Shown: in pieces, positions 1-64,000 of the stretch
Position numbering within the stretch: the first letter of the stretch is position 1
How the letters are laid out: every line of letters begins with the position of its first letter
NCBI GenBank assembly: GCA_937141935.1
Contig: CAKZQS010000040.1
Span: 124,001 to 188,000, forward strand
DNA: 64,000 nucleotides
Origin: an uncultured Ectothiorhodospiraceae bacterium
Lineage (GTDB): Bacteria > Pseudomonadota > Gammaproteobacteria > Nevskiales > Oceanococcaceae
Direction: 5' to 3'
Made by a program: the position numbers and the translations under genes
The notes under the pieces: model-generated
Seen by the model: only the letters and a program-made list of their open reading frames with translations
What the model was told of the DNA's origin: nothing
Databases searched by the model: none

Positions 1-403
1 CGTGGGCGTAGATGTCCTTGATCTGCCCGCTGTTGCGGGCCAGCTTCATCAGGCCCTGGTAGCCGGGGATCAGCTGGCACTCGTAGGTCTCGACCCACTG
101 CCCGCCGTCCTTCCTGCGCGTCTTGAACGGCACCAGATAGGCCTCGCCCAGCAACCCGACCTCCAAGCCCAGCTGGGCGGACTGGATGACGGCGCCGAAC
201 ACACTGGCCGGGTCACAGCGCGTGAGCAGCGGCGTCTGCCGGTAGGCAGTGACGCCAATCCGCACCATGCGCTCGGGATCCATGTGCCGCGGCAGAGCGG
301 CGGCGACCTGGTCTTTGTAGGCCGTCAGCATCGCGGGGAAGGATTTGGGGGGTGGCGACGCCTGGCCGCGCTGGGCGGCGTCTCGAAGTTGTTGACTGCT
401 CAT
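1..403 (-). CDS. recT: RecT-family single-strand annealing protein (C-terminus off the left edge)
   Basis: Phage recombinase that coats single-stranded DNA and anneals it to complementary strands, working with the YqaJ exonuclease encoded just upstream on the same transcript. The frame starts at an ATG at 403 and leaves the window, so about 134 residues are visible. RecT hallmarks seen: ERMVRIGVTAYRQTP (the family's conserved first helix region), then ASVFGAVIQSAQLGLEVG, AYLVPF, and the start of the conserved core, CQLIPGYQGLMKLARNSGQI. It follows yqaJ after a 30-base gap. Family assignment is confident. Length and C-terminus cannot be judged. An early lytic or SOS-linked expression pattern is inferred only from operon position. 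Confidence 0.9.
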   Translation of the reverse strand, partial: MSSQQLRDAAQRGQASPPPKSFPAMLTAYKDQVAAALPRHMDPERMVRIGVTAYRQTPLLTRCDPASVFGAVIQSAQLGLEVGLLGEAYLVPFKTRRKDGGQWVETYECQLIPGYQGLMKLARNSGQIKDIYAH

Positions 404-433
404 AGATCGTGGTCCTCGGTGGATGAGTGCGCG

Positions 434-1408
434 CTACAGAGAAAAGCCGCGCTTGATGCAGAAGGGGCGGGCGCCGGACTGAACCTTCGAGAACTGCTCC
501 AGTTCGTCCGTCGTGTAGCCGGTGTGCTCGGCCAGGCCCTTCCAGTCGGTGCGCTTGCTGTCGCGATTGGGCTTCCACGTCAGGGCCGGCCGGCCCTCGA
601 CGGTCAAGGTCGTGGCGTCGCGCATGACGAGCTTGATCTTGGCGCGCACGGCCTCGACCTCGTCCTCGGCGTGCTTCAACGCTTCCTTGCCGGCGATGTA
701 GGAGCGCACCGCGGCGAACAGGTCAGGATCGTCGGTGGCCTCAATCACCTTGTTGGGGTCCGGCTCGACCCAGCGCAGAATGTCGCCGACGCTCGTGGGT
801 TCCGGGGGCACGCGGGGCAACACATGCTGCTCCCAAAACTCGCGCGCCCGAGCCCGCATGTCGCCGATCAGTTCGGCCTCGGCCAGCTGGGGATAGACAC
901 GGCTCTCGTCGAAGCCTATGGCGGCCATGGCGAACCCTCGATCCCGGCCGGTGACTCCCAGGCCCCACAGGCACTGCGCCTGCACATGGACAGGTGCGCC
1001 GTCGGGATCGCCGTCCTCGCCCCATTCGGCCGCGGCCATCGGGTGCACGCTCTTAAACTCGCCATTCGCGGGACCATGCTCGCCCGGGGGCAGGGCCTCG
1101 GCGTCGATTTCCGCCTTGAAGAAGGGAAACTCGGCATCGGTGTAGCGCCGGTTCTGCACCTGAACGGTGAACCCACGCTGGCGCAGGACTTCGGCGGCGA
1201 AGGGCTCCAGGCTTTTCCGGCGGGCGAAGAATCGGCGGGTTTCCTCGTTGATTTCGGGGGTGTCCCCGACGATCCGGTGGTATTCCTCCAACGGCGTGGA
1301 GTAGGGCGACACGCCGAGAATGCCGGCGATGTTGGCCCCGCCGATGTAGTAGCGACCGTGGCCAGGATCGGGTGGGGCAAAAACGGTGGATGAGGCTGTT
1401 GCGGTCAT
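434..1408 (-). CDS. YqaJ-family viral recombinase/exonuclease
   Basis: Predicted 5'-3' double-strand DNA exonuclease of the YqaJ/lambda-exonuclease fold (PD-(D/E)XK nuclease), 324 residues. It makes the single-stranded tails used by RecT. Visible family features: GGANIAGILGVSPYSTPLEE near the N-terminus (YqaJ entry motif), FFARRKSLEPFAAEVL with the conserved Glu, FKAEIDAEAL with the acidic metal ligand, and NGEFKSV giving the E-x-K catalytic pair. The C-terminal third (about 210-324) is helical and charged. Its ATG overlaps the stop of the upstream 60-codon gene by ATGA, so it is translationally coupled. The next gene downstream is recT. The pairing of yqaJ and recT is a classic phage recombination module. 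Confidence 0.9.
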   Translation of the reverse strand: MTATASSTVFAPPDPGHGRYYIGGANIAGILGVSPYSTPLEEYHRIVGDTPEINEETRRFFARRKSLEPFAAEVLRQRGFTVQVQNRRYTDAEFPFFKAEIDAEALPPGEHGPANGEFKSVHPMAAAEWGEDGDPDGAPVHVQAQCLWGLGVTGRDRGFAMAAIGFDESRVYPQLAEAELIGDMRARAREFWEQHVLPRVPPEPTSVGDILRWVEPDPNKVIEATDDPDLFAAVRSYIAGKEALKHAEDEVEAVRAKIKLVMRDATTLTVEGRPALTWKPNRDSKRTDWKGLAEHTGYTTDELEQFSKVQSGARPFCIKRGFSL

Positions 1409-1587
1409 TCGGGTGCTCTCCGCGTGGTGGTCTTCGGCGCGCGGCGTGCGCGCTCAACGTGGGAATCGACGCCCAGGCGCTGGCCGCGAAAGCCGTCCTC
1501 CCGGGTGATAAGGGGGTCGACATAGACGCCGCGCTTGAGCGCGCGCCGCATGCGCCTTTCTCGGCTTTTACTGGAGCGCTGGCTCAT
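1405..1587 (-). CDS. Small basic phage protein, unknown
   Basis: A 60-residue, Arg/Lys-rich protein of unrecognised family. Its reality is supported by position: both its start (ATGA with the gene before) and its stop (ATGA with yqaJ) overlap the neighbours, so it fills the operon without a gap. The composition is strongly basic with no Cys, which would suit nucleic-acid binding, but no motif supports that. It could also be a non-functional filler frame kept open by coupling. Confidence 0.55.
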   Translation of the reverse strand: MSQRSSKSRERRMRRALKRGVYVDPLITREDGFRGQRLGVDSHVERARRAPKTTTRRAPE

Positions 1588-2009
1588 CCGGCGACCTCCA
1601 GCGGCGTCTGGCGAAGGTGCACCACCAGTTCGTCGGCAACGCGGCGCAGCATGTTGCGTAGGTAGGCCGCTTCTTCATGCGCCTTGTCGAACGTCACGCC
1701 AGTCATCGCAGCGCGCAAGCGCACGCCCTGCAGCGCGCGGAATGCACATTGGCTCAGGCCGTCGGCGACGGCGTCCAGCTGCTGCGCCAGTTCCTGCTGG
1801 GTCTTCGGAATATCTTCCGGGATGTAGATGCTCAGGATGCGCGCCGCGGCCATGGCGGGCAGATCCTGCGCCGGCATGTCGGGCTGCGAGGCTTTTTCGA
1901 GCGTAAACAGGGTGTCGATGGTCTCGACCATCGCTTCGTGGATGAGCGTGTCGCGGTCCTTGGGCGGATCGTCGGCCGGCACGCTGTTGGCGGCGGTCGG
2001 GCTATCCAT
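1584..2009 (-). CDS. Phage protein of unknown function (141 aa)
   Basis: Unrecognised, largely alpha-helical protein. I chose the ATG at 2009 because it overlaps the stop of the upstream gene (ATGGATAG overlap of 8 bases). A longer frame begins at 2108 but would lie inside the neighbour and is Arg/Pro-rich there. The protein begins with an acidic stretch and has a Gln-rich central helix near TQQELAQQLDAVADGLSQ and a C-terminal helix with HEEAAYLRNMLRRVADELV. It sits between rha and the recombination genes in the leftward early operon, so a part in DNA metabolism is plausible but unproven. Confidence 0.7.
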   Translation of the reverse strand: MDSPTAANSVPADDPPKDRDTLIHEAMVETIDTLFTLEKASQPDMPAQDLPAMAAARILSIYIPEDIPKTQQELAQQLDAVADGLSQCAFRALQGVRLRAAMTGVTFDKAHEEAAYLRNMLRRVADELVVHLRQTPLEVAG

Positions 2010-2643
2010 GGGCGGCCACCTCGGCATTCCCGGCGGTCGCGGTCTTCTTCCGGGCCTCCTGCGCGGCGAGGTCAACCTCGGCAAGGAACTCCCCAAGCCG
2101 CCGCTCAAACGCCATGCGCTCGTCGCATTCCGGGTGCGTCCTGGCGTACTCAGATGCGGCCAGCATCAGGTTCGACAAGGCGGTGCACTGGAGCAGGCGC
2201 CAGTCGTAATCCAGCTTCGCCGAGCTGAAGTTTTCGTCATTCACTTCGCGGCGCGAAATGATCGCGGCCACCGCGAGCCGCAACGCGTTAGCGTCGGGGC
2301 CCTGTTCGTCTTCGATCCGACGCGGCGCGCTGTGCGTGGCCAGCCGCGTGATGTTCATCAGCGCCTGGGCGTTGTGCTTGATGTGGTCGCCCAGCGTCAC
2401 ATCGAAGCCCATCTTCTGCGACAGCATCGCCCCGAGAATGCCTTTGGCGGAATCCTCGCCGCCCACCAGCACCCGGGTGATGCCATCCCGCAGCTGCACC
2501 GCCTCAGACCGGCTCAGGTGCAGCGTTCCCTCAAGGTCATCGCCGTCGTTGAAGTTCACGGACAGGCCAGGCGCACCTGGCGCCGTCCGCTCAACAGAAA
2601 TGCGCGACGTCGGAGTGTCGATCGCCGCGGTGATCTTCGCCAT
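2002..2643 (-). CDS. Phage protein of unknown function (213 aa)
   Basis: Unrecognised protein directly downstream of rha. The ATG at 2643 is chosen because GGAG lies about 10 bases upstream, inside the end of rha, whose stop is at 2645. An upstream ATG (2664) would give 7 more residues but has no better site. The N-terminal 60 residues are Ser/Thr-rich and may form a beta domain. The middle (GEDSAKGILGAMLSQKMGFD) and the C-terminal half (RLLQCTALSNLMLAASEYA and a charged tail) are helical. The chain ends in Ala/Lys-rich sequence. No catalytic motif was seen. It is co-transcribed with rha, yqaJ and recT. Confidence 0.7.
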   Translation of the reverse strand: MAKITAAIDTPTSRISVERTAPGAPGLSVNFNDGDDLEGTLHLSRSEAVQLRDGITRVLVGGEDSAKGILGAMLSQKMGFDVTLGDHIKHNAQALMNITRLATHSAPRRIEDEQGPDANALRLAVAAIISRREVNDENFSSAKLDYDWRLLQCTALSNLMLAASEYARTHPECDERMAFERRLGEFLAEVDLAAQEARKKTATAGNAEVAAHG

Positions 2644-2644
2644 A

Positions 2645-3205
2645 TCAGTTGCTCCTGTGGTCATGGGGAAGGCGCACGTCGCCGAACATCACGGCGACCC
2701 GCAAAGAGGTTTCGACGACCTGGCCGATCGTCTGCCCGCGCAGGGCGGCGAGCACCTTCACGCGGCGATGTAGATCCGCGGGCAGCTCGGTGTTCAGCCG
2801 CACCAGGCGGCCGTCCTTGTCGGGAAGCGGCTGCGTGCGCAGGCCGGCGGGCGCCGGCGGCTCCCGAAGCTGCGCCTCCATCTGGTTGAAGGCGTCGATG
2901 TAGGCCAGCTTGAACTGCAGCGCCCGCTTTCCGGTGAACCCCATTGCGAGCAGCGTGAAGCCGTCGCGGGTCAGGTGGTAGGCGGGGTAGGTCGCTACGC
3001 CGCCATTGGGCTGGCGGACTTCGATGGATGCCTGCGCAAAATTGCGCAGGTGCTGCTGCGGGAGGTCGGCGGTCAGGTTTCGGATTTGCCGGAGCACGTC
3101 GCGGTGCTCTTTGCCGAGGGCCTCGGCGACCTGGGTGCTGACGGTGACGGCGCGGCCGTCGATCAGGGAGACCAGCCCCGTCGGGGCGGATTGAATCTGC
3201 GACAT
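2645..3205 (-). CDS. rha: Rha-family phage regulatory protein fused to a ribbon-helix-helix segment
   Basis: 186 residues. Residues about 11-110 are a Rha domain: VSTQVAEALGKEHRDVLRQI, then YPAYHLTRDGFTLLAMGFTG and KRALQFKLAYIDAFNQME, the typical signature of phage Rha/antirepressor-type proteins. After a Pro-rich hinge (about 115-130), residues 133-172 (LVRLNTELPADLHRRVKVLA and the following helix) look like a ribbon-helix-helix DNA-binding unit with its beta strand and two helices. A Rha-RHH fusion would let the protein bind an operator directly. The start at 3205 has GAGG 7-10 bases upstream. A longer open frame upstream is dismissed for lack of coding character. It is the first gene of the leftward early operon. 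The family is clear. The RHH part is my reading of the pattern. Confidence 0.85.
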   Translation of the reverse strand: MSQIQSAPTGLVSLIDGRAVTVSTQVAEALGKEHRDVLRQIRNLTADLPQQHLRNFAQASIEVRQPNGGVATYPAYHLTRDGFTLLAMGFTGKRALQFKLAYIDAFNQMEAQLREPPAPAGLRTQPLPDKDGRLVRLNTELPADLHRRVKVLAALRGQTIGQVVETSLRVAVMFGDVRLPHDHRSN

Positions 3206-3243
3206 GGCAGTGTCCTCAGTCTGAACTTGAAGACCACCGCCAC

Positions 3244-3396
3244 GGGTTCCAATCCGAAAGGCGGTGGGCCAAACGGGGTTGGAACTACCGGACTGAGTAC
3301 GGCGCGCCGAAGCGCCCCCGCTGACCCACCATTGATCGGGCACAAAAAAGGCGCTGTAACGAGCGCCCGTGCGCTCAGTCTTCGGGGTTCCAATCC
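3244..3396 (-). repeat. 12-base direct repeat flanking the attenuator
   Basis: The minus-strand sequence GGATTGGAACCC occurs at 3396-3385 and again at 3255-3244, 141 bases apart, one copy before the terminator and the other about 40 bases before the rha start codon. Same orientation. In the first copy it can itself fold (GGG...CCC). The matching copies on either side of a terminator suggest protein or RNA recognition sites. The function is unknown. Confidence 0.6.
3344..3376 (-). terminator. Intrinsic terminator with a competing anti-terminator hairpin (leftward)
   Basis: On the minus strand, GGCGCT (3367-3362) pairs with AGCGCC (3355-3350) around a 6-base loop and is followed by TTTTTT (3349-3344), a standard rho-independent terminator. 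The GCGCTC in its left arm can instead pair with GAGCGC at 3376-3371 (loop ACGG), which would undo the terminator. Leftward transcripts from the control region would meet it before rha. Confidence 0.75.
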
Positions 3397-3424
3397 CGGC
3401 GCCGGAATTTGCCGGCGCGGAATC
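3344..3424 (-). ncRNA. Candidate small RNA or attenuated leader of the rha-recT operon
   Basis: Read on the minus strand, this roughly 75-80 base stretch holds a 7-bp hairpin (3400-3406 with 3413-3419, loop of 6), a possible small stem in the 12-base repeat, a GAGCGC/GCGCTC hairpin and finally the terminator. A TTGACA box at 3454-3449 lies at the right distance upstream, but the -10 region is weak. It could be a free-standing small RNA or the leader whose termination controls rha to recT. Inferred from structure only. Confidence 0.4.
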
Positions 3425-3509
3425 ATCGTGCACCGAAGGAAATTCGACTGTCAAGGCGTGACCCGGGGCCCCCACTCCGCTATCGTCGCGGGGGAGGGAG
3501 GAAGTCACC

Positions 3510-3782
3510 ATGGACGTCTTCGTAATTGTCCTCGCCATCGGTTCGATGGTCCTTGCAGTCGGTGGTGTGAAGGTGTTCTTGGACACGCGACACATCGGGT
3601 ATCTCGTTTCGTCGATCATCACCATCGTTTGCGCGCTGGCCGCCATAGCGCTGCGATCGTTTTGGCCGCTGGTGGCGAGCTTCTGCATCAACCAAGCGCT
3701 CGGCATGGCCGGGCTGGACCCGCTCTGGCGGCGCAAAAGAGCAGAGCGCGCTGCGAAACGCCTGCTCCCCAGCGAGCACTGA
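3510..3782 (+). CDS. Small two-segment membrane protein on the opposite strand to its neighbours
   Basis: 90 residues, unrecognised. A strong ribosome-binding site (GGAGGGAGGAAG) sits just before the ATG. Two hydrophobic segments are clear: about residues 2-24 (VFVIVLAIGSMVLAVGGVKV) and 29-60 (IGYLVSSIITIVCALAAIAL and onward), followed by a basic Arg/Lys-rich C-terminal tail, so it is likely an inner-membrane protein with a cytoplasmic tail. It is read rightward while the genes on both sides are read leftward, a layout typical of an independently expressed prophage gene. Immunity, superinfection exclusion or toxin-type roles are possible but nothing in the sequence decides. Confidence 0.65.
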   Translation: MDVFVIVLAIGSMVLAVGGVKVFLDTRHIGYLVSSIITIVCALAAIALRSFWPLVASFCINQALGMAGLDPLWRRKRAERAAKRLLPSEH

Positions 3783-3789
3783 CGCACGC

Positions 3790-4533
3790 TCACGCCGCCA
3801 CCGGCCACTGCTTTTGCTCGCGGCCGGCCAGCAGGCAACCGCCTTTGTCGGCCGCGTTGCCGCCGTGCTGCTTGAACCAGAAGGCCACGCCGGCCGCGGC
3901 GCAAAGGTCCGCTAGCTCTACGGCCCAGGCCGGATCAAACGGCCGGCAGCCCGGGCCGCTCTCGCCGCCGCAGATGACCCAATCAATTCCGGTCAGGTCG
4001 ATGTCTGGCATGCGCTCGAGCATTGGCTCGACCGACAGGAATCGCACCGCCGCAGGAATTGCCCGCAGTGCGTCGATGCGCGGATAGCCGTAGGCGCGGT
4101 TCTCGACGGTCACGCCCAGCCACACATTCGGCATGTGCGCGTTGTGCAACCAGCTGACGGGCAGGCTCCGCTCAATGAGCGTGGCGCGCTTCGTCAGCAG
4201 CTGGAAATCCAGCCAGTCGCACCGCTCGATAATGTCGAACAGGCGCCCCCTGGCGCCGTGAGGCGCAGCGGTATCGCACCAGTCCATCATCGACCCGCAG
4301 AAGACGCGGCCGCGCTGCTGCGCCAGCCGGTGCTCCCGGTTCCAGCGCAGCGGCTTGTTCCAGTTCTGCTCGCTGGTCAGCCGCGGCGGCGTGCGCGGAT
4401 TCCAGTGATCGCCGCCGGTGCGCTTGTCCAGCGCCGCGGCGTAGCAGTTATCGCAGCCAGGCGCGATCTTCGCGCAACCCCACCACGGATTGAAGGTGTG
4501 GTCGGTCCAGCTGATTCCCGTTGTGTCGCCCAT
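3790..4533 (-). CDS. DUF5131 / phage Gp37-Gp68 family protein
   Basis: 247 residues. It matches the phage Gp37/Gp68 (DUF5131) family through the start ISWTDHTFNPWWGC, the cysteine set CAKIAPGCDNCYAAALDKR, the central LGVTVENR and the late VICGGESGPGCRPFD. The three-cysteine motif near the N-terminus resembles the iron-sulphur-binding arrangement of radical-SAM-like barrel proteins, which is a suggestion and not a demonstrated activity. A partner protein (the TcmP type found next to some relatives) is not seen here. The ATG at 4533 has AGGAG 8 bases upstream. Its promoter is the leftward arm of the 4581-4609 element, and the operator lies between promoter and gene, so it should be repressed in the lysogen. 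Confidence 0.85.
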   Translation of the reverse strand: MGDTTGISWTDHTFNPWWGCAKIAPGCDNCYAAALDKRTGGDHWNPRTPPRLTSEQNWNKPLRWNREHRLAQQRGRVFCGSMMDWCDTAAPHGARGRLFDIIERCDWLDFQLLTKRATLIERSLPVSWLHNAHMPNVWLGVTVENRAYGYPRIDALRAIPAAVRFLSVEPMLERMPDIDLTGIDWVICGGESGPGCRPFDPAWAVELADLCAAAGVAFWFKQHGGNAADKGGCLLAGREQKQWPVAA

Positions 4534-4563
4534 GGCGAAATCTCCTGTTCACTCTCGCCAGCG

Positions 4564-4577
4564 GTTAGCCGGCTAAC
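4564..4577. promoter_or_regulatory. Operator palindrome GTTAGCCGGCTAAC
   Basis: Perfect 14-base inverted repeat (GTTAGC-CG-GCTAAC), placed a few bases downstream of the leftward -10 box, where a bound repressor would block the DUF5131 transcript. A second perfect copy with a different centre (AC) lies at 53,014-53,027 at the other end of the prophage. Likely bound by one of the phage regulators (Cro-like, or one of the RHH proteins). Confidence 0.75.
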
Positions 4578-4580
4578 TGC

Positions 4581-4609
4581 ACCCTATGCCAGAAACTCAT
4601 CCAGCGCAA
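4581..4609 (-). promoter_or_regulatory. Leftward early promoter
   Basis: Read on the minus strand: -35 TTGCGC (4609-4604), 17-base spacer, -10 TAGGGT (4586-4581). It points to the DUF5131 gene. The -35 box is one arm of a 13-base palindrome that also supplies the -35 of the rightward promoter. Confidence 0.5.
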
Positions 4610-4610
4610 G

Positions 4611-4638
4611 TTGCGCAAAACGGTTAATGCACTTACAT
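4611..4638 (+). promoter_or_regulatory. Rightward early promoter
   Basis: -35 TTGCGC (4611-4616), 16-base spacer, -10 TTACAT (4633-4638). Transcription would start at or next to the ATG at 4646, implying a leaderless mRNA for the Cro-like gene. The two divergent -35 boxes form GCGCAA-G-TTGCGC, so polymerases cannot occupy both at once. Confidence 0.55.
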
Positions 4639-4645
4639 TCGGGTC

Positions 4646-4864
4646 ATGGCGAAGATGACGAAAGCGGATGCGATCGAGCTGCTGGGCGACGGAAACCTCA
4701 CCCGCGCCGCAACGAAGCTGGATTTGACGCATGGCGCCTTGAGTCAGTGGCCGGACGTGCTGGACACGACCCGAGCCGATCGCGTCCGGGGCGCTGCCGT
4801 GCGGCTCGGCCGGTTCATCCCCCCGCATCTGCGCCAGGAAGACGAAGACACCGCGGCGCTGTAG
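4646..4864 (+). CDS. Cro-like / YdaS-type helix-turn-helix repressor
   Basis: 72 residues, the usual size of phage Cro proteins. Residues about 4-40 carry a helix-turn-helix: ADAIELLGDGNLTRAATKLD followed by LTHGALSQWPD, close to the Cro/DicC/YdaS pattern (AIE.FG....A..LGI....SQW), then RADRVRGAAVRLGR as the last helix. First gene of the rightward early operon and divergent from DUF5131. No ribosome-binding site precedes it, and the -10 box ends 7 bases before the ATG, so translation is probably leaderless. No CI-type repressor is encoded opposite it, unlike lambdoid switches. It is a candidate ligand of the GTTAGC palindromes. Confidence 0.8.
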   Translation: MAKMTKADAIELLGDGNLTRAATKLDLTHGALSQWPDVLDTTRADRVRGAAVRLGRFIPPHLRQEDEDTAAL

Positions 4865-4911
4865 CCGCAGCCCTACCGGATCGGCAGTGGAATGCCGAAG
4901 GGAGACAAAAC

Positions 4912-5079
4912 TTGAGACCCGTTCAGTTCAACCGGCGCCCCGCTAAGGGTCGCGAGCCAGGCCCCGCCACCGCGCAACCTCACCGCGCACGGTCCTCCCT
5001 CCATGGCGGTCGGCTATTCCACTGCTCGCGGCCTGGGGCGTCGGTTGTCTTTTCTGCCCACGGGGGAGCCCCACGATGA
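4912..5079 (+). CDS. Possible short coupled reading frame (55 aa)
   Basis: A TTG at 4912 with GGGAG 8 bases upstream opens a 55-codon basic frame whose stop overlaps the ATG of the next gene (ATGA at 5076). Coupling on one side and a ribosome-binding site on the other argue for translation. Codon usage is poor for this phage and there is no recognisable motif. Otherwise the 211 bases between the Cro-like gene and 5076 hold nothing I can identify. Confidence 0.3.
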   Translation: MRPVQFNRRPAKGREPGPATAQPHRARSSLHGGRLFHCSRPGASVVFSAHGGAPR

Positions 5080-5264
5080 ATGAAGGTGATCTCGCCGACG
5101 AGGCGCTGCGCCGCATGCCGACCTTCCGGCGCACCACCTTTCCCGAAAACAGGATCTGCCGGGAGTGCCAATACCCCAATGACCGCCCGCAGTACGCGGT
5201 CTGCAGCGACTGCCTCGAAGAATTCCAGGCAGACGCCATCCAGAACACGCCGGACGACTGCTGA
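5076..5264 (+). CDS. Small four-cysteine (zinc-ribbon-like) protein
   Basis: 62 residues with CRECQYP and, 18 residues later, CSDCLEEF: two CxxC knuckles that could bind one zinc ion. The family is not recognised with certainty. It lies between the Cro-like gene and the replication initiator and overlaps the initiator start by the A of its TGA, so it is co-translated with replication genes. Many lambdoid early regions carry such small zinc proteins. A regulatory or replication accessory role is inferred from place only. Confidence 0.65.
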   Translation: MNEGDLADEALRRMPTFRRTTFPENRICRECQYPNDRPQYAVCSDCLEEFQADAIQNTPDDC

Positions 5265-6202
5265 TGGCGAGGATCCGCAGCATTCATCCGGGCCAGTGGA
5301 CCGACGAGGGTTTCGTGCAGCTGTCGCCTTGGGCGCGCCTTCTGGCCATCGGGCTGCGGAACGAGGCTGACGACAACGGCATCTTCGAGTGGAAGCCGCT
5401 GCTGTTGAAGATGCGGCTGTTCCCCGCGGACACCGTCGAAATCGCCCCGCTGTTGGTCGAGTTGGTGGAACACAAGCAGATTGAGCACTACGAGGTTCGG
5501 AACCGGGGCTACGGCTGCATCCGCAATTTCCGAAAGTACCAGTCACCAAAGAAGCCGCGTGCCGTACACCCGCTGCCTGAGCCCAGCCAGGTGGAGAACT
5601 ACGACGAGTACAACTTCCTCAGTGTCGTAACGAGTTCCCCACCAGTTCCGAACGAGGGGGGAAATCCGCCGGCAGAGGGAAAGGGAAAGGGAGAAGGAAA
5701 GGGAGAAGGAGATAAACCAAACCCTGTCCCGCCTGCGGCGGCACCGTTGGCTGGTGACAGGGACTTGCTGGGTGACGAGCCGGGGCAGGCGGAAGGCGGC
5801 CCACGCAAGGCTCAGCAGCGAAAGCTGGAGCAGCAGGCCGCGGAGGTCTTCGCGTACTGGTGCAAAGCCCGCGGCCGGGTCGGCGCCGTGTTCAAGACGG
5901 CGGACGGCAAGCGCCACAAGGCGGTGATCGGTCGGCTCAAGGACGGCTACACGGTCGAGCAGATCAAGCTCGCGATCGACGGCATCGCCCACTCGCCCCA
6001 TCACCGCGGCGACAACGAGCGCAAAACGGTTTACGACGAGCTCGAGCTCATCTGCCGTGACGGGCCGCGCCTTGAAGCGCTGGCGAACGGCACCCTGCGG
6101 GCGCGCGGCGTGACCGGCCGGGGCAGCTTCCGCGACCGGGCGGCCGCCTACTTCGCCAGCCAGGAGCAGGCGCCGGCGCCGGAGGAACCAGCCGATGCGT
6201 GA
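5264..6202 (+). CDS. Phage replication initiator (O-like replisome organiser)
   Basis: 312 residues. The N-terminal 110 residues (RIRSIHPGQWTDEGFVQLSP, GLRNEADDNGIFEWKP, IRNFRKYQSPKKP) form the winged-helix domain typical of phage initiators that bind origin DNA. A low-complexity charged linker (EGKGKGEGKGEGDKP) follows. The C-terminal region (FAYWCKARGRVGA, RLKDGYTVEQIKLAIDGIAH, YDELELICRDGPRLE) matches the C-terminal domain found in many phage replication proteins that contact the helicase loader. The next gene overlaps it by 8 bases. As in lambda O, the origin probably lies inside this gene, at the purine-rich linker. Confidence 0.85.
   Translation: MARIRSIHPGQWTDEGFVQLSPWARLLAIGLRNEADDNGIFEWKPLLLKMRLFPADTVEIAPLLVELVEHKQIEHYEVRNRGYGCIRNFRKYQSPKKPRAVHPLPEPSQVENYDEYNFLSVVTSSPPVPNEGGNPPAEGKGKGEGKGEGDKPNPVPPAAAPLAGDRDLLGDEPGQAEGGPRKAQQRKLEQQAAEVFAYWCKARGRVGAVFKTADGKRHKAVIGRLKDGYTVEQIKLAIDGIAHSPHHRGDNERKTVYDELELICRDGPRLEALANGTLRARGVTGRGSFRDRAAAYFASQEQAPAPEEPADA
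5675..5716 (+). repeat. Purine-only repeat tract inside the initiator gene, possible replication origin
   Basis: About 40 bases made only of G and A in GGGAAA / GGAGAA iterations, ending in GATAAA. It encodes the Gly/Lys/Glu linker of the initiator. Phage origins are often repeats within the O-type gene and next to an easily melted region. Here the unusual strand asymmetry is seen directly, and the origin role is inferred. Confidence 0.4.
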
Positions 6203-6872
6203 AATCGACCTCGAGGACTTCGAGCGCATCATCCGTCGCCTCTACGCCGGCTGGCCTGCGGCCTCAATCGTCACCGACGACCAGCTGGAGAACCTGAGCC
6301 GGGTGCTCAAGGCCTACCCGATCGAACTGATCGAGCAGGCCTGCGACCAGGTGGCCAACCGGCAGAAGGTGGTGCCCGTGCCGGCGCACATCCGCGAGGC
6401 CTGCGACCGGATTCAGTCGGAGCGCGATGGCGACGGTCAGCAGGGCCCGCCGCGCTGCGCCTGGGCGATCCCGGAAGGCCGGTGCCGCAACGTCGGCCAC
6501 TACCCCGTCGACAGCAAGACGCCCGATGGGCCGCGGTACTGCGAGGCGCACAAGTACGCCAAGAGCGAGAGCGATGCGGCGGCGATCGTGCACCGCCAGC
6601 TGCGCGGCGACCCGCTGGGCCACGAGCGCCCGCCCTGGAATGACGCGCTGGTGATCGAGCAGATGCTGCGCGCCTACCCGCGGGACATGGCCGTGGCGAG
6701 CTATGGCGCCGCGCCGGTCGCGATCATCGAGGCGCTGGCCGAGAAGCCAGGCGGCGTCCGTGCTGCCTACGGCATGGAGCCAGCCACAGGCGGGCAGGGC
6801 GGCGGCGCGCAGCGGCTGCGGCACGACGGCAGTACGGCGCCGGTGCGTCCGGCGATTGGGTCGGGCCGCTGA
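6195..6872 (+). CDS. Putative helicase loader (P-like replication protein)
   Basis: 225 residues. The N-terminal 75 residues (LEDFERIIRRLYAGWPA, then a helix with LSRVLKAYPIELIEQACDQV and VPVPAHIREACDRI) resemble the N-terminal helical domain of phage helicase loaders and inhibitors that dock on the DnaB-type helicase. The middle holds Cys/His residues (CAWAIPEGRCRNVGHYP, YCEAHKYA) that could bind zinc. The rest is helical and ends in a Gly-rich tail. The position immediately after the initiator and an 8-base overlap support the role. No AAA+ Walker motif is present, so it is not a DnaC-type ATPase. The exact family is uncertain. Confidence 0.55.
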   Translation: MREIDLEDFERIIRRLYAGWPAASIVTDDQLENLSRVLKAYPIELIEQACDQVANRQKVVPVPAHIREACDRIQSERDGDGQQGPPRCAWAIPEGRCRNVGHYPVDSKTPDGPRYCEAHKYAKSESDAAAIVHRQLRGDPLGHERPPWNDALVIEQMLRAYPRDMAVASYGAAPVAIIEALAEKPGGVRAAYGMEPATGGQGGGAQRLRHDGSTAPVRPAIGSGR

Positions 6873-7156
6873 TGGCTGTGGTGGCCTACTGCCCGGTGCT
6901 GCCGCGCGGCCGCCGAGAGGCGCAGCTGGCCGAGAACCGCCGGCGGGAAACGCCTTCCGGCGACGAACTGCACTGCCCGGTTTGCCGTAGCTGGCTGCCC
7001 GCGGACGCCTCGTTTTTCCGCGTGCGCCGCCTGGCCCGGTCGCTGGGCTACTACCCACACTGCCGGGTCTGCGAAATGGACCTGCGCCGGTACAGCGTCG
7101 GGGAGATACGCCGGTCGCTGGCCGCGCTGGGCGGGCTGCAGGGGCTGTGCGAGTGA
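6872..7156 (+). CDS. Small zinc-binding-type phage protein
   Basis: 94 residues with CPVCRSWLPADASFF and CRVCEMDLRRY, a pair of CxxC motifs about 35 residues apart, the layout of HNH/zinc-ribbon proteins that phages often carry in their early regions (VCR.WLP..AFF is common in such proteins). No catalytic HNH histidines are clear, so nuclease activity is not claimed. The frame overlaps the next gene's start. Confidence 0.65.
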   Translation: MAVVAYCPVLPRGRREAQLAENRRRETPSGDELHCPVCRSWLPADASFFRVRRLARSLGYYPHCRVCEMDLRRYSVGEIRRSLAALGGLQGLCE

Positions 7157-9120
7157 ACAACAACACCAAGATGGGAGGCCCTGTGCGCACCGAGATCCGA
7201 CACTTCCACCTGTTCTGCGGCCTGGGCGGCGGCGCGCGGGGCTTCAACCGCGGCACCGCCCGGGTGGGCAGCCGGCAGGCGGTATACCGCTGCCTGGGCG
7301 GCGTGGACTGCGACCCCGCAGGCCTGCGCGACTTCGAGGCGCTGAGCGGCGCCCCGGGCACGCTGCTGGACCTGTTCGACGCGGACCAATACGCCGACTT
7401 CTACGGCCGGCCGCCGCCGGCAGGTTGGCGCGAAACCACGCCGGCGGACCTGCGCCGTGCCGCGGGCAATGAGCGGCCGCATATCGTCTTCACCAGCCCG
7501 CCCTGCAAGGGATTTTCCGGGCTGCTGAGCCAGGCCAAGAGCACGACGGCCAAGTACCAGGCCCTGAATCGGCTGACCGTGCGCGGCGTGTGGCTGGCGC
7601 TGGAGGCCTGGGCCGATGACCCGCCCGAGTTCTTCCTGCTGGAGAACGTGCCGCGCATCGCCAACCGTGGCCGGCCGCTGCTGGACACCATCGAAAGCCT
7701 GCTGCGCCAATACGGCTACGCGGTGGCCGAAACCACGCATGACTGCGGCGAGCTGGGCGGCCTGGCGCAAAGCCGCCGGCGCTTCCTGCTTGTGGCCCGG
7801 CAACAGGCCAAGGTGCCGCCGTTCCTGTACCAGCCGCAGACGACGCCGCTGCGCAGCGTGGGCAGCGTGCTGGAGCGCATGCCGCTGGCCGGCGACATGG
7901 CGGCCGGCGGGCCTATGCACCGCGTCGCTAGCCTGCACTGGAAGACCTGGGTGCGGCTGGCCTTCGTGGAGGCCGGCAAGGACTGGCGATCGCTGAACCG
8001 CCTGGCCGTCGAGGATGGCTTTCTGCGCGACTACGCGATTACGCCGGCGCACGACGGCGTGCTGGGTGTGCGCCGCTGGGCCGAGCCTACGGGCACCGTC
8101 ACCGGCGCCGCCGGGCCAATGAACGGCGCATTCAGCGTCGCCGACCCCCGCTGCAGCTGGTCGGCAAATGCCCATCGCAACAAGCTGGCCGTGGTCGATG
8201 CTGCGCGGCCAGCGGGCACCGTGACCGGCGCCGACCGCGTAGGCAGCGGCGCGCTGGCCGTCGCCGACCCCCGGCCGGCCAATGCCGCCGAATACGGCCA
8301 ATGGGGCGTGGCCCCTTGGGCTAGCCACATGGGCACCGTGACCGGCCAGCGCAGCCCGGGCCAAGGCCGCTTCAGCGTGGCCGACCCGCGCCTGGCCGGC
8401 GTCCGGCACAACAACGTGTACCGCGTGGTGCGCAGCGACGGCCCCAGCGCCTGCGTTACCGCCGGCCGCGGCCCGGCAGGCGGCGGCGTGGCGGTTGCGG
8501 ACCCCCGGCCGGCCCTGGCCTACGGCGGCAAATACCGAGTGACAGCCGCGCGCGACCCGGCCGGGGCCGTTATCTCCGGCAGCACCACCGGCCACGGCGC
8601 CTTTGCCGTGGCGGACCCGCGGCCCGGCGTCGACGCCGCGGCCCGAGCCGACTACCGCACGGCCGGCCATTACGGCGTGGTGCCGTGGGTAGACCCTGCC
8701 GGCGCGGTGACGGGCAGCATCCGGCACGACAGCGGCCGCGGCAACGTCGCCGACCCGCGGCTGCCGGCGCCCAGCGACCGCCTGCAGTGCGTGATTCTGG
8801 CGGATGACGGCACCTGGCACCGGCCCTTCACAACGCTGGAGCTGGCCGCCCTGCAATCCCTGCTGGTGCCCGGCGAGCATTTCGCGCTCGACGGCAACAG
8901 CGACAGCGCCTGGCGCGAGCGCATCGGCAACGCCGTGCCGCCCGATGCCGCCACGGCCATCGCCAATGTCATGGCCCGCACGCTGCTGCTGGCCTGGTCC
9001 GGCGAAACCTTCGTGCTCGACAGCGCGCCCATTTGGGTGCGGCCGATCGTCGCCGCGGTGCAGTGCGGGCAGGGCGCCGATGTTCATTTTTCGCGCCTAC
9101 AACGTAGGGGCGAAATCTAA
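7147..9120 (+). CDS. DNA cytosine-C5 methyltransferase with a repeat-expanded recognition region
   Basis: 657 residues from the GTG at 7147 (other possible starts 7153, 7171, 7183). Methylates cytosine C5, using S-adenosylmethionine. Motifs in order: FCGLGGGARGF (I, cofactor), TSPPCKGFSG with the catalytic Cys at residue 120 (IV), LLENVPRI (VI), LAQSRRRFLLVA (VIII), then, after the variable region, FTTLELAALQSL (IX) and RERIGNAVPPDAA (X). Between VIII and IX, where the target recognition domain belongs, six units of about 39 residues each end in VADPR. The gene sits in the early operon in front of a second methyltransferase. No cognate restriction gene is seen, so self-protection from host restriction, or regulation, is the likely purpose. 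Confidence 0.9.
   Translation: MRVNNNTKMGGPVRTEIRHFHLFCGLGGGARGFNRGTARVGSRQAVYRCLGGVDCDPAGLRDFEALSGAPGTLLDLFDADQYADFYGRPPPAGWRETTPADLRRAAGNERPHIVFTSPPCKGFSGLLSQAKSTTAKYQALNRLTVRGVWLALEAWADDPPEFFLLENVPRIANRGRPLLDTIESLLRQYGYAVAETTHDCGELGGLAQSRRRFLLVARQQAKVPPFLYQPQTTPLRSVGSVLERMPLAGDMAAGGPMHRVASLHWKTWVRLAFVEAGKDWRSLNRLAVEDGFLRDYAITPAHDGVLGVRRWAEPTGTVTGAAGPMNGAFSVADPRCSWSANAHRNKLAVVDAARPAGTVTGADRVGSGALAVADPRPANAAEYGQWGVAPWASHMGTVTGQRSPGQGRFSVADPRLAGVRHNNVYRVVRSDGPSACVTAGRGPAGGGVAVADPRPALAYGGKYRVTAARDPAGAVISGSTTGHGAFAVADPRPGVDAAARADYRTAGHYGVVPWVDPAGAVTGSIRHDSGRGNVADPRLPAPSDRLQCVILADDGTWHRPFTTLELAALQSLLVPGEHFALDGNSDSAWRERIGNAVPPDAATAIANVMARTLLLAWSGETFVLDSAPIWVRPIVAAVQCGQGADVHFSRLQRRGEI
8035..8760 (+). 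repeat. Six tandem VADPR units inside the cytosine methyltransferase
   Basis: The pentapeptide VADPR (SVADPR, AVADPR or NVADPR) recurs with its Val codon at 8137, 8260, 8377, 8494, 8608 and 8745, a spacing of 114-137 bases. Each unit also has a GTVTG-type turn and Gly-rich sequence (for example RWAEPTGTVTGAAG, ASHMGTVTGQRSPG). The DNA repeats are diverged, so the repetition is old and kept at the protein level. Confidence 0.85.
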
Positions 9121-9122
9121 AC

Positions 9123-10211
9123 ATGCTGGGTCAGACCCACATCGGCGACTGCCGGCAAACGATGCGCAGCATGCACGCGGCCGGCGTCGTCGCGCAGTGC
9201 GTCGTGACCAGCCCGCCGTATTTTGGCCTGCGGGACTACCAGACCGAGGGGCAAATCGGCCTGGAGCGCTCGCTCGGAGAGTACGTCGAGGCGATGGTCG
9301 ATGTTTTCCGCAGCGTCCGCGACGTGCTGGCCGACGATGGCGTCCTGTGGCTGAACCTGGGCGATAGCTATGTAAGCAAGGGCGGCTGCGTGACGCCGCA
9401 AGCAGGCCATCAATTCAGCACCCGGACGCGCGGCCGCGAGGTAGTCTGTCGCTCCAATAGGGACGTCGAAACCGGCCTGAAGCCCAAGGATCGAATGATG
9501 GTGCCGGCGCGGGTCGCTATGGCGCTGCAGGCCGATGGCTGGTGGCTGCGCGACGAAATCGTTTGGCACAAGCCGAACCCGATGCCGAGCAGCGTGCGGG
9601 ACCGGACCACATCGGCCCACGAAATGGTGTACCTGCTCAGCAAGAGCCGGCGGTACTACTTCGACCAGGAGGCGATCGCGGAGCCGGCAAGCTACGGCGA
9701 GCCCAATGCGCCGGACAAAATCAAGAGCCCCATGGGGCAGGGCTACACCCGGCGGGCCGGCCGATGGCCTAGCGGTTGGGCGCGAGGCGATGAGCCGCGT
9801 GATGTGGTCGCCTTCAGTCGCGAGGTCGGCAGGTCCGGCAACAAGGCGCGAAAGCCCGGCTCGGCAAGGGGCTGCCCGGAGAATACGGACAGCAACCTGT
9901 GCGGATCCGTGCCGTGGGAGGGCACCACCCGCAACAAGCGCAGCGTCTGGACTGTATCGACGCAACCTTGCCCGGACGCCCACTTTGCGACCTTCCCGCA
10001 AAAGCTGATCGAGCCCTGCATCCTCGCCGGCAGCCGGCCAGGCGATGTGGTCTTCGACCCCTTCATGGGCGCCGGCACAACCGCGATCGTCGCCGAGCGA
10101 CTGGCGCGGCGCTGGATCGGGTGCGAGCTCAACCCCGAATACGTCGCTATCCAACATCGCCGCATGCAGGGCCTGACGCCAGGGCTGCCGCTGGCCGCGG
10201 CGGGGGAATGA
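9123..10211 (+). CDS. DNA N4-cytosine/N6-adenine methyltransferase (beta class)
   Basis: 362 residues. Motif order IV then I marks the beta class: TSPPYFGLRDY at residues 29-39 (catalytic SPPY) and FDPFMGAGTTAIVAERLARR near residue 311 (cofactor site), followed by GCELNPEYVAIQHRR. SPPY favours N4-cytosine but occurs in N6-adenine enzymes too, so the base is undecided. The central 130 residues, with many Arg and Gly, would hold target recognition. It starts 2 bases after the cytosine methyltransferase stops. The two enzymes together would give the phage two methylation specificities. No restriction partner is present. Confidence 0.9.
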   Translation: MLGQTHIGDCRQTMRSMHAAGVVAQCVVTSPPYFGLRDYQTEGQIGLERSLGEYVEAMVDVFRSVRDVLADDGVLWLNLGDSYVSKGGCVTPQAGHQFSTRTRGREVVCRSNRDVETGLKPKDRMMVPARVAMALQADGWWLRDEIVWHKPNPMPSSVRDRTTSAHEMVYLLSKSRRYYFDQEAIAEPASYGEPNAPDKIKSPMGQGYTRRAGRWPSGWARGDEPRDVVAFSREVGRSGNKARKPGSARGCPENTDSNLCGSVPWEGTTRNKRSVWTVSTQPCPDAHFATFPQKLIEPCILAGSRPGDVVFDPFMGAGTTAIVAERLARRWIGCELNPEYVAIQHRRMQGLTPGLPLAAAGE

Positions 10212-10447
10212 CGTGCCCCTCCCGGACTTTTCAAGTCGAGCTGTCTGGCGGCCGCCGGACGATCTGCCCGCGCCGCTTGACGCTGACAACCAGCGCCGAG
10301 GACGACCTGCAGCTGGCGCGCTTGCTCGTCGGACTGCGGGGGCGGACGGTGCGGGTTGTCGCAATCGAGCGGACGGCGGGGCCGCCACTGCCCGCATCCC
10401 CCCGGCCGCTGCCGATCCCGCTCCGATGGCGCGGGAGGTCGGGGTAA
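10208..10447 (+). CDS. Small phage protein, unknown (79 aa)
   Basis: The ATG at 10208 overlaps the methyltransferase stop (ATGA). The first 55 residues (FQVELSGGRRTICPRRLTLT, LVGLRGRTVRVVAIER) look like a small beta-rich domain, and the last 24 are Pro/Arg-rich and overlap the start of the next gene by 22 bases. I do not recognise it. Small proteins of this type are common in NinR-like early clusters. Confidence 0.5.
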   Translation: MTCPSRTFQVELSGGRRTICPRRLTLTTSAEDDLQLARLLVGLRGRTVRVVAIERTAGPPLPASPRPLPIPLRWRGRSG

Positions 10448-10728
10448 TTGCCCAGGCCTACCTGGCGGAGATTCGGGCGATGCGCTGCGTGCTGTGTACC
10501 GTCCTCGGCCAGGTGCAAGAGACCGTGACGCAGGCGCACCACCTGCGCGCGCCGGCCGGCGGCAGCCAGAAGTCCAGCGACTTTCTCGCGATTCCGCTGT
10601 GCCGCTGCTGTCACAAGGGCAAGCTCGGCATCCACGGCGACCGCACGCTGCTGCGCCTTGCACGCTGCGACGAGTTCGCGCTGCTGGCGCTGACCATTCA
10701 GGCCCGCTACCGGCAGCACGGTGCATAG
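10426..10728 (+). CDS. HNH-like / Ref-type recombination nuclease-like protein
   Basis: 100 residues. CVLC...AHHLRAP...IPLCRCCHKGKLGIHG is the layout of a small zinc-bound HNH-type nuclease of the phage Ref/NinX-like group: CxxC, HH, then CxxCH and a C-terminal His (GIHGDRTL). Ref from phage P1 is a RecA-dependent nuclease, and this protein shares its Cys/His order, but similarity is judged by eye. It sits in a NinR-like cluster with a RuvC-like resolvase downstream. It may help process recombination intermediates together with RecT and YqaJ. Confidence 0.65.
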   Translation: MAREVGVIAQAYLAEIRAMRCVLCTVLGQVQETVTQAHHLRAPAGGSQKSSDFLAIPLCRCCHKGKLGIHGDRTLLRLARCDEFALLALTIQARYRQHGA

Positions 10729-11023
10729 CGTGGCGATTCGTAGCCAGGCCCAAGAGCGGCGTCGAGAGCACAGCAATCGCGTGCTGGACGCCCTCATGGA
10801 TCTGGAGGCCGGCGCGCCGCGCAAGCGCCGCCGGGCCTTCACCACTGCGCAGATTGCGGGGCAGGCGGGGATCGCGAAATGGCGGGTCTACGCGATCCTG
10901 CTCTACCTCGAGCATCGCGGCCTGGTCGAGATCCAGCCGCGCCGGCAGGGCACGCCCAGCAATGCGCCGGCGCGCTACCGGCTCACCCGAACCAAGAAGG
11001 GGGGCGCGCCGCGTGGCCATTAA
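10721..11023 (+). CDS. Winged-helix DNA-binding protein
   Basis: 100 residues from a GTG at 10721 that overlaps the preceding stop (an alternative GTG is 10730). A winged helix is visible at about 35-95: FTTAQIAGQAGIAKWRVYAI as the helix-turn-helix with its recognition helix, then LLYLEHRGLVEIQ leading to an Arg-rich wing (PRRQGTPSNAPARYRLT). A basic N-terminus precedes it. Likely a regulator of early or late genes, or a DNA-binding accessory. The regulon is unknown. Confidence 0.7.
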   Translation: MHSVAIRSQAQERRREHSNRVLDALMDLEAGAPRKRRRAFTTAQIAGQAGIAKWRVYAILLYLEHRGLVEIQPRRQGTPSNAPARYRLTRTKKGGAPRGH

Positions 11024-11516
11024 CTTCGAGCGCCCCGTGCTGCAGCAGGTTCTGCGCCGGCGCGAGGACGTGGACGACGTCGTGGCGAGGTTACGCCGGC
11101 ACGTTCCCGGGCAGGCCGGTGATGGCAAGCAGTTCCTGCACCTTGGCATCTGGTGGTGGGAGGAAGACCGCACCCTGTCGCAACACAACCTGGCGCAGGC
11201 CTGGTGCGGGATTCTCGCGCTGCACGCCGGCTGTGACCACAAGGAAATGTGGGCCTCGCTGTGCGAGCAGCTGCTCGGCACGGTCGAGTACAGCGACCCA
11301 ATCACCGGCGAGTCGCGCGTGACCTACCGGAGCTCGAAGACGCTCACCAGCAAGGTCGCCTACGGCCAGTTCCTGACCGGCATCGAGCGCATCGCCCTGG
11401 AGCACTTCGACGTTCAACTGCCCTCGCGCCACGACCCGCGCGTTTGGGCGGCCTACCGGCAACTCAAGCGGGTCATGAGTGAGCAGCCCCGACAGCAACG
11501 GAGACAGACCGCATGA
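11013..11516 (+). CDS. Conserved-looking phage protein, unknown (167 aa)
   Basis: Starts at a GTG at 11013 after AAGAAGGGGGG. Unrecognised. Features: an N-terminal charged helix, the aromatic run LHLGIWWWEEDRTLSQHNLA, then a helix with LALHAGCDHKEMWASLCEQL, and a C-terminal block TSKVAYGQFLTGIERIALEH with a basic tail. The mixture of Trp, His and Cys is unusual, but no known catalytic motif could be read. Its place among replication and recombination genes, with 4-base overlaps on both sides, suggests a DNA-metabolism accessory. Confidence 0.65.
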   Translation: MAINFERPVLQQVLRRREDVDDVVARLRRHVPGQAGDGKQFLHLGIWWWEEDRTLSQHNLAQAWCGILALHAGCDHKEMWASLCEQLLGTVEYSDPITGESRVTYRSSKTLTSKVAYGQFLTGIERIALEHFDVQLPSRHDPRVWAAYRQLKRVMSEQPRQQRRQTA

Positions 11517-12178
11517 AAATCAAAGCCCACGCCACCATCAACAACGTCAACCTGCGGAGCGAGAAGGCCGGGGATGACACCGGCGAACCCGCCTGCACCA
11601 TCAGCTTCGTCGCCATCTTCGACCGCCAATCCGCGACGCCGTTTTTCTCGTCGCGCAAGAGCTTCGAGGCGGTCATGGGCCACCTTTGGAACGCCGACGG
11701 CGACCTGCTTTCGGGCGACATCAAGGCCGTGCCGCTGTCCACCGGCATTGACGATGGCGACCTCAAGATTGAGACCGGCCTTGGCGAGAAGGTGAAGTTC
11801 CGCCGCGCGGTGCTCAAGGACGTCGTGCTGACGCCGCTCGAGGGCGCCCAGGTCCGCGCCGAGTTCAAGATCAATACCTACCCCACCCAGGCGACGCTGT
11901 GGTTCCTTGCGTGCAACACGCGCAAGGTGGTGGACATCATCTGCGAGTCGACGCAGCCCGAGCTCAACGGCATGGACCCGGACGACGGCGCCGAAGACGA
12001 CGAGCAGCAGGGCGCCGACGACGGCGACGATCAGAGCGTGCTGGATCTCGTCAACGACGATGAGGGCGACGGCGAGGGTGCCGAGGATCCGGGCTACCCG
12101 GATGACGACCCGCTGGCCGGCATCGAAGACGACGAGGAAGATGACGCGCGGGAGCCCGCCGGGATGGCTGTCGAATGA
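11513..12178 (+). CDS. Putative single-strand DNA-binding-type protein with acidic tail
   Basis: 221 residues. Residues 1-150 are rich in beta strands (KIKAHATINNVNL, ACTISFVAIFDRQSATPFFS, FRRAVLKDVVLTPLEGAQVR). The last 65 residues are almost all Asp, Glu and Gly. A beta domain with a long acidic C-terminal tail is the design of phage and bacterial single-strand DNA-binding proteins such as T7 gp2.5, in which the tail recruits partners and blocks non-productive binding. The sequence family is not recognised, so this is an inference from architecture and position between replication and RuvC-like genes. Confidence 0.45.
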   Translation: MKIKAHATINNVNLRSEKAGDDTGEPACTISFVAIFDRQSATPFFSSRKSFEAVMGHLWNADGDLLSGDIKAVPLSTGIDDGDLKIETGLGEKVKFRRAVLKDVVLTPLEGAQVRAEFKINTYPTQATLWFLACNTRKVVDIICESTQPELNGMDPDDGAEDDEQQGADDGDDQSVLDLVNDDEGDGEGAEDPGYPDDDPLAGIEDDEEDDAREPAGMAVE

Positions 12179-12720
12179 GCGCCGGCCCGCTGCGCGTCAC
12201 CATCGGCATCGACCCCGGGCAGACCGGGGCGATTGCCGTGCTGGCTGACGGCTGCTTTGTCTATGCGCACGACATGCCGACCATGCCGCGGGCCGCGGGT
12301 GGCCATGAGGTCAATGCCGACGAGCTCGGCCGCATTCTGCGGATCTACATGCGCCGGCACACGGGCGCCGATTTCCTGGTGGCGCTCGAGCATGTGCAGG
12401 CGATCACCCGCCGCGACCCGAAGACCGGCAAGCCGGTGCAGCAGGGCGCCAACAGCAACTTCCGATTCGGCGAGAGCTTTGGCGTGGTGCGGGGCTGCGT
12501 CGGCTGCCTCAAGCTGCCCCGCGTGCTGGTCCGGCCGCAGAAGTGGAAGAAGCACCACGGCCTGATCGGCAAGGAAAAGGACGCGAGCCGCGCGGTCGCC
12601 CTCAACCGCTTTCCCGCGGCCGGGCCGCAGCTGAGCCGCAAGAAGGACTGTGGCCGCGCCGAGGCGATGCTCATGGCGGATTGGGCTTACACCACGCAGC
12701 ACGCGGTCGGCGTCTTTTGA
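12175..12720 (+). CDS. RuvC-like Holliday junction resolvase
   Basis: 181 residues. RNase-H-fold resolvase of the RuvC type: TIGIDPGQTGAIAVL supplies the first catalytic Asp (residue 13), FLVALEHVQ the catalytic Glu (72), and KKDCGRAEAMLMADWA, close to the C-terminus, the last acidic pair (158 and 169). RuvC resolves four-way junctions. In phages it debranches recombination products before packaging. It overlaps the previous gene by 4 bases and ends the dense early block. The absence of a RuvA/RuvB pair is normal for phages. Confidence 0.85.
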   Translation: MSAGPLRVTIGIDPGQTGAIAVLADGCFVYAHDMPTMPRAAGGHEVNADELGRILRIYMRRHTGADFLVALEHVQAITRRDPKTGKPVQQGANSNFRFGESFGVVRGCVGCLKLPRVLVRPQKWKKHHGLIGKEKDASRAVALNRFPAAGPQLSRKKDCGRAEAMLMADWAYTTQHAVGVF

Positions 12721-12729
12721 GGGGAAGGG

Positions 12730-12745
12730 TGTTCCACGTGGCACA
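12730..12745. promoter_or_regulatory. parS-like ParB-binding site
   Basis: TGTTCCACGTGGCACA, which differs by a single base from the palindromic gammaproteobacterial parS form TGTTCCACGTGGAACA. It lies in the short gap after the RuvC-like gene, followed by a T-run and TTCGCGAA. The phage encodes no ParA or ParB in this window, so only the host ParB could bind it. Confidence 0.45.
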
Positions 12746-12759
12746 TTTTTTCGCGAATC

Positions 12760-12807
12760 CCACACCCGTACCGACCCGGTTCGGTATCGGTGGGGAACGG
12801 GTGGGGA
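12760..12807 (+). other. Hairpin region before a small secreted-protein frame
   Basis: An inner stem ACCGA/TCGGT (12771-12775 with 12782-12786, loop CCCGGT) is nested in a partly paired outer stem (ACCCGT at 12765-12770 with ACGGGT at 12798-12803). It overlaps the ribosome-binding site of the frame at 12812, so it may hide that site. Confidence 0.35.
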
Positions 12808-12811
12808 ACTA

Positions 12812-13006
12812 ATGCGGCGCTCGTTCCTGCTGCTCCCCCGGTTCTCGCTGTGGATCGTGATTCTGTTCGCGGTCTGGCCCCAGCCCCCCGGCCAGGCTGC
12901 GCTTGCGGCGCCGCCCCCGTCCCCCAGCGGCAGCCGCGCCACCGACAGCGGCCACGGCGACCAGTGGCGCCAGCGCCCGGGCATCAAGCCCAGCGGCTAT
13001 GGCTAG
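12812..13006 (+). CDS. Possible small exported peptide (64 aa)
   Basis: The ATG at 12812 follows GGTGGGGAAC. The N-terminus (MRRSFLLLPRFSLWIVILFA) is a good Sec-type signal: Arg-rich start, long hydrophobic core, then AALAAPPP as a possible cleavage zone. The remainder (30 residues) is Ser/Gly/Arg-rich without structure. It could be a secreted or membrane-anchored small protein, but no homologue is known to me and the frame is short. The 75 bases after it hold only a GC hairpin and the next ribosome-binding site. Confidence 0.4.
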   Translation: MRRSFLLLPRFSLWIVILFAVWPQPPGQAALAAPPPSPSGSRATDSGHGDQWRQRPGIKPSGYG

Positions 13007-13080
13007 CTGCGCTCAATCCGTGGGACACGGCTCGCCCCGCCGCCGCAAGCGCGGGGCACCCCATCGAATCGGAGTGAGTC

Positions 13081-13503
13081 ATGCACAGATACATCGGGAC
13101 CAAAATCATCCACGCCGAGCCGGCGGCCAGGGACGGCCAGCCCGGCTACAAGGTGGTCTACCCGGACGGCTACGAAAGCTGGTCGCCGGCCGCGGCCTTC
13201 GAGGCGGCCTACGAGCCCACCGACGCCATGAACTTCGGCCTCGCCATCGAGGCGCTGCTGGCCGGACACAAGGTGGCGCGGGCTGGTTGGAACGGGGAGG
13301 GCATGTACCTCTACTTCGTCGCCGGCAGCGAGTTCACCGTGAGCCGGCTGCCGCTGAACGCCATGTACCCCGAGGGCACGCAGGTGAGCTACCGCCCGCA
13401 CATCGACATGCGGGATGCGCAGGGCCGCCTGGGCGTCTGGACGGCCAGCCAGCCCGACATGCTGGCCCGGGACTGGTTCATCGTGGAGGGGGCTGAGGCA
13501 TGA
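13081..13503 (+). CDS. DUF2829 / Tad2-like protein with N-terminal phage domain
   Basis: 140 residues in two parts. Residues 1-45 (RYIGTKIIHAEPA, then VVYPDGYESWSPAAAFEAAY) are a small domain seen fused to various phage proteins. Residues 50-136 are a DUF2829 domain: MNFGLAIEALLAGHKVARAG, WNGEGMYLYFVAGSEF, YPEGTQVSYRPHIDM, GVWTASQPDMLARDW. DUF2829 includes Tad2 of phage SPO1, which binds the signalling molecule of the Thoeris defence system and so blocks it. The protein is therefore a candidate anti-defence factor that sequesters a cyclic nucleotide signal. Binding in this exact protein is inferred. Its early position fits such a task. Confidence 0.8.
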   Translation: MHRYIGTKIIHAEPAARDGQPGYKVVYPDGYESWSPAAAFEAAYEPTDAMNFGLAIEALLAGHKVARAGWNGEGMYLYFVAGSEFTVSRLPLNAMYPEGTQVSYRPHIDMRDAQGRLGVWTASQPDMLARDWFIVEGAEA

Positions 13504-13871
13504 GCTTCGGTGCTGTCGACGTGCTCAACGAAGCGATCCGGTCCCTGGAGGCCGGCCCGCTGCCTGAGCGCGATCGCGAGCACGGGCCCTGGTGCCCCTT
13601 CTGCGCCGCCGCCAATGCCAAAGGCGTGCTCGATGAGCGGCATGGCACGGGCGTGCCGGTCGGCGTGATTATTGACGACCTTCTGGCCGGCAGAGGGTTG
13701 TCGGTAGAGCATGATGAGGACGCCCCGCTGGTAGCGGCGCGTAAGGCCATTCAAGCCAGCGTTTCGGATGGGACCGGCTTTTGGAGTGTCCAGGCCGACG
13801 CCCTGACGGCGCTGCGACTCGCGCGGGATAGCTTACAGACGGCCCCGCAGGAATTTGAGGTCCGGCAATGA
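13500..13871 (+). CDS. Phage protein, unknown (123 aa)
   Basis: The ATG overlaps the previous stop (ATGA). Contains WCPFCAAANAKGVLD (one CxxC) and a C-terminal helix. I see no family I recognise. Co-translated with the Tad2-like gene, so it may belong to the same cargo group. Confidence 0.6.
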   Translation: MSFGAVDVLNEAIRSLEAGPLPERDREHGPWCPFCAAANAKGVLDERHGTGVPVGVIIDDLLAGRGLSVEHDEDAPLVAARKAIQASVSDGTGFWSVQADALTALRLARDSLQTAPQEFEVRQ

Positions 13872-14281
13872 CCCGCCGCGCCCGCGTCCCACAGCACCGC
13901 GCGAAGCCAGGCCCGGGCGAGAAGTGGCACGTCGAAATCGTCAACTACGGCTGCACGATCGATGCCAGTGTGGAGATCCGCGGACGACGTTTTGGCGTGG
14001 CCATGCCGATCCACCGGAAGAAGCGACGGAGCCGTTTTCATCGGCGCCAGCAACTGCTTCGGCTGAAGCGCCATGTGCGAGTGGCGTTACGGGGACGGCG
14101 ACGACCACCTGTGAGCAGGTTGGCACAGCTGCGAAATGCTTTGGCTGCAGGACGGTTTCGGATGGTCCCCGCTCATCGCTACAGCCGTGGCGTCTGGCCG
14201 TTGAGGCCCCACCGCCGCCTGCCGCGCGTCACGCGCACGCGGCACGCGCCTCCAAGGAGCCGCCTATGGCCACGCAAGTGA
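13868..14281 (+). CDS. Small phage protein, frame probably shifted after residue 45
   Basis: Starts by ATGA overlap. Residues 1-45 (KWHVEIVNYGCTIDASVEIR, RRFGVAMP) have normal G/C-rich third positions and read like a real beta protein. After about 14,005 this frame turns into an Arg-rich string with poor codon usage. The frame one base back reads GAVFIGASNCFG then a stop at 14,064, with good codons. Two further short pieces in that same frame (14,073-14,114 and 14,115-14,204) also look protein-like. Either a base error or an old frameshift has broken one or two small genes here. The full-length translation should not be trusted. Confidence 0.4.
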   Translation: MTRRARVPQHRAKPGPGEKWHVEIVNYGCTIDASVEIRGRRFGVAMPIHRKKRRSRFHRRQQLLRLKRHVRVALRGRRRPPVSRLAQLRNALAAGRFRMVPAHRYSRGVWPLRPHRRLPRVTRTRHAPPRSRLWPRK

Positions 14282-14448
14282 ATACCCTCGCCGTTGAGCT
14301 CGTAGCCGTCCTCAATGAGCTGCCACCTGCCCGCGCCGAAAACCGCTGCCCCTGTGGCGCAAAGCACGTCGAGTACATCGAGCAGCTGCGCAAGGTGCAG
14401 CGGAATGTCGCAAGGCTGATGGCCGTGCCGAGCCGCCTGCTGCGCTGA
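14266..14448 (+). CDS. Small phage protein with CxC motif (60 aa)
   Basis: Clear ribosome-binding site AAGGAG (14,254-14,259) ahead of the ATG. A helical protein with NRCPCGAKHVEYIEQLRKVQ in the middle, i.e. CPCGxKH like the zinc motif of SecA-type tails, but too short for more. Last gene of the rightward early operon, followed 40 bases later by a terminator. Confidence 0.6.
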   Translation: MATQVNTLAVELVAVLNELPPARAENRCPCGAKHVEYIEQLRKVQRNVARLMAVPSRLLR

Positions 14449-14489
14449 GCCAGGGGATCATCACACCGCCCCTGAGCCACCAAGGCACC

Positions 14490-14515
14490 AGCCGCCCCCA
14501 GGCGGCTTTCCTTTG
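14490..14515 (+). terminator. Terminator of the rightward early operon
   Basis: AGCCGCC (14,490-14,496), loop CCCA, GGCGGCT (14,501-14,507) followed by TTCCTTT. Perfect 7-bp stem with an interrupted T tract, 42 bases after the last early stop codon. Confidence 0.8.
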
Positions 14516-14863
14516 CGCAAATCCACCCCCAGCACCCCCAATCCAGCCGCGGTGCTAACTGCGGCGCACTGGTGCGCACCTGCGAACCTGCAGCCGTCGC
14601 ATCCACATCCCCGTAAAACCCCGTAGCCATGCGGGTTTGCAGCCCAATCAGCCCCTAAAAACGCTGCGACGCGCGCTGTTAGAACTTTCACAGCGCGAAG
14701 CCCCTGTCCGCATTCCCGTGCGACGCATGCCCCGATACCGTCCGCCTCAACTGCTCGGCCAGATCCCCTCGCGAGAGAGGGAGAAGGGGGCCGGGGGGAT
14801 GAGGGAGAGAGCCGGGCCTGGCTGCCTGGCTTTCTACCGGCAGCAAGATCCTACGGAGGCAGC
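14516..14863. other. Early/late boundary without genes
   Basis: About 350 bases with no convincing coding. It holds a half operator (GCTAAC near 14,554), a strong 8-bp hairpin CGCGCTGT/ACAGCGCG (14,672-14,679 with 14,690-14,697) and a purine-rich run (about 14,772-14,815) reminiscent of a dispersed host intergenic repeat. The late promoter should lie here, but I could not pick out convincing -35/-10 boxes. Control by an anti-terminator is possible. Confidence 0.5.
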
Positions 14864-15538
14864 GTGGCAAGCAAGCGGAAAGCCCAAGAGCCTGATTGGA
14901 CAACGATCGAGCGCCAATACCGCGCCGGCATCCTGTCCGTCCGCGAAATCGCACGCCGCGACGGCAATATCTCCGAGGCCGGCATTCGTCGCCGCGTCAA
15001 GCGCGAGGGCTGGACCCCCGACCTGGAGCACGCGGCCCGCGAACGGGCGAAAGACATGCTGCGACGCAACCAGGTGCGCGATGAGCAACGCGCGGATCCG
15101 GCTGAGCAAGAGGCCGCGATCGAGGAAGCCGCCACCGAAGTCGCCACCGTCGTCCGCATTCACCGCCGGGACATCCGGCGCGGCCGGCAGATCACGAACG
15201 CGCTGTTCGAGCAGCTGGCGGAAGTGGTGGTTGACCGCGGTGGCTTCGATGACCTGATTGATCGCGAAATTACCGCCCGCCGCCAGCACGCGATCAACGC
15301 CAGCAGCAACGGCACGCTGACCGCGGCCGAGGCCCAGCGCCTGGACGCCGAGGAACGCCGGCTGCGCAAGGCGATCAGCCTGCCCGCGCATGCCACCGTG
15401 GTGCGCGACCTGTCGCAGGCGCTGCGCAACCTGATCGGCGTCGAGCGTGAGGCCTACGGCCTGAGCAAAGGCGACGACGGGGATGGCCGGGATGTGCCGC
15501 TGGTCGCCTACGACGTCGACTTCGGAATGCCGGCGTGA
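14864..15538 (+). CDS. terS: Terminase small subunit
   Basis: 224 residues. DNA-recognition part of the packaging motor. The N-terminal 50 residues contain a helix-turn-helix (DWTTIERQYRAGILSVREIA, SEAGIRRRVKREGW) of the kind that opens many phage small terminases. A long charged coiled-coil-like region (60-130) and a C-terminal helix follow. The short spacer plus overlap with the large-subunit gene settles the call. It starts the late operon. GGAGGC lies 8 bases before the ATG. Confidence 0.8.
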   Translation: MASKRKAQEPDWTTIERQYRAGILSVREIARRDGNISEAGIRRRVKREGWTPDLEHAARERAKDMLRRNQVRDEQRADPAEQEAAIEEAATEVATVVRIHRRDIRRGRQITNALFEQLAEVVVDRGGFDDLIDREITARRQHAINASSNGTLTAAEAQRLDAEERRLRKAISLPAHATVVRDLSQALRNLIGVEREAYGLSKGDDGDGRDVPLVAYDVDFGMPA

Positions 15539-17121
15539 TGGCGGCCCTTGTGCTGGGGGCGGCGGCGGCCGTCGGCGCGGCGCAGCACCAGGCGCCGCCG
15601 CCGGTGGCCGGCGCGGTGGAGTCGGCCCACACCCAGCGCATTCGCTACCGGCCGCCGCCGACGATGGTCCCGCTGCACCACAGCAAGGCGCTGGTGCGCG
15701 GGATCTTGGGCCCGGTGGGCTCGGGCAAGTCCGTGGGCTGCGTCATGGAGTGCTGGCGGGTGGCCTTCAGCCAGGCCCCGGACGCGCAGGGCGTGCGCCG
15801 CACCCGCATCGCGATCGTCCGCAACACCTATGGCGAGCTCAAGGCCACGACCATCAAGACTTGGCAGGAGTGGGTGCCCGAGGACATCTGCCCGATCGTC
15901 TACGACTCGCCCATCCGCGGGCTGCTGCGGGCGCCGCACCCGGACGGCAAGACCACGGTCGAGGCGGAAATCATGTTTGTGGCGCTGGACAAGCCCAAGG
16001 ACGTGAAGAAGCTCCTGTCGCTGGAGCTGACACTGGCCTGGATCAACGAGGCGCGCGAGGCGCCCTTCGCGGTGGTCCTGGCGCTGCGCCAGCGGGTGGG
16101 GCGCTACCCCGGCAAGTCCATTGCCCCGCTGACCCAGGCCGGGCTCATCATGGATACCAACCCGCCGGATAGCGACCATTGGTGGTATCTGCTAGCCGAG
16201 GAACGGCGCGAGCCGGGCGGCGACGAGGATGCGCCGCGGGTCAGCGAGCGTGATTGGCACTTCGTGCGGCAGCCCCCCGCGCTGCTCAAGGTCGGGAATA
16301 AGTACCTGCCGCACCCCGATGCCGAGAACGCCGAGAACCAGCCGCTGGGCTACGACTACTGGCTGCAGCAGGTCTCCGGCGCATCCGCGGAGTGGATCAA
16401 GGTCTACCTGCTGGGCCAATACGGCTTTGTGGTCGACGGCCGGCCCGTCTATCCCGAGTACCGCGACGACGTCCATGTGTCGGACGTCGAGCTCAAGCCG
16501 ATCGAGGGCCTGCCGCTGCTGCTGGGCTGGGACTTCGGGCTGACGCCGGCCTGCATCGTCGGACAGCTGACGCTGCGCGGGCAGCTGCGGATCATCGCGG
16601 AGTTCGTGAGCGAGCGCATGGGCATCGACCAGTTCAGTTCCGAGGTCGTGCGCCCGCAGCTTGCGACCCGCTTCCCGGGCTGGGATTTCGAATCGACCAT
16701 CATCGGCGCCGGCGACCCGGCCGGCGACACCCCGGCCGAGACCGACGAGGCCACCTGTTTCCAGGTGCTGCAGGCCAATGGCTTCCGCATGGTCGCCGCT
16801 CGCACGAACTCGTTTATCCCCCGCAAGGACGCGGTGGTGCACTTCCTGAGCCGGATGGACGCCGGCACGCCCAGCTTCCTCATGAGCCCGTCGTGCCGGG
16901 TGCTGCGCAAGGGCTTTCTCGGTGGCTATCACTACCGGCGCATGCAAATCACGGGGAAGCTGATCTACCGCGACGAGCCGGACAAAGACGACTTCAGCCA
17001 CCCGCAGGACGCCCTGCAGTACCTGGCCCTGTTCGCGCTGCACGGCGACTCCCGGCCGGCCGCTGAGGTCCGCAAGACCCTGCCGAACCCGCGCCGTCGG
17101 CGCAAAGGACTGCTGGGCTAG
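15538..17121 (+). CDS. terL: Terminase large subunit
   Basis: 527 residues from the ATG at 15,538 (a GTG at 15,535 is possible). ATPase and nuclease that drives DNA into the head. Walker A is GPVGSGKS (residues 58-65). The adenine/Walker B part includes LSLELTLAWINEAREAPF, with the acidic INEAR. The nuclease half has LGWDFGLTPACIVGQ with the first Asp, ISEFVSERMG-like IIAEFVSERMG and IIGAGDPAGDT, then FSHPQDALQYLALF near the end with the last acidic ligands. Size and motif order are those of P22-like podovirus terminases. Its stop overlaps the portal GTG. Confidence 0.93.
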   Translation: MAALVLGAAAAVGAAQHQAPPPVAGAVESAHTQRIRYRPPPTMVPLHHSKALVRGILGPVGSGKSVGCVMECWRVAFSQAPDAQGVRRTRIAIVRNTYGELKATTIKTWQEWVPEDICPIVYDSPIRGLLRAPHPDGKTTVEAEIMFVALDKPKDVKKLLSLELTLAWINEAREAPFAVVLALRQRVGRYPGKSIAPLTQAGLIMDTNPPDSDHWWYLLAEERREPGGDEDAPRVSERDWHFVRQPPALLKVGNKYLPHPDAENAENQPLGYDYWLQQVSGASAEWIKVYLLGQYGFVVDGRPVYPEYRDDVHVSDVELKPIEGLPLLLGWDFGLTPACIVGQLTLRGQLRIIAEFVSERMGIDQFSSEVVRPQLATRFPGWDFESTIIGAGDPAGDTPAETDEATCFQVLQANGFRMVAARTNSFIPRKDAVVHFLSRMDAGTPSFLMSPSCRVLRKGFLGGYHYRRMQITGKLIYRDEPDKDDFSHPQDALQYLALFALHGDSRPAAEVRKTLPNPRRRRKGLLG

Positions 17122-19361
17122 TGGCCATCTACCAGACGCACCCGAGCCGCGGCGAGCGCAAGGACATCGCCGAGACCGCCCTGTGCCGGCCGATGACGGT
17201 TGCCGAGTACCGCGCCAAGATCAAGCGGCGGATGCTCAGCGACAGCGCGGCCGACCGGATCCGCTGGGAGTGCAACCAGCAGCCTAACTGGCGCCGCGAC
17301 GCGCAGATGGACGAGGACTACTACGACGGCCATCAGGTGACGGCCGACGTGCTGGTGGAAATGGACGAGCGGGGGATGACGCCGGTCATCACGAACCTGA
17401 TCGGCCCCACCATCGACGTGGTCCTGGGGATGGAGACCCGCAGCCGCCGCGACTTCCTGGTGCGCCCCGAGGAAGACCCGCGCTGGGAGGAAGTCAGCCA
17501 GGCGCTGACCGAACGGCTGAAGACCACCGAGCGGCTGAGCAAGGCCGATCGTGCCTGCGCGAAGGCCTACGCCAACCTTGCCAAATCCGGCTTGGGCTGG
17601 GTCAGCGTCTTCCCCGAGACCAACCCGCACCGCTACAGGCTTGCCGTCCGCTGGGAGGACTGGCGCGAGCTGGATTACGACGCGCTGGGCAACGAAGACG
17701 ACACCAGCGACTGGCGCTACATCCGCCGGCGCAAGTTCTTCGACACCGACCGGCTGCAGGCCATGTTCCCCACCAAGGCGCGCGTCATCGCGAGCCTTGG
17801 CAGCGGGATCCGGGATGGCGGCGCCTCGTGGTCGGACACGCAGCAGCTGGTCGAGCCTGAACTGCTGCGCGGCGGCGGCCACGGGCCCTGGCGCGACTAC
17901 ACCCGACACGACCTGGAGTGGATCGACTACGACCGCGGCCGGCTGCTGCTCGAGGAAATCTGGTATCGCGTGTGGGTGATGGGCACCGTCCTGGATTTGC
18001 CCGACCTGACCAGCGTCCCCTACGACGAGCGCAACCCCGCGCACCAGCTGGTGCTCGAGCGTGGCGGCGGCGTGCTGCGCATGGCGCATTGGCCCGAAAT
18101 GCGGATGGCCTACTGGGTGGGGCCGGAGTGCATGGTCGACATGCCGAGCCCGCTGCCGCACCGCGAGTTCCCCTACATCCCGTTCTTCGGCATGCGCGAG
18201 GGCCGCACCCGCACGCCCTACGGCTTGATCCGCCGCATGCGGTCGATGCAAGACGAGATCAACGCCCGGACCACCAAGATGGTGTGGGCGCTGGGCGGGA
18301 CGCGGGTCATCACCGACGAGGACGCTGTCGTTGACCACGACGACGCGCGGCATGAGGTCGGGCGCATGGACGCCTACATCGTGCTCAACGCGAAGCGCCG
18401 CGCGACCAGCCAGTTCAAGGTGGACGACAACCTGGACGTGAGCATGCAGCAGTTCAACGTGCTGCAAGACCGCCTTCAGCGCATTCAGGACGTCGCCGGC
18501 GTGTACCAGTCGATGCTGGGCAAGAAGGAGGCCGGCGCCGACAGCGGCGTGGCCATCCAGTCGCTGATCGAGCAGGGCAACACCACCTTGGCGCCCCTGA
18601 ACGAGAACTTCGTAGCGGCCCGGGCCCGCGTCGGCGAGCTGCTGCTCGCGCATGAGGTCGCGGGCATGAGCCGGCAGCGCAATGTGCCAGTCCAGGTCCG
18701 GGGCGCCGCCGGCCGCCGGCAGATCGTGCTGAACCGCATCGAGGTGCACGAGCAGACGCAGCTCGAGGTGATCCGCAACAACGTCCAGAAGGCGCGCGTG
18801 AATGTCGTGCTGGATGACCTGCCGGCCACGTCCACCTTCCGCCAGCAGCAGTTCAACCGCATCGCCGAAATGCTCACCAGCATCGCGCGGTTCGCGCCGG
18901 AGACCGCGGTGAAGTTCCTGGACCTGCTGGTGGAGTCGGCCGACGTGCCGAACAAGACCGAGTTCCTGGACCGCATCCGCGACGTCATCGGCGTGGCCAA
19001 AGACCCCAGCACCATGACGCCCGAGGAACAGGCCGAGCACGCAGCGAAGCAGGAGGCGGCCAAAGCCCAGGCCGAACTGCAGCAGCGCGCGGCGACCGCC
19101 GAGGTGGCGGAGAAAGAGGGCAAGGCTGCCGAGGCTGCTGCGCGCGCCGAGAAGGTGGCCCGCGATGCCGAGAAGACGGCCGCCGACACCCAGCGCATCG
19201 TGGTGCAGATCCGCGACCTGCTCGAGGGAATGCAGCTGACCGGCGCGAAGACGGCCAAGTTGGAGGCCGATACCGCCGAGACCTTGCAGGACATCGAGCA
19301 CCAGGCGGTCGCCTTCGCGCAGGGCGGGCCACAAGAACAGCAGGCGGTGTACCGATGGTAG
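17121..19361 (+). CDS. Portal protein (P22-like podovirus type)
   Basis: 746 residues from a GTG overlapping the terL stop. Forms the dodecameric ring through which DNA enters and leaves. The N-terminal core (YYDGHQVTADVLVEMDERGM, PVITNLIGPTIDVVLGMETR) and the central block (PYIPFFGMREGRTRTPYGLI, RRMRSMQDEINARTTKMVW) are typical of P22-type portals, as is the later NRIAEMLTSIARFAPETAVK. The last 110 residues are a long Ala/Glu/Lys helix, matching the alpha-helical barrel of such portals that reaches into the head. The long C-terminal helix is consistent with pressure sensing in headful packaging, an inference. Confidence 0.9.
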   Translation: MAIYQTHPSRGERKDIAETALCRPMTVAEYRAKIKRRMLSDSAADRIRWECNQQPNWRRDAQMDEDYYDGHQVTADVLVEMDERGMTPVITNLIGPTIDVVLGMETRSRRDFLVRPEEDPRWEEVSQALTERLKTTERLSKADRACAKAYANLAKSGLGWVSVFPETNPHRYRLAVRWEDWRELDYDALGNEDDTSDWRYIRRRKFFDTDRLQAMFPTKARVIASLGSGIRDGGASWSDTQQLVEPELLRGGGHGPWRDYTRHDLEWIDYDRGRLLLEEIWYRVWVMGTVLDLPDLTSVPYDERNPAHQLVLERGGGVLRMAHWPEMRMAYWVGPECMVDMPSPLPHREFPYIPFFGMREGRTRTPYGLIRRMRSMQDEINARTTKMVWALGGTRVITDEDAVVDHDDARHEVGRMDAYIVLNAKRRATSQFKVDDNLDVSMQQFNVLQDRLQRIQDVAGVYQSMLGKKEAGADSGVAIQSLIEQGNTTLAPLNENFVAARARVGELLLAHEVAGMSRQRNVPVQVRGAAGRRQIVLNRIEVHEQTQLEVIRNNVQKARVNVVLDDLPATSTFRQQQFNRIAEMLTSIARFAPETAVKFLDLLVESADVPNKTEFLDRIRDVIGVAKDPSTMTPEEQAEHAAKQEAAKAQAELQQRAATAEVAEKEGKAAEAAARAEKVARDAEKTAADTQRIVVQIRDLLEGMQLTGAKTAKLEADTAETLQDIEHQAVAFAQGGPQEQQAVYRW

Positions 19362-19603
19362 GCCGCCACCCCGTTGTCTCCTACGCACCCGGTTGGCTGG
19401 CGCCGACCCCATACCCGGTTCTCTCCAGCGCCAGCCTTCCCGCCGTTCACTCCGACGAGGCCCGCAGCCGCAATCTCCGGGCCGGGTGCGATTTCTTCCG
19501 TTGGCCGACGAAAGGCCGGGCCGCTGCGACCCCTTCGCAGCAATCCGCTCCTGCGAGTCGTAGAGCAGGCGTGTTTATCCAACACGGAGCCACAACCCCA
19601 TGA
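19355..19603 (+). CDS. Doubtful frame between portal and scaffold (82 aa)
   Basis: An open frame exactly bridges the 238-base gap: its ATG overlaps the portal stop and its TGA overlaps the scaffold ATG. That double coupling suggests translation, but third positions are only modestly G/C-rich and the product is Pro/Ser/Arg-rich without motif. The gap also holds a 7-bp hairpin GCTGCGA/TCGCAGC (19,523-19,541). The gap may simply be a leader of the scaffold gene. Confidence 0.25.
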   Translation: MVGRHPVVSYAPGWLAPTPYPVLSSASLPAVHSDEARSRNLRAGCDFFRWPTKGRAAATPSQQSAPASRRAGVFIQHGATTP

Positions 19604-20796
19604 CCGACGACACCAAAGACCTTCGCGAACTCGAGGACAGCATCGCTGCTGCCCTGGACTCTGGCGATGAGGCGAATCTCGAGGCGGCGCTGAGCAAGGC
19701 GCAGGGCATCGAGACCGCTTCGGCCCCGGAGACCTCATCCAACGAGAACAGCGAAGGCAACGACGCTGACGACACCGCCACGCCCGGCGACGACGACACC
19801 GCAGCCACCGGCGATGAGCCGGCTGGTGCTCAGGGCTCGCAACCTGAGAAGGGCAACGACACGGCGGCTGCTGCGCAAGACCCAGCCAAGGACGGCGAGG
19901 GCAAAGGGGCCTCCACCGGCGGCGACGCCGAGGAAGAACCTGCGCCGATCGCCGACAAGAGTGGTCGGGGCACCATCCCCTACCAGGTGCTCAAGGACAC
20001 CCGCGAGCAGCTGGGCATGGCCAAGGCCCAAATCGCCAAGCTCAGCGAGCAGCTGCAAAGCCGCCCGCAGGAGCAGGGCGGTGACGGCGATGGCGGGCAG
20101 CAGGGCGGTACGACGGATCGCGAGAAGGCCGCGGCCAGTGCCATGCAGGAGGCGCTGTCCTCCGGCGATGACCTGTCCGAGGAAGACCTCGAGGATCTGC
20201 CCGTGCCGATGCAGCAGCTCTACAAGCGCACTCAGGCGCTTGAGAAGCGGCTGAACCAGATTGGCAGCGTCACTGATGAAGTCGTGGAGGACCGGCAGAA
20301 GTCGGCCCAGCAGCTCGCCCAGGAGGCCATCGACCAGGTTCCCGACCTGGCGACGTGGCAGGCCAAGGGCGGCGTGCTGTGGGCGGCGGCCCGGGAACAG
20401 GATCGGCAGCTGCAGGCGGACCCCGAGTGGGGCTCCAAGCCGGCCGTTGAGCGATTCGCCGAGGTCGCCCGCCGCGTGCGGGCGGACGTTGGCTTGCCCG
20501 AGTCGAAGCCGGACCCTGAGCCCACCCCGAAAGGGGAGGCGGCCCAGCAAGGGGAGCGTGGCAAACATGCGGACGGTGGGGCGGCCAGCGGCCGGGCTGA
20601 TGCGAGTGCGTCGGCCCGCGCCGCTGAGCCGCCGGGCTTCCAGCCCCCGCCGTCCATGTCGCAGATGCCCGGTGGCGGCTCGCCCGACCTGGACAAGTTC
20701 GACTCCATTGAACGCGCATCGCCCTCGGCCCTGGCCGAGCGCATGGCGGACATGAGTGACGACCAGATCTACCGACTGCTGGCGGAGTTTGCGTAA
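19600..20796 (+). CDS. Scaffolding protein
   Basis: 398 residues, acidic and highly helical. It has a disordered Asp/Gly/Ala/Thr N-terminal third, the anchor KSGRGTIPYQVLKDTREQLG (a sequence typical of P22/N4-type head assembly proteins), a coiled coil (AKAQIAKLSEQLQSR and QLYKRTQALEKRLNQIGSVT), and a C-terminal Pro/Gly linker ending in RMADMSDDQIYRLLAEF, a short helix that would contact the coat protein. Placed between portal and coat genes, as expected. Scaffold proteins assemble the procapsid and leave before packaging. GGAG lies 11 bases before the ATG. Confidence 0.85.
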   Translation: MTDDTKDLRELEDSIAAALDSGDEANLEAALSKAQGIETASAPETSSNENSEGNDADDTATPGDDDTAATGDEPAGAQGSQPEKGNDTAAAAQDPAKDGEGKGASTGGDAEEEPAPIADKSGRGTIPYQVLKDTREQLGMAKAQIAKLSEQLQSRPQEQGGDGDGGQQGGTTDREKAAASAMQEALSSGDDLSEEDLEDLPVPMQQLYKRTQALEKRLNQIGSVTDEVVEDRQKSAQQLAQEAIDQVPDLATWQAKGGVLWAAAREQDRQLQADPEWGSKPAVERFAEVARRVRADVGLPESKPDPEPTPKGEAAQQGERGKHADGGAASGRADASASARAAEPPGFQPPPSMSQMPGGGSPDLDKFDSIERASPSALAERMADMSDDQIYRLLAEFA

Positions 20797-20821
20797 CCCT
20801 CTCGCATAGGACAGCAAAGCC

Positions 20822-22048
20822 ATGTCTCAGACCAATATCCCCGTCGGCGATCCGAAGGCCGTAAAGGCTTTCTCCGTCGCGCTGTTCACGAAGATGGCGC
20901 GTGCGTCCACCTTCAAGAACAAGATGACCGGCCCGGCCCCGAAGGATTCGGACGCCGCGCGCCGCCTTAAGCAAACCACCACGGCGGCCGGCATGCCGAT
21001 TGTGGAAATCCGCGACCTGTCCAAGGGTGCTGGCGACCAGGCCAGCTACGACATCGTGGACATCCTCACCGGCCTGCCGACGATGGGCGACCGGCGGGTG
21101 AGCGGCCGCATGATGGGCCTGTCGTTCGGGACTCAGCAGATCCGCATCGACCAGATGCGGGCCGGCGTCGACCCGGGCGGCCGGATGACCCGCAAGCGCA
21201 CGCTGCACGACGTTCGCAAGCTCTCCATGGCCAACCTGGAGGGCTACAACGCCACGCTGCTGGACAACCTGACGCTGGTGCACATGGCCGGCGCCCGGGG
21301 CACGCAGACGGGCCGGGACTGGTCCAGTGTGCCGCTCGAGTCGCACCCGGAGTTCGATGAGATCGTCGTCAACCCGGTCCTGCCCCCGACGCCCAACCGG
21401 CGCTTCGTTGTCGGCGAGGGCTTCGGCGGCACGGTGGGCAACATCGACAACACCGACAAGCTGACGCTGACGGTGCTGGACCAGCTGCGCACCGAAATCG
21501 ACGAGTCCGAGTACCCGTTGCAGGGGATCAGCCTGGAAGGTGACGACAGCGACAGCGATGACCCGCTGTATGTGCTGCGCCTGTCGCCCACGGGCTACCA
21601 GCAGCTGCGGGACACCAGCACCGACAAGGACTGGAACACGCTCATCACGGCGGCGATTCAGCGTGCCTCGATGAGCAAGCACCCGCTGTTCAAGAACGGC
21701 GACCTGCTGTGGCGGAACATCCTCATCAAGAAGTCCCGCCGCAGCATCCAGTTCTCGGCCGGCTCCACCGTGCGCGAGTACAACGCCGCGGCCACCAGTA
21801 TCAGCGACGTCACGGCCCCGGAGAACCTGGGTCGCGCGGTGCTGCTGGGGGCCCAGGCGCTGGCCTGCGCGCACGGCTCCGACGAGGAAAACGGCTACCA
21901 CCTCAACTGGCACGAGGAAAAGACGGACCACGGCGCGCGCGTGGAGGTCTCCACCAGCATGATCGTCGGCATGCAAAAGCTGCAGTTCAAGCTGGACGGC
22001 GTGAAGACGGATCACGGCTGCGTGACCGTCGATTTCTTCGCCGGCTGA
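20822..22048 (+). CDS. Major capsid protein (N4-gp56 / DUF4043 family)
   Basis: 408 residues. The N-terminal block KAFSVALFTKMARASTFKNK followed by GPAPKDSDAARRLKQTT and PIVEIRDLSKGAGDQASYDI, then MGDRRVSGRMMGLSFGTQQI and RIDQMRAGVDPGGRMTRKRT, is the hallmark of the N4-gp56/DUF4043 HK97-fold coat proteins. Later blocks include VHMAGARGTQTG and LVVGEGFGG-like FVVGEGFGGTVGN. Full length and close in size to the family (about 400 residues). This should be the most abundant late protein. An RBS (AGGACAG) is 9 bases before the ATG, and a strong hairpin follows the gene. Confidence 0.92.
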   Translation: MSQTNIPVGDPKAVKAFSVALFTKMARASTFKNKMTGPAPKDSDAARRLKQTTTAAGMPIVEIRDLSKGAGDQASYDIVDILTGLPTMGDRRVSGRMMGLSFGTQQIRIDQMRAGVDPGGRMTRKRTLHDVRKLSMANLEGYNATLLDNLTLVHMAGARGTQTGRDWSSVPLESHPEFDEIVVNPVLPPTPNRRFVVGEGFGGTVGNIDNTDKLTLTVLDQLRTEIDESEYPLQGISLEGDDSDSDDPLYVLRLSPTGYQQLRDTSTDKDWNTLITAAIQRASMSKHPLFKNGDLLWRNILIKKSRRSIQFSAGSTVREYNAAATSISDVTAPENLGRAVLLGAQALACAHGSDEENGYHLNWHEEKTDHGARVEVSTSMIVGMQKLQFKLDGVKTDHGCVTVDFFAG

Positions 22049-22066
22049 ACCTCATCCAACGGATAA

Positions 22067-22088
22067 GGCGGGGGCAGCGGCCCCCGCC
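22067..22088 (+). terminator. Strong hairpin after the capsid gene
   Basis: Perfect 9-bp stem GGCGGGGGC / GCCCCCGCC with loop AGCG. No T-run follows, so it more likely stabilises the capsid message or causes partial termination than acts as a complete terminator. Such hairpins behind coat genes raise coat protein dosage in many phages. Confidence 0.6.
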
Positions 22089-22126
22089 GACTCCACACCT
22101 CACACCATTCCCACGAGGAAAATGCA

Positions 22127-22561
22127 ATGTCCACGATCGACGTGACGAACGAGGTGCAGGTTCAGACCGGCACCTTTGCGAACCGCTGGTACGTCCACGC
22201 CCAGCACCGCCCCAAGGCGAACCTGGCGGACGGCGACCGCATCCTTCTGGCCAAGCTCGACGCCGGCACCAAGCTGCTGGACGCCCAGGCCTTCATTGAG
22301 GACGCGCTGGCGAGCCTGACGTTCTCGCTGGGCTTCGACTACATCAACGGCGAGGCCGGCGATGACGAGGCCTACTTCTTCAACGCTGCCGATGTGGCGG
22401 CCGGCGGCCGCTTCCGGGCGGACCAGAACAAGCCGCCGCTGATCCTGCAGTACGACGCCTACCTGGTCGCCACGCTGGCCGGCGCCGCGTTCCCCACCAC
22501 AAACAAGCTCGATGTCGTCGGCGATTACGACTACCTCGGGCCGGTCACGCAGCCGAGCTGA
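22127..22561 (+). CDS. Small head-region structural protein (144 aa)
   Basis: Unrecognised. A beta-rich protein without Cys, with RWYVHAQHRPKANLADGD, LRFSLGFDY-like LTFSLGFDYINGEAG and LQYDAYLVATLAG. Its place directly after the coat gene, with its own ribosome-binding site (GAGGAAAATGC), is where capsid decoration or head-completion proteins are encoded. A decoration protein is a fair guess only. Confidence 0.6.
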   Translation: MSTIDVTNEVQVQTGTFANRWYVHAQHRPKANLADGDRILLAKLDAGTKLLDAQAFIEDALASLTFSLGFDYINGEAGDDEAYFFNAADVAAGGRFRADQNKPPLILQYDAYLVATLAGAAFPTTNKLDVVGDYDYLGPVTQPS

Positions 22562-22636
22562 GGCCCGCGACCGTGAGTAGGGCGCTGGGACGACCTGGCG
22601 CCCTTCCTCAAACCCCCGAGCAAGGAGCGATAAGCG

Positions 22637-23266
22637 ATGAGCGAAACCATGGTCTCGGTCTACTACGTCGGCCGGAAGGCGACGAAGACCGACAACGTGC
22701 TCAACAACCCGCACCGGGTCTGGAATGGCTTTGGTACGTCGGTCGATGTGCCCGAAGCCCAGGCACAGACCTACTTCCACTACCCCAAGGTGTGGGTCGA
22801 CAAGGCCACCTTCCGCAAGCTCAACGAGCAGCGGCAGCTGGACGAGCAGGAGCAGCGGAAGGCCGCGCAGGCTGCGGCGAGTGCCGCGGGCGCCGATGCC
22901 AATGACGGCGGCGACTCCGACGGCGACGGCGATACCGATGGCGGCAGCGCCGCAGACGACGGCGAGAACGGCGGCGGCACGATGCACACCGGCGACCCCG
23001 GTAGCGACGAGCGCATCACGGCCATCAAGGCGGCGATGCTGTCGCTGAAGCCCGCCACCAAGGACTTCACGCAAGAGGGCTCGCCCCGCATCGACAGCGT
23101 TGTGAAAGCGCTGGGCAGCAACGTGTCGTCCGAGGAATACGACACCGCGCTCCAGGGCCTGCGGGCCGACGGGAAGATGCCGTCGAAGGCAGACGCCGCT
23201 TACAAGCCTGCGCCCCCGCCGGCCAAGGCCAAGGCGAAGGCCAAGGCTTCGGCCGACGCCAGCTAA
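22637..23266 (+). CDS. Head-region structural protein with acidic linker
   Basis: 209 residues, unrecognised. The N-terminal 70 residues (VSVYYVGRKATKTDNVLNNP, YFHYPKVWVDKATFRKLNEQ) form a small domain seen at this position in some podoviruses. The centre is an Asp/Gly/Ser linker. Residues 130-180 (ITAIKAAMLSLKPATKDFTQ, VVKALGSNVSSEEYDTALQG) form a helical part. The tail is Lys/Ala/Pro-rich, ending in KAKAKAKA-type repeats. RBS AAGGAG before the ATG. A capsid-associated role is inferred from position. Confidence 0.6.
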   Translation: MSETMVSVYYVGRKATKTDNVLNNPHRVWNGFGTSVDVPEAQAQTYFHYPKVWVDKATFRKLNEQRQLDEQEQRKAAQAAASAAGADANDGGDSDGDGDTDGGSAADDGENGGGTMHTGDPGSDERITAIKAAMLSLKPATKDFTQEGSPRIDSVVKALGSNVSSEEYDTALQGLRADGKMPSKADAAYKPAPPPAKAKAKAKASADAS

Positions 23267-23287
23267 GGCGCGACAGGAGCCTGCCGC

Positions 23288-23974
23288 ATGCCATTCCAGT
23301 GCAGCCGCATCCTCGACCGCGCAGCCACCACGCTGCTCGATAAGACCAAGGTCCGCTGGAAGGCAGACGAGCTTTTCGAGCATCTGCTGGCCGGCCTGAC
23401 GTGGATCGTGAACAAGAAGCCGAGCGCCAACTCGGTGTTCGGTGTGGTCTCGCTGGAACCAGGTGTGCGGCAGGCGATTTCTCAGCCCATCAACGGGCAC
23501 CGCCCGGTGCAGCTGCTGAAAGTGCATCGCAACATGGGGGCCGACGGTGACACCCCGGGCGCCCCGATCACCCTGGTCGAGCGGACGATGATGGACCGGC
23601 TGGTGCTGGACTGGCCCACGGTCACGGATACGGCCGTCGAGCACTACCTGTTCGATGACCGCGAGCCGCTGGCGTTTGAGGTCTACCCGGCCGCGGCCAA
23701 CTTCCCCTGGCACGTCGCTGTGACCGTGGGCGCGGTGCCGCCGGATCCGGCCGACGCCAACAGCACCTTCCCGCTGGGCGATGCCTACGAGCAGGTGATG
23801 TACGACTTCGTCATGTCGCAGGCGCTGCTCAAGAACAGCAAGAGCGGCAACAAGGCGCAGGGGATGACCTATCTCGCGCTGGCGGCCGATGCGCTCGGAG
23901 CTCGCCTGAAGACGGAGGTTCTGCGCGCGCCGCGAGATCCTGACCGCGCCGGCGCCACCGGAGAAGACCGTTGA
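23288..23974 (+). CDS. Head-tail adaptor-like protein (DUF6682 type)
   Basis: 228 residues. Pattern of the DUF6682 adaptor-like phage proteins: N-terminal KVRWKADELFEHLLAGLTWI, a strand region HRPVQLLKVHRNMG, MDRLVLDWPTVTDTAVEHYL, then DREPLAFEVYPAAAN and late helices YEQVMYDFVMSQALLKNS. These proteins sit in the connector between portal and tail. This and the next gene form a pair with similar order (helix, strands, 'YP' turn, helix), perhaps an old duplication. It overlaps the following gene by 4 bases. Confidence 0.65.
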   Translation: MPFQCSRILDRAATTLLDKTKVRWKADELFEHLLAGLTWIVNKKPSANSVFGVVSLEPGVRQAISQPINGHRPVQLLKVHRNMGADGDTPGAPITLVERTMMDRLVLDWPTVTDTAVEHYLFDDREPLAFEVYPAAANFPWHVAVTVGAVPPDPADANSTFPLGDAYEQVMYDFVMSQALLKNSKSGNKAQGMTYLALAADALGARLKTEVLRAPRDPDRAGATGEDR

Positions 23975-24588
23975 CCCCGGTCCCGCTGAGCACGCTGTAC
24001 AGCCGGGTGCGGGCCTTCGCCCCGGGCGTGCCCAACCCCGTTATCGCCGAGGAACTGCGCCGCGCGGCCCGCAAGTTCTGCCGCTACACCCGCTGGCTGC
24101 GGCAGACCAAGCGCATCGACAGCGTTGTGGGTCAGGAGGCCTACGCGCTGGTGCCGGAGGACGAAACGCTGGAGGCGATCAACGTCAAGGCGGTCGAGTT
24201 CGAAGGCGATCCGCTGGCCGTGACCCGCCCGGAGGAAGAACCGCATGAGACCGGGCAGCCGAAGCGCTATGCGTTCCTCGCCCCGACGGACCTCTATCTG
24301 TTTCCGACGCCGGCGACGGCCGTGGACGAGGGGATCTTCGTGAACATGATCCTGCAGCCCAAGCGGGACGTGACCTACCTGCCCAGCACGCTCACCGATC
24401 GCTGGGACGACTGCCTGGCCAACGGCGCCCTAGCTGCTCTGCTCGAAATGCCCGAAGCGCAGTGGTTCGACCAGCGCGCGGCATTGGTCTACGAGCGCCG
24501 CTTTCAGGACGGCATGACTGAGGCCCGGGCCCTGGCTGATATGCACCACCGGCAGGCCGGGTTCCGCACGCGGAGCTATTACCGATGA
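23971..24588 (+). CDS. Second head-tail adaptor-like protein
   Basis: 205 residues from a TTG overlapping the preceding stop (TTGA). Helical start (STLYSRVRAFAPGVPNPVIA, EELRRAARKFCRYTRWLRQT), beta strands with YALVPEDETLEAINVKAVEF, the FLAPTDLYLFPTPA strand pair and C-terminal helices LANGALAALLEMPEAQW. This is the general shape of small podovirus adaptor (gp4-like) proteins that dock under the portal. The TTG start implies weak initiation and coupling to the gene before. The assignment is by shape and place. Confidence 0.6.
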   Translation: MTPVPLSTLYSRVRAFAPGVPNPVIAEELRRAARKFCRYTRWLRQTKRIDSVVGQEAYALVPEDETLEAINVKAVEFEGDPLAVTRPEEEPHETGQPKRYAFLAPTDLYLFPTPATAVDEGIFVNMILQPKRDVTYLPSTLTDRWDDCLANGALAALLEMPEAQWFDQRAALVYERRFQDGMTEARALADMHHRQAGFRTRSYYR

Positions 24589-25346
24589 GCCGCGGCCGCA
24601 ACATCGGCCAGAAGCTGCGCGCGCGGCGGCGTAAGCACGGCTATGTGCATCGGCTGCCGCTGTCGGAGCGCTACGTCGATGATGTCGCCATCGGCCCGGG
24701 CTACCAGTTCCTGCTGGCGGGCACGCCGACCGTGACGTTCACCATCACGCGCACCGGCGAGGCCGTCCTGCCGGCGTCCGTGCGCTGGCGGTCCGGCGAA
24801 CTGTCGGGCCTGGTGGAGTGGGAGCAGGCCGAGGCCGGCCCGAAGACCATCGTGCTCGACACCTACGACGCATCGGTGAACGGCAGCGTCTTTGAGGTCG
24901 AGCTCTATGACCCGCAGTACCTGGCCATCACCGAGGGCACGGCGCGGGTGGAACTCGAGCAGCTGGTGCTGACCAGCCGGCCGTATCCGATCAACGTGGT
25001 CGAGGGCCTGGGAAGCTCGCCGGAGCCGATGGACGGACGCACGCTGGGCCTGCTGATCGAGGCGCTGGGTAGTGCCGGCGAGCCGGAGGACGGGGAGCTG
25101 CGGTCGATCCTGCGCGGCTTCGCCTTGCGGCCGGAGGCCATGGAAGGTGCTGGTGAGCCGATGGACGGCACGCTGCGGCAGATCCTTCGCGGTTACGACG
25201 ACTACGCGCCCGAGGCTATGGAGGGCGCCGGCGAGCCGATGGACGGCGAGCTGCGCGCCATCCTGATCCGCTATGAGAACTACCCGCCGGAGGCGCTGAC
25301 GAGCGCTGGCGAGCCCCTGGACGGCACGCTGGAGGTGCCCGCGTGA
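24585..25346 (+). CDS. Virion protein with Calx-beta-like domain and 26-residue repeats
   Basis: 253 residues. The start is basic (RNIGQKLRARRRKHGYVHRL). Residues 35-130 look like an immunoglobulin/Calx-beta-like beta sandwich (PTVTFTITRTGEAVLPASVR, VEWEQAEAGPKTIVLDTYD). From about residue 145 to the end there are about four and a half copies of a 26-residue unit, such as AGEPMDGTLRQILRGYDDYA. The repeats could be a flexible, acidic tether or receptor-binding element. No homologue is recognised. Confidence 0.65.
   Translation: MSRGRNIGQKLRARRRKHGYVHRLPLSERYVDDVAIGPGYQFLLAGTPTVTFTITRTGEAVLPASVRWRSGELSGLVEWEQAEAGPKTIVLDTYDASVNGSVFEVELYDPQYLAITEGTARVELEQLVLTSRPYPINVVEGLGSSPEPMDGRTLGLLIEALGSAGEPEDGELRSILRGFALRPEAMEGAGEPMDGTLRQILRGYDDYAPEAMEGAGEPMDGELRAILIRYENYPPEALTSAGEPLDGTLEVPA
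25015..25343 (+). repeat. 78-base tandem units in the virion-protein gene
   Basis: Units of 26 codons each carry EPMDG or EPEDG or EPLDG, then (R/E)LR-IL and a Tyr/Asp-rich segment ending in PEAMEG. Copies two to four are close in DNA sequence, the first and last are partial. Copy number could vary among relatives by recombination. Confidence 0.8.
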
Positions 25347-26284
25347 TCTACCTCCCCCGGTTCCAAGACATCATCCTGCCGACGCCGGTCGCGCGTATGG
25401 CGGGGCTGTTCCGGCTGCGGGTCCACAAGCCTGGCATCGGCACGCGGATCGACACCGGCTGGTTCCCGAACCTCATCACCAAGAACGGCCTCAACGAGTA
25501 CCCCGTCGCCGCCAACATCTACAACAAGTTCTTCGTGGGCTCCGGGAGCACGGCGCCGAATGAGAACGACACGTCGCTGGAGCAGCTGGTCGCCGAAACC
25601 AATGACTTTGGGGGCGATGTCACCGGCGCGCAGTCCGAGCCGCCGTACTACAGCTACTTCCAACGCACCCGCCGCTTCCAGGCGGGGGAGGCCGCAGGAA
25701 ACCTCGCAGAGGTGGGCGTCGGGGATGCCGCCAACAACCTGTTCTCCCGTGCGCTGATCCTAGACGAAAACGGCGACCCGACCACCATTACCGTGCTGGC
25801 TGACGAGGTGCTGGACGTCAGCTACGAAATCCGGCTGTACCCGCCGACCGATGACCTGCTGAAGGAGGTGACGATCAGCGGCCAGCTGCACGACACGATT
25901 ACGCGCGCCTCGCGCGTCACGAGTTCATCGTTCTGGGCGCCCTTCGGCGACTTCGACAACTCGGTGAGCTACAACCAGGCCTACAGCGGCGATATTCAGG
26001 ACATCACCAGCCGGCCGGCGGGGTCCGGCTACCACTCGTCCAGCGTCGCATTCCAGGCGTACAGCGCGGACTCCTTTGAGCGGGTCAACGCGGTGACTTG
26101 GGGCCTGAACAACGGGAATGTCGGGGCCAGCGGAATCCGCTCAATCATGTGGAACGAGCGCAACGCCAACGGTTCCTACCAGACGCAGTACGAGCCGCGA
26201 ATCCTAAAAGACGACACCAAGGTGCTCACGCTCAACTTCAAGACCGCGTGGGCGCGCCGCGTGCTGCTGCCGGGGGAATACTGA
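25343..26284 (+). CDS. Tail or appendage structural protein (313 aa)
   Basis: The ATG overlaps the previous stop by 4 bases. Mostly beta-rich: VHKPGIGTRIDTGWFPNLIT, YNKFFVGSGSTAPNENDTSL, YYSYFQRTRRFQ, LADEVLDVSYEIRLYPPTDD, then a Ser/Tyr-rich stretch FDNSVSYNQAYSGDIQD. The segment 'GW..N.IT..GL......N.F.VGSGS..P' recurs in tail-fibre/tail proteins of many phages, as a shared N-terminal module. No enzymatic motif. Likely part of the tail or an adhesin. Confidence 0.65.
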   Translation: MIYLPRFQDIILPTPVARMAGLFRLRVHKPGIGTRIDTGWFPNLITKNGLNEYPVAANIYNKFFVGSGSTAPNENDTSLEQLVAETNDFGGDVTGAQSEPPYYSYFQRTRRFQAGEAAGNLAEVGVGDAANNLFSRALILDENGDPTTITVLADEVLDVSYEIRLYPPTDDLLKEVTISGQLHDTITRASRVTSSSFWAPFGDFDNSVSYNQAYSGDIQDITSRPAGSGYHSSSVAFQAYSADSFERVNAVTWGLNNGNVGASGIRSIMWNERNANGSYQTQYEPRILKDDTKVLTLNFKTAWARRVLLPGEY

Positions 26285-26862
26285 TGAGCCTGCCGGACCA
26301 GCAGCTGTCGTCTACGCCGGTCCCGGGCACGGTGCTGGGCCCCGATGTGCTGACCACTGATCGCCGCTACGACTACGAGTGGGGCGGTATCGCGCTCAAT
26401 GACGCTTCGCAGGGCCTGCGCGTGCAGGTGTGGACGGCCTACATCATCGGCGACGACATCGTGCTCGACCCCGATGACGGCCCGGCGCAGACGCTGCTGA
26501 GCGTGCCCGGCGGCGTCGCTGCGGTCTCCCTGGCGTTCGATCGCAACATGCGGCCGGTTGTCGCCTACGTCACCAGCGCCGGCCTCACGCGCCTGTTCTG
26601 GTACGACACCCTGGTAGCGGACGAGGTGGATACACCTTTCCCGGGCATCGAAAACCCGCGGGTCTGCCACGACGACAAGCGGGACATGCAGGCGTCGAGC
26701 TCCGATGTGATCTTCGCCTACACCCGCGACGGCGACCTCTACTACCGGGAGCAGCGCGACCGCTACGGGGTGGAGCGGCTGCTGCAGGCGGACATTGGCG
26801 CCGTGCGCCTTCGAAATATCGGCATGGGGGACAACCTGCGCCTGCACTTCGTGCTGGCATAG
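26284..26862 (+). CDS. Tail-region protein, beta-propeller-like (192 aa)
   Basis: Begins at an ATG overlapping the previous TGA. Strand-rich with repeated YTS/WYD/DGDLYYR-like turns (MRPVVAYVTSAGLTRLFWYD, DVIFAYTRDGDLYYREQRDR), the look of one or two blades of a beta propeller or sialidase-like fold. Unrecognised at the family level. The genes before and after are also virion components. A beta-propeller segment would fit carbohydrate binding on the host surface, not shown here. Confidence 0.55.
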   Translation: MSLPDQQLSSTPVPGTVLGPDVLTTDRRYDYEWGGIALNDASQGLRVQVWTAYIIGDDIVLDPDDGPAQTLLSVPGGVAAVSLAFDRNMRPVVAYVTSAGLTRLFWYDTLVADEVDTPFPGIENPRVCHDDKRDMQASSSDVIFAYTRDGDLYYREQRDRYGVERLLQADIGAVRLRNIGMGDNLRLHFVLA

Positions 26863-26870
26863 GGGGCGTC

Positions 26871-29714
26871 ATGCGGATTGCGATTGACCGATTCCGCGGA
26901 GAGGCCCCAAGGGTGGCCCCGCAGAATCTCCCTTCCGGCATGGCGCAGCAGGCCACCAATGCGCGGCTGCTGTCCGGCGACCTGGAACCCTGGAAGGGCA
27001 CGCAGACCGAGATTGCGAGCCTGGCCAAGCCCGGGGGCAGCCCGGTGGTGACGATCTTCCCGCTGGACATTGACGAGGATGCCGGCGGCCCCTTCTGGCT
27101 GCACTGGCGCGAGGACGAGCTCGCCGCCGGCGCCGCCGCGGTGGATGTGGCCCGCAGCCTGGTCGTGACCGACATCGCGGACGACGTGGAGCGGTTCTAC
27201 TTCTCCGGCACGGGCACGCCGAAGTTCTGCAACCTGGACCTGGCCACCGGGGATCCTGACGGCGCGCCGGCGGGGGCCTACCCCTATGCCTGGCTCGAGC
27301 TTGGCGTCGGCGGGCCGGATGACGCGCCGGCGGTAGAGGTCGAGGGCAGCGAAGCCCCGCAGTCGTCGGCCGCCATCACCAACCCTGGCGCGGAAACCGG
27401 CGATACGACGGGCTGGACCACCAACCTGGGCACGCTGACCGCCCAGCAGTCCGCCGGCGGCCTGTCGGCGCCGCAGGGCGACTGGTTTTTCTACGGCGGT
27501 GACGCCGTCGCCGAGACCGAGGCCGATCAGGCGCTGTCGCTGTCGGCCGCCGGCCTGGTGCCGGGCGGCCAGTTCACGCTGTCCTGGCAGCAGGCGACCG
27601 GCGCAGCAGGCAGTCAGGCCCGCATGGGCCTGCGATTCTTCGACAGCACCGGCACGGAGATTGGCGCCGGCGTCTACGCGCCGCTGTACGCGCCGGCCGG
27701 CGCCGACACCTTCGAGTCGCGGACCCTGGCCGGCCAGATCCCCGACGACGCTCGCACGCTGCGCATCGTCATGAACTTCGTGCGTACCGGGGCAGGCGAC
27801 AACGACGCCTACATTGACGCCATCGACCTGGTTGCCGAGGCCGTCACCTTCTCGTCGGACGGCTCGACCCTGTCGGAGTGGCAGGTCGATATGTCGCCCT
27901 CGCAGGTCGCGATCGAGATTGAGGACGACCCGCCGCACGGGCCGGCGCCCGGCCAGCCGCCGGTCATCCAGTGGCGTATTGTCGACCGCTCGCGCCAGGG
28001 CGCCATCTATCGCAGCATGGCCGCGAAGGACTCGCCGGAAGTGGTGATCCGGTTCGACGCCTATGTGCATCGCCATCACCTGCTGGTGCACGTCGGCTCG
28101 GACTCCCGCGGGACCGGCACAGTGCTCGAGCTGACGTACAACCGGCTGCGGCTGCGCGCCTGCTCCAACTGGCTCGACTACGGCGGCCTGCTGCGCGAGC
28201 TGGAGATTGCCGACCTGCCGCCGGGCATCGGCGAGACCATCGCCTACGCCGTGACCCTGCGCCTGACCCCCACCGAGCCGGGCTACTCCAACCTCGAGTA
28301 CACGATCGTGCGCCGCGATACGAAAGAGGCGGTCTATGTGGGGGAGGAAGAAGTGGCGATCGTGGGTGGCCACATCGGATTCGCATATCGGCGCACGGAG
28401 GATGACAACGTCTTCCTGGTCTACGAGAACACTTGGCTCGACAACATCTTCCTGCGAGTGGACCCGCCGCCGAAGCCGGTTGCGGGCGATGGCGGCGCCG
28501 GCGGCGGCACGGGCAGCGGGACGACGGCCACCAGCTACGTCTACACCTTCGTGAACGACGATGGCAGCGAGTCAGCACCATCGGCGCCGAGCGACCCGAT
28601 CAACCGCGGCGCGGCCGCGACGGTCACGGTCACGACGGCGACGACGGCCGACAACCCCGACGTGGTGGGCAAGCGGATCTACCGCGCCGTCACCGGCGCC
28701 GAGGGCACGCAGTACCTGCTGGTGAACACGGAAGCGGATATTCCGCTGGGGCAGGCTGACTACGCCGACAACAAGCGGGACAACCAGCTGGGCGAGCCGA
28801 TCGACACGCTCGAGTTTGAGACCCCGCCGGCCGACCTGCGCAACCTGATCGCGGCGGCCAACGGCATCACCTATGGCTCATCGGGGAACCAGGTCTGCCC
28901 ATCGGCCACCAACCGGCCCTATGCCTACCCGGTGGGCTACCGGCTGGCGACGGACTACCCCATCGTCGCGCTGGCGATCATGGACACCGACCTGGTCGTG
29001 CTGACGCAGGCGCACCCCTACATCGTGGCCGGCGATGACCCGGCGGCCCTGACGATGGCCAAGCTGGAGAAGCCCCAAGGCTGCGTATCGAAGCGCAGTG
29101 TGGCCACGGTGGAGGGCCTGGGCGTGGTGTATGCCAGCCCGGACGGTCTGACGGCGGTCAGCCGCGGGCGGGTCGAGGTCATCACGCGCGGCCTGTTCAG
29201 CCGGCGCGAGTGGCAGGCGCTGGACCCCAGCAGCATGCACGCGGTGGTGCACGACGGGCGCTATTTCTTCTGGTACACCGGCGGCGCGCCGGGCGGCTAC
29301 ATCCTGGACACGGAGCCGGATGGCTTTGGCCTGGTGCCGATCAGCACCTACTGCACCGCCGCGTACAGCGACCCGCTGACCGACACGCTGTACATGGTGG
29401 TCGGCGACAGCCTGGTGGCCTGGGACCGCAACGCCGGCGCGCCGATCGCCTACACCTGGCGCAGCAAGCTCTTTGAACTGCCGCGGCCGGCCAGCTTTGC
29501 GGCCTGCCAGGTCCGGGCGGATGACTACAGCGCGTTGACGCTGTCGATCTACGCCGACGGCGACGCCGCGCCGGTGCATGTGCAGTCCGTCACCGACGGG
29601 CATGAGTTCCATCTGCCGGACTTCTACGCCTGCCGCACGCTCGAGATCCAACTGGCCGGCACGTCGCGGGTGCGTCGCGTGGAGCTCGCCGAGGACGTGG
29701 AGGAACTGCGATGA
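26871..29714 (+). CDS. Large tail protein (nozzle/tail-hub-like) with carbohydrate-binding-type module
   Basis: 947 residues. The start (RIAIDRFRGEAPRVAPQNLP, QQATNARLLSGDLEPWKGT) is typical of tail proteins that follow adaptors in podoviruses, and the C-terminal third, with DLVVLTQAHPYIVAGDDPAA, RSVATVEGLGVVYASPDGLT and YFFWYTGGAPGGYILDTE, is propeller-like, the pattern of nozzle proteins. Residues about 170-320 form a jelly-roll-like insertion (NPGAETGDTTGWTTN is the usual start of a carbohydrate-binding module), a second beta domain follows, and a fibronectin-type segment SYVYTFVNDDGSESAPSAPS sits near residue 560. Likely the tail tip or nozzle with an attached adhesin domain. Family-level assignment is moderate. 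Confidence 0.6.
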   Translation: MRIAIDRFRGEAPRVAPQNLPSGMAQQATNARLLSGDLEPWKGTQTEIASLAKPGGSPVVTIFPLDIDEDAGGPFWLHWREDELAAGAAAVDVARSLVVTDIADDVERFYFSGTGTPKFCNLDLATGDPDGAPAGAYPYAWLELGVGGPDDAPAVEVEGSEAPQSSAAITNPGAETGDTTGWTTNLGTLTAQQSAGGLSAPQGDWFFYGGDAVAETEADQALSLSAAGLVPGGQFTLSWQQATGAAGSQARMGLRFFDSTGTEIGAGVYAPLYAPAGADTFESRTLAGQIPDDARTLRIVMNFVRTGAGDNDAYIDAIDLVAEAVTFSSDGSTLSEWQVDMSPSQVAIEIEDDPPHGPAPGQPPVIQWRIVDRSRQGAIYRSMAAKDSPEVVIRFDAYVHRHHLLVHVGSDSRGTGTVLELTYNRLRLRACSNWLDYGGLLRELEIADLPPGIGETIAYAVTLRLTPTEPGYSNLEYTIVRRDTKEAVYVGEEEVAIVGGHIGFAYRRTEDDNVFLVYENTWLDNIFLRVDPPPKPVAGDGGAGGGTGSGTTATSYVYTFVNDDGSESAPSAPSDPINRGAAATVTVTTATTADNPDVVGKRIYRAVTGAEGTQYLLVNTEADIPLGQADYADNKRDNQLGEPIDTLEFETPPADLRNLIAAANGITYGSSGNQVCPSATNRPYAYPVGYRLATDYPIVALAIMDTDLVVLTQAHPYIVAGDDPAALTMAKLEKPQGCVSKRSVATVEGLGVVYASPDGLTAVSRGRVEVITRGLFSRREWQALDPSSMHAVVHDGRYFFWYTGGAPGGYILDTEPDGFGLVPISTYCTAAYSDPLTDTLYMVVGDSLVAWDRNAGAPIAYTWRSKLFELPRPASFAACQVRADDYSALTLSIYADGDAAPVHVQSVTDGHEFHLPDFYACRTLEIQLAGTSRVRRVELAEDVEELR

Positions 29715-30484
29715 CGGGCGGCGGGCTGGAAACCGTACCGCCGCTTCAGGACCGCCGGCACCGCAATTTCCTGAAGTCGCTGCGTCAGCGCGTCGCTCAG
29801 CTGTCGGTCACGGCCGCCGGCACGCAGGACGTCACGAACCTGCGCGGCGAAATGCAGCGCGGCCTGGCGGCGCTGCGCACGTCGATCAATGCCCTGCAGC
29901 AGGACGTAGATGCGCTCGAGGGAGGTCAGCAGTCGGCCGGCGCCGAAGGCAAGACCGTCGTTTCGGCCGAGGCCTTCGGCACGGGCGACGTGCTCATTGC
30001 CGGCGATGCGGGGGCGGAGCGCGCTGACAACGGCACCGCCAGCCACGCGGGGCGCGTCATCGGCCTGGCCGGCGCGCCGTCGAATGGCGCGGGATTCGAG
30101 GTGCCGCTCATCGGCCCTGGCGACCTGCTGGACTTCGAGGGCTGGGCCTGGACCGTGGGCGACGTGCTGTGGGTGGCGACGCTGGGCAACCTCTCTACGG
30201 ACCCGGGTGAAGGCGAATTTCAATACCCGGTGGCCATCGCGCTTTCCGCGACGACGGTGCTTGTCGCAAAGGCCGGGCCATTCGGGCTGGACAAGGCCTA
30301 CACGCACACGCAGGACTTGGCCGCGACGGAATGGGTCGTGGTTCACGGGCTCGAGAAATACCCAAGCGTGGTTCTGCGCGACACAAGCGGTCGGGAGATC
30401 CACGCCGAAATCCAACACGACAGCCACAACGCGCTGCGCGTGCGGCACTCCATCCCGCGCTCTGGCTCAGCGCACTGCAACTGA
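29711..30484 (+). CDS. Tail-fibre-like protein with coiled coil (257 aa)
   Basis: The N-terminal 80 residues form a coiled coil (LKSLRQRVAQLSVTAAG, MQRGLAALRTSINALQQDVD), giving a trimeric stalk. The middle is a beta region (GRVIGLAGAPSNGAGFEV, DLLDFEGWAWTVGDVLWVAT) and the last 50 residues (WVVVHGLEKYPSVVLRDTSG, EIHAEIQHDSHNALRVRHSI) match a fibre-tip module also present at the end of the next protein. Overlaps the large tail protein gene by 4 bases. Likely the attachment platform of a fibre. Confidence 0.7.
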   Translation: MTGGGLETVPPLQDRRHRNFLKSLRQRVAQLSVTAAGTQDVTNLRGEMQRGLAALRTSINALQQDVDALEGGQQSAGAEGKTVVSAEAFGTGDVLIAGDAGAERADNGTASHAGRVIGLAGAPSNGAGFEVPLIGPGDLLDFEGWAWTVGDVLWVATLGNLSTDPGEGEFQYPVAIALSATTVLVAKAGPFGLDKAYTHTQDLAATEWVVVHGLEKYPSVVLRDTSGREIHAEIQHDSHNALRVRHSIPRSGSAHCN

Positions 30485-30494
30485 GGACATCGCC

Positions 30495-31355
30495 ATGGCA
30501 GCTGAATACACCGTACCGATCGACATGACCCGCAACGAGATCCTGAACGCGATCTTTCAGCGGCTCGCGTCGGATCCCGCCACGCCGCCCGAGGCCCTTT
30601 ACTACTGGAACAACGGCACCAAGAAGCTGCGGGTCTACAACGGCACCGAGTGGCAGAACTTCGCCACGGAGGCCTATGTCGACGCTGTGGCGCAGGGCCT
30701 GGACGTCAAGGCGAGCGTCCGCGCGGCCACAACCGCGAATGTTGCGCTGACGGGCACGCAGACGATCGACGGCGTGACGCTCGCTGCCGACAATCGCGTG
30801 CTGGTCAAGGACCAAACTGACGCCACCGAGAACGGCATCTACCTGGTGAAGGCCGACGCCTGGGTGCGCACTGCGGATGCCGACAGCTCGGCCGACTTGA
30901 ACCCCGGTGCTTTCGTCTTTGTCGAGGAAGGCACGGTGGGCGCGGACACCGGCTGGGTCATGACTGCCGATGCCCCGTTCGCCCTGGACACCGACGACTG
31001 CACATGGACGCAATTCAGCGGCGCCGGCCAAATCGAGGCCGGGGCGGGCCTCACCAAGACCGGTAATCAGCTGGATGTGGGCGCCGGCGTGGGCATCATC
31101 AGCGATGCTGACGAGATTCGCATCGACACTGCGGTGGTCACTCGCAAGTACCTGGAGACCATCGGCGACGGCGCTGCGACGAGCTTCAATATCGACCACA
31201 ACCTCGGCGTCACTGGCGCCCAGGTCGAGGTCTACCGCGTTAGCGATGGCCGGACGGTCATTACCAACGTGACTCGGCCAACGGCCAATCGCGTCGTCGT
31301 CAGCACCACTTTGCCGCCCAGCAACAATGAGTTCCGGGTGGTGGTGCACGCATGA
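30495..31355 (+). CDS. Tail fibre protein
   Basis: 286 residues. The first 70 residues (IDMTRNEILNAIFQRLASDP, YYWNNGTKKLRVYNGTEWQN) are a fibre base. Residues 75-180 hold the phage-tail collar pattern (VDAVAQGLDVKASVRAATT, VTLAADNRVLVKDQTDATEN, GIYLVKADAWVRTADADSS). The C-terminal block (ETIGDGAATSFNIDHNLGVT, VEVYRVSDGRTVITNV) is the short beta fibre-tip module shared with the preceding protein. RBS GAGGAC 9 bases before the ATG. Its role is contact with the host cell surface. Confidence 0.75.
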   Translation: MAAEYTVPIDMTRNEILNAIFQRLASDPATPPEALYYWNNGTKKLRVYNGTEWQNFATEAYVDAVAQGLDVKASVRAATTANVALTGTQTIDGVTLAADNRVLVKDQTDATENGIYLVKADAWVRTADADSSADLNPGAFVFVEEGTVGADTGWVMTADAPFALDTDDCTWTQFSGAGQIEAGAGLTKTGNQLDVGAGVGIISDADEIRIDTAVVTRKYLETIGDGAATSFNIDHNLGVTGAQVEVYRVSDGRTVITNVTRPTANRVVVSTTLPPSNNEFRVVVHA

Positions 31356-31864
31356 GCCGATGGGCTGTCCCGATCGAGGCGCCAGAACTGCCCGCGGCGC
31401 CTGCTGCGCCAGAGGCCGGGTCGCTGGCGCTGTTCGGGCTGTCCGGGTGGCCACACTCCAGGAGCGCCGATGGCGAACTGCGGCCGATGGGTGGGGAGCC
31501 GGCTGTCGCCGTTGTGGCGGACGAGGCGCTCACGGCCCGCAGCGTCATCCGCGTCTATGACGACGGCGGCGTGATTCGCGCTGAGCTCGCCAGCGCGGCG
31601 GCCGGTGGCGCACGCGGCAACGCCTTTGCGACCGCGGCCATCGCCCAAGGGGCAACCGGCAAAGCGCTCGCAGGCGGTTTCCTGACGGGGTTTTCGGGGC
31701 TGACCCCTCGGGCCACCTACTACATGGCCACCACTCCGGGCGGGATTACGCTGACGCCAGCCTCGAATGCTGGCGCGCTGATCCACCGCGTCGGCCGGGC
31801 CGCTACCGCTTCCGTCATGCAGATCGGGTTCAGCACCTGGCCAATCCTGACGGTCCAGGCCTAG
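31352..31864 (+). CDS. Small appendage protein (170 aa)
   Basis: Coupled to the fibre gene by ATGA. An Ala/Pro-rich N-terminus is followed by a beta-rich body (EALTARSVIRVYDDGGVIRA, GFLTGFSGLTPRATYYMATT) and a C-terminal GALIHRVGRAATASVMQIG. The pattern 'G.LTP...YY....G.IT..P....G..I..VG.A.....L.I' is common at the ends of tail fibre proteins. It is plausibly a receptor-binding tip or a chaperone-like accessory encoded downstream of the fibre. Confidence 0.65.
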   Translation: MSRWAVPIEAPELPAAPAAPEAGSLALFGLSGWPHSRSADGELRPMGGEPAVAVVADEALTARSVIRVYDDGGVIRAELASAAAGGARGNAFATAAIAQGATGKALAGGFLTGFSGLTPRATYYMATTPGGITLTPASNAGALIHRVGRAATASVMQIGFSTWPILTVQA

Positions 31865-31866
31865 CG

Positions 31867-32067
31867 ATGCCGACCGCGCAGCACTACATCGTCTGCCTGT
31901 CCTGCCGGGAGCAGCACACGGTAGACCGCGCCGTGGCCCTGGCCGCTGGCGACCCGGACCCGCTCGACCCCGATGTGGGGCTGTTCACGGATCAGGAGGC
32001 GGCAGCCCAGCATTCCGTGGACACGGGGCATGTGCTGACGTCCCAGCCTGTCACGCGCTGGGAGTAG
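31867..32067 (+). CDS. Small protein with CxxC (66 aa)
   Basis: A short frame with CLSCREQHTVDR, no recognisable family. Separated from the appendage gene by 2 bases, with no good ribosome-binding site of its own, so it is probably coupled. Good codon usage supports it as a gene. Confidence 0.55.
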   Translation: MPTAQHYIVCLSCREQHTVDRAVALAAGDPDPLDPDVGLFTDQEAAAQHSVDTGHVLTSQPVTRWE

Positions 32068-32070
32068 CGG

Positions 32071-34845
32071 ATGGCTGTCTACAAAGGCGTTGCGCGAATC
32101 CGCATTAACGACCTGCTTGGCGCCAGCCTCTTTCGGGCCTCGCTCGCGACGGCAAACAATGATCCCGATGTGCTTGGGTCCGACCGGGCCGTGTGGGAGC
32201 TTGCAGCCGGGCAGTCGGTAACGCTGCGCCTCCGCATTATCTCGACCGGCAGCAACCCCGTCGTCGTCGCGCGGGTTTACTACGAGACGGGCACAGGCAC
32301 GCTGATCCGGCAACTGCGTAACTCGACTTCGGGGTCAGGCACCCTCACCTACACCTTCTACGCAACGGATGACGGCACGGCTACGGGCACACCTTGCGTC
32401 GGCACGATGCGGCTCTATGTGCGGGCCTACCGGGAAGGGAGCCTCAACGACTTCGACATCGACTCGGATGGCAATGTGAGTGGCCCGGCCCTTGGTGGTA
32501 GTGCCGGGTACACGGACCAGGGCGTCTTGCGCGCCTACATCGACAACCCCACCTTGAGCCACTTGGGCTACCCCGCCGGCAGCCAGCACGCCTATGGCGC
32601 GGCGGGCGATGAGTTTGCGTCGTTGCGCGTCGGGTACACGCCGCCTCCGACGATCCGAGGGCATGAGCAGACTCTGCTTCGCGCGCTGACGGAAAGCGGG
32701 GGGGTTGCCGGCGGCGGGACGACACAGCTAGTCAGTGCCGGCGGCACATCCGACCACAGCGTGAGGGTCGATGAGCTTGCCTTTAACTCCGCGCTTGAAA
32801 GCTGCGGGGCGCGTGTGCTGCCTGTCGGCACCGCGCTGATCGTCCCTGACAGCGAGCCAGGGATGCTGTGGACCCGGTTCGTCGCGGACACGGGGCAGGT
32901 TCAGTCTGGCGACGGCGTGCAGGTCGCCAACCTGTTTGACGTAGACCCCCGCCTGACCGCCGGCATCGTGCAGCCCACGCCTGACAGTGGGCTGGCCAAC
33001 ATCGGAGACGCGATCAGCGTCAGCATGCAGGTCACGAACAGCCGCGACGAGCTTCTGACGCGACCCCTGACCACGGTGCTGCGGGACAGCACGGGCGCCA
33101 CCATCGTCGGCAACACCCAAACCGGCCCGAGCTACACGCAATCGCACCAGCTTGTCGCCGGCGATGACGCCACGGCTGACACCACTGGCGCGCAATGGAC
33201 GCTGGAGGTCGAGCCCGTGACCGTGGCGACCGTTCAGGTCAACGCGATCCGGGTCAGCACCTTTCGCGTGTTCCACAGCGCCAACGGCCTGCCGGGCTTT
33301 GACGCGAACCTCGCCGACGGGATGCTGACCAGCGCAGAGACAACGACCAGCGATGACGGCGGGGGCGGCGACCGCAGCCTGCTCAACCGGGGCGAGGAGT
33401 GCCGACTGATCGGGTATGTCTACCGAGCCGACGGCGGCTACTGGACTCGCCCGCTCGATATGCGCGTCATTGCCGACGACAACAGCGAGGAGGATCAGCA
33501 GAGCGTCAGCCCCCTGCTGGGGCAGATCGACTATACCTACACGACGGCGATGGATGACCGAGCCAACCCGACGGGCCGGGCCAAGCACGCACGGATCGCG
33601 GACACCGACGGCAACATCGAGGTCAACGCGCCTGACCAGTGGAACCTGAGCAGTCGCTACCGGCGCACGGTGGTCAAGGTCCGGGTGGGCGACGAGAACG
33701 GCGATGATGGGCGCCTGGGGGGTGTGTTCCCGCTGGCAGCCTTCAACCGCGACAGCGGCGAGCAGCCTGTGTACATCGAGGTCGAGGTGCGCTACTTCCG
33801 CGACACCCTGCTCGCGAACACGACGATCACCGCCGAGGCCCGCAACGATGTGCTGGGCGTGGAGGATTCGCAGAGCGTCACAACCGACGCCAACGGCATT
33901 GCCGCCTGGAGCTATCAGATCGGGCAGGGCGATAAGGCGACACCGGCCAACGGCAAGCTAGTGCCATCGTTGAGCCCGAAGCACCCGCACGTTTACGACG
34001 CCGGCAACGACAGCGCACAGCTTCCCGATTGGTGGGGCGTCACCGAGCATGTATGGCTGGACGCGCATGACCAGCGCGCCGAGGTGTTGAGCAAGGACAC
34101 CTGGAACCCGGCCAACCCACAGGACGGCAGCGAGGACGCGAACGAGGAGCCGGTGGGCTACGTTCTGCTGGGCGACGAAATGTGGCTGTCGGTGCATGCG
34201 ATGGGCGTGCGCCTGGACCGCGAGCTACAGACCAGCGGCAACGCCATCACGCAGACGCTCAAGGCGCCCAACGGGTCCGCGCATGTCATGCAGCAGACCG
34301 ACACCGGCGCCGACGGCTGGAGCGCGCCTTGGAACGCCGCTTTTACGACGCCGCAGTCAGAAAACTGGAGCCATGAGGCGGCTTTCGCTTTCGAGGGCAA
34401 CAGCAACACCGTCGCTGACGCGATCACTGTCATCACACCGCGCACCAACAACCTGGTGCCCATCCTGGTTGTGCCAAACATTCTCGAGCCAGACACGGCG
34501 CTTGGCATCCAGCTGCGCACCGAGAAGGATGACCTCGCGATTGAGCCAGACAGCGTGCCGACCTTCCGGGTGATGGATCCGAGTACGTCGCCCTGGACGG
34601 AGCTAGCCGCAGGCAACTTCACAAGCGACGCGAGCGGCTTTGAGGAAGCCAATGGCTCCGAATACACCGCGGCGGTGGCAAGCGCTGCGCTACCGTCCGC
34701 CGGGGCAGTGGCTGTTATCGCGGATGCCAAAATCTCCGGCAGCAAGATCCGAGTCCGGGCGCCGGTCTGGATCGGCCGAACAGCACCGGATTCGTATGTG
34801 GACTTCGACCCGGCCGGCGAGCAATGGCTCAGGTACGTCGCATGA
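32071..34845 (+). CDS. Large beta-rich appendage protein (924 aa)
   Basis: Unrecognised, Cys-poor virion protein. Several immunoglobulin-like stretches can be seen: VWELAAGQSVTLRLRIISTG, RVYYETGTGTLIRQLRNSTS near the start, then repeated units with Asp/Thr-rich strands such as DAISVSMQVTNSRDELLTRP, TPRTNNLVPILVVPNILEPD, and an Ig-like unit near 560 (VYIEVEVRYFRDTLLANTT). No catalytic motif and no signal peptide. Size, position and composition suit a side fibre or host-binding decoration. No assembly chaperone is found next to it, unless the small protein just before serves. Confidence 0.6.
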   Translation: MAVYKGVARIRINDLLGASLFRASLATANNDPDVLGSDRAVWELAAGQSVTLRLRIISTGSNPVVVARVYYETGTGTLIRQLRNSTSGSGTLTYTFYATDDGTATGTPCVGTMRLYVRAYREGSLNDFDIDSDGNVSGPALGGSAGYTDQGVLRAYIDNPTLSHLGYPAGSQHAYGAAGDEFASLRVGYTPPPTIRGHEQTLLRALTESGGVAGGGTTQLVSAGGTSDHSVRVDELAFNSALESCGARVLPVGTALIVPDSEPGMLWTRFVADTGQVQSGDGVQVANLFDVDPRLTAGIVQPTPDSGLANIGDAISVSMQVTNSRDELLTRPLTTVLRDSTGATIVGNTQTGPSYTQSHQLVAGDDATADTTGAQWTLEVEPVTVATVQVNAIRVSTFRVFHSANGLPGFDANLADGMLTSAETTTSDDGGGGDRSLLNRGEECRLIGYVYRADGGYWTRPLDMRVIADDNSEEDQQSVSPLLGQIDYTYTTAMDDRANPTGRAKHARIADTDGNIEVNAPDQWNLSSRYRRTVVKVRVGDENGDDGRLGGVFPLAAFNRDSGEQPVYIEVEVRYFRDTLLANTTITAEARNDVLGVEDSQSVTTDANGIAAWSYQIGQGDKATPANGKLVPSLSPKHPHVYDAGNDSAQLPDWWGVTEHVWLDAHDQRAEVLSKDTWNPANPQDGSEDANEEPVGYVLLGDEMWLSVHAMGVRLDRELQTSGNAITQTLKAPNGSAHVMQQTDTGADGWSAPWNAAFTTPQSENWSHEAAFAFEGNSNTVADAITVITPRTNNLVPILVVPNILEPDTALGIQLRTEKDDLAIEPDSVPTFRVMDPSTSPWTELAAGNFTSDASGFEEANGSEYTAAVASAALPSAGAVAVIADAKISGSKIRVRAPVWIGRTAPDSYVDFDPAGEQWLRYVA

Positions 34846-35231
34846 TGACGCCGGACCTACGCCCCGCCTCCATCCGCGCCTACTGGCCGGTCCTGCAGCC
34901 GCTGTTTGCCCGGGCGCTGCGCGGTGACGACGACACGCCTGAGTCGATTTACACGCGGGTGGCGGCTGGCGATGCCTCGCTTTTCGTCGGGGATGGCGCC
35001 GCCTTCGTGCTGACCGCCGGCGTCGGCCGGGCCGTCCCCACCGTTCGGGTGTGGCTCATGGTCTCGTGGGGCCCGCATGGCGCGACAGACCGCCATCTGC
35101 CGGCGCTCGTAGACCTGGCCCGAGCCAACGGCGCGCGCCGTCTGGTGTTCACCAGCTGTCGTCGGGGCTGGGCGCGCAAGGTAAAGTGTGGTAACGGCGA
35201 CGCTTGGACAACCTACATTCTGAGGATTTGA
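34842..35231 (+). CDS. GNAT-like small protein of the late operon
   Basis: 129 residues from the ATG at 34,842, overlapping the previous stop. The order helix, strand FVGDGAAFVLTAG, strand TVRVWLMVSWGP and helix LPALVDLARANGARRLVFTS resembles a shortened GNAT acetyltransferase fold such as occurs next to podovirus ejection-protein genes, although the acetyl-CoA loop (RxxGxG/A) is not convincing. Function unknown. It may be structural. Confidence 0.45.
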   Translation: MMTPDLRPASIRAYWPVLQPLFARALRGDDDTPESIYTRVAAGDASLFVGDGAAFVLTAGVGRAVPTVRVWLMVSWGPHGATDRHLPALVDLARANGARRLVFTSCRRGWARKVKCGNGDAWTTYILRI

Positions 35232-35234
35232 GCG

Positions 35235-35852
35235 ATGGGAATGAAAGGTGGTGAGGTCGGCGAGACCGGCCTGAGCAAGGAGGTCGCCAGCGCCCGCGAG
35301 CGCGTCCGGGCGGATCTGAATGAGCGATGGCGCCCGCTGCAGTCGCGCTACATCGCCGACGTCATGGACACCAGCGACGAAACGGCTCGCGCGCAGGCCG
35401 ACACCACGGTGGCGCGGGCTGAGGCCTTTGACCGCGTGCGGGATCGCAATGAGGTCACGCTCGCCCGCGTCGGGGCCCGGCCGGGATCTGGCCGCCACGC
35501 GAAGGGCATTGTGCCCGGGGCTGACGAGGGCATTGCCGGTGGCAAGCAGGCCGTGGCCTCGCTGGACGCGGTCGAGTCCGGCGCCGCCGGCCGCAAGGCG
35601 GTAGTGGCCGCGCGGGGCATGCAGCAGCGCGATGAGGCGCTGTTTGGGCTCGACAACCTCGCCACGGTGGCTGAGCAACGCGCCCAAGCCGATGCGGCCG
35701 CCAAGCGTGCGAGCAGTTCCGGTCTCATCCAGACCGGCCTGACCCTGGCGGGCATGGCAGCTGGCGGCCCCGCGGGCGCCAAGGTCGGCAGCGTGGCCGG
35801 CCAGGCGGTCGGCGGTTCGATCGAAGACGATGCAACCTTGGGGGTGGTGTGA
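35235..35852 (+). CDS. Ejection-type internal virion protein with glycine zipper
   Basis: 205 residues. Charged alpha-helical protein (EVASARERVRADLNERWRP, ERVRDRNEVTLARVGARPGS-type helix) with a C-terminal glycine-zipper helix about residues 168-198 (GLIQTGLTLAGMAAGGPAGA then KVGSVAGQAVGG). Such hydrophobic Gly/Ala segments insert in membranes. Internal core proteins of podoviruses (P22 gp7, gp16, gp20) have a similar plan and cross the envelope ahead of DNA. Placed right before three other helical small genes and the giant protein gene. Confidence 0.6.
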   Translation: MGMKGGEVGETGLSKEVASARERVRADLNERWRPLQSRYIADVMDTSDETARAQADTTVARAEAFDRVRDRNEVTLARVGARPGSGRHAKGIVPGADEGIAGGKQAVASLDAVESGAAGRKAVVAARGMQQRDEALFGLDNLATVAEQRAQADAAAKRASSSGLIQTGLTLAGMAAGGPAGAKVGSVAGQAVGGSIEDDATLGVV

Positions 35853-36196
35853 TGGACGCACTCGAGCGCCTGGCTGCGGTCTACCGCAGCGATTACCTCG
35901 ACTACTTCGCCCGGCTCAAGCCGGTTCAGGATGAAGTGCTCACCGAGGCCTACAACCCCGAAATGCGGCGCGCGGAGCAGGGGGCCAGCCTGGACCTGGT
36001 GAACCAGCAGGCGCAGGCCACGGCCGGCACCGGCGCACGCCGACTGGCGAGTATGGGGGTCACGCTGAGCGCCGAGCAGCAGGCGTCCCAGGACCGGATT
36101 GATCGCCACAAGCTCAGCCTGGCGCAGGTCGACGCGATCAACCGTGGGGCGCGCAACTACGATGACCGCACGCGGGCGCTGGTCGGTGGCCGGTAA
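35852..36196 (+). CDS. Small helical virion protein (114 aa)
   Basis: The ATG overlaps the previous stop. Nearly all alpha-helical, with AVYRSDYLDYFARLKPVQDE, EAYNPEMRRAEQGASLDLVN and TGARRLASMGVTLSAEQQAS. No Cys, highly charged. It resembles small internal proteins of podovirus heads. Likely co-packaged and ejected with the giant protein. Confidence 0.6.
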   Translation: MDALERLAAVYRSDYLDYFARLKPVQDEVLTEAYNPEMRRAEQGASLDLVNQQAQATAGTGARRLASMGVTLSAEQQASQDRIDRHKLSLAQVDAINRGARNYDDRTRALVGGR

Positions 36197-36232
36197 CTTC
36201 GGCCGCACCACACTCATCCCAGGAGCACGACG

Positions 36233-36619
36233 ATGACCAGTCTCATTACGCTCGCCGATGCCCAGCGACGCACGGCCAACCGGCTTGACGCGAGCGGTGC
36301 CGCGCGCGATGACGCCCGCGAGGACCACAACGCCCGCGTGAAGGCCGCGAACAAGGCGGCAGCCCTGTCCACGGTCTCCGCCGCCGCCGGCATGGCACAC
36401 GGCCGGCACCACGCCACGAAGACGCCACCCATCACGCCGCAGAAGGGTGCGCCGCCGATTCCTGACGGCGCCGTGACGCTGGACGCCGCGCCGGCGGCCG
36501 CCAAGGTCGAGCGGCCGGCGGCGCAGGCGGAGACCGCTGCGCAGCCCGCCGGCGATGACGCCGGGTGGGGCGCCGGCCTTGGGGCGGCGGCGGGGATCCT
36601 TGGCGATCCGGCTTTCTAG
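36233..36619 (+). CDS. Small helical virion protein with glycine-rich tail (128 aa)
   Basis: Helical N-terminus (TLADAQRRTANRLDASGAAR), Ala-rich body, Pro-rich linker (ATKTPPITPQKGAPPIPDGA) and a Gly/Ala tail WGAGLGAAAGILGDP. RBS AGGAGC before the ATG. The hydrophobic Gly/Ala end again suggests membrane contact during DNA ejection. Family unrecognised. Confidence 0.55.
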   Translation: MTSLITLADAQRRTANRLDASGAARDDAREDHNARVKAANKAAALSTVSAAAGMAHGRHHATKTPPITPQKGAPPIPDGAVTLDAAPAAAKVERPAAQAETAAQPAGDDAGWGAGLGAAAGILGDPAF

Positions 36620-36629
36620 GGGATAGGCC

Positions 36630-38117
36630 ATGAACGAACGACGCAAGTACACCCCCGGCCAGGCCGCGCAGGATGCGCTGACAGCCTTCATGCGGGGCTT
36701 CACGTTCTCCGAGGGCATCGCCGACCGGGAGCGCCAGCGCGAGCGCCAGGCCGAGAACGACCGATGGACGCGCGAGCAGCGCGGGCAGCAGCGCAAGGTA
36801 TGGGATCGCACCCAGCAGCAGTGGGACTACGAGGACGCGACCCGCGAGACCCCCGAGCAGGTGCAGGAGCGGCGCACCGAGGAAGGGCGCGGCCGCCGGC
36901 TGCTCAACGATGCGCGCCAACTCTCGCTGGACAGCGCCCCGTCGCCGGAGGAAGCCCGCGCGGCTCGCGGCCGGAAAGCGCAGCTGGACGACCTCAACAT
37001 TGAGGGCGCGCGGGAAGCCAACCGGGGCGCCCGGGAGGGCAATGACCGCGCCGCGGCGAATCATTCCGAGAAGCAGCAGCGCCAGCGGGTGCTCGCCGGC
37101 CGGCGCCTTTTGCAGTCCCCCATCGGCGAATCCCTGCGACAGCCCGAAAGCCGGGCGGCATGGATCGACATGGGCGGGCGCATGCTCCGCGGGGAGCGCC
37201 TGGCCGCCGGCGTGACGAGCGAGCAGGTGCTGGACTACGCCAACCAGATGTTCTCGCGAGAGCTGCAGCGCGGCGTGGGCGACGCCGCACCGAACGGGGG
37301 GAAGATCACAGGCAAGCGCATCGTGGCCGCCTACATGGACGGCGATAGCTATGTGCTCGAGCTCGACGTCGAGGCCGTCGACGCGAAGGGCAACCCCTAC
37401 AACTACCGCGCGCCGGTGACGAAGGGCCGCACTTCCGAGGACACCGACGAAGTGCTGCGCCTGCCGCGCCGGGTCATCGAAGACCGCGTGCAGGCGATGG
37501 CCGCCCTGGCTCACGACATTGAGGCCGCAGGGGGCTATGACGAGGCGCTGGCCCGCACCGAAGCGATGTATCTCGAGTCCGGGGGCAAGCCGGCGGATCT
37601 CGACCCGACCGCCCGCGGCAAGATCAGCGCCAAGTCGCAGTACCTGAATGAGGTCGCGCAGCTGGTCGGCGGCGACATGCAGCGGGCGCTGGCCATCGTG
37701 GAGTCGGGCGACCTGACCACCACCGCGGCGAACATCGCGGCCAAGCTCAAAGAGGATCGGCGCGAGAAGCGCACCTATGACGTGGTGCTGCAGGACGTTC
37801 TCGGCATGCTGACCCGGGCCCGCGACGAGCAATACGGCATCCGGCAGCGCGGCGGCGCGGGCAATGGCGGCCCAGTGCGGGGCGAGCAGCAGGCGCGGCC
37901 GCAGCAGCAGCGCGGCACCAGCGGCGCGCAGCAGCAGCAGCCGGCCCGGCACACGCTGCCGCCCGAATCGCCCGGCGCGCTGTATCGCGCCCCGGATGGC
38001 AGCGAGCACGGCTTCCCGGCCGGGCAGCCGCCGCCGGATGGCTACGAATACCTTGGCGAGATCCCGCCCGGCACGCCCCTGGTTCAGGCCGACGACGGCT
38101 GGACCATCGCACTCTGA
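36630..38117 (+). CDS. Ejection-type internal virion protein (495 aa)
   Basis: Long helical protein: an N-terminal Arg/Gln/Glu-rich charged rod (residues 30-100, GIADRERQRERQAENDRWT), a central mixed domain with IGESLRQPESRAAWIDMGGR, GKRIVAAYMDGDSYVLELDV, and helices up to residue 410, then a Gln/Pro-rich C-terminal tail ending in IPPGTPLVQADDGWTIAL. Podovirus internal proteins of this size form part of the tube by which DNA crosses the envelope. Not clearly homologous to P22 gp20 by eye. The giant protein gene begins 8 bases after its stop. Confidence 0.6.
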   Translation: MNERRKYTPGQAAQDALTAFMRGFTFSEGIADRERQRERQAENDRWTREQRGQQRKVWDRTQQQWDYEDATRETPEQVQERRTEEGRGRRLLNDARQLSLDSAPSPEEARAARGRKAQLDDLNIEGAREANRGAREGNDRAAANHSEKQQRQRVLAGRRLLQSPIGESLRQPESRAAWIDMGGRMLRGERLAAGVTSEQVLDYANQMFSRELQRGVGDAAPNGGKITGKRIVAAYMDGDSYVLELDVEAVDAKGNPYNYRAPVTKGRTSEDTDEVLRLPRRVIEDRVQAMAALAHDIEAAGGYDEALARTEAMYLESGGKPADLDPTARGKISAKSQYLNEVAQLVGGDMQRALAIVESGDLTTTAANIAAKLKEDRREKRTYDVVLQDVLGMLTRARDEQYGIRQRGGAGNGGPVRGEQQARPQQQRGTSGAQQQQPARHTLPPESPGALYRAPDGSEHGFPAGQPPPDGYEYLGEIPPGTPLVQADDGWTIAL

Positions 38118-38125
38118 GGCCTGAC

Positions 38126-41100
38126 ATGCAGAAAATTCGCTGGCACGGGCCGGTCGCGCAGCAGCAAGACGAGCCGCAGCAGCCCGCGGAGCAGCAGGGC
38201 CGGCGCGTGCAGTGGCACGGCCCGGTCATCGACAACGAGCCGGAAGGCATCGGCGCGCGCAGCAGCGAGGCCCTGGAGAAGGGTGCGAAGCAGACGCTGC
38301 AGAGCCTGCGCATGTCGCGGTTCGTCATGGCGGGGGATGAAGACCCGGCTCAGCTGGCCGCAGACCTCGAGCGCTCCATCCGGGAGCGGTCGGCGCGCGG
38401 CCGGGTGATGACCCGGGGGCAATACGAGACCCGGCGCGCGATCGGCGAGTTTGACGACAGCGAAGGGTTTGTCGACTCGGTGGTGGAGGGTGCGCAGGCG
38501 GTGGGCACGGCCCTGCGGCACGCGGATGACACGCTGGTGGGCACCGTCGAGCAGGCCCCGAACATGGTCCCGAGCCTCGTCGGTGCCGGCGTGGGGGCGG
38601 CCGGCGGCGCGAAGGTTGGGGCGCTGGGCGGCCCCAAGGGCGCAGCGGCTGGCGCAGCGGTCGGCGCGTATGCCGGCATGGCGGGAGGGACCGCTATCAC
38701 CGAGCTCGGCGCGGAGGTGGAAGAAACCATCCTCGAGCGCCTGGGCGAGCAAAACCTGCCGCCGACAGCCGGCAACATCGCCGCGCTGCTTTCAGATCCA
38801 GCCTTCATGTCGATGGCCCGGGCGCGGGGCCTGAAGAAGGGCGTGACCATCGCCGCCATCGACGCGGCCACGATGAAACTGTCCGGCCTGATCGCCACGC
38901 GGCCGAATCGCGTGGCAGCGCAGCGCCGCGACGACCTCGCCGGCGTGGAGCCGGAGGATGTTGTATCCGAGGTGCGCCCCAGCCTGGCCAACCAGGTCGC
39001 GCACTCCGGCGCGGCCGCGGCGGTGGATGTCGTGGGGGAGGGCGCGGGGGAGGCCGCCAGCCAATACGTCGCGCGCGGCGAGGTCAGCAAAGGCGAAGCG
39101 CTCGAGGAAGGCATCTACGGCCTGGGCTCGGCCGCCGTGGACACCACCATCGGCGCGCTGCTGGAGCGCATGCCGGCGCCCGACCGCCAGTGGACCGAGG
39201 CCCTGAACCAGAGCGGCCAGATCAACCCGAACCTGATTACCGTCCTGGCGGACACGGCCATGCGAGCGGGCGACCAGGCCGGCCCCGAGGGTGTGGGTCT
39301 CATCGCCGCGGTCGATGGCGCCGACGATGCGGAGCTGCAGCGGGTCTCGCCGCGCTACGCGAACCTGCGCCAGACGCTGAGCGAGGCTGCGGCCAAGGCG
39401 GCGCTGCGCACCGAGCTCGAGTACATCGCGTGGAGCGATGCTGAGCAGGCCCAGCGCGAGCGGCGCCGCGGTCCCGAGCCGCAGCAGGGTGGTGATGGGG
39501 AGCGCGCCCGGGCGGCTGATGAGCCGGCCATCGTGGGTGGCGCCCTGCCGATGCCGGGGGAGCCGGGCGCCGTGATTTCGCCCGCCGCGGATTCTGTGGC
39601 CGTGGATACCTCATCCGACGGTAAGCAGGCTAACGGCGGAAACGGTAGACTCCCCGGCGACGACGCAAGTGGAGGGCAATCCCTGCGGCGTATCGGAGAA
39701 GACCGGGAAACCATCGAGGGCGCGCAAAGCCCCGAGGAAGTAGCAACAAATGATGATCTGCAAGCCGACCGTTCCCTCCCTGACCCAGCTGCGGGTCGCG
39801 CAGGAAACGGAGGTGCTGACGATGGAGGAAGCCGTGGCGCTGTCGACGCTGGTGCCCAAGATGCGCCGCCGCGCCAAGAAACGGGGCCTGGAGGCCCTGC
39901 TGTCGACGGTGCCGAGCGAGTTGCGCGAGGCCTACGGCCGGCTCTGCCTTTTCGTGACGCCCCCGATCAGCCACGCGCTGCACTAGGCGACGACGAGCGC
40001 GCCCCAGACGCAGATGCGGGGCAGGAGTTCGCGCTCGAGCAGCAGACCGAGGCGAGCCGTCGCGCCGACGAGGACCGCGAGCAGCAGCGCCAGCAGGAAC
40101 TCGAGGCCGAAGGCGAGCGCGCTGAACAGATCCGCCGGAGTGAGGCTGAGGCCGATTCGTTCACGCTGAGCGGGTCCGAGGCCGAAGCGGACCAGGCGCG
40201 CGCCGCCGGGCAGAGCGACATCTTCGACGCCCTCGCGCAGGAGGCGGCCACGTCGCCCGCCAACGATCGGCCGGAGCCGACGCCGGCGCAAATCGAGGCT
40301 GGCAACTACCGCAAGGGCCATGCCGCGCTGCAGGGCCTGCAACTGTCGATCGAGAACCCCCGCGGTTCGACGCGCCGCGGGGTGGATGCCGGCGGCCGGG
40401 CCTGGGCGGTCGAAATGCGTGACCACTACGGCTACATCCGCGGCACCAAGGGGCGCGACAAGGAGCACATCGACGTGTTCGTGGGCGACTCCCCGGAGTC
40501 GGAGCGCGCGTGGGTGATCGACCAGGTCGACCCCGAGACCGGCGAGTTCGATGAGCACAAGGTCATGCTCGGCTACCGCAACCGTGCGGAGGCGCGGGAG
40601 GCCTACCGCCGCAACTACGCGCCGGGGTGGCGCGGCATGGGCGCCATCACAGAGGTGTCGGTGCCTGACCTGCGCAAGTGGCTGGAGAAGCCGCGTCGCG
40701 CGCCGATGGCGCGGCGCACGGCGGCGCAGCGCATGGACGATAAGCGCCTGTCGCTCGGTGACTACCGCGCGGATCTCGAGCGCATGAGCCGGGAGGGCGG
40801 GTGGTTGTCGGAGGGGGGGCACATCATCCGCGACCCGCGCACCGACGACGTCACGGGCCGGACGCCTTGGGTGCCGCGCGCCGAATGGTTCCCGGACGTC
40901 CAGCGCGCTGCGCGGCTGCCCAACAACCGCCACGGCAAGGCCACGCAAGAGGCCGCCGAGAAGGCGCTCGACGGCCGCCCGATGACCGCAGCTGAGCGCG
41001 AGCACGTCGCCCACATGCTGGACTACATCACCGAACTCGAGGAAGCGGCGACCGCGGCCGGCCTCAGCCCGCCGGATCCATTCGGCATGGCCGCGGACAT

Positions 41101-44100
41101 CGCGAGCGCCGAATACGACGACGAGGCGACGCCCTACAGCCCCGAGGACTATGCGCTGGTGGAGCGTGCCGAGGAACTGGACCCGGACGCATTTGAAACC
41201 GCGGCCAAGCAGTACGAGAATGACAGCGCAGGATTCCTGCGCGCCTTGCAGGAGATTGTCGATGGACAGCAAAGCGACGGACGACAGCCGGCTGCGCTGG
41301 AAGCCGGGCGACCAGACGGCGACCCGCGAGCAGAAGCGGGTGCGGCACCTGGTGAGCTACGCCCGACTGCGGCGGGCCCGGCGCCAAGCCCGGGCGGAAG
41401 CCGAGAAGGCGGGCGCGAAGCCCGCGACGCCGGCCAGCGTCGAGAAACTGAGCCAGGCCTGGGGCGCGACCGTCAAGCCGAGCCGCAAGAAGAAGTAGCG
41501 GAGCCGCGCGGCGTCGCGGCGGCGCCCGATGGAGGTGAGGCGCGGGCGCAGGAGCCCCTAGCGGCTCGATTCCCGCTCGACCTCGTTGAAAAGTCCTACG
41601 CTCATGTGAGCTCCAGCGGCCGCTACATGGCGGCCAGCGACCGGGACGAGTTCCTGTCGGAGGTTGAAAAATATCGAACGCGCCTCGAGCCGCTGGCCGA
41701 GACGCCTCAGCAGCGAGCGCTTCTCGATGAGCTGGCTGAGAAGTTCGCTGACGACTACCTCGGTTGGACCCGGCGACTCGCTGATAGCCGTTCGGGGGTG
41801 GTGAGCTCCCATATCGCTGGGCGCTCGAAGTTCAACTCTCGCCAGGCGCAGCGCCGCGGGAACGCGCTCGATCGAACTGTAAGTTCTTTCCTCAATTGGC
41901 TCCGCGCTGCGCGTCTGGACGGTGAGCACGCACTGCGCAAGATCAGAACCCCGGAGCAGCGCAGCCGGGATGCGGATCGCGCGAATATGGAAGCCTTCAA
42001 GAGCGCGCGAGCTGAGGTGCTTTCGAGCATTGATGCCGTGCGCGAAATTGATCGCGGCGAACTGCCCGGCATGGATCGATCGCTATTCAGTCAGTCCGCC
42101 GCGCGAAAGCTGCGCGGGTTGGTCGACAGCAACAAAGGCGATTGGGCGCGTCGGATTCTGACCGAAATTCGCGACACAGACGACGGCGGCCGGAAGGCTT
42201 TTACTGCGCGACATGGGATCTGGAAGCAGGTTGGTGTTGACCCCGATCCCCCGACACCCCCTGGCGAAGCGTCGCGTGACGAGGGGGCCGACCCGTCGCC
42301 GACTGAGAACGCCGATGGGCCGCAGCCCGAAGCCGGCCAGGCCGAAGGCGCAGCAGCACAGAAGCGCCGGCGGCGCCGGGCAACCATCGACACGGAGGAA
42401 TCCTTCGCACTCATCCACGAGGAAGTCCGGTACGGGGGGATCAGCGCGACCAAGTTCAAGGACGCCTTCTCGTCGCTGATCGAGAATGGCGAGGCCATCC
42501 GCGCCGACCTGAACAAGATGACCAAGGCTCAGCTCCTGAGCCGGCTGGGGCCCATGGGGCGGGCGCGCTACAAGAACGAGCGCAAGGCCACGATCGTCGG
42601 TGTGGTGCTGGAGGCGATGCACGAGACGTTTGCGCTGGGCCGCGAATATGGGCCGCGGTCCTTCATGCACGGGCAGTACGACGACTACCAGCAGAAGAAG
42701 GCCGAGGCCCTGCGCGCCCTCGTTGACGGCACCACCGACGAAATGCTGCAGCAGCACGCTGCAGAGAACGCGGAGCGTTTTGCCGAGACCAAGGCGCGGG
42801 TCGAACAGTTCAAGCAGGCCGTGTCGGATCCGAAGACCGTTGACGACTACCGCGACTACCGGCGGTACATGCTGGGCGAGGGCAAGACCGACCGCGAGCT
42901 GCGGCTGTCGCTGCCGGCCGACCGCCGGGCGGAATTCGATCGCAGCCTGGCGGAGCAAAGCCGGCGTGCGCGCGCTGACCGCAAGGAGCAGCAGCAGACG
43001 ACGGTCAGCACCGCCGGCGAGACGGTGGGCGCTGAAATCGTGGAAACGAAGCACGCCCGGGACGGCCACGATTTGTTCGTGGTGAAGCTCGAGGACCGGG
43101 TCAGCCGCGAGGACTTCCAGACGTTGCGCCAGAGCGCCAAGCGGATGGGCGGCTACTACTCGCGCTTCCGGGGCAATGGCGCCGTGCCCGGCTTCCAGTT
43201 CCGCGAGCGGCACCAGGCTGAGGCCTTCGCTGCGCTCGCCGGTGGCGATGCCACACAGGCGCAGCAGGCCGCCAAAGAGCGTCGCAGCGTCTACGAGGAC
43301 GACCGTAGCCAGTCGGCCGTGCAGCGGCTGCGGGCGATGGCTGAGCGGCTGCAGGGCGATGCTGACGAGGCACTGTCCGCCGATCGCAAGCAGAACACCT
43401 CACGGCGGGCGGCGATGGCGGCGCGGGCGGAAGAACGCGCACGCACGCAGCAGGCGCTGGCCGAAACGATGACCCGCATTGCCGACGCAATCGAGGACGG
43501 CCGCGCCGAGTTCCTGGACCGGTTGCGCGAGAAAGGGCAGGTCGAGCTGCTGGAGAACCAGCTGCGACTGGCGCATGCGACCGAGGCCTTTGAGAAGTCG
43601 GAGAACTACGGCAAGCAGCTGGAGTTCCAGGCGGCGCCGATGACGCCCGACACTGCGGACTTCGCCGAGTGGCCGCGGTTCGGCGGCTACCGTTCGCACC
43701 TGGCCGAGCTCGCGCGCGAGTTGGTGCAGATCGACGGCACCAAAGCGCTCGGGCAGAAGCTGCTCAAGGGCGCGGACGATGTCTCGAAGGCCTACGAGCG
43801 GTGGGCGAAGACGCAGCTGCACAAGGTTTCGCTGGCCACGGCCGACGGTGCGCCGGCCCGGTTCAGCAGCAAGGCGGCGGCAGAAGGCGCTATCCGCCGC
43901 AGCAACATGCGTGGCAAGGCCATTGTGCTGCAGGTCAAGCGCGGCCAGAACGCCGTCGTCCTCAGCCCGTCCGAGGCCATCGGCCGGGGCCTGTGGAAGG
44001 GCGACGGCGACGCCCGCTTGGTGTTGTCCGACGAGCTTGGCATGGCGCTGGCCGAGAAGATCGGCCGCGCGCAGCGCCGGGGGCGCTCCATTGTCGGCGG

Positions 44101-47100
44101 CTGGCAGTTCGAGAACGTGGCCAGCACCCGCAAGGCCCTGTCCCGCATGGGCATCGAAACCGCCGAGGAATTTCGGGCAGCGCTTCGCGAGTTCCAGGCC
44201 CTGCGCCAGGCGCCCGCCAAGGCTGACCGCGTGCGTGAGCTCGAGCGGTCGATGGTTGGGCGGAAGAACGATGGCCTCGACTTCTTCCCCACGCCGGCGG
44301 GTGTGGCTGACGAAATGGTGCAGACCGCCGAGCTCACGGCGGAAATGACCGTGCTCGAGCCGTCCGCCGGGTGGGGGCACATTGCCGAGCGGATCCGCGC
44401 CGCCGGCGTCGAGCCGGACGTCGTGGAATTCTCGCCCGAGCGGCGCGAGCTGCTTGAGGCAAAGGGCTTCGCTGTGCTCGAGGTCAACGACTTCCTCATG
44501 CTGGGCGGCGGGCCTTCCCAAGAGGTCAAGGATGCGCTTGCAGAAGTGCAAGACGATCTCGACAAGGCCAACGCCGCTTACGTTGAAGAATCGAATTCGC
44601 CACGCGGTGCCGACAGAACGAAGCTGCGGCGCTTGAAGGAGAAGGCTGACGACCTAGCTGCGCGCCGCGCTGAGCTGAAAAAGTCGGCCAACCGCGCGCG
44701 TGACTTTTACACCTACGGCGACACGTTCCGCGACCCTCACGGTAACGAGGGGATCATGCGTGGGTTGGGCGGCATGGGTAGCGATCGCGTGCGGATCGTG
44801 ACGGCAGAAGGCCGGGAGATCTACAACAACCGCAGCGACCTCACGCCCGTCCGAAAGAACAACGGAAGCGGATACGACCGCATCGTGATGAACCCGCCAT
44901 TCAGCGACGGCCGGGACATTGACCATGTGCGCCACGCCTTCAGCCTGCTCAAGCCCGGCGGACGCATCGTCGCCATCATGGGCGAGGGCGCCTTCTACCG
45001 ATCGGACGCCAAGGCCGCAGCCTTCCGCGAGTGGCTGGAAACCGTGGAGGGCACCAGCGAGAAGCTGGACGAGGGGACATTTCTCGACCCCTCGCTGCCC
45101 GTCACGACTGGCGTGCACGCCCGGATGGTGGTTGTGGACAAGCCCACGGCCCTTGAGACCCGGACGGAGGGCGGTGGTAGCAACGTGTTCCGCCGTTTCG
45201 ATCTAGGCGACTCACCCGCCACGCCGGAGCAGGCGTATTCAGATGCCGTCGCGTTGACCGGAATTGACATCGGGCTCGCTGTGGAGCCGTACGCGGATTC
45301 GGCGGCGGCGGATGTGCCGGCCTACTTCGACCCGGATAAGCGAGTCATCCGGGTCAACACTGCGGTCGCCCGCACCCGGTCGGAAGCGGCGATGGACATG
45401 GCCGAGGAGATTCTGCACGCAGTCGATTCGCTCAGCGGCAAGCCGGTGTACCGCACGATCAGCAGTGGCTCCACCCTCCTGGCCAAGGGCGGAGGAGTGC
45501 GGCGCGAGGTCGAGGCTCACTATGCGGGCGACGGGGAGTTGGCAGCGTGGGTTCGCTATCCGATTGGCAGTCTGGACCTGTCTGAGTCACGCACCAAAGC
45601 GGAGCTTTTCGCACGGCTCGGTGTGCTGTATTTTGGAGACCCGGACCATATGCGGGCGTCCTTGCCCAAGGCCTACGAGGTATTCGATGGATCCTTCCTT
45701 TTCCTCACAGAAAATCCGCTCGGTGAGTCGCGCGTACTACGACAAGTTCGGGAAAGAGGCCTACAGCAAGGCGCCGCACCGGTTCGTGTGCGGATACCAC
45801 CACGGCCCGATGGCGCTGGTCGCCAAGATGGAGGAAGCCCTGGAGGCAGGCCAGCCAGTGGAGGACTGGATGCCCTTCGTCGCCGAATTGCAGAAAGGCT
45901 CGTTGCGCCCCGACGCGGTGGCGTAGTTCAGTTCTCGCGGCGCCCGGTATCGGCGCCGCAGCGGGGGGACGAGAAGCGCCTGGATCTGCGCGGCCTGCGC
46001 CGCCTGCTGAGCGAGCAATTTGGCGCCGAGACCATTGAGGGCCTGGTCCGCAACGGCGTCCTGACGATTGTCGATACGGCCGACCGGCTGCCGCCAAGTC
46101 TCGGCGTGCCGCATGATACCAATGCGGAAGGCCTATACCTCGAAGGCGAAGTGTTCCTCATCGCGTCGAACATCGCCCCAGCGCGCGCCGGCGCGGTGCT
46201 GCTGCACGAAGTGGGCGAGCACTACGGGCTGCGGACGGTGCTTGGTGAGAAGGGCTACACGGCGCTGCTGAAAGAGGTTCGGGCCTACTACAAGTCCGGC
46301 AGCCGGGCCTTTACGACGGCGTGGCACCGGGTCCGCGAGGAAGAGCCTGGCCTGGCCGAGGAATCTGACGCCTTCGCTCAGGAGGTTTTGGCCCGGGTGG
46401 GCGAGACCGCATCCGGCCACAAGCTGTCGATCTGGCGCCGCCTCGTGGCGGCGGTGAAGGCCTGGCTCATCAAGACGCTGGGCTTCGCCAAGGGCATCAC
46501 CGACGACGATGTGCGCGCCTTCGTGGTCAGCAGCCTGCGCCGCGCGGCCGGCGGCCCGGCCCGGCACATGGGCGCAGGGCTCATCATGCGCGCCAGCCGC
46601 CAGCCGGCGATCTGGTATTCGCAGATGGCCCGGTATCTCGCCGACAACCTGCCGCGGCGCGGCCCGGGGAAGATGGTTGCGCAGATGGTTCGCGCTTTCC
46701 TCAGCAGGGCGGAGTTCCAGGGCGTGGACGCTGAAGCCGCGCCGCTGGTGCAATGGCTGGAAGGCCAGGAGACCGTGACCCGCGAGGAAGTGCTCGACTT
46801 CCTTGAGTCGACAGAGCAGCAGATGTTCAGCCGCAGGAGGCTGACAGCCTTTGAAAATGACGCGCCGGGTGCAACGGGTGCAGCGTCTGTTGCGGCCCGC
46901 GCTACGCAGTCCGTCCCTACACCTAATCGAGGCGACCTGGGAGCCGGCGCGCGCGAGGATCGTGCCACTACGGGGGAGTCAAGGCAAGCCGGCCGGCCCA
47001 ACCCCGACATTCGCTACAGCCGCCCGCCGAAGGGCGACGGCAAGCACAGCCCGGAGTTTGAGGCCGAGGCCTGGCGCAAGGCCGGCATGCCCCCGGACGA

Positions 47101-49621
47101 CCGCGGCCCGCTGGCGCGTGCCCTGGACGCCATGCGCGCCCACGGCGAGCGCGTCCGGGAAGAATTCATCGACCAGTTCACCACCGGCATGTTTGATCGG
47201 TTCCGGCCGATCAAGGACGCCGAGGGTGCGGTGACGCCTGAGCGGTCGGGCTACATCGCGGCGCGGCTCAGTACGGGGTCGGAATCGGTGCTGTACGGCA
47301 TGCTGATGCACGGCGCGCCGCAGCTACGGGACGGGATCATCCAGAAGAAGGAGGGCAGCCGCGGGCTGCTGCAGATCCTTCAGCCGGTGGCGCAAGACCT
47401 GAACCGCTGGGCCGCCTGGATGGTCGGCATGCGCGCCTACCGGCTCGCCGGGCAGCAGCGGGAGAACAACCTGACGCTGCCGGAAATCGCCTACCTGCGG
47501 GGCCTGGCCGGCGACCAACGGGATGCCTTCGAGGCGGTGGCTACGGACCTGCGCGCGTACATGACCGACGTGCTGCAGCTGATGGCGGATTCCGGCTTGC
47601 TGGATCAGGCGGCCGTGGCCAAGTTCAGCGAGGATCGGTACTACCTGCCGTTCTATCGGGTGCAGGAGGATCCTGGCAGGGACCGCAGCTTCGACCCCGA
47701 AGCCGTGGTCCGCCCGTTCAAGAAGCGCGGCCTCTCGCACCAGGACAGCGGCATCAAGCGCCTACGGGGCGGCCGGCTCGCGATCAACGACCCGATCGAG
47801 AACCTGTTTGCCCACCTGAGCCGGGCCGTCGACGCCAGCATGAAGAATCACGCGCTCGGCATGGTGGTGGCGAATGTGTGGCCGCAGCTGGCGCTACCGA
47901 CGGAAGGGGACCGGAAGCGGGTCATCCGCCTCATGCAGGACGGCAAGCCGGTGCAGTTCACAGTGGCTGACCCCGTGCTGTTTGAGGCCCTGTCCGCCGT
48001 TGGCGAGCAGCCCAACCGCGGATTCGCGATCGACACCATGCGCGGAGCGCGCCGGCTGCTGACGACCTTGGTGACGGCCGAGCCCGCCTTCATGGTCCGC
48101 AACTTCATGCGCGATGCCCTGCACGCCTGGCTGATCGACAAAAACAGCTTCACGCTCGGCGTCGACTCGGTGCGCGGTGCGGCCGCCACCTTGCGCACCC
48201 TGCGCTCCCACGTCGGCGACAACGAAGACGCGGCGGATCCGCGCGTTGTGTCGATGATGTTCGCAGGCGCCTCGTTCATCGGTGGCTACACCTACGGCGG
48301 CGACCCGGCCAAGAATGCGGCGGCCCTGCGAAAGGCGCTGCGGCGCAAAGGGATGCCGGCCACCAAGGTCGAGCAGTACATCAAGACCTTGGTCGGCACC
48401 CCTGCGCAGATGATGTCGCTCTACCTGGAAGTCGGCGAGGCGCTGGAGAACGCGAACCGGGTCGGCACGATGCAGTCGGCGCTCGACGCCGGGGCTTCCA
48501 TGAAGCATGCCGTGTTTGAGTCCAAAGACTTCATGGACTTCAGCCTGCGCGGCAAGTGGGCGGTGGTGCAGTGGCTGGCCGACACGGTGCCGTTCATCAA
48601 TGCGCGGCTGCAGGGCCTGTACAAGCTCGGCCGCGAGGCGCGGCGCGACCCCAAGGTGATGGCGCTCATCAACCGGCGCATGGCGCTGTATGGGTCCATG
48701 GTCGGCCTGGCGTCTATTGCACTGGTGGCCAGCAACAGCGGCGAGGACTGGTACGAAGAACTGCCGGAGTGGGACAAGGACGCGAACTGGCACGTGAAGG
48801 TCGGCGGCATCCACTACCGCATCCCCAAGCCCTTCGAGCTCGGCATCGTGTTCGGCACGGTACCGGAGCGCAGCTACCGGCTATTTGCTGGCCACGATGG
48901 CGTGGGCGAGAGCGTGCGCAGCGGCGTGCACGCCGTGACCGGCACCCTGGCAATCAACCCGGTGCCGCAGCTGGCGCTGCCCGCGGCGGAAGTGATTGCG
49001 AACTACGATTTTTTCCGTAAGCGGCCGATCGAATCGTTCTCCGACGAGGGCCTGCTGCCCGGCGCGCGGTCCAGCGTGCACACGTCGCCGATCATGGTCG
49101 AAGTCGGCGAGGCCATCGGCGTGTCGCCCAAGAAGCTCGAGCACCTGTGGAATGGCTACCTGGGCACGCTGGGCGGCTATGCGCTGACCACGTCGGATGC
49201 GCTGCTGTGGGCCGCGACATCGGATGTAGCGCGGCCTGCGATGCGCGTGGACGACATGATTGTGCTCAAGAGCTTCGTCCGTACCGGCGTGCCGTGGTCC
49301 ACCGAGTTCCAGGAGGAGCTGTACCAGTACGCCAAGGAGGCGGAGCAGACCTACCGCACCATCAACGAATACCTGGAGCGGGGCAAAGAGGCCAAGGCCG
49401 ATGCCCTGGAGCAGGACAACCAGGCGCTGCTGAACTGGCGTCGCGACTTCCGGCGGGCGACCCGGGATTTGGCGGACCTTCGCGGCGACCGTGACGCCGT
49501 GCTGCTGGACCCCGATATGACGGCGGCCGTGAAGCGCACGCAGCTCGATGAGATCCAGCGCCAGATCAACGCGATCGCCAAGGATACGGTCGAGGGTTTC
49601 GAGGCGGAGCGGCGTCAGTAG
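38126..49621 (+). CDS. Giant polyvalent virion protein (3,831 aa)
   Basis: One open frame of 3,831 residues. Domains by rough residue: 1-60 with the motif WHGPV twice; about 148-190 a glycine-zipper segment (SLVGAGVGAAGGAKVGALGG); 430-630 low-complexity linker; 632-700 coiled coil; 724-860 the 'inorganic pyrophosphatase'-like domain of polyvalent proteins (RDHYGYIRGTKGRDKEHIDV, FDEHKVMLGYRNRAEAREAY); 860-1045 helices; 1046-1125 linker; 1150-1375 a helical domain; 1415-2040 coiled coils; 2045-2350 an N6-adenine-type methyltransferase (LEPSAGWGH at 2077-2085, NPPF at 2256-2259, with a charged insertion between); 2370-2520 peptidase-like with EEILHA; 2521-2605 linker; 2630-2860 zinc peptidase with HEVGEH at 2694-2699; 2960-3831 a C-terminal block resembling LPD38, with a hydrophobic helix near 3520. 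Polyvalent proteins are injected with phage DNA and act in the host cell. Third positions weaken where small genes are nested. Confidence 0.85.
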   Translation: MQKIRWHGPVAQQQDEPQQPAEQQGRRVQWHGPVIDNEPEGIGARSSEALEKGAKQTLQSLRMSRFVMAGDEDPAQLAADLERSIRERSARGRVMTRGQYETRRAIGEFDDSEGFVDSVVEGAQAVGTALRHADDTLVGTVEQAPNMVPSLVGAGVGAAGGAKVGALGGPKGAAAGAAVGAYAGMAGGTAITELGAEVEETILERLGEQNLPPTAGNIAALLSDPAFMSMARARGLKKGVTIAAIDAATMKLSGLIATRPNRVAAQRRDDLAGVEPEDVVSEVRPSLANQVAHSGAAAAVDVVGEGAGEAASQYVARGEVSKGEALEEGIYGLGSAAVDTTIGALLERMPAPDRQWTEALNQSGQINPNLITVLADTAMRAGDQAGPEGVGLIAAVDGADDAELQRVSPRYANLRQTLSEAAAKAALRTELEYIAWSDAEQAQRERRRGPEPQQGGDGERARAADEPAIVGGALPMPGEPGAVISPAADSVAVDTSSDGKQANGGNGRLPGDDASGGQSLRRIGEDRETIEGAQSPEEVATNDDLQADRSLPDPAAGRAGNGGADDGGSRGAVDAGAQDAPPRQETGPGGPAVDGAERVARGLRPALPFRDAPDQPRAALGDDERAPDADAGQEFALEQQTEASRRADEDREQQRQQELEAEGERAEQIRRSEAEADSFTLSGSEAEADQARAAGQSDIFDALAQEAATSPANDRPEPTPAQIEAGNYRKGHAALQGLQLSIENPRGSTRRGVDAGGRAWAVEMRDHYGYIRGTKGRDKEHIDVFVGDSPESERAWVIDQVDPETGEFDEHKVMLGYRNRAEAREAYRRNYAPGWRGMGAITEVSVPDLRKWLEKPRRAPMARRTAAQRMDDKRLSLGDYRADLERMSREGGWLSEGGHIIRDPRTDDVTGRTPWVPRAEWFPDVQRAARLPNNRHGKATQEAAEKALDGRPMTAAEREHVAHMLDYITELEEAATAAGLSPPDPFGMAADIASAEYDDEATPYSPEDYALVERAEELDPDAFETAAKQYENDSAGFLRALQEIVDGQQSDGRQPAALEAGRPDGDPRAEAGAAPGELRPTAAGPAPSPGGSREGGREARDAGQRRETEPGLGRDRQAEPQEEVAEPRGVAAAPDGGEARAQEPLAARFPLDLVEKSYAHVSSSGRYMAASDRDEFLSEVEKYRTRLEPLAETPQQRALLDELAEKFADDYLGWTRRLADSRSGVVSSHIAGRSKFNSRQAQRRGNALDRTVSSFLNWLRAARLDGEHALRKIRTPEQRSRDADRANMEAFKSARAEVLSSIDAVREIDRGELPGMDRSLFSQSAARKLRGLVDSNKGDWARRILTEIRDTDDGGRKAFTARHGIWKQVGVDPDPPTPPGEASRDEGADPSPTENADGPQPEAGQAEGAAAQKRRRRRATIDTEESFALIHEEVRYGGISATKFKDAFSSLIENGEAIRADLNKMTKAQLLSRLGPMGRARYKNERKATIVGVVLEAMHETFALGREYGPRSFMHGQYDDYQQKKAEALRALVDGTTDEMLQQHAAENAERFAETKARVEQFKQAVSDPKTVDDYRDYRRYMLGEGKTDRELRLSLPADRRAEFDRSLAEQSRRARADRKEQQQTTVSTAGETVGAEIVETKHARDGHDLFVVKLEDRVSREDFQTLRQSAKRMGGYYSRFRGNGAVPGFQFRERHQAEAFAALAGGDATQAQQAAKERRSVYEDDRSQSAVQRLRAMAERLQGDADEALSADRKQNTSRRAAMAARAEERARTQQALAETMTRIADAIEDGRAEFLDRLREKGQVELLENQLRLAHATEAFEKSENYGKQLEFQAAPMTPDTADFAEWPRFGGYRSHLAELARELVQIDGTKALGQKLLKGADDVSKAYERWAKTQLHKVSLATADGAPARFSSKAAAEGAIRRSNMRGKAIVLQVKRGQNAVVLSPSEAIGRGLWKGDGDARLVLSDELGMALAEKIGRAQRRGRSIVGGWQFENVASTRKALSRMGIETAEEFRAALREFQALRQAPAKADRVRELERSMVGRKNDGLDFFPTPAGVADEMVQTAELTAEMTVLEPSAGWGHIAERIRAAGVEPDVVEFSPERRELLEAKGFAVLEVNDFLMLGGGPSQEVKDALAEVQDDLDKANAAYVEESNSPRGADRTKLRRLKEKADDLAARRAELKKSANRARDFYTYGDTFRDPHGNEGIMRGLGGMGSDRVRIVTAEGREIYNNRSDLTPVRKNNGSGYDRIVMNPPFSDGRDIDHVRHAFSLLKPGGRIVAIMGEGAFYRSDAKAAAFREWLETVEGTSEKLDEGTFLDPSLPVTTGVHARMVVVDKPTALETRTEGGGSNVFRRFDLGDSPATPEQAYSDAVALTGIDIGLAVEPYADSAAADVPAYFDPDKRVIRVNTAVARTRSEAAMDMAEEILHAVDSLSGKPVYRTISSGSTLLAKGGGVRREVEAHYAGDGELAAWVRYPIGSLDLSESRTKAELFARLGVLYFGDPDHMRASLPKAYEVFDGSFLFLTENPLGESRVLRQVRERGLQQGAAPVRVRIPPRPDGAGRQDGGSPGGRPASGGLDALRRRIAERLVAPRRGGVVQFSRRPVSAPQRGDEKRLDLRGLRRLLSEQFGAETIEGLVRNGVLTIVDTADRLPPSLGVPHDTNAEGLYLEGEVFLIASNIAPARAGAVLLHEVGEHYGLRTVLGEKGYTALLKEVRAYYKSGSRAFTTAWHRVREEEPGLAEESDAFAQEVLARVGETASGHKLSIWRRLVAAVKAWLIKTLGFAKGITDDDVRAFVVSSLRRAAGGPARHMGAGLIMRASRQPAIWYSQMARYLADNLPRRGPGKMVAQMVRAFLSRAEFQGVDAEAAPLVQWLEGQETVTREEVLDFLESTEQQMFSRRRLTAFENDAPGATGAASVAARATQSVPTPNRGDLGAGAREDRATTGESRQAGRPNPDIRYSRPPKGDGKHSPEFEAEAWRKAGMPPDDRGPLARALDAMRAHGERVREEFIDQFTTGMFDRFRPIKDAEGAVTPERSGYIAARLSTGSESVLYGMLMHGAPQLRDGIIQKKEGSRGLLQILQPVAQDLNRWAAWMVGMRAYRLAGQQRENNLTLPEIAYLRGLAGDQRDAFEAVATDLRAYMTDVLQLMADSGLLDQAAVAKFSEDRYYLPFYRVQEDPGRDRSFDPEAVVRPFKKRGLSHQDSGIKRLRGGRLAINDPIENLFAHLSRAVDASMKNHALGMVVANVWPQLALPTEGDRKRVIRLMQDGKPVQFTVADPVLFEALSAVGEQPNRGFAIDTMRGARRLLTTLVTAEPAFMVRNFMRDALHAWLIDKNSFTLGVDSVRGAAATLRTLRSHVGDNEDAADPRVVSMMFAGASFIGGYTYGGDPAKNAAALRKALRRKGMPATKVEQYIKTLVGTPAQMMSLYLEVGEALENANRVGTMQSALDAGASMKHAVFESKDFMDFSLRGKWAVVQWLADTVPFINARLQGLYKLGREARRDPKVMALINRRMALYGSMVGLASIALVASNSGEDWYEELPEWDKDANWHVKVGGIHYRIPKPFELGIVFGTVPERSYRLFAGHDGVGESVRSGVHAVTGTLAINPVPQLALPAAEVIANYDFFRKRPIESFSDEGLLPGARSSVHTSPIMVEVGEAIGVSPKKLEHLWNGYLGTLGGYALTTSDALLWAATSDVARPAMRVDDMIVLKSFVRTGVPWSTEFQEELYQYAKEAEQTYRTINEYLERGKEAKADALEQDNQALLNWRRDFRRATRDLADLRGDRDAVLLDPDMTAAVKRTQLDEIQRQINAIAKDTVEGFEAERRQ
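39621..39634. promoter_or_regulatory. Operator-like sequence GTAAGCAGGCTAAC upstream of nested gene A
   Basis: Differs in one base from the GTTAGC-NN-GCTAAC palindrome found twice elsewhere, and lies 116 bases before nested gene A. With one mismatch the match could be chance in a 64-kb window (about 0.1 expected). Still, its place ahead of a small independent gene is suggestive. A possible -10 box TAGACT follows at 39,646-39,651, with no good -35. Confidence 0.3.
39750..39986 (+). CDS. Nested gene A within the giant protein gene (78 aa)
   Basis: In the frame one base ahead of the giant frame. GAGGAAG lies 9 bases before an ATG ATG start. 73 of 78 codons end in G or C, while the giant frame over the same bases has many A/T endings and encodes only Gly/Ala/Asp linker sequence (residues 542-621). 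The product (VPSLTQLRVAQETEVLTMEE, VALSTLVPKMRRRAKKRGLE) is a basic helical protein of unknown family. Coding is therefore primarily in this frame. It is a good candidate for an independently made small protein. Confidence 0.75.
   Translation: MMICKPTVPSLTQLRVAQETEVLTMEEAVALSTLVPKMRRRAKKRGLEALLSTVPSELREAYGRLCLFVTPPISHALH
41262..41498 (+). CDS. Nested gene B within the giant protein gene (78 aa)
   Basis: Same frame offset as nested gene A. AGGAG 7 bases before the ATG, a very good site, and about 73 of 78 codons end in G or C. The product is basic and helical (LRWKPGDQTATREQKRVRHL, VSYARLRRARRQARAEAEKA) and ends in SRKKK, suiting nucleic-acid binding. The giant frame here (residues 1046-1125) is Pro/Gly/Arg/Glu linker with weak codon usage. 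Family unknown. Confidence 0.75.
   Translation: MDSKATDDSRLRWKPGDQTATREQKRVRHLVSYARLRRARRQARAEAEKAGAKPATPASVEKLSQAWGATVKPSRKKK
45687..45926 (+). CDS. Nested gene C within the giant protein gene (79 aa)
   Basis: Again in the same offset frame. GAGG with 6-base spacing precedes the ATG. Codon usage in this frame is good (about 66 of 79 end in G/C), while the giant frame (residues 2521-2601) reads Arg/Gly/Pro linker. The product contains YYDKFGKEAYSKAPHRF, VCGYHHGPMALVAKMEEAL, a helix and a Trp-containing C-terminus (EDWMPFVAELQKGSLRPD). A small soluble protein with paired His, of unknown family. Confidence 0.75.
   Translation: MDPSFSSQKIRSVSRAYYDKFGKEAYSKAPHRFVCGYHHGPMALVAKMEEALEAGQPVEDWMPFVAELQKGSLRPDAVA
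46851..47234 (+). pseudogene. Possible nested gene D (start region only) in the giant protein gene
   Basis: The same offset frame has an AGGAGG box (46,835-46,840) 10 bases before a TTG (46,851), or an ATG at 46,857. The first 45 codons have fair G/C endings and encode a basic helix (RRVQRVQRLLRPALRSPSLH), while the giant frame over the same stretch is linker. After about 46,990 codon usage moves back to the giant frame and the open frame continues only as a shadow to 47,234. It may be a decayed or truncated nested gene. Confidence 0.25.
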
Positions 49622-49851
49622 GGCCGCACGAAGTCCGGGCCGAACCCGCTGCCGACGAAGAAGCTGCCGATGACGCCGAGCAGGCCGAGCAGGATCAGCA
49701 GGCCGTAGATGTCTTCCTCATGCGCCCCCGTCACCGACTTGAGGGGGCGCCCGATCAAAAACGCGGCCGCGAATCCCCAAATCCCAAAGGCCGCCATGCT
49801 CCCCAGGAGAAGCCCTAGAAAGAGGGTGCAGAAGCCGACAGCGCGCAGCAT
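49615..49851 (-). CDS. Small leftward membrane protein at the end of the late operon
   Basis: 78 residues, on the opposite strand to all late genes, its 3' end overlapping the giant gene by 7 bases. Two hydrophobic segments (residues 5-35 VGFCTLFLGLLLGSMAAFGI, and 50-70 LLILLGLLGVIGSFFVGSGF) joined by a charged loop. Family unknown. Being transcribed against the late operon, it is a candidate lysogen-expressed gene (superinfection exclusion, or control of lysis). The ribosome-binding site is weak. A possible -10 (TATGCT) is about 50 bases upstream. Confidence 0.55.
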   Translation of the reverse strand: MLRAVGFCTLFLGLLLGSMAAFGIWGFAAAFLIGRPLKSVTGAHEEDIYGLLILLGLLGVIGSFFVGSGFGPDFVRPY

Positions 49852-49892
49852 GTTAGAGAACTTACACCGCGACCCTTGAGGCGTGGAACTGT

Positions 49893-50519
49893 GTGGATGA
49901 GCATAGTGCGCAGCCTAGCAGCCGAGCCCATTCCCCCGTGGACGCGATTGACGAACTGCTCGACGTCATTGAGGGGCCGGAATTCACCGACGATCCGGCC
50001 GACTCCGGCGGCCCGACCCGGTGGGGCATCACCCAAGCGACACTTTCGGCCCGGCGGGGATACCAGGTCACGGCGCAGGAGGTCGCTGAGCTCGAGCGCA
50101 GCGAGGCGCGCCAGATCTACGAGGACGAGTTTTTCTACGGGCCGCAGCTGCATCTTCTCGAGACTTCGTCCGCGATGGTCGCCTGGGAGGTCTGCGACAC
50201 CGGCGTGAATATCGGCACCGCCGTGGCCGTCACGATCCTGCAGCGCCTGCTCAACGGCCTCAACGACCGGGGCCGCCTCTACCCGGACATCGTCGCCGAC
50301 GGGATTTGCGGGCGGCAGACGGCTGGGGCGCTGGCCGAGTTCATCCGCATCCGCCGCGCTGAGGGCGAGCGCGTCCTGTTCACGATGCTGAACTGCCTTC
50401 AGGGCGCCTACTACCTGCGCCTGGCGGAGCGCCGCGAGAAAGACGAGCGGTTTCTGTATGGCTGGGCCCGGGCGCGGGTGTTCCAGCAGCTGGCTGACAA
50501 GCTGGCGGAGGCGCGGTGA
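49893..50519 (+). CDS. Endolysin, glycoside hydrolase 108 family with peptidoglycan-binding end
   Basis: 208 residues. Lysozyme-type muramidase of the GH108 group: DELLDVIEGPEFTDDP ADSGG TRWGITQATL-type start, with the catalytic Glu expected in the EGPEF region and the ITQ.T conserved helix, followed by the C-terminal peptidoglycan-binding domain VCDTGVNIGTAVAVTILQRL, RLYPDIVADGICGRQTAGAL. No signal peptide is visible, so a holin is needed for export. The GTG at 49,893 is chosen from the frame. A second GTG at 49,938 would start nearer the domain but lacks a good ribosome site. Next to the holin gene. Confidence 0.85.
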   Translation: MDEHSAQPSSRAHSPVDAIDELLDVIEGPEFTDDPADSGGPTRWGITQATLSARRGYQVTAQEVAELERSEARQIYEDEFFYGPQLHLLETSSAMVAWEVCDTGVNIGTAVAVTILQRLLNGLNDRGRLYPDIVADGICGRQTAGALAEFIRIRRAEGERVLFTMLNCLQGAYYLRLAERREKDERFLYGWARARVFQQLADKLAEAR

Positions 50520-50968
50520 TGCCCTCGCCCGTTCTGACCACCCTCACCAAGCTGTTCAAGCCGGCCGTCACGCTCATTGACGAACTGCACACCAGCGACG
50601 AGGAAAAGCTGAAGGCCAAGACCGCGATGCTCGAGGTGCAGCTGGCGGCCGCGCAGCAGCTGCTGCAATACGAGGCGCGGCTGGTGGAGGCGCAGACCAG
50701 CGTCGTGCGCGCTGAGGCGCAGGGCCAGTCTTGGATTCAGCGCGCCTGGCGCCCGATCACCATGCTGACCTTTCTGGTGCTGGTGGTCGCCGACGCCTTC
50801 GGGCTGCTCGCGTTCCGCCTGAGCGCGGAAGCCTGGACGCTGATGCAGATTGGCCTCGGCGGTTATGTCATCGGGCGGAGCGGCGAGAAGATCGCCCCCA
50901 ATGTGGCCCGGGCCATGGGCGACCGTCGCGCCGCGCGCGCCCTCGAGCACCAGGCGGGCGACCCTTGA
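50519..50968 (+). CDS. Holin (3TM phage/gene-transfer-agent type)
   Basis: 149 residues. Forms pores in the inner membrane so the endolysin can reach the wall. N-terminal charged helix (ELHTSDEEKLKAKTAMLEVQ), then TM-like PITMLTFLVLVVADAFGLLA and MQIGLGGYVIGRSGEKIA, with the conserved SWIQRAWRPITML start common to this holin family. The tail is basic/acidic mixed. Start ATG 50,519 (GTG 50,516 possible). It overlaps both the endolysin and the next gene, the normal arrangement of a lysis cassette. Confidence 0.8.
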   Translation: MPSPVLTTLTKLFKPAVTLIDELHTSDEEKLKAKTAMLEVQLAAAQQLLQYEARLVEAQTSVVRAEAQGQSWIQRAWRPITMLTFLVLVVADAFGLLAFRLSAEAWTLMQIGLGGYVIGRSGEKIAPNVARAMGDRRAARALEHQAGDP

Positions 50969-51360
50969 GCCGGGAGCAAGCCGCCGCGTTCTTCAAGGAC
51001 TGGCGGACGATCATCGGGGCCGTGGTCGTTCTGATCGCGGCCATTTTCATGTCGGCCGGCTGGGTGATGGCGGCATACGGGAACATCGAAGCGGTGCCCG
51101 GAATCCGGGAGAAGCACGAAGCCGACCTGGCGCTGATGCGGACTGAGCTCGCCAACGAGATCCTGCTGCTGACCGAGAAGCACAGGCTGGACATGGAGAA
51201 GGTCAATGCGGAAATCGCCGCGGTTCGGCGCACGCAGGATGAGTTTGTTGAGCGCGAGCTTCTGCTGCTCAATGATCGCCTGGGCAGCGTGCTGGTCCAG
51301 CTTGAGCGCATCAGCAGCGCCGTCGGCGCCGATCGCGAACCGCGACCTGTCGCCGATTGA
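50965..51360 (+). CDS. i-spanin (Rz-like) inner-membrane lysis protein
   Basis: 131 residues from a TTG overlapping the holin stop. One N-terminal transmembrane segment (TIIGAVVVLIAAIFMSAGWV) and then a long periplasmic coiled coil (ADLALMRTELANEILLLTEK, ERELLLLNDRLGSVLVQLER) fit an i-spanin, which with an outer-membrane partner fuses the two membranes at the end of lysis. In the Rz/Rz1 design a second gene is nested in the 3' half. Here such a nested start does exist (51,206), but the product is not a small lipoprotein. Confidence 0.7.
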   Translation: MSREQAAAFFKDWRTIIGAVVVLIAAIFMSAGWVMAAYGNIEAVPGIREKHEADLALMRTELANEILLLTEKHRLDMEKVNAEIAAVRRTQDEFVERELLLLNDRLGSVLVQLERISSAVGADREPRPVAD

Positions 51361-51697
51361 ACTGACGCGCTATGAGGCCGTGCTCATCGTCGTCGGCCGG
51401 ATCAACCGCCACAACGGCCGCCGGCTTGTTTTCGTCCAGTTCCCCACCGGCTCGGCCGAGCACCGCGAGTTCCTTCACGGCGTGCTGCAGCTCACGGTGG
51501 CGCAGTACCGCCACCACCGGGCGGATTGCGAGGGCGCTGGCCGCTGTGACCCGGCCGTTATCGTCGGCGATTGGCAGACCATGCTGCGCACCGTGGCCAC
51601 GACGCCTGGCGCCGTGGGCTACTTCAACGACTACAAGGTGGAATGGGACCAGGACGATAGCGGCGTGGGCGTTGCTCGCGTGCGCATTCTGCGCTGA
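51206..51697 (+). CDS. Exported phosphate-binding-like (PstS-type) domain protein, overlapping the spanin gene
   Basis: 163 residues. Good ribosome-binding site (GGAG, 7 bases from the ATG). The start is a clear Sec signal: basic MRKSPRFGARR, hydrophobic SLLSASFCCSMIAWAACWSS, then a possible cleavage SASA before APSA. The mature part reads LSPIELTRYEAVLIVVGRIN, RLVFVQFPTGSAEHREFLHG, VLQLTVAQYRHH, MLRTVATTPGAVGYFNDYKV, the pattern of small PstS-like periplasmic binding domains (IFLGR...W..G..I.PV......R..F....L......Y and A..PGAIGY). It overlaps i-spanin by 155 bases in another frame, the slot of Rz1. It may replace the o-spanin or be cargo. It overlaps the following barrel gene. Confidence 0.7.
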   Translation: MRKSPRFGARRMSLLSASFCCSMIAWAACWSSLSASAAPSAPIANRDLSPIELTRYEAVLIVVGRINRHNGRRLVFVQFPTGSAEHREFLHGVLQLTVAQYRHHRADCEGAGRCDPAVIVGDWQTMLRTVATTPGAVGYFNDYKVEWDQDDSGVGVARVRILR

Positions 51698-52703
51698 CGC
51701 CCGCAACGTCGTCGCCGGCGAGGTCGGCTACATCACCACCGGCGACCCGGTCTACTGGCTCAGCGCCGGCCACATCCGCGACCAGTTCGCCCTGACCGCC
51801 ATCCTGGGTCAGGACGTGGAGGGAGACCCCGAACTCACCCTGGCGCAGCTGGCATGGACGCCGGCGCGAACCTTTGGCCTCTACGTCGGCCGCACGGCGC
51901 TGAGCTTGGGGGCCACAACCACGACCACAAGCAGCTTCGTGACGCCCCCGAGCCGGCCGCTGACGACGTCCGACACGGTAAAGGCCTACCAGCGCGCGCT
52001 GCTGCGCCCGGATTTCGCCGCGTCGGTAGATTGGTCGCCGGCGCCCGGCCACTATTTCTCGGCGACAGGCTTCCGGCAGCGCCTGCTGGTGGTGGAGCGG
52101 GAAGGGGGGCAGACCTTCTTTCTGGACGCCAGCGCCGACACCGGAGAGCTTGACGACACCGACCACGACCCGGCCAGGCCGACAGGGGGCCGGCTGGATT
52201 CGGCCGTAGACGGGGTGCTCGCGCCGATCGCTGGTCCGCTGGCCGGCGTGCTGGTCGGTGGCGACCCGTTCTCCCGGCCGGAGACCATCGTCAGGGCCCG
52301 CGACGAGGTCACGCGCTCCTACCAGGTGCGCTACGAATACACCGGCCTTGAAGCGGCCCTTTCAGCGGACGCGGCGACGATCGAGACCGCTACGGCATCG
52401 CTCACCCTGTTCAGCACGGCGTTTCGCACGTCGATCTACCAGCTTGGCTTGGTGGGTGAGGTCATCGGCGCGCAGGGGGTCGGCGCGATCGGGACGGTCG
52501 GATTCGAGTGGCCCTTTTTGGGGTTTGAGGTTTTCGGCCACTACACCCGGATCCTCGACGGCGAGCGCGGGGAGGAATCGGCGTTTGGGGTGCTGCTGCG
52601 CTTCCGGCACGCCGCTATCCGTGCGGCGCTGCAGCGTGTGGATGGTGACTTCTACAGCCAGGCGGCCACGCTGGGCACGCTCGCGGCGTCCATCCGGTTT
52701 TGA
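51672..52703 (+). CDS. Outer-membrane beta-barrel-like protein without an ordinary start codon
   Basis: About 343 residues counting from the TTG at 51,672. Amphipathic beta strands (LAQLAWTPARTFGLYVGRTA, SYQVRYEYTGLEAALSADAA, VGAIGTVGFEWPFLGFEVFG, YSQAATLGTLAASIRF) and a terminal Phe, the usual final residue of barrels inserted by the BAM machine. The residues before the mature part (IAAWALLACAFCADA) form a signal-peptide core with lipobox-like LLAC, but no ATG, GTG or good TTG lies upstream in frame. The TTG at 51,672 cuts the core. Initiation may depend on a non-standard codon, on coupling, or on a +1 shift from the PBP-like frame. Likely lysogen surface protein. The barrel call is inferred from pattern. 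Confidence 0.55.
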   Translation: MLACAFCADARNVVAGEVGYITTGDPVYWLSAGHIRDQFALTAILGQDVEGDPELTLAQLAWTPARTFGLYVGRTALSLGATTTTTSSFVTPPSRPLTTSDTVKAYQRALLRPDFAASVDWSPAPGHYFSATGFRQRLLVVEREGGQTFFLDASADTGELDDTDHDPARPTGGRLDSAVDGVLAPIAGPLAGVLVGGDPFSRPETIVRARDEVTRSYQVRYEYTGLEAALSADAATIETATASLTLFSTAFRTSIYQLGLVGEVIGAQGVGAIGTVGFEWPFLGFEVFGHYTRILDGERGEESAFGVLLRFRHAAIRAALQRVDGDFYSQAATLGTLAASIRF

Positions 52704-52704
52704 G

Positions 52705-52959
52705 CTAGTCGTCGTCTTCGTGCAGACCCAACCGGCGCATGTCCGGGGTGATGCGCTCGATCTTTTCCTCGATCGCCTGCTCGAGCATTTCTTTCATCGT
52801 GAGTCCGTGGGCGTAGGCCCAGCCCTTCCAGATGCGGTGCTTTCGGCGGCTGATGTTCGCCTGCACCCTTACGCTGTCGTCCCCTGTGGTCCCCGGTTGG
52901 TTCAGCCGGGGCGGCCGTTTGTAGCCACCAGACGCGCGCGCGTCTTGCTCTTTCGACAT
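52705..52959 (-). CDS. Ribbon-helix-helix regulator at the right end of the prophage
   Basis: 84 residues. Start at the ATG at 52,959, preceded by AAGGAG at good spacing (an in-frame ATG at 52,980 overlaps that site). The N-terminal arm is basic (GYKRPPRLNQPG) and residues 29-66 (DSVRVQANISRRKHRIWKGW then AYAHGLTMKEMLEQAIEEKI) fit the RHH pattern: a strand, helix A and helix B with TMKEM, like plasmid CopG/ParG proteins. Transcribed leftward, convergent with the barrel gene (1 base apart). The palindrome GTTAGCACGCTAAC is 55-68 bases upstream of its start and may be an autoregulatory operator shared with the left-end control region. Confidence 0.7.
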   Translation of the reverse strand: MSKEQDARASGGYKRPPRLNQPGTTGDDSVRVQANISRRKHRIWKGWAYAHGLTMKEMLEQAIEEKIERITPDMRRLGLHEDDD

Positions 52960-53013
52960 TGATTGTTCACTCCTTCCCATTTCGGCTGGGTCTGCCGCCT
53001 CACGCGGGATGAG

Positions 53014-53027
53014 GTTAGCACGCTAAC
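53014..53027. promoter_or_regulatory. Operator palindrome GTTAGCACGCTAAC
   Basis: Perfect 14-base palindrome upstream of the RHH gene, the same GTTAGC-NN-GCTAAC as at 4,564-4,577. A leftward promoter (TTGCAA read from about 53,053, and a TTAGT-type -10 next to the palindrome) is possible, so the operator would overlap the start of transcription, as at the other copy. Confidence 0.75.
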
Positions 53028-53244
53028 TAAGCAACCACTTTGGGTTAGTTGCAAAGACGATATTACGCATACGCACATGCAAGTCGGACGCCAAGGCACG
53101 CGAAAAGCGGCCCGCAATGCCGGGAAAAAAACCAGGCAGAGGCTATGCGAATCAACTACTTTGGGAGCGAAAACCGGCGATCTTTTTACCCAAGAATGCA
53201 GGCCAAAAGCATTTGGCCACATAGCGTTACGGCTTTCCTTGCCT
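53028..53244. other. Phage arm of the attachment region
   Basis: No gene is seen in this stretch. It contains a GCAAC...GTTGC inverted repeat (53,031-53,035 with 53,046-53,050), two direct copies of ACTTTGGG (53,037-53,044 and 53,158-53,165) that could be arm-type sites for the integrase, A/T-richer DNA than the neighbours, and an 18-base hairpin close to the tRNA break. Arm sites are inferred. Confidence 0.45.
53201..53218. other. Hairpin next to the integration point
   Basis: GGCCAAA (53,201-53,207), loop AGCA, TTTGGCC (53,212-53,218). Perfect 7-bp stem about 27 bases from the end of the tRNA-Leu homology. No T-run, so it is not a typical terminator. It may be an integrase/IHF region feature. 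Confidence 0.5.
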
Positions 53245-53287
53245 CGGATTTTGAATCCGGCGCGTCTACCAGTTCCGCCACTCCGGC
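53245..53287 (-). tRNA. 5' half of tRNA-Leu(CAA), cut at the anticodon stem: attachment site
   Basis: Read on the minus strand from 53,287: acceptor strand GCCGGAG, D-arm with GCG/CGC stem and AACTGGTAGA loop, then CCGGA-TTCAAAA-TCCG, an anticodon arm with anticodon CAA (leucine). After TCCG the expected G is an A and the remainder (variable arm, T-arm, acceptor) is missing, replaced by phage DNA. So the phage integrated at the anticodon stem, and the 3' half is at the far prophage end outside this window. The fragment cannot make a tRNA. Confidence 0.85.
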
Positions 53288-53340
53288 ACGGGGCGCGCAG
53301 TCTACCAATGGCCCGCGGAAACCGGTAGCCTTCGCGCGCC

Positions 53341-54366
53341 ATGCGCACCGCCGATTTCGATTACGAGCTGCCCGCCGAGCTGATCGCCCAGGCCCCACTG
53401 CCTGAGCGTGCCGACTCGCGTCTGCTGGTGCTGCAGCGCGAAGGTCTGGTGGACAGCCGCATGCGCGAGTTCCCGCGCTGGCTGGATGCCGACGACCTCC
53501 TGGTGTTCAACAACACCCGCGTCGTGCGCGCCCGGCTGCAGGGGCGCAAGGAAGGCACCGGGGGGCACGTCGAGATTCTGGTCGAGCGGGTGCTCGACGA
53601 GCGCCGCGCCCTGGTGATGCTGCGGGCCAGCAAAACGCCCAAGCCCGGCACCCGCATCCTGGTCGAGCAGTACCCGCTGCAGGTGCAGGGGCGGCAGCAG
53701 GAGTTCTTTGAGCTCGACAGCCCGGCCATCGATTGGGCGGCGCTGATGGAAGAGCGTGGCGAGATCCCGTTGCCGCCCTACATCGAGCGCCGCGCCACGC
53801 AGGACGATGCCGAGCGTTACCAGAGCCTGCTGGCCCGCGAGGACGGCGCGGTGGCCGCGCCCACCGCCAGCCTGCATTTCGACCAGGACCTGCTGCGTGC
53901 GGCGCGCGAGCGGGTGGCCGAGCTGGCGACGATCACGCTGCATGTCGGCGCCGGCACCTTCCAGCCGGTGCGCGTGGAATCGGTGGAATCGCACCAGATG
54001 CACGCCGAGCGCTACCGCGTGGACGATGCGCTGGTCGAGGCGGTGGACCGCACGCGCGCCCGCGGTGGCCGTGTGGTGGCCGTAGGCACCACCGTCGTGC
54101 GGGCGCTGGAGAGCGCGGCGCAGGAGGGCAGCCTGTCGGCCCGCGCCGGTGATTCGCGGCTGTTCATCACGCCGGGCTACCGCTTTCGCGTGGTCGATGC
54201 GCTGCTGACCAACTTCCACCTGCCGCAGAGCACGCTGCTGATGCTGGTCAGCGCCTTTGCCGGCCAGGCCCGCATCCGCGAGGCCTATGCCCACGCCGTG
54301 CGCGAGCGCTACCGCTTCTTTTCCTACGGCGACGCGATGTTCCTGCCCGGGCACCTGCCGGACTGA
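53341..54366 (+). CDS. queA: S-adenosylmethionine:tRNA ribosyltransferase-isomerase
   Basis: 341 residues, close to E. coli QueA (356). Transfers the ribosyl part of S-adenosylmethionine to preQ1 in tRNA to make epoxyqueuosine, the step after Tgt. Hallmarks: DFDYELPAELIAQAPLPERADS, LLVFNNTRVVRARLQGRKEG-type block, GHVEILVERVL, GEIPLPPYI, ERYQ, LHFDQDLL, ITLHVGAGTFQPVR, FITPGYRFRVVDALLTNFHL and FAGQARIREAYAHAV. Complete gene, start at 53,341. It is the first host gene after the prophage, with tgt downstream on the same strand, though two genes on the other strand separate them. Confidence 0.96.
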   Translation: MRTADFDYELPAELIAQAPLPERADSRLLVLQREGLVDSRMREFPRWLDADDLLVFNNTRVVRARLQGRKEGTGGHVEILVERVLDERRALVMLRASKTPKPGTRILVEQYPLQVQGRQQEFFELDSPAIDWAALMEERGEIPLPPYIERRATQDDAERYQSLLAREDGAVAAPTASLHFDQDLLRAARERVAELATITLHVGAGTFQPVRVESVESHQMHAERYRVDDALVEAVDRTRARGGRVVAVGTTVVRALESAAQEGSLSARAGDSRLFITPGYRFRVVDALLTNFHLPQSTLLMLVSAFAGQARIREAYAHAVRERYRFFSYGDAMFLPGHLPD

Positions 54367-54408
54367 GGCGCCTCGGGCCTAGGGAAACGCGGACTTATTC
54401 GCGCGCCC

Positions 54409-55721
54409 CTAGAGCTCCTCGTCGACAAAGGCGACGTGCTGGAAGTATTGCTGGCCCTCGAAGGAGGCGCCGAGCGCGCCGATGATGATGCCGGTGGCGG
54501 CGGTAAAGCCGGCCAGCGACAGGTAATGTCGCAGCGTGATCGCACCCTCCAGGGAGGCCGCCCAGCCGCGTACCAGCGTGTCCGGGTAAAGGGTCTGGCT
54601 CAGCGTCAGCGCCAGCCCGAACAGCGCCAGGTAGGTGATCAGCATCCCCAGCAGCACCACGATGACCACCGCGGCATTGCTGAACACCACCTGCTCGGTC
54701 AACGGCCCGCTGCGCGGCGGGTGCAGCAGCAGGCGCTGGCGGTGGATGATGAAGGCGCAGGTGCCCAGCAGCGCCAGCAGGCTCAGCGCGACGATCGTGC
54801 CGGCCGGCTGGCTCATGCCCAGCTCCCAGCCTTCGGCCGCCGTCAGCAGCACGATCAAGGTCGACAAGGCCGCGGTCGACAGGCCGCTGAGGCGAAAGGG
54901 GAACTGCCAGGGGTGCGCCTGCAGCACGGCGCTGGCGACCTCCTCGCGGCCGATCCACAGCGCCCGCAGGTAAAAACGCCAGCGCGCCTGGCGCGCGGCC
55001 CGCGGCAGTTCCTCCAGGCGCACGTCCGCGGTGGCCTGCAACTCCTCGCGCAACTGCAGGCGCTGCTCCTCGTCGAAGTGGCGCATCGCGTCCAGCGCCG
55101 CGGGCCCGGCCGGCAGGTGCATATAGCTGTCGGGCGCTTCGCTGTGGGGCAGGTCGTTGAGATCGCCGAGCAGGTGCATCACCAGCGCCACGATGCGGCG
55201 CACGGCGACCGGGTCGGCCGGGCTGTCATCGTCGCCGACCAAGGCCTCATCGGTGGCATCGGCGGCATCGGCCGCGCCCGGCGGGGCGGCACCGGTCTCG
55301 GTTTCGGGCGCAGTCGGCGCGGCGCGTGCGCCGATGCGCGCCAGCGAAAGCACGGCCGCATAGAGCGAGCGCGAGGGCGCCGCCATGGCCTGCGGCCGGC
55401 TGTAGGCGGCCAGGTCGGCGGGCGTGATCACCAGCGCATAGTCCCAGTGGTGTTGGGCGCGCTGGCGGGCGCCCTCCTTGAGCAGCGCCACCGGCTCTTC
55501 CTGCGGCGTCAGCAGCGGCTCGTCCCATTCCACCAGCGGCATGCGCCAGCGAAATTCCGGCAGGGCCTGCTCCAGCGCGGCCAGCACCTGCCGGCGCGCG
55601 GCCTGCACGCTGGCACGCTGGCGCGCGTCCAGCGCGTGGGCGACCAGCCAGCCCAGCTCGACGACGGGCTCGTGGCGGGCGGCCTGGGGCTCGGTCGCGC
55701 CGGGCGCGTCGTCGGCGGGCC

Positions 55722-55725
<4 letters not shown>
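54409..55725 (-). CDS. Membrane protein of unknown function between queA and tgt
   Basis: 438 residues from the GTG at 55,725, whose TGA-type overlap (GTGA) with the rhodanese stop marks coupling. Residues 1-300 are soluble and Ala/Glu-rich with a Pro-rich linker and helices (HWDYALVITPADLAAYSRPQ, LRALWIGREEVASAVLQAHP). Four transmembrane segments occupy the C-terminal 140 residues (LSTLIVLLTAAEGWELG, TIVALSLLALLGTCAFIIH, AAVVIVVLLGMLITYLALFG, YLSLAGFTAATGIIIGALG). I do not recognise the family. Convergent with queA, co-transcribed with the rhodanese. Confidence 0.75.
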
Positions 55726-57570
<1,845 letters not shown>

Positions 57571-57600
57571 TTTGCGGCTTTGCCAAGCCCCCGGGACACC

Positions 57601-57930
57601 ATGGATTTCTTCCTCTCCGCGGCCTATGCCCAGGCCGGCGCGCCCGCGCAGCCCTCGCTGATGGCGCAGTTGCTGCCGCTGCTGCTGCTCGGCGTGCTGT
57701 TCTACTTCATGCTGATTCGCCCGCAGATGAAGCGCAACAAGGAACACCGCGAGCTGGTGGGCGGCCTGTCCAAGGGCGACGAAATCGTCAGCTCCGGCGG
57801 CCTGGCCGGGCGCGTTACCGACGTGGGCGAGGTCTACCTGACGCTCGAAATCGCCGAGGGCACCGAGGTCAAGGTGCAAAAGGCCGCCGTGGCCCAGGTG
57901 CTGCCCAAAGGGACGCTGAAGTCCCTGTAG
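57601..57930 (+). CDS. yajC: Preprotein translocase accessory subunit YajC
   Basis: 109 residues. Inner-membrane accessory of the SecDF complex. One transmembrane segment at about 20-40 (LMAQLLPLLLLGVLFYFML) followed by IRPQMKRNKEHRELVGGLSK and a cytoplasmic beta domain DEIVSSGGLAGRVTDVG, the typical YajC architecture. The N-terminal MDFFLSAAYAQAGAPAQPSL includes the usual short periplasmic tail. Operon tgt-yajC-secD-secF, the arrangement normal in gammaproteobacteria. Confidence 0.95.
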   Translation: MDFFLSAAYAQAGAPAQPSLMAQLLPLLLLGVLFYFMLIRPQMKRNKEHRELVGGLSKGDEIVSSGGLAGRVTDVGEVYLTLEIAEGTEVKVQKAAVAQVLPKGTLKSL

Positions 57931-58000
57931 TTTGCGTGCCGCGCGGCCCCGGCCGCCGGCGTACACGCCCCCAAGAGGCCCGACGCGGGCCGGGAATCGC

Positions 58001-59869
58001 ATGAACCAAACGCCGATCTGGAAGCTGGCCCTGCTGGCGACCGTCATCGTCCTCGGCGCGCTCTTCGCGCTGCCCAATATCTACGGCGACGCGCCTTCGC
58101 TGGTGGTCTCCGCCGATGGCGAGGCCCTGAGCGACAGCCAGCGCGAGCGCGTGCTGGGCGTGCTTGACGAGGCCGACATCAGCCCGCTGCGCAGCGGGCT
58201 GAACGAGGAAGGCCGCCTGGAGGTCATCGTGGCCGACGAGTCCGAGCAGCTGCTGGCCTCCGATGCCCTCAAGCGCGCGCTGGGCCACGACTACATCGTG
58301 GCCTTGTCGCTGGCGCCGCAGTCGCCGGCCTGGCTGCGCGAGGGCCTGGGCGCCGAGCCCATGGCGCTGGGCCTGGACCTGCGCGGCGGCGTGCATTTTT
58401 TGATGGAGGTCGACATCGAGCACGTGCTGCAGAAGTCGGCCGAGCAGTACGCGCGGGACCTGCCCGGTTTCCTGCGCCGCCAGGAGCCGCCGGTGCGCTA
58501 CACCGCGCGGCGCCTGGAAGGCTCGACGGTGGAGCTGGAGTTTCGCGACGCCGAGTCGCTGCAGCGCGCCGAGAAGCGCCTGCGCCAGGAGTATGACGAG
58601 CTCGACATCGAGCGCATGGAGGCGCCGGGCAAGCTGGGCCTGACCGCGCGGATGAGCGAGACCGAGACCGAGCGCCTGGTCGAGTTTTCGGTCAAACAAA
58701 ACCTGACGACGCTGCGTAACCGGGTGAACCAGCTCGGCGTGGCCGAGCCGGTAGTGCAGCGCCAGGGGCGCGACCGCATCCTGGTTCAGTTGCCCGGGGT
58801 CAAGGACCCGACCCAGGCCAAGTCGATCCTCGACGCCACCGCCACGCTGGAATACCGCGCCGTGGCCGAGGACGAGGACGCCGTGCTGGCCGCCCGCAGT
58901 GGCGTGATTCCCAACGGCACCGAGCTGTTTTACGAGCGCGACACGGAGCGGCCGATCCTGCTCAAGACCGAGGTCATCGCCACCGGCAGCCAGATCGTCG
59001 ATGCCGCCTCGACCATCGACCAGGAGTCGGGCACGCCGGCGGTGTCGGTCACGCTGAACGGGCAGGGCGCCAAGCGCATGTTCGATTACACCGGCGAGAA
59101 CGTCGGCCGGCTGATGGCGGTGCTGTTCCGCGAAACGGACATCCGCATCAGCTACGACGCGCAGGGCAACGCCGAGCGCGAGCGCATCGAAACCAACGAG
59201 GTGATCTCGGTCGCCACGGTTCGCGGCGTGTTCGGCAAGCGCTTCCAGACCACCGGCCTGACCACGCAGGAGGCCCGCGACCTGGCCCTGCTGCTGCGCG
59301 CCGGCGCGCTGGCCGCCCCGATTGCCATTGTCGAAGAGCGCACCATCGGCCCCAGCCTGGGTCAGGACAACATCGACCAGGGCTTCCGCGCCGTCATGGT
59401 CGGCCTGGCGCTGGTCGTGGTGTTCATGGCGCTGTACTACCGCGTGTTCGGCCTGATCGCCAACTGCGCGCTGGCGCTGAACCTGGTGCTGATCGTGGCC
59501 GCGCTGTCGCTGCTGCAGGCTACGCTTACGCTGCCGGGCATCGCCGGCATCGTGCTGACGGTGGGCATGGCGGTGGACGCCAACGTGCTGATCTTCGAGC
59601 GTATCCGCGAGGAGCTGCTCTCCGGCAGTTCCACGCAAAAAGCGATCAAGGCCGGTTATGACAAGGCCTTCGTGACGATTGCCGACGCCAACGTCACCAC
59701 CTTCATCGCGGCGGTGATCCTGTTCGTCTTCGGCACCGGCCCCATCAAGGGCTTCGCGGTCACGCTGTCGATCGGCATCCTGTCCTCGATGTTCACGGCG
59801 ATCCTCGGCACCCGGGCGGTCGTCAACGCACTTTATGGTCGGCGTCGCCTCGCCGACCTGCCGGTCTGA
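58001..59869 (+). CDS. secD: Protein translocase subunit SecD
   Basis: 622 residues (E. coli 615). Proton-driven subunit that pulls proteins out of the Sec channel. N-terminal TM (WKLALLATVIVLGALFALPN), the LGLDLRGGVHFLMEVD motif, the large periplasmic P1 domain, then DNIDQGFRAVMVGLALVVVF and later TM helices with GIVLTVGMAVDANVLIFERI and the IKAGYDKAF/ DANVTTFIAAVILF region. Start ATG at 58,001, before which 70 bases are spacer. The whole RND-type set of six membrane helices is present. Confidence 0.96.
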   Translation: MNQTPIWKLALLATVIVLGALFALPNIYGDAPSLVVSADGEALSDSQRERVLGVLDEADISPLRSGLNEEGRLEVIVADESEQLLASDALKRALGHDYIVALSLAPQSPAWLREGLGAEPMALGLDLRGGVHFLMEVDIEHVLQKSAEQYARDLPGFLRRQEPPVRYTARRLEGSTVELEFRDAESLQRAEKRLRQEYDELDIERMEAPGKLGLTARMSETETERLVEFSVKQNLTTLRNRVNQLGVAEPVVQRQGRDRILVQLPGVKDPTQAKSILDATATLEYRAVAEDEDAVLAARSGVIPNGTELFYERDTERPILLKTEVIATGSQIVDAASTIDQESGTPAVSVTLNGQGAKRMFDYTGENVGRLMAVLFRETDIRISYDAQGNAERERIETNEVISVATVRGVFGKRFQTTGLTTQEARDLALLLRAGALAAPIAIVEERTIGPSLGQDNIDQGFRAVMVGLALVVVFMALYYRVFGLIANCALALNLVLIVAALSLLQATLTLPGIAGIVLTVGMAVDANVLIFERIREELLSGSSTQKAIKAGYDKAFVTIADANVTTFIAAVILFVFGTGPIKGFAVTLSIGILSSMFTAILGTRAVVNALYGRRRLADLPV

Positions 59870-59880
59870 GGGGCCCCGCC

Positions 59881-60819
59881 ATGCGTGCACTGTCCAAGCC
59901 CACCCATATCAACTTCCTCGGCGTACGCCGGATCACGGCCGCCGTCTCCATCCTGCTGGTGCTGCTGAGCCTGGCCAGCCTGGCGACCCGCGGCCTGAAC
60001 TTTGGCATCGACTTCACCGGCGGTGTGCTGGTCGAAGTGGATTACCCGCAGGCCGCCGAGCTGGACGCCGTGCGCTCCACGCTGGACGCCGGCGGCTTCC
60101 CCGGTGCCGTGGTGCAGAACTTCGGTTCGGCCAGCGATGTGCTGGTGCGGCTGCTGCCGCAGGCCGAGAAGTCCTCGGCCGAGCTGTCGGCCGAGATCCT
60201 GGGCGTGCTGCAGGCGGCCGAGCCGCAGGTGGAACTGCGCCGCATCGAGTATGTGGGCCCGCAGGTCGGCGAAGAGCTGGCCATCAACGGCGGCCTGGCC
60301 ATGATCTGGGCGCTGGGCTGCATCTTTCTATACATCGTGCTGCGCTTCCACTGGAAGTTTTCGGCCGGCGCCGTCGCGGCCCTGGGCCACGACGTGGTGC
60401 TGACGCTGGGCGCCTTCTCGCTGTTCCAGTGGGATTTCGACCTGCCGGTGCTGGCGGCCGTGCTGGCCGTCATCGGCTACTCGCTGAACGACACCATCGT
60501 CGTGTTCGACCGTTGCCGCGAAAACTTCCGCCGCAAAGGCAGTGGCGACGAGGTCGACATGATGAACGGTGCGATCAACGAGATGCTTTCGCGCACGCTG
60601 ATGACCTCGACCACCACGCTGCTGGTGCTGGGCGCACTGCTGCTGATTGGCGGCGAGGCCCTGACTGGCTTCTCCACGGCCCTGATTCTGGGCGTGGTGA
60701 TCGGGACCTATTCCTCGACCTATGTGGCCGGGGCCTCCTCGCTGGCGCTGGGGCTCAAGCGCACCGACCTGATTCCGGTCGAGATCGAGGAAGGCGACGA
60801 GTCCGGCGCCCGGGTCTGA
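59881..60819 (+). CDS. secF: Protein translocase subunit SecF
   Basis: 312 residues. Partner of SecD in the same operon, 11 bases after its stop. N-terminal TM (ITAAVSILLVLLSLASLATR), the GLNFGIDFTGGVLVEVDYPQ motif, the periplasmic loop, then membrane helices with FHWKFSAGAVAALGHDVVLT, YSLNDTIVVFDRCRENFRR and TSTTTLLVLGALLLIGGEAL. All family blocks present and complete. Ends 120 bases before a convergent gene. Confidence 0.96.
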   Translation: MRALSKPTHINFLGVRRITAAVSILLVLLSLASLATRGLNFGIDFTGGVLVEVDYPQAAELDAVRSTLDAGGFPGAVVQNFGSASDVLVRLLPQAEKSSAELSAEILGVLQAAEPQVELRRIEYVGPQVGEELAINGGLAMIWALGCIFLYIVLRFHWKFSAGAVAALGHDVVLTLGAFSLFQWDFDLPVLAAVLAVIGYSLNDTIVVFDRCRENFRRKGSGDEVDMMNGAINEMLSRTLMTSTTTLLVLGALLLIGGEALTGFSTALILGVVIGTYSSTYVAGASSLALGLKRTDLIPVEIEEGDESGARV

Positions 60820-60840
60820 TCCCGGGCCCAGCCTGCTGGT

Positions 60841-60870
60841 CTGGCGCGACGGCCTAAAGTCGCGCGCCAG
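60841..60870. terminator. Hairpin between convergent secF and the HIT gene
   Basis: CTGGCGCGAC pairs with GTCGCGCGCCAG (one 2-base bulge, loop GGCCTAAA). A strong GC stem symmetric enough to work in both directions, but without a T-run on either side. It is the only structured element in the 120 bases between the two stop codons. Confidence 0.5.
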
Positions 60871-60942
60871 GGGCCGAGCATGGCGCCCGGGCCCAGCAAC
60901 ATGGTCGAGCGGCGCGCGCGACAGCCGCGTGCAAAGTGCGGC

Positions 60943-61401
60943 CTACGGCGCCGGCAGCTCCGCGCGGATGCGGGCGGCCAAGGCATCCAGCCGCGCACGC
61001 TTGCGCGCGCTGATGGGCGGCGCCAGTACCACGACGGCGATATGGCTCGCGATGCGTGCCAGCGTGCGCAGGCTGTCACCGCGGTAGCGCGGGATCACGT
61101 GGATGTGCACATGCGGCACCGACTGGTTGGCCCCCCGCCCGTCGTTCAGCAGGAAGTTCTGCGCCCGGCTGCCCAGTGCGCGCTGCTGCGCGCCGGCAAT
61201 GCGCAGCGCGACCTCCCATAAGCGTGCGCGTGTCGCCTCGGGCACTTCGGCCAGCGTCGCCACGCCCGCAAGCGGGCAAACCAGCACGTGGCCGGCCGAC
61301 ATCGGGTGGATGTCCATGAAGGCAAAGCAGTGCGCGTCGCGGTACACCTCGGAGACGGGCAGCGCGCCGGCGGCCAGCTGTTCAAACAGCGTCTGGCTCA
61401 T
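60943..61401 (-). CDS. HIT-family nucleotide-binding hydrolase
   Basis: 152 residues. Histidine-triad protein: SVPHVHIHVIPRY contains the HxHxHxx catalytic motif, and the N-terminal YRDAHCFAFMDIHPMSAGHV and LLNDGRGANQS are conserved blocks. HIT proteins hydrolyse phosphoramidates or adenylated nucleotides. Whether this is HinT or a Fhit/ galactose-type member is undecided. The ATG at 61,401 overlaps the permease stop by 4 bases, so it is co-transcribed with the transporter. Confidence 0.88.
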   Translation of the reverse strand: MSQTLFEQLAAGALPVSEVYRDAHCFAFMDIHPMSAGHVLVCPLAGVATLAEVPEATRARLWEVALRIAGAQQRALGSRAQNFLLNDGRGANQSVPHVHIHVIPRYRGDSLRTLARIASHIAVVVLAPPISARKRARLDALAARIRAELPAP

Positions 61402-63797
61402 GCACCCTCCTTGAGCAGCCGGGCCGGCGGCGTGGTCGTGGTACTGCGCAGCATCAGCCAACCCAGCAGCGCCGTCAGCAGCAGCGCCAGGGCGGGCGGC
61501 AACAGCAGCAGGCGCCAGTCCGGTGTCCAGGGCATCTGGAAGGCGCGCTGCGCCAGTGTGGCCAGCGCCAGCTGCGCCGCCAGCGCCGCACCGCCGCCGG
61601 CCAGCAGGCCGAGCAGGGCGAACTCGCGCAAGGTCAGGGCCCGCAGCCGTGTGCGGGCCAGGCCCAGGGCGCGCAGGATGGCGGCCTGGTGGCGTCGCGC
61701 CGGAGCACTGGCCAGCAGCATCGTCAGCACCAGCAGGCTGCCGGCGAGCAGGGTAAAGCCAAACACCCACTGCAGCGCGAAGAGCGCACGCCCCGTCAGC
61801 GCGCGGATCTCAAGCAGCAGCGCATCCAGATCGAGGATGGTCAGGTTGGGGAAGCGGCCGATCAGCTCGCGGTCCAGCGCCGACTGCGCCGGGGGCAGGT
61901 AGTAACTGGTGAGCCAGGTCGCCTGTTCCACCGGCAGGGCCGCGGGTGGCACCAGCAGGAAAAAGTTTGGCTGCAGGCTGTCCCACTGCACCTCGCGCAG
62001 GTTGGTCACCCGGTATTCGTACTGTTGCCCGGCGACGTCCAGCGTCATGGTCGAGCCGGGTTCGAGCCCCAGGCGCTCGACGGCGTAGACATCGGCGCTC
62101 ATCAGCGCCTCGGTCGTGCCCGGCGTCCAGAAGTCGCCCTCCAGCAAACGGTTGTCCGTGGGCAGCGTGGCGGCGCTGGAGAGGTTGAAGTCGCGGTTGA
62201 TCCAGCGCTGGGTCTCGGGGTCGTCGAAGTCCTCGACGCTGACGGGCTCGCCGTTCAGGGCCACCAGTCGCCCGCGCACCATGGGCATGATGCGGGGCTC
62301 GGCAATGCCGGACTCGCGCAGCGTGGCGTCCAGCGCGTCGCGCTGGCCGGGTTGGATATTGAGCAGGAAGCGGTTCGGGGCATCCGCCGGCAACTGCGCC
62401 TGCCAGGGCGCGATCACCTGCGACTGCAGGCCGGCCAGCAGCAGCAGCACGCTGATGCCCAGCCCCAGCGCGCCCGCCTGCAGGCCGGCGGCCGCGCCCT
62501 GCTGGCGCAGCTGCCCGCGGGCGCTGAGCGGCGGCCCCGGCGGCAGCAGGCGCAGCAGACCCCAGGCCAGCAGCCCGATCAGCAGGGCGCCGAGCACGGT
62601 CAGGCCCAGCCCCGCCAGCAGCAGCTCCAGGCTGCGGCTCAGCAACAGCGACAGCCCAACGAGGCACAACAGCGTCCAGGCCAGCCCGCGCAGCAGGCCA
62701 TGACTGGCGGCGTCGTGCTGCTGGCGCAGCACCCGGGCGGGGGGTGTGGCGCTGGCGCGCAGCAGATGCGGCAGCAGCACCAGCGACAGCAGCAGCCCGG
62801 CGGCTGCCGCGACCAGGAAGGGCGCGAGCGGGGCCGGCGGCAGCGCGAGCTGCTGCTGGCGGGCCAGCAGCAGGCCGATCAGCGCATGCACGCCCACCGC
62901 CAGCGCGGTGCCGGCCGCCACGGCGAACAGGCTGTCGCGCGCCCAGGGCCAGGCCAGGCGGCGCAGCAGGGCACGCCGCGAGGCCCCCAGGCTGCGCAGG
63001 ACCGCGGTTTCGTATTCCCAGGAAGGCAGTTGATAACGCCCCAGCAGAAACACCACGCCGGCCAGCAGGATCAGGCTGCTCAGCGCGGCCAGCGTCAGCA
63101 GCCGATCCGCACGCTGCAGGGCGCTGCCGATCTCCGGGCGCACCTCGCCCGGCGCGGCGGCGCGCAGGCCCTGCTCCTCGGCCTGGCTGCGCAGCGTGGC
63201 AATGGCCGCGGGCGGGCCGGCCACATAGAGATACCAGCGGCTGCGGGCGCCCTCGGCGAGCAGGCCGGCGGCTTCGATCTCCTCGCTGCGCAGTAAGGCC
63301 TGCGGCGCCAGGGACGAAAAGCCGGCATTGCCCTGGCCGGGGTGGGCGCCGAGCACGGCGCCGACGCGGAATTCGTTACGGCCGATCTGGACCTGCGCGC
63401 CGGGCCCCACGTCGAGCGCCGTGGCCAGGCGCTCGTCGACCCAGACCACGCCGGGCGGCGGCGCGCTGCTGGACTGCGCCGGCTGCGTGCGGGCGCTGCC
63501 CCGCAGCGGCCACTGGGCATCGACGCCGCGCAGGTTGATCAGCTGGGAGCGCTCGCCGGCGAAGGCCACGGTGGGCAGGCTCAGTTCCAGGCTGTCGTCC
63601 AGGCCGGCCTGCGCTACCTGTTCCCTGAGTTCCGCGGCGAAGGGCGTACTGGAGCGCAGCAGCAGGTCGCCACCCAGCGTGGCGGCGGAACGGCTGACCA
63701 GCAGGGTCTCGACCCGGGCCGTCAGTGCGCCGGTGCTGGCACATACCGCGGTGGCCAGCGCCAGGCACAGCAGCAGCAGCGCGCGGGCAGGCCGCAT
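61398..63797 (-). CDS. ABC transporter permease, FtsX/YbbP type
   Basis: 799 residues with two FtsX domains, the plan of YbbP-like permeases (about 800). N-terminal anchor RALLLLCLALATAVCASTGA, a large periplasmic domain, then TM groups with LLTLAALSSLILLAGVVFLL, a middle pair, and the last FtsX unit FALQWVFGFTLLAGSLLVLT, REFALLGLLAGGGAALAAQL, LALLLTALLGWLML. Such permeases move lipids or lipoproteins, or signal to the envelope, without classical substrates. The start overlaps the stop of the ATPase gene (TGATG), an intact two-component transporter. Confidence 0.88.
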   Translation of the reverse strand: MRPARALLLLCLALATAVCASTGALTARVETLLVSRSAATLGGDLLLRSSTPFAAELREQVAQAGLDDSLELSLPTVAFAGERSQLINLRGVDAQWPLRGSARTQPAQSSSAPPPGVVWVDERLATALDVGPGAQVQIGRNEFRVGAVLGAHPGQGNAGFSSLAPQALLRSEEIEAAGLLAEGARSRWYLYVAGPPAAIATLRSQAEEQGLRAAAPGEVRPEIGSALQRADRLLTLAALSSLILLAGVVFLLGRYQLPSWEYETAVLRSLGASRRALLRRLAWPWARDSLFAVAAGTALAVGVHALIGLLLARQQQLALPPAPLAPFLVAAAAGLLLSLVLLPHLLRASATPPARVLRQQHDAASHGLLRGLAWTLLCLVGLSLLLSRSLELLLAGLGLTVLGALLIGLLAWGLLRLLPPGPPLSARGQLRQQGAAAGLQAGALGLGISVLLLLAGLQSQVIAPWQAQLPADAPNRFLLNIQPGQRDALDATLRESGIAEPRIMPMVRGRLVALNGEPVSVEDFDDPETQRWINRDFNLSSAATLPTDNRLLEGDFWTPGTTEALMSADVYAVERLGLEPGSTMTLDVAGQQYEYRVTNLREVQWDSLQPNFFLLVPPAALPVEQATWLTSYYLPPAQSALDRELIGRFPNLTILDLDALLLEIRALTGRALFALQWVFGFTLLAGSLLVLTMLLASAPARRHQAAILRALGLARTRLRALTLREFALLGLLAGGGAALAAQLALATLAQRAFQMPWTPDWRLLLLPPALALLLTALLGWLMLRSTTTTPPARLLKEGA

Positions 63798-64000
63798 CAG
63801 CCGGCGCCCGCGGGCAGCGGGTCGTCGTGCAGCTGGCCGTCGCGCAGGTGCAGCTGCCGCTGGCAGCGCTCGGCCAGGGCGAGGTCGTGCGTCACCAGCA
63901 GCAGGCCGGTGCCGTGCTCGCGGTTCAGCCCGAACAGCAGCTCGATGATGCGCGCGCCGGTGCGCTGGTCCAGATTGCCTGTGGGCTCATCCGCCAGGAT
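63797..64000 (-). CDS. ABC transporter ATP-binding subunit (N-terminus off the right edge)
   Basis: Only the last 67 residues are in the window. Walker B and the following D-loop are visible as [12 protein letters not shown] and the H-loop as [14 protein letters not shown], with ending [10 protein letters not shown]. These are the standard LolD/YbbA-type ATPase motifs. The stop overlaps the start of the permease gene. YbbA of E. coli is the likely model, given its YbbP-like partner. Confidence 0.9.

What the first reader, a model, noticed from the sequence alone, without database searches (positions are those of the whole stretch)
4564..4577. Same perfect operator palindrome at both ends of the prophage, without a CI repressor
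GTTAGC-NN-GCTAAC occurs perfectly at 4,564-4,577 and 53,014-53,027. A 12-base fixed match is expected about 0.004 times by chance in 64 kb. One sits next to the Cro-like/DUF5131 promoters, the other next to an RHH gene at the right end. No CI or LexA-like repressor is seen. The repressor of this prophage may be an RHH protein or the Cro-like protein acting on distant operators, a different logic from the lambda switch.
Basis: partly seen in the sequence, partly recalled or inferred. Interest (0 to 1): 0.7.

Follow-up and report, generated by a model that had tools for sequence, protein, structure and literature searches.

The report
Twin operators of a CI-less prophage
A viral genome sleeping in a marine-type gammaproteobacterium carries the same 14-base mirror-image DNA switch in front of two of its control genes, lacks the usual CI repressor, and instead combines a small ribbon-helix-helix protein with an antirepressor silenced by a known antisense RNA; this is a plausible but untested alternative way for a virus to stay dormant.

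Summary
GTTAGC-NN-GCTAAC occurs perfectly at 4564-4577 and 53014-53027 and nowhere else in the 3.57-Mb genome. It is the only recurrent palindrome in the prophage's noncoding DNA (about 0.001 by simulation after look-elsewhere correction). One correction: the prophage runs from about window -10,552 to 53,289, so the left copy is not at its end. It lies in the divergent DUF5131/Cro-like promoter region, over the predicted start of the leftward transcript. The right copy is 55 bp upstream of a small ribbon-helix-helix (RHH) gene beside attR. No CI-type gene was found anywhere in the prophage. The palindrome is not the host LexA site.

A sister phage (G450) has the same set: no CI detected, C4-type RNA, Rha fused to an RHH domain, and an RHH gene beside attP. 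Another relative (G457) has a CI and none of these.

Best reading: both sites are operators of the RHH protein. That it replaces CI is plausible but unproven; the operator pair is not conserved in G450.

The parts
4564..4577 (.). left operator GTTAGCCGGCTAAC; covers the predicted start of the leftward DUF5131 transcript
   Evidence: exact match; only two copies in the genome; promoter geometry
53014..53027 (.). right operator GTTAGCACGCTAAC; 55-68 bp upstream of the RHH start codon
   Evidence: exact match; sequence
52705..52959 (-). small RHH protein (84 aa), best candidate binder; core SVRVQANIS..GLTMKEMLEQAIEEKI
   Evidence: phmmer to omega repressor 2bnw E=0.011; Pfam Omega_Repress E=0.08, below cut-off; AlphaFold monomer shows the two helices only
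4581..4609 (-). predicted leftward promoter TTGCGC-17-TAGGGT; left operator begins 3 nt after its -10
   Evidence: sequence reading; the strict consensus scan did not flag it
4611..4639 (+). predicted Cro-like promoter TTGCGC-17-TACATT, start site at or next to the ATG
   Evidence: sequence reading; not flagged by the strict scan
4604..4616 (.). second, different perfect palindrome GCGCAA-G-TTGCGC over both -35 boxes; candidate Cro operator
   Evidence: single copy in the prophage
4646..4864 (+). Cro-like protein (72 aa, P22_Cro/DicC-like)
   Evidence: PHROG 409 E=7e-6; P22_Cro E=5e-4
3790..4533 (-). DUF5131 (phage Gp37/Gp68-type) gene under the left operator
   Evidence: PF07505 E=1e-74
3425..3454 (-). 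predicted isrK promoter TTGACA-18-CACGAT
   Evidence: its start site matches the 5' end of the isrK match
3344..3418 (-). isrK small RNA with a1/b1 targets of C4 and a terminator
   Evidence: Rfam RF01394 60.7 bits; c4-a1b1 33.7 bits, below its gathering score; terminator
3257..3336 (-). C4 antisense RNA
   Evidence: Rfam RF01695 53.4 bits, E=1.8e-7; GTTCCAA and CTCAGTC complementary to isrK and to the Rha leader
3206..3256 (-). Rha leader with a2/b2 copies; b2 (GACTGAG) abuts the ribosome site
2645..3205 (-). Rha antirepressor-type protein with a C-terminal RHH-like domain (186 aa)
   Evidence: PF09669 E=4e-28; DUF2274/ParD RHH-type hits to residues 122-170 below cut-off
53245..53289 (.). attR core (5' part of tRNA-Leu(CAA), next to queA); the other copy is L003:9448-9492

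Best explanation
The two palindromes are operators of one prophage-encoded repressor, most likely the small RHH protein encoded at 52705-52959. Bound at 53014-53027 it would limit its own synthesis; bound at 4564-4577 it would block the leftward early (DUF5131) promoter at its start site. It works inside an immunity system without CI: the Rha-RHH antirepressor gene is held silent in the lysogen by the C4 antisense RNA, whose target sequences are duplicated in isrK and at the Rha ribosome site, and release of Rha would inactivate the repressor. Shown: sites, uniqueness, gene order, absence of detectable CI, C4/isrK cassette and its pairing motifs. Inferred: RHH binding, autoregulation, Rha acting on RHH, and the RHH protein being the main lysogeny repressor. 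What shuts off the rightward Cro-like promoter is not explained by these two sites.
For: Exactly two copies in the genome, both in promoter regions of this prophage, look-elsewhere p about 0.001. The left copy starts 3 nt after the -10 of the leftward promoter and the right copy is 55 bp upstream of the RHH gene, both usual repressor positions. The Cro-like promoter has its own different palindrome, so a second regulator is needed for GTTAGC. No S24/HTH_3 gene in the prophage. The protein aligns to the RHH core of the omega repressor. C4 and isrK upstream of Rha, with 7-nt motifs complementary to both isrK and the Rha leader. Sister phage G450 (terminase 65%, portal 51%, capsid 60% identical) also has no HTH_3 match, a C4-type RNA before a Rha-RHH gene, and an RHH gene directly beside attP/int with a perfect palindrome 50 bp upstream of its start. 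Relative G457 has an S24 CI repressor, no C4, and no such RHH gene.
Against: No binding data. The RHH assignment is weak by sequence (E=0.011) and AlphaFold gave no ribbon, which may reflect modelling a monomer. The RHH protein has no detectable homologue in phages, plasmids, IMG/VR, GTDB genomes or relatives, so the operator cannot be traced by covariation. In G450 the palindrome upstream of the RHH gene is single-copy and differs from the palindromes of its Cro-like region, so the shared operator pair is not conserved. The left site lies 34 bp from the -35 of the Cro-like promoter and would not block it directly.
Confidence: 0.5

Rival explanations
1. The Cro-like protein binds both palindromes: in lytic growth it shuts off the DUF5131 promoter next door and the RHH gene 48 kb away, as lambda Cro shuts off CI synthesis.
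For: The left site lies in the Cro-like gene's own divergent promoter region. A 14-bp even palindrome also suits a helix-turn-helix dimer (general knowledge).
Against: Another perfect palindrome, GCGCAA-G-TTGCGC, sits on the -35 box of the Cro-like promoter itself, the expected Cro autoregulation site. The GTTAGC site is about 70 bp from the Cro-like start.
Confidence: 0.17
2. The Rha-RHH protein binds the palindromes through its C-terminal RHH domain, acting as a transcription regulator rather than a protein-protein antirepressor.
For: Its C-terminus gives RHH-type hits and resembles the attP-linked RHH protein of G450.
Against: No palindrome lies at the Rha gene's own promoter. C4 control means the protein is absent in the lysogen, so it could act only after induction. 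Predicted DNA-contact residues differ from those of the small RHH protein (R-N-E against R-Q-N, my alignment by eye).
Confidence: 0.1
3. A different protein binds: the winged-helix protein at 10721-11023, a host regulator, or an unrecognised prophage repressor.
For: The winged-helix gene exists (TrmB E=4e-6), and many left-arm genes have no family.
Against: A host regulator would be expected to have sites elsewhere, but the genome has only these two. The host LexA site is the ordinary CTGTN8ACAG seen upstream of lexA. The winged-helix gene has no copy of the palindrome near it.
Confidence: 0.15
4. The two copies are a chance pair or a mobile palindromic repeat with no regulatory role.
For: Short palindromes recur in GC-rich DNA: 17 recurrent families in the whole prophage, nearly all GC-rich. 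The same 16-mer occurs in unrelated viral contigs, once as a dispersed repeat within genes.
Against: Two copies in the whole genome, both intergenic, both just upstream of genes; 4 of 3,000 simulations.
Confidence: 0.06

Closest known systems
P1/P7 immI (C4 antisense RNA controlling ant)
   Same: C4 RNA upstream of an antirepressor-family gene; paired target motifs duplicated before C4 and at the antirepressor ribosome site
   Different: P1/P7 have a C1 repressor (general knowledge); none found here. The target gene is a Rha-RHH fusion.
Salmonella Gifsy-1 isrK-orf45-anrP operon (PMC4825925)
   Same: isrK RNA with terminator at the head of an antirepressor operon, promoter just upstream
   Different: No AntQ gene identified upstream here; the gene upstream is DUF5131 with its own operator.
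P22 immI (Mnt, Arc, sar, Ant; PMC11016777)
   Same: RHH regulators plus antisense RNA around an antirepressor gene
   Different: In P22 the RHH proteins control ant and the C2 repressor keeps lysogeny. Here the RHH gene lies at the other end of the prophage and no C2-like gene was found.
SSV1 F55 (PMC5569661)
   Same: A small RHH protein that keeps lysogeny by binding over transcription starts of early genes and at its own promoter; closest functional model
   Different: Archaeal virus, tandem-repeat sites rather than a perfect palindrome; no homology tested.
Lambda/P22 CI-Cro immC
   Same: Divergent promoters with a Cro-like gene and palindromic sites
   Different: The CI position is taken by DUF5131; no CI in the prophage.
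Temperate phages with the same structural module (G457/G044 prophage; F116-like Pseudomonas phages)
   Same: Portal and capsid homologues, giant late ORF in G457
   Different: G457 has an S24 CI repressor and no C4 or attP-linked RHH gene.

Membership tests
Lambda-type CI/Cro immunity region | CI-type repressor (HTH, usually S24 domain) | tested here: not met
   no PF00717 or PF01381 match in C40:113448-177289
Lambda-type CI/Cro immunity region | Cro-like gene divergent from a leftward promoter with operators between | tested here: met
C4/immI antirepressor control | C4 RNA above the Rfam gathering score upstream of an antirepressor gene | tested here: met
   RF01695 53.4 bits against 45; Rha PF09669 4e-28
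C4/immI antirepressor control | motifs complementary to C4 both upstream of it and at the antirepressor leader | tested here: met
   GTTCCAA and CTCAGTC against isrK and the Rha leader
C4/immI antirepressor control | C4 processed from the transcript and silencing the gene | not testable with these tools
   needs RNA-seq or reporters
RHH transcription repressors (Arc/MetJ/omega type) | RHH sequence core (strand then two helices) | tested here: inconclusive
   omega repressor E=0.011; Pfam below cut-off; AlphaFold helices only
RHH transcription repressors (Arc/MetJ/omega type) | palindrome upstream of its own gene (autoregulation) | tested here: met
   53014-53027, 55 bp upstream; binding not tested
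Host LexA/SOS regulon | host LexA box sequence | tested here: not met
   host lexA is preceded by CTGTGAATAATAACAG; no exact CTGTN8ACAG in the prophage
RHH lysogeny repressor (SSV1 F55-like function) | binds early promoters and maintains lysogeny | not testable with these tools
   experiment needed

The most novel reading that the evidence does not exclude
A lineage of temperate podovirus-like phages has replaced CI by a small RHH repressor encoded directly beside attP. The antirepressor that inactivates it is a Rha protein carrying its own RHH domain, kept silent by C4 RNA, and acting by forming mixed RHH dimers or competing for the operators. int and the RHH gene are adjacent and codirectional in the free phage but separated by integration.
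Probability: 0.2. Interest if true: 0.75.

Novelty: new variant of a known kind. Interest (0 to 1): 0.5.

Why it matters
Many prophages have no recognisable CI gene, and what keeps them dormant is usually unknown. This one offers a concrete, small and testable candidate: one 84-residue protein, two identical operators and a known antisense-RNA cassette. If confirmed, it would give a bacterial counterpart to the archaeal RHH lysogeny repressor F55, identify what a C4-controlled Rha protein acts on when there is no CI, and provide a search rule (an RHH gene beside attP, Rha-RHH fusion, C4 RNA) for repressors in other CI-less phages.

Tried and rejected
Homologues of the RHH protein: none in IMG/VR, phage records, plasmids, GTDB contigs or 146 relatives; weak class-level hits lay mostly in frames of unrelated genes. 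The IMG/VR and GTDB scans rely on exact short peptides and miss distant relatives. Palindrome as the host LexA box: rejected. Searching the 16-base extended palindrome in IMG/VR gave 49 unrelated stretches, none with an RHH, Cro or Rha relative nearby. AlphaFold of the RHH protein alone and with one relative: low confidence, no strand; fold search gave nothing. Relatives of the Cro-like protein in G028 stand next to XRE-type genes, while the one in G003 lies beside a resolvase and a winged-helix gene, so Cro-like position alone is not informative. G458 shares capsid and portal but has none of the regulators. The palindromes of G450's Cro-like region are not shared with its RHH gene.

Full report
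Observation. GTTAGC-NN-GCTAAC is present perfectly at 4564-4577 and 53014-53027. A search of the whole genome, of which the window is C40:124001-188000, found exactly these two copies; base composition predicts 0.09 per genome and 0.0016 per prophage. To allow for having picked this palindrome after the fact, I listed all perfect 6-bp-arm palindromes in the prophage's noncoding DNA (1,918 bases in 17 segments, by my own gene list): this is the only one that recurs, and a recurrent palindrome appeared in 4 of 3,000 simulated sets. The copies also agree in one base on each side.

Boundaries. The sequence left of the window shows an intact tRNA-Leu(CAA), followed by an integrase and an excisionase. 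A 45-bp repeat of the tRNA occurs at L003:9448-9492 and window 53245-53289, so the prophage is about 63.8 kb and ends next to queA. The left palindrome is therefore about 15 kb inside the prophage, at the divergent early promoters; only the right one is near an end.

Promoter anatomy (sequence reading; a strict consensus scan flagged none). Two TTGCGC -35 boxes stand back to back in a second perfect palindrome, GCGCAA-G-TTGCGC (4604-4616). Rightward: TTGCGC-17-TACATT, start at the Cro-like ATG. Leftward: TTGCGC-17-TAGGGT, with the GTTAGC palindrome starting 3 nt after the -10, over the start site of the DUF5131 transcript. The right palindrome lies 55-68 bp upstream of the RHH start codon (52959). 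The two different palindromes point to two different regulators.

No CI. Peptidase_S24 and HTH_3 searches of the whole genome gave no match in the prophage. Pfam and PHROG scans of the left-arm and early proteins found integrase, excisionase, a Rha protein, a P22-Cro-like protein, DUF5131, Thg1, and replication proteins, but no CI. DNA-binding candidates are the Cro-like protein, a small winged-helix protein (10721-11023), Rha with a C-terminal RHH-like domain, and the right-end RHH protein. The last aligns to the omega repressor (E=0.011), but its family scores are below cut-offs and AlphaFold did not build the ribbon, so the RHH assignment is probable rather than shown.

What was missed. Rfam finds isrK (3344-3418) and the C4 antisense RNA (3257-3336) directly upstream of the Rha gene. 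C4 carries GTTCCAA and CTCAGTC; their complements occur both in isrK and in the Rha leader, the second next to the Rha ribosome site. This is the target duplication known from P1/P7 C4 (general knowledge; the review PMC12197685 describes C4 acting on ant mRNA), with isrK at the head as in Gifsy-1 (PMC4825925). C4-family RNAs precede Rha genes in several other viral contigs, so the cassette is a known kind.

Not the host SOS site. The host lexA gene is preceded by the ordinary box CTGTGAATAATAACAG, unlike the palindrome, and the prophage has no exact CTGTN8ACAG.

Comparison with relatives. G450 (IMG/VR, 67 kb) is a sister phage: terminase 65%, portal 51%, capsid 60%, exonuclease 54% identical, plus a Rha-RHH gene and a Cro-like gene. 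It has no HTH_3 match, a C4-type RNA before Rha-RHH (sRNA-Xcc1), and, at the end of the late region beside int and a tRNA-like attP region, a leftward gene for a protein with two RHH-like stretches. In the circular form of our phage, int, attP and the RHH gene would have this same order and direction. The G450 RHH gene has a perfect palindrome (ACGTTG-N6-CAACGT) 50 bp upstream of its start, like the 55 bp here, but that palindrome is single-copy and is not in its Cro-like region, which has two other palindromes. By contrast G457, with the same structural module, has a CI with an S24 domain, no C4 RNA and no attP-linked RHH gene. Thus absence of detectable CI, presence of C4-Rha-RHH and presence of an RHH gene at attP go together in two phages against one; this is suggestive, not statistical. 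The Rha C-terminal domain resembles the attP-linked RHH protein of G450 (single-pair BLASTP E=5e-5), though not detectably our own RHH protein.

Mechanism. Most likely the RHH protein is autoregulated at 53014-53027 and represses the leftward early promoter at 4564-4577, while C4 keeps the Rha-RHH antirepressor silent. Whether it is the master repressor is open, because the left site does not cover the Cro-like promoter. The closest functional model is F55 of the archaeal virus SSV1, an RHH protein that maintains lysogeny by binding over start sites of early genes and its own promoter (PMC5569661). P22 immI combines RHH regulators, antisense RNA and antirepressor, but with a C2 repressor (PMC11016777).

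Host. The sister fragment L036 (G003, same family as this genome) is a contig of an Oceanococcus MAG, so the host belongs to or near the Oceanococcaceae, Gammaproteobacteria.

Verdict. The system is a new variant of known kinds: an immI-type C4/isrK/Rha cassette, Cro-like divergent promoters, and a candidate RHH repressor in a prophage in which no CI was found. All steps that involve protein binding are inferred.

Noticed in passing
L003:13586-14422 (-), about 6 kb left of the window: A Thg1-type tRNA-His guanylyltransferase gene in the phage left arm with a DnaJ-like zinc motif at its C-terminus.
   Followed up: no
window 38126-49621: A single 3,831-codon late ORF; homologues in G450 (5,054 aa) and G457 (4,739 aa), as in phages with giant ejected proteins.
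   Followed up: partly
L003:9404-9490 and window 53245-53289: Integration in tRNA-Leu(CAA) upstream of queA leaves the 5' part of the tRNA at attR and an intact tRNA at attL, so the phage supplies the 5' half.
   Followed up: partly
window 4634-4655: The predicted Cro-like promoter puts the transcript start at the ATG, so that mRNA may be leaderless; homologues in L037/L038 start at the second ATG (MTK).
   Followed up: no
G450 (L138) 3880-4112: Direct repeat GTCAAGGTTTGGTCAAGAT on both sides of a tRNA-like stretch, and three TTGGCCAGGA copies between int and the RHH gene; probably attP arm sites.
   Followed up: no
L184 355, 9993, 11124: An unrelated viral contig has three copies of GGTTAGCCGGCTAACT, some in reading frames encoding VSRLTD-like peptides: a dispersed palindromic repeat.
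   Followed up: no
L042 (host contig C10:18546-19364): The host carries a separate CI-like repressor (HTH plus S24) elsewhere in its genome, in a different contig from this prophage.
   Followed up: no

Follow-up and report, generated by a model that had tools for sequence, protein, structure and literature searches.

The giant polyvalent-protein gene and its nested ORFs

The window (the whole 64,000-nucleotide stretch of DNA that was analysed) carries a prophage with a giant polyvalent-protein gene (Table 1). The giant matches phrog_11358 at E=0, matches phrog_15406 (DNA methyltransferase) too, and is 42% identical over 1,232 aa to the giant of LKA5. With an InPase domain, a methyltransferase-like region and an LPD38 domain in one ORF, it is a large polyvalent protein. 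In the P22-like Vibrio and Thalassomonas relatives, ejection-protein genes precede the giant gene. Beyond the prophage, at 53341-60819 of the window, lie queA-, tgt-, secD- and secF-like genes (names from reading the translations), which suggests that the prophage is integrated beside a conserved host operon.

Three short ORFs lie inside the giant gene. The original prediction had given their coordinates, lengths, ATG starts and shared offset, all of them exactly, and the ribosome-binding site that it claimed for each was recovered as an SD-like motif (Table 1). It had also placed the three exactly in the linkers between domains. This is accurate for ORF 1 and for ORF 2, which lies after the InPase cassette and directly before a block, starting at giant aa 1128, that is conserved in all relatives. 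ORF 3, between the methyltransferase region and a block conserved from about aa 2674, departs from it: its start apparently falls at the C-terminal margin of a domain-like stretch, from which it continues into the linker. The products of ORFs 1, 2 and 3 are referred to as P0001-P0003.

Table 1. Positions in the window of the giant gene, its domains and the putative nested genes with their SD-like motifs
Feature	Position	Strand	Description and basis
Giant polyvalent-protein gene	38126..49621	+	Open frame, 3,831 codons; F116/LKA5-like (Hollowayvirus-type) prophage
SD-like GAGGAAG of nested gene 1	39734..39740	+	Sequence; 9 nt ahead of ATG
Putative nested gene 1 (family A)	39750..39986	+	78 aa, +1 frame; linker upstream of InPase; codon LLR, HMM, pairwise Z, AF2
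InPase domain of giant	40286..40687	+	aa 721-854; PF18823, E=6e-56
SD-like AGGAGA of nested gene 2	41250..41255	+	Sequence; 6 nt ahead of ATG
Putative nested gene 2	41262..41498	+	78 aa, net charge +14, +1 frame; codon LLR, segmentation
DNA methyltransferase-like region of giant	44273..45160	+	About aa 2050-2345; NPPF motif; PHROG matches
SD-like GAGGT of nested gene 3	45677..45681	+	Sequence; 5 nt ahead of ATG
Putative nested gene 3	45687..45926	+	79 aa, +1 frame; codon LLR, segmentation
LPD38 domain of giant	48743..49264	+	aa 3540-3713; PF18857, E=1.4e-39

Codon usage changes frame over the nested ORFs

G or C occupies 73/78, 73/78 and 66/79 of the nested third positions in ORFs 1, 2 and 3, reproducing the counts of the original prediction, against 36/77, 45/77 and 34/78 of the giant-frame third positions over the same bases. 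Along the giant, GC3 drops from 0.8-0.95 to 0.42-0.61 over the nested ORFs and then climbs back up. Since nested position 3 is position 1 of the giant frame, in a linker rich in A/G/P/R/D/E, the high nested GC3 is partly automatic. In a control in which the giant was rewritten with synonymous codons, 1013, 1117 and 504 of the 2,000 recoded genes kept an open nested frame with GC3 at or above that observed for ORFs 1, 2 and 3, respectively. With the observed values thus equalled or exceeded in about half of the recodings for ORFs 1 and 2 and in about a quarter for ORF 3, GC3 alone is no proof, and as an argument for coding it carries less weight than originally supposed, even though the counts stand. 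Codon usage proved decisive instead: the nested log-likelihood ratio was 35.8 for ORF 1, 39.7 for ORF 2 and 47.9 for ORF 3, and the maxima among the 2,000 recodings were 1.0, 7.6 and 0.0, so that no recoding reached the observed value for any of the three.

For comparison, about 110 giants homologous to that of the window were collected, some from genomes and some from viral contigs. Unsupervised segmentation of these, blind to starts and stops, delimited window segments at 39779-39988, 41264-41449 and 45734-45928, in agreement with the three ORFs, and across the whole set the internal codon-usage swaps went to the +1 state only, never to +2. A scan of the alternative frames for swapped codon usage returned 49 candidates, 48 of them in +1, the exception lying at the 5' edge of an ORF; the window, with three, was the richest case. 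Some swaps, among them that at 37781-38117 of the window, lay at the 5' ends of stop-to-stop ORFs; these were rejected as nested genes, being the ends of upstream genes. The frame swap at 12809-13078 of F116 (L015, NC_006552) was also rejected: it is the frameshift (12809-13168) that splits the F116 giant into two annotated ORFs. Close relatives have one ORF here, and the codon signal of the F116 giant departs from the frame ahead of the stop; the split probably reflects an error in sequencing or a mutation of the F116 isolate.

We conclude that the three ORFs very probably are real genes that encode proteins, each contained entirely within the giant gene in its +1 frame and most likely internally initiated. 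For ORF 3 the case rests on the codon signal, the ribosome-binding site and the limits of the ORF.

ORF 1 belongs to a family of nested small proteins, as judged by profile searches

Iterated profile searches of all six frames of all loci defined a previously unrecorded small-protein family, family A, in which the sequence comparisons place ORF 1. Its members are helical, of about 61-80 aa, usually end in ...LH, and follow the pattern LPxWLxxA....vIS..EA..L......LPP.L..A..RL.L.E......H. Conserved nested starts in homologous phages, which the original prediction had proposed as a check, were indeed present: family A occurs with an SD-preceded ATG, which window ORF 1 has as well, at a corresponding place inside about 17 other giant polyvalent genes, of Vibrio, Thalassomonas, Aeromonas, Dechloromonas, Solimonas and metagenomic phages. 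All members, that of the window included, are in the +1 frame of a giant polyvalent ORF.

Leave-one-out tests recovered 12 family A members at E values of 3e-16 to 8e-6, and tblastn of the whole phage collection added members from Vibrio phage FGH, Thalassomonas phage BA3 and Vibrio phage VvAW1. With an HMM built without the window, ORF 1 was the top non-seed among 59,791 ORFs, at E=0.12 and with an alignment reaching the terminal His; with only three ORFs singled out in advance, ORF 1 among them, this rank is much stronger evidence than the raw E value. Its pairwise Z scores were 9.3 against the FGH member, 6.0 against that of BA3 and 5.6 against L022. A smaller, earlier profile missed ORF 1 (E=23), so the enlarged profile and the pairwise scores are what support its membership. 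The further candidates L146 and L098 lack statistical support, and a match of phrog_9533 to one family member (E=0.004) was judged unreliable. Some of the seeds were picked after the frame-swap search, which makes the set lean to nested copies; as a counterweight, six members were found by the HMM alone and the phage-wide tblastn was unbiased. Of the giants examined, only about 15% were seen to carry family A, which is therefore not essential to the giant. In both Aeromonas elements a terminator-like GC hairpin (CAGCCCCGGC...GCCGGGGCTGCTGTTT) follows right after the nested family A stop, within the giant (L016 9417-9450, L047 7467-7500).

One homologue of ORF 1 has been annotated: BA3_0004 (YP_001552273.1), an overlapping hypothetical CDS inside BA3_0002 of Thalassomonas phage BA3, which differs from ORF 1 in having been given an earlier start, for a length of 110 aa, and for which we found no family description. 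The statement that the products resemble nothing known thus fails for ORF 1, which has relatives, and holds for ORFs 2 and 3, for which no homologues were detected. P0001-P0003 had no match in Pfam, PHROGs or NCBIfam, and nothing was returned by tblastn against phages or by the plasmid search; scans of viral contigs with each of the three products found none, and a search of the relatives' genomes gave, for each product, none besides its own.

The AF2 model of ORF 1 is a compact helical domain (pLDDT 81.5, pTM 0.66). A fold search of the PDB gave no significant match, and the best viral structural match was A8HNW3, of 110 residues (prob 0.98, E 0.18), whose likeness to BA3_0004 is here that of annotated length alone.

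Selection acts differently on the two frames

The comparison of constraint in both frames, also proposed originally, gave a clear outcome among the family A homologues, as the nested frame was conserved and the giant-frame sequence was not: over 136 pairs the mean pairwise Z reached 7.30 for the nested frame, against 0.72 for that of the giant and 1.52 for the third frame. In the close pair L016/L047, differences at nested positions 1, 2 and 3 numbered 2, 2 and 12 (12/16 on position 3). A change at nested position 3 alters a first codon position of the giant, so that most of these substitutions replace an amino acid there. The family B pair L114/L115 gave 1, 6 and 10 (10/17 on position 3), and the pair BA3/FGH 12, 14 and 18, a position-3 excess that is only mild.

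We then calculated, by giving the nested protein random synonymous codons, the chance that the giant frame would stay open. This was 0.0006 for FGH, below 0.0002 for BA3 and 0.0004 for VvAW1, and jointly about 10^-21.5 over 17 nested genes; in the family A host phages with 41-50% GC, the giant frame is open despite a chance below 0.001. The values for the window ORFs were 0.16-0.24 each, its GC being too high for this test to discriminate. Since the giant frame is open against the odds across the family, the giant appears to be truly read through, as dual coding requires. The sequences thus indicate that both frames are selected in family A, the nested one for its sequence and that of the giant only for lacking stops.

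ORFs 2 and 3 and other nested families

Basic nested ORFs of other sequence, grouped as families B and D, occupy comparable linker slots in other giants. Family D comprises L018, L097, L102 and L120, with L127 added by profile at about 1e-4; family B lies upstream of InPase in L107, L112 and L118, unlike ORF 2. The likeness of ORF 2 to these families is in charge and slot only: neither the family B nor the family D HMM matched P0002, and phmmer returned only P0002 itself. L005 (8862-9020) and L022 (7263-7403) each have, downstream of a family A gene, a nested ORF rich in lysine and proline that terminates in IG(M/Q)F; this pair, likewise basic and comparably placed, is possibly one more small family.

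No relatives of ORF 3 were found in the family databases, viral contigs, relatives' genomes or by phmmer. Its single-sequence AF2 model is helical (pLDDT 67.9, pTM 0.54), and a fold search with it gave no match. Family C, which follows the methyltransferase in the Pseudomonas-type giants L134-L151, was rejected as its counterpart, since substitutions there favour giant position 3 and no SD is present.

Two further observations concern other giants. Thalassomonas phage BA3 (L177) has a second annotated nested CDS, BA3_0003 (10953-11297), in +1 of the giant; weakly related sequences were found in Vibrio phages (L175 8917-9084, L179 9925-10044). In L134, L136, L138, L139, L145 and L107, a +1 open stretch (TNRLTDSEIESL...) in the C-terminal part of the giant looks coding-like in both frames and has no SD; it may represent dual coding or a domain of the giant frame.

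Probable translation of the nested ORFs

An SD of at least 4 nt preceded 29/32 nested starts, compared with 22% of 8,916 background +1 ATGs, and one of at least 5 nt preceded 22/32, compared with 6%. This excess is somewhat inflated by the choice of the sample, in which some starts were first chosen with the SD in view and those of L108, L130 and L026 were placed 3-9 nt off. An in-frame TAG lies two codons ahead of the ATG of ORF 1, and in seven cases (window ORF 1, L046, L016, L047, L128, L112 and L108) stops occur 0-3 codons before the ATG, which rules out most routes of entry by frameshifting. No separate promoter for the nested ORFs stands out in the window. Together, the upstream stops, the SD sites and the lack of a conspicuous promoter make internal initiation on the mRNA of the giant likely.

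We infer from these sequence features that the nested ORFs are translated. Ribosomes would initiate internally, at the nested SD and ATG on the giant's own mRNA, and produce separate small proteins, and those in the giant frame would read the same bases one frame off, as a disordered linker rich in A/G/P/D/E/R/Q. Giant-frame stops are rare over the nested genes because the G/C-rich nested third position is the giant first position, and all stops begin with T. Selection would keep the sequence of the nested protein and, of the giant frame, only its openness. The original proposal that overlapping genes on one mRNA shape the linkers is strongly supported for ORF 1, where conservation confined to the nested frame, the constant +1 offset, the SD and selected openness all point to it. 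ORFs 2 and 3 draw support for it from codon usage, the SD and their boundaries, and none from homologues.

Alternative explanations

The nested genes could be mobile elements that entered the linkers out of frame, in the manner of the ShiLan out-of-frame HNH, with harmless read-through tolerated. Their patchy distribution is compatible with this, as is the presence of either family A or family B upstream of the InPase cassette, depending on the giant, and the out-of-frame HNH provides a precedent (PMC11855218). However, there is no nuclease motif and no Pfam, PHROG or NCBIfam match, the size of 45-80 aa is below that of known homing nucleases, and the searches made found no copy outside giant genes, family A being absent as a free-standing gene from phages, plasmids and 369 genomes of the class. 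We consider this explanation improbable.

It is also quite improbable that the ORFs are fossils, silent remnants of intergenic genes kept as linker when the giant was fused from separate polyvalent genes. Such remnants should not show substitutions that avoid nested positions 1 and 2, nor a family A nested frame conserved across very diverged giants whose linkers cannot be aligned. These objections cover family A; ORFs 2 and 3 are individually without relatives, codon usage and SD would linger for a while after fusion, nested genes are present patchily, and in some relatives (L102 and L127) the N-terminal part is indeed a separate ORF.

A compositional artefact of low-complexity, GC-rich linkers is hardly credible. 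Nested GC3, being giant GC1, would be high in any linker of A/G/P/R/D/E, and about half of the recodings matched it with an open frame for ORFs 1 and 2, but the codon likelihood, never reached in 2000 recodings, refutes this for ORFs 2 and 3, and homology does so for ORF 1, family A also being nested in phages with 41-50% GC. Finally, compensated frameshifts, in which a pair of indels shifted a linker that was ancestrally read otherwise, with no separate gene, would yield a codon-usage swap bounded on both sides but would account neither for boundaries marked by an SD-preceded ATG and a stop codon, nor for the constant +1 offset, nor for a small family of homologues, delimited alike, in many giants, and as no giant was found with an A-like sequence in its own frame, this explanation is largely refuted and retains practically no credence.

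Possible role of the nested products

Accepting internally initiated nested genes as the preferred reading, the products would be candidates for accessory proteins in the assembly or ejection of the giant. We hold this role to be possible though doubtful; it is favoured over others since the giant adjoins ejection-protein genes in the P22-like relatives and family A was seen only inside such giants. Immunity to one particular cassette is unlikely for family A, as it occurs with and without InPase. A broader picture, to which we tentatively give slightly less than an even chance, is that of a conserved overlapping-gene module at cassette junctions, with family A upstream of the first cassette and a small, highly basic protein after it, both made from the giant mRNA and serving assembly, loading or ejection, the linkers being their shadow.

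Nested genes would explain the linker character of giant polyvalent proteins, and their products would be fresh candidates for a part in ejection or host take-over. In family A, nature would provide clean examples of a split in selection, with sequence selected in one frame and nothing but openness in the other. Nested genes also imply that gene callers systematically miss small proteins within the largest phage genes.

Comparison with known systems

Small genes nested in the +1 frame of another gene, with their own start, are familiar from Rz/Rz1 of lambdoid phages, whose products are functionally paired as the lysis spanin. The likeness is one of arrangement alone, since the host gene there is small and not a multidomain giant.

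The large, DarB-like polyvalent proteins were surveyed by Iyer et al. 2017 (PMC5512222), and the host gene in the window, with its InPase, methyltransferase and LPD38, is one of them. Nested genes are not described in that survey, where the word overlap is absent and nested refers to hairpins, and our search, confined to the open-access literature, turned up no account of genes nested within polyvalent ones. Overlapping phage genes are known; a homologous family at a constant offset in multi-kilobase polyvalent genes, over 41-70% GC, was not found described.

The nearest precedent is the out-of-frame HNH gene of the ShiLan type in phage methylases. This is a 195-aa homing endonuclease that lies out of frame in an actinophage methylase, starts at GTG with no detectable SD, and interrupts a domain (PMC11855218). 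In both cases a complete out-of-frame ORF sits in a larger, methylase-containing phage gene whose own frame stays open, as it does in the window giant, and encodes a disordered loop. P0001-P0003, at 78-79 aa and with no family match, are not HNH nucleases, and the nested ORFs as a whole differ from the ShiLan gene in their length of 43-80 aa, the absence of a nuclease motif, their ATG with SD, and their position at the domain junctions of the giants.
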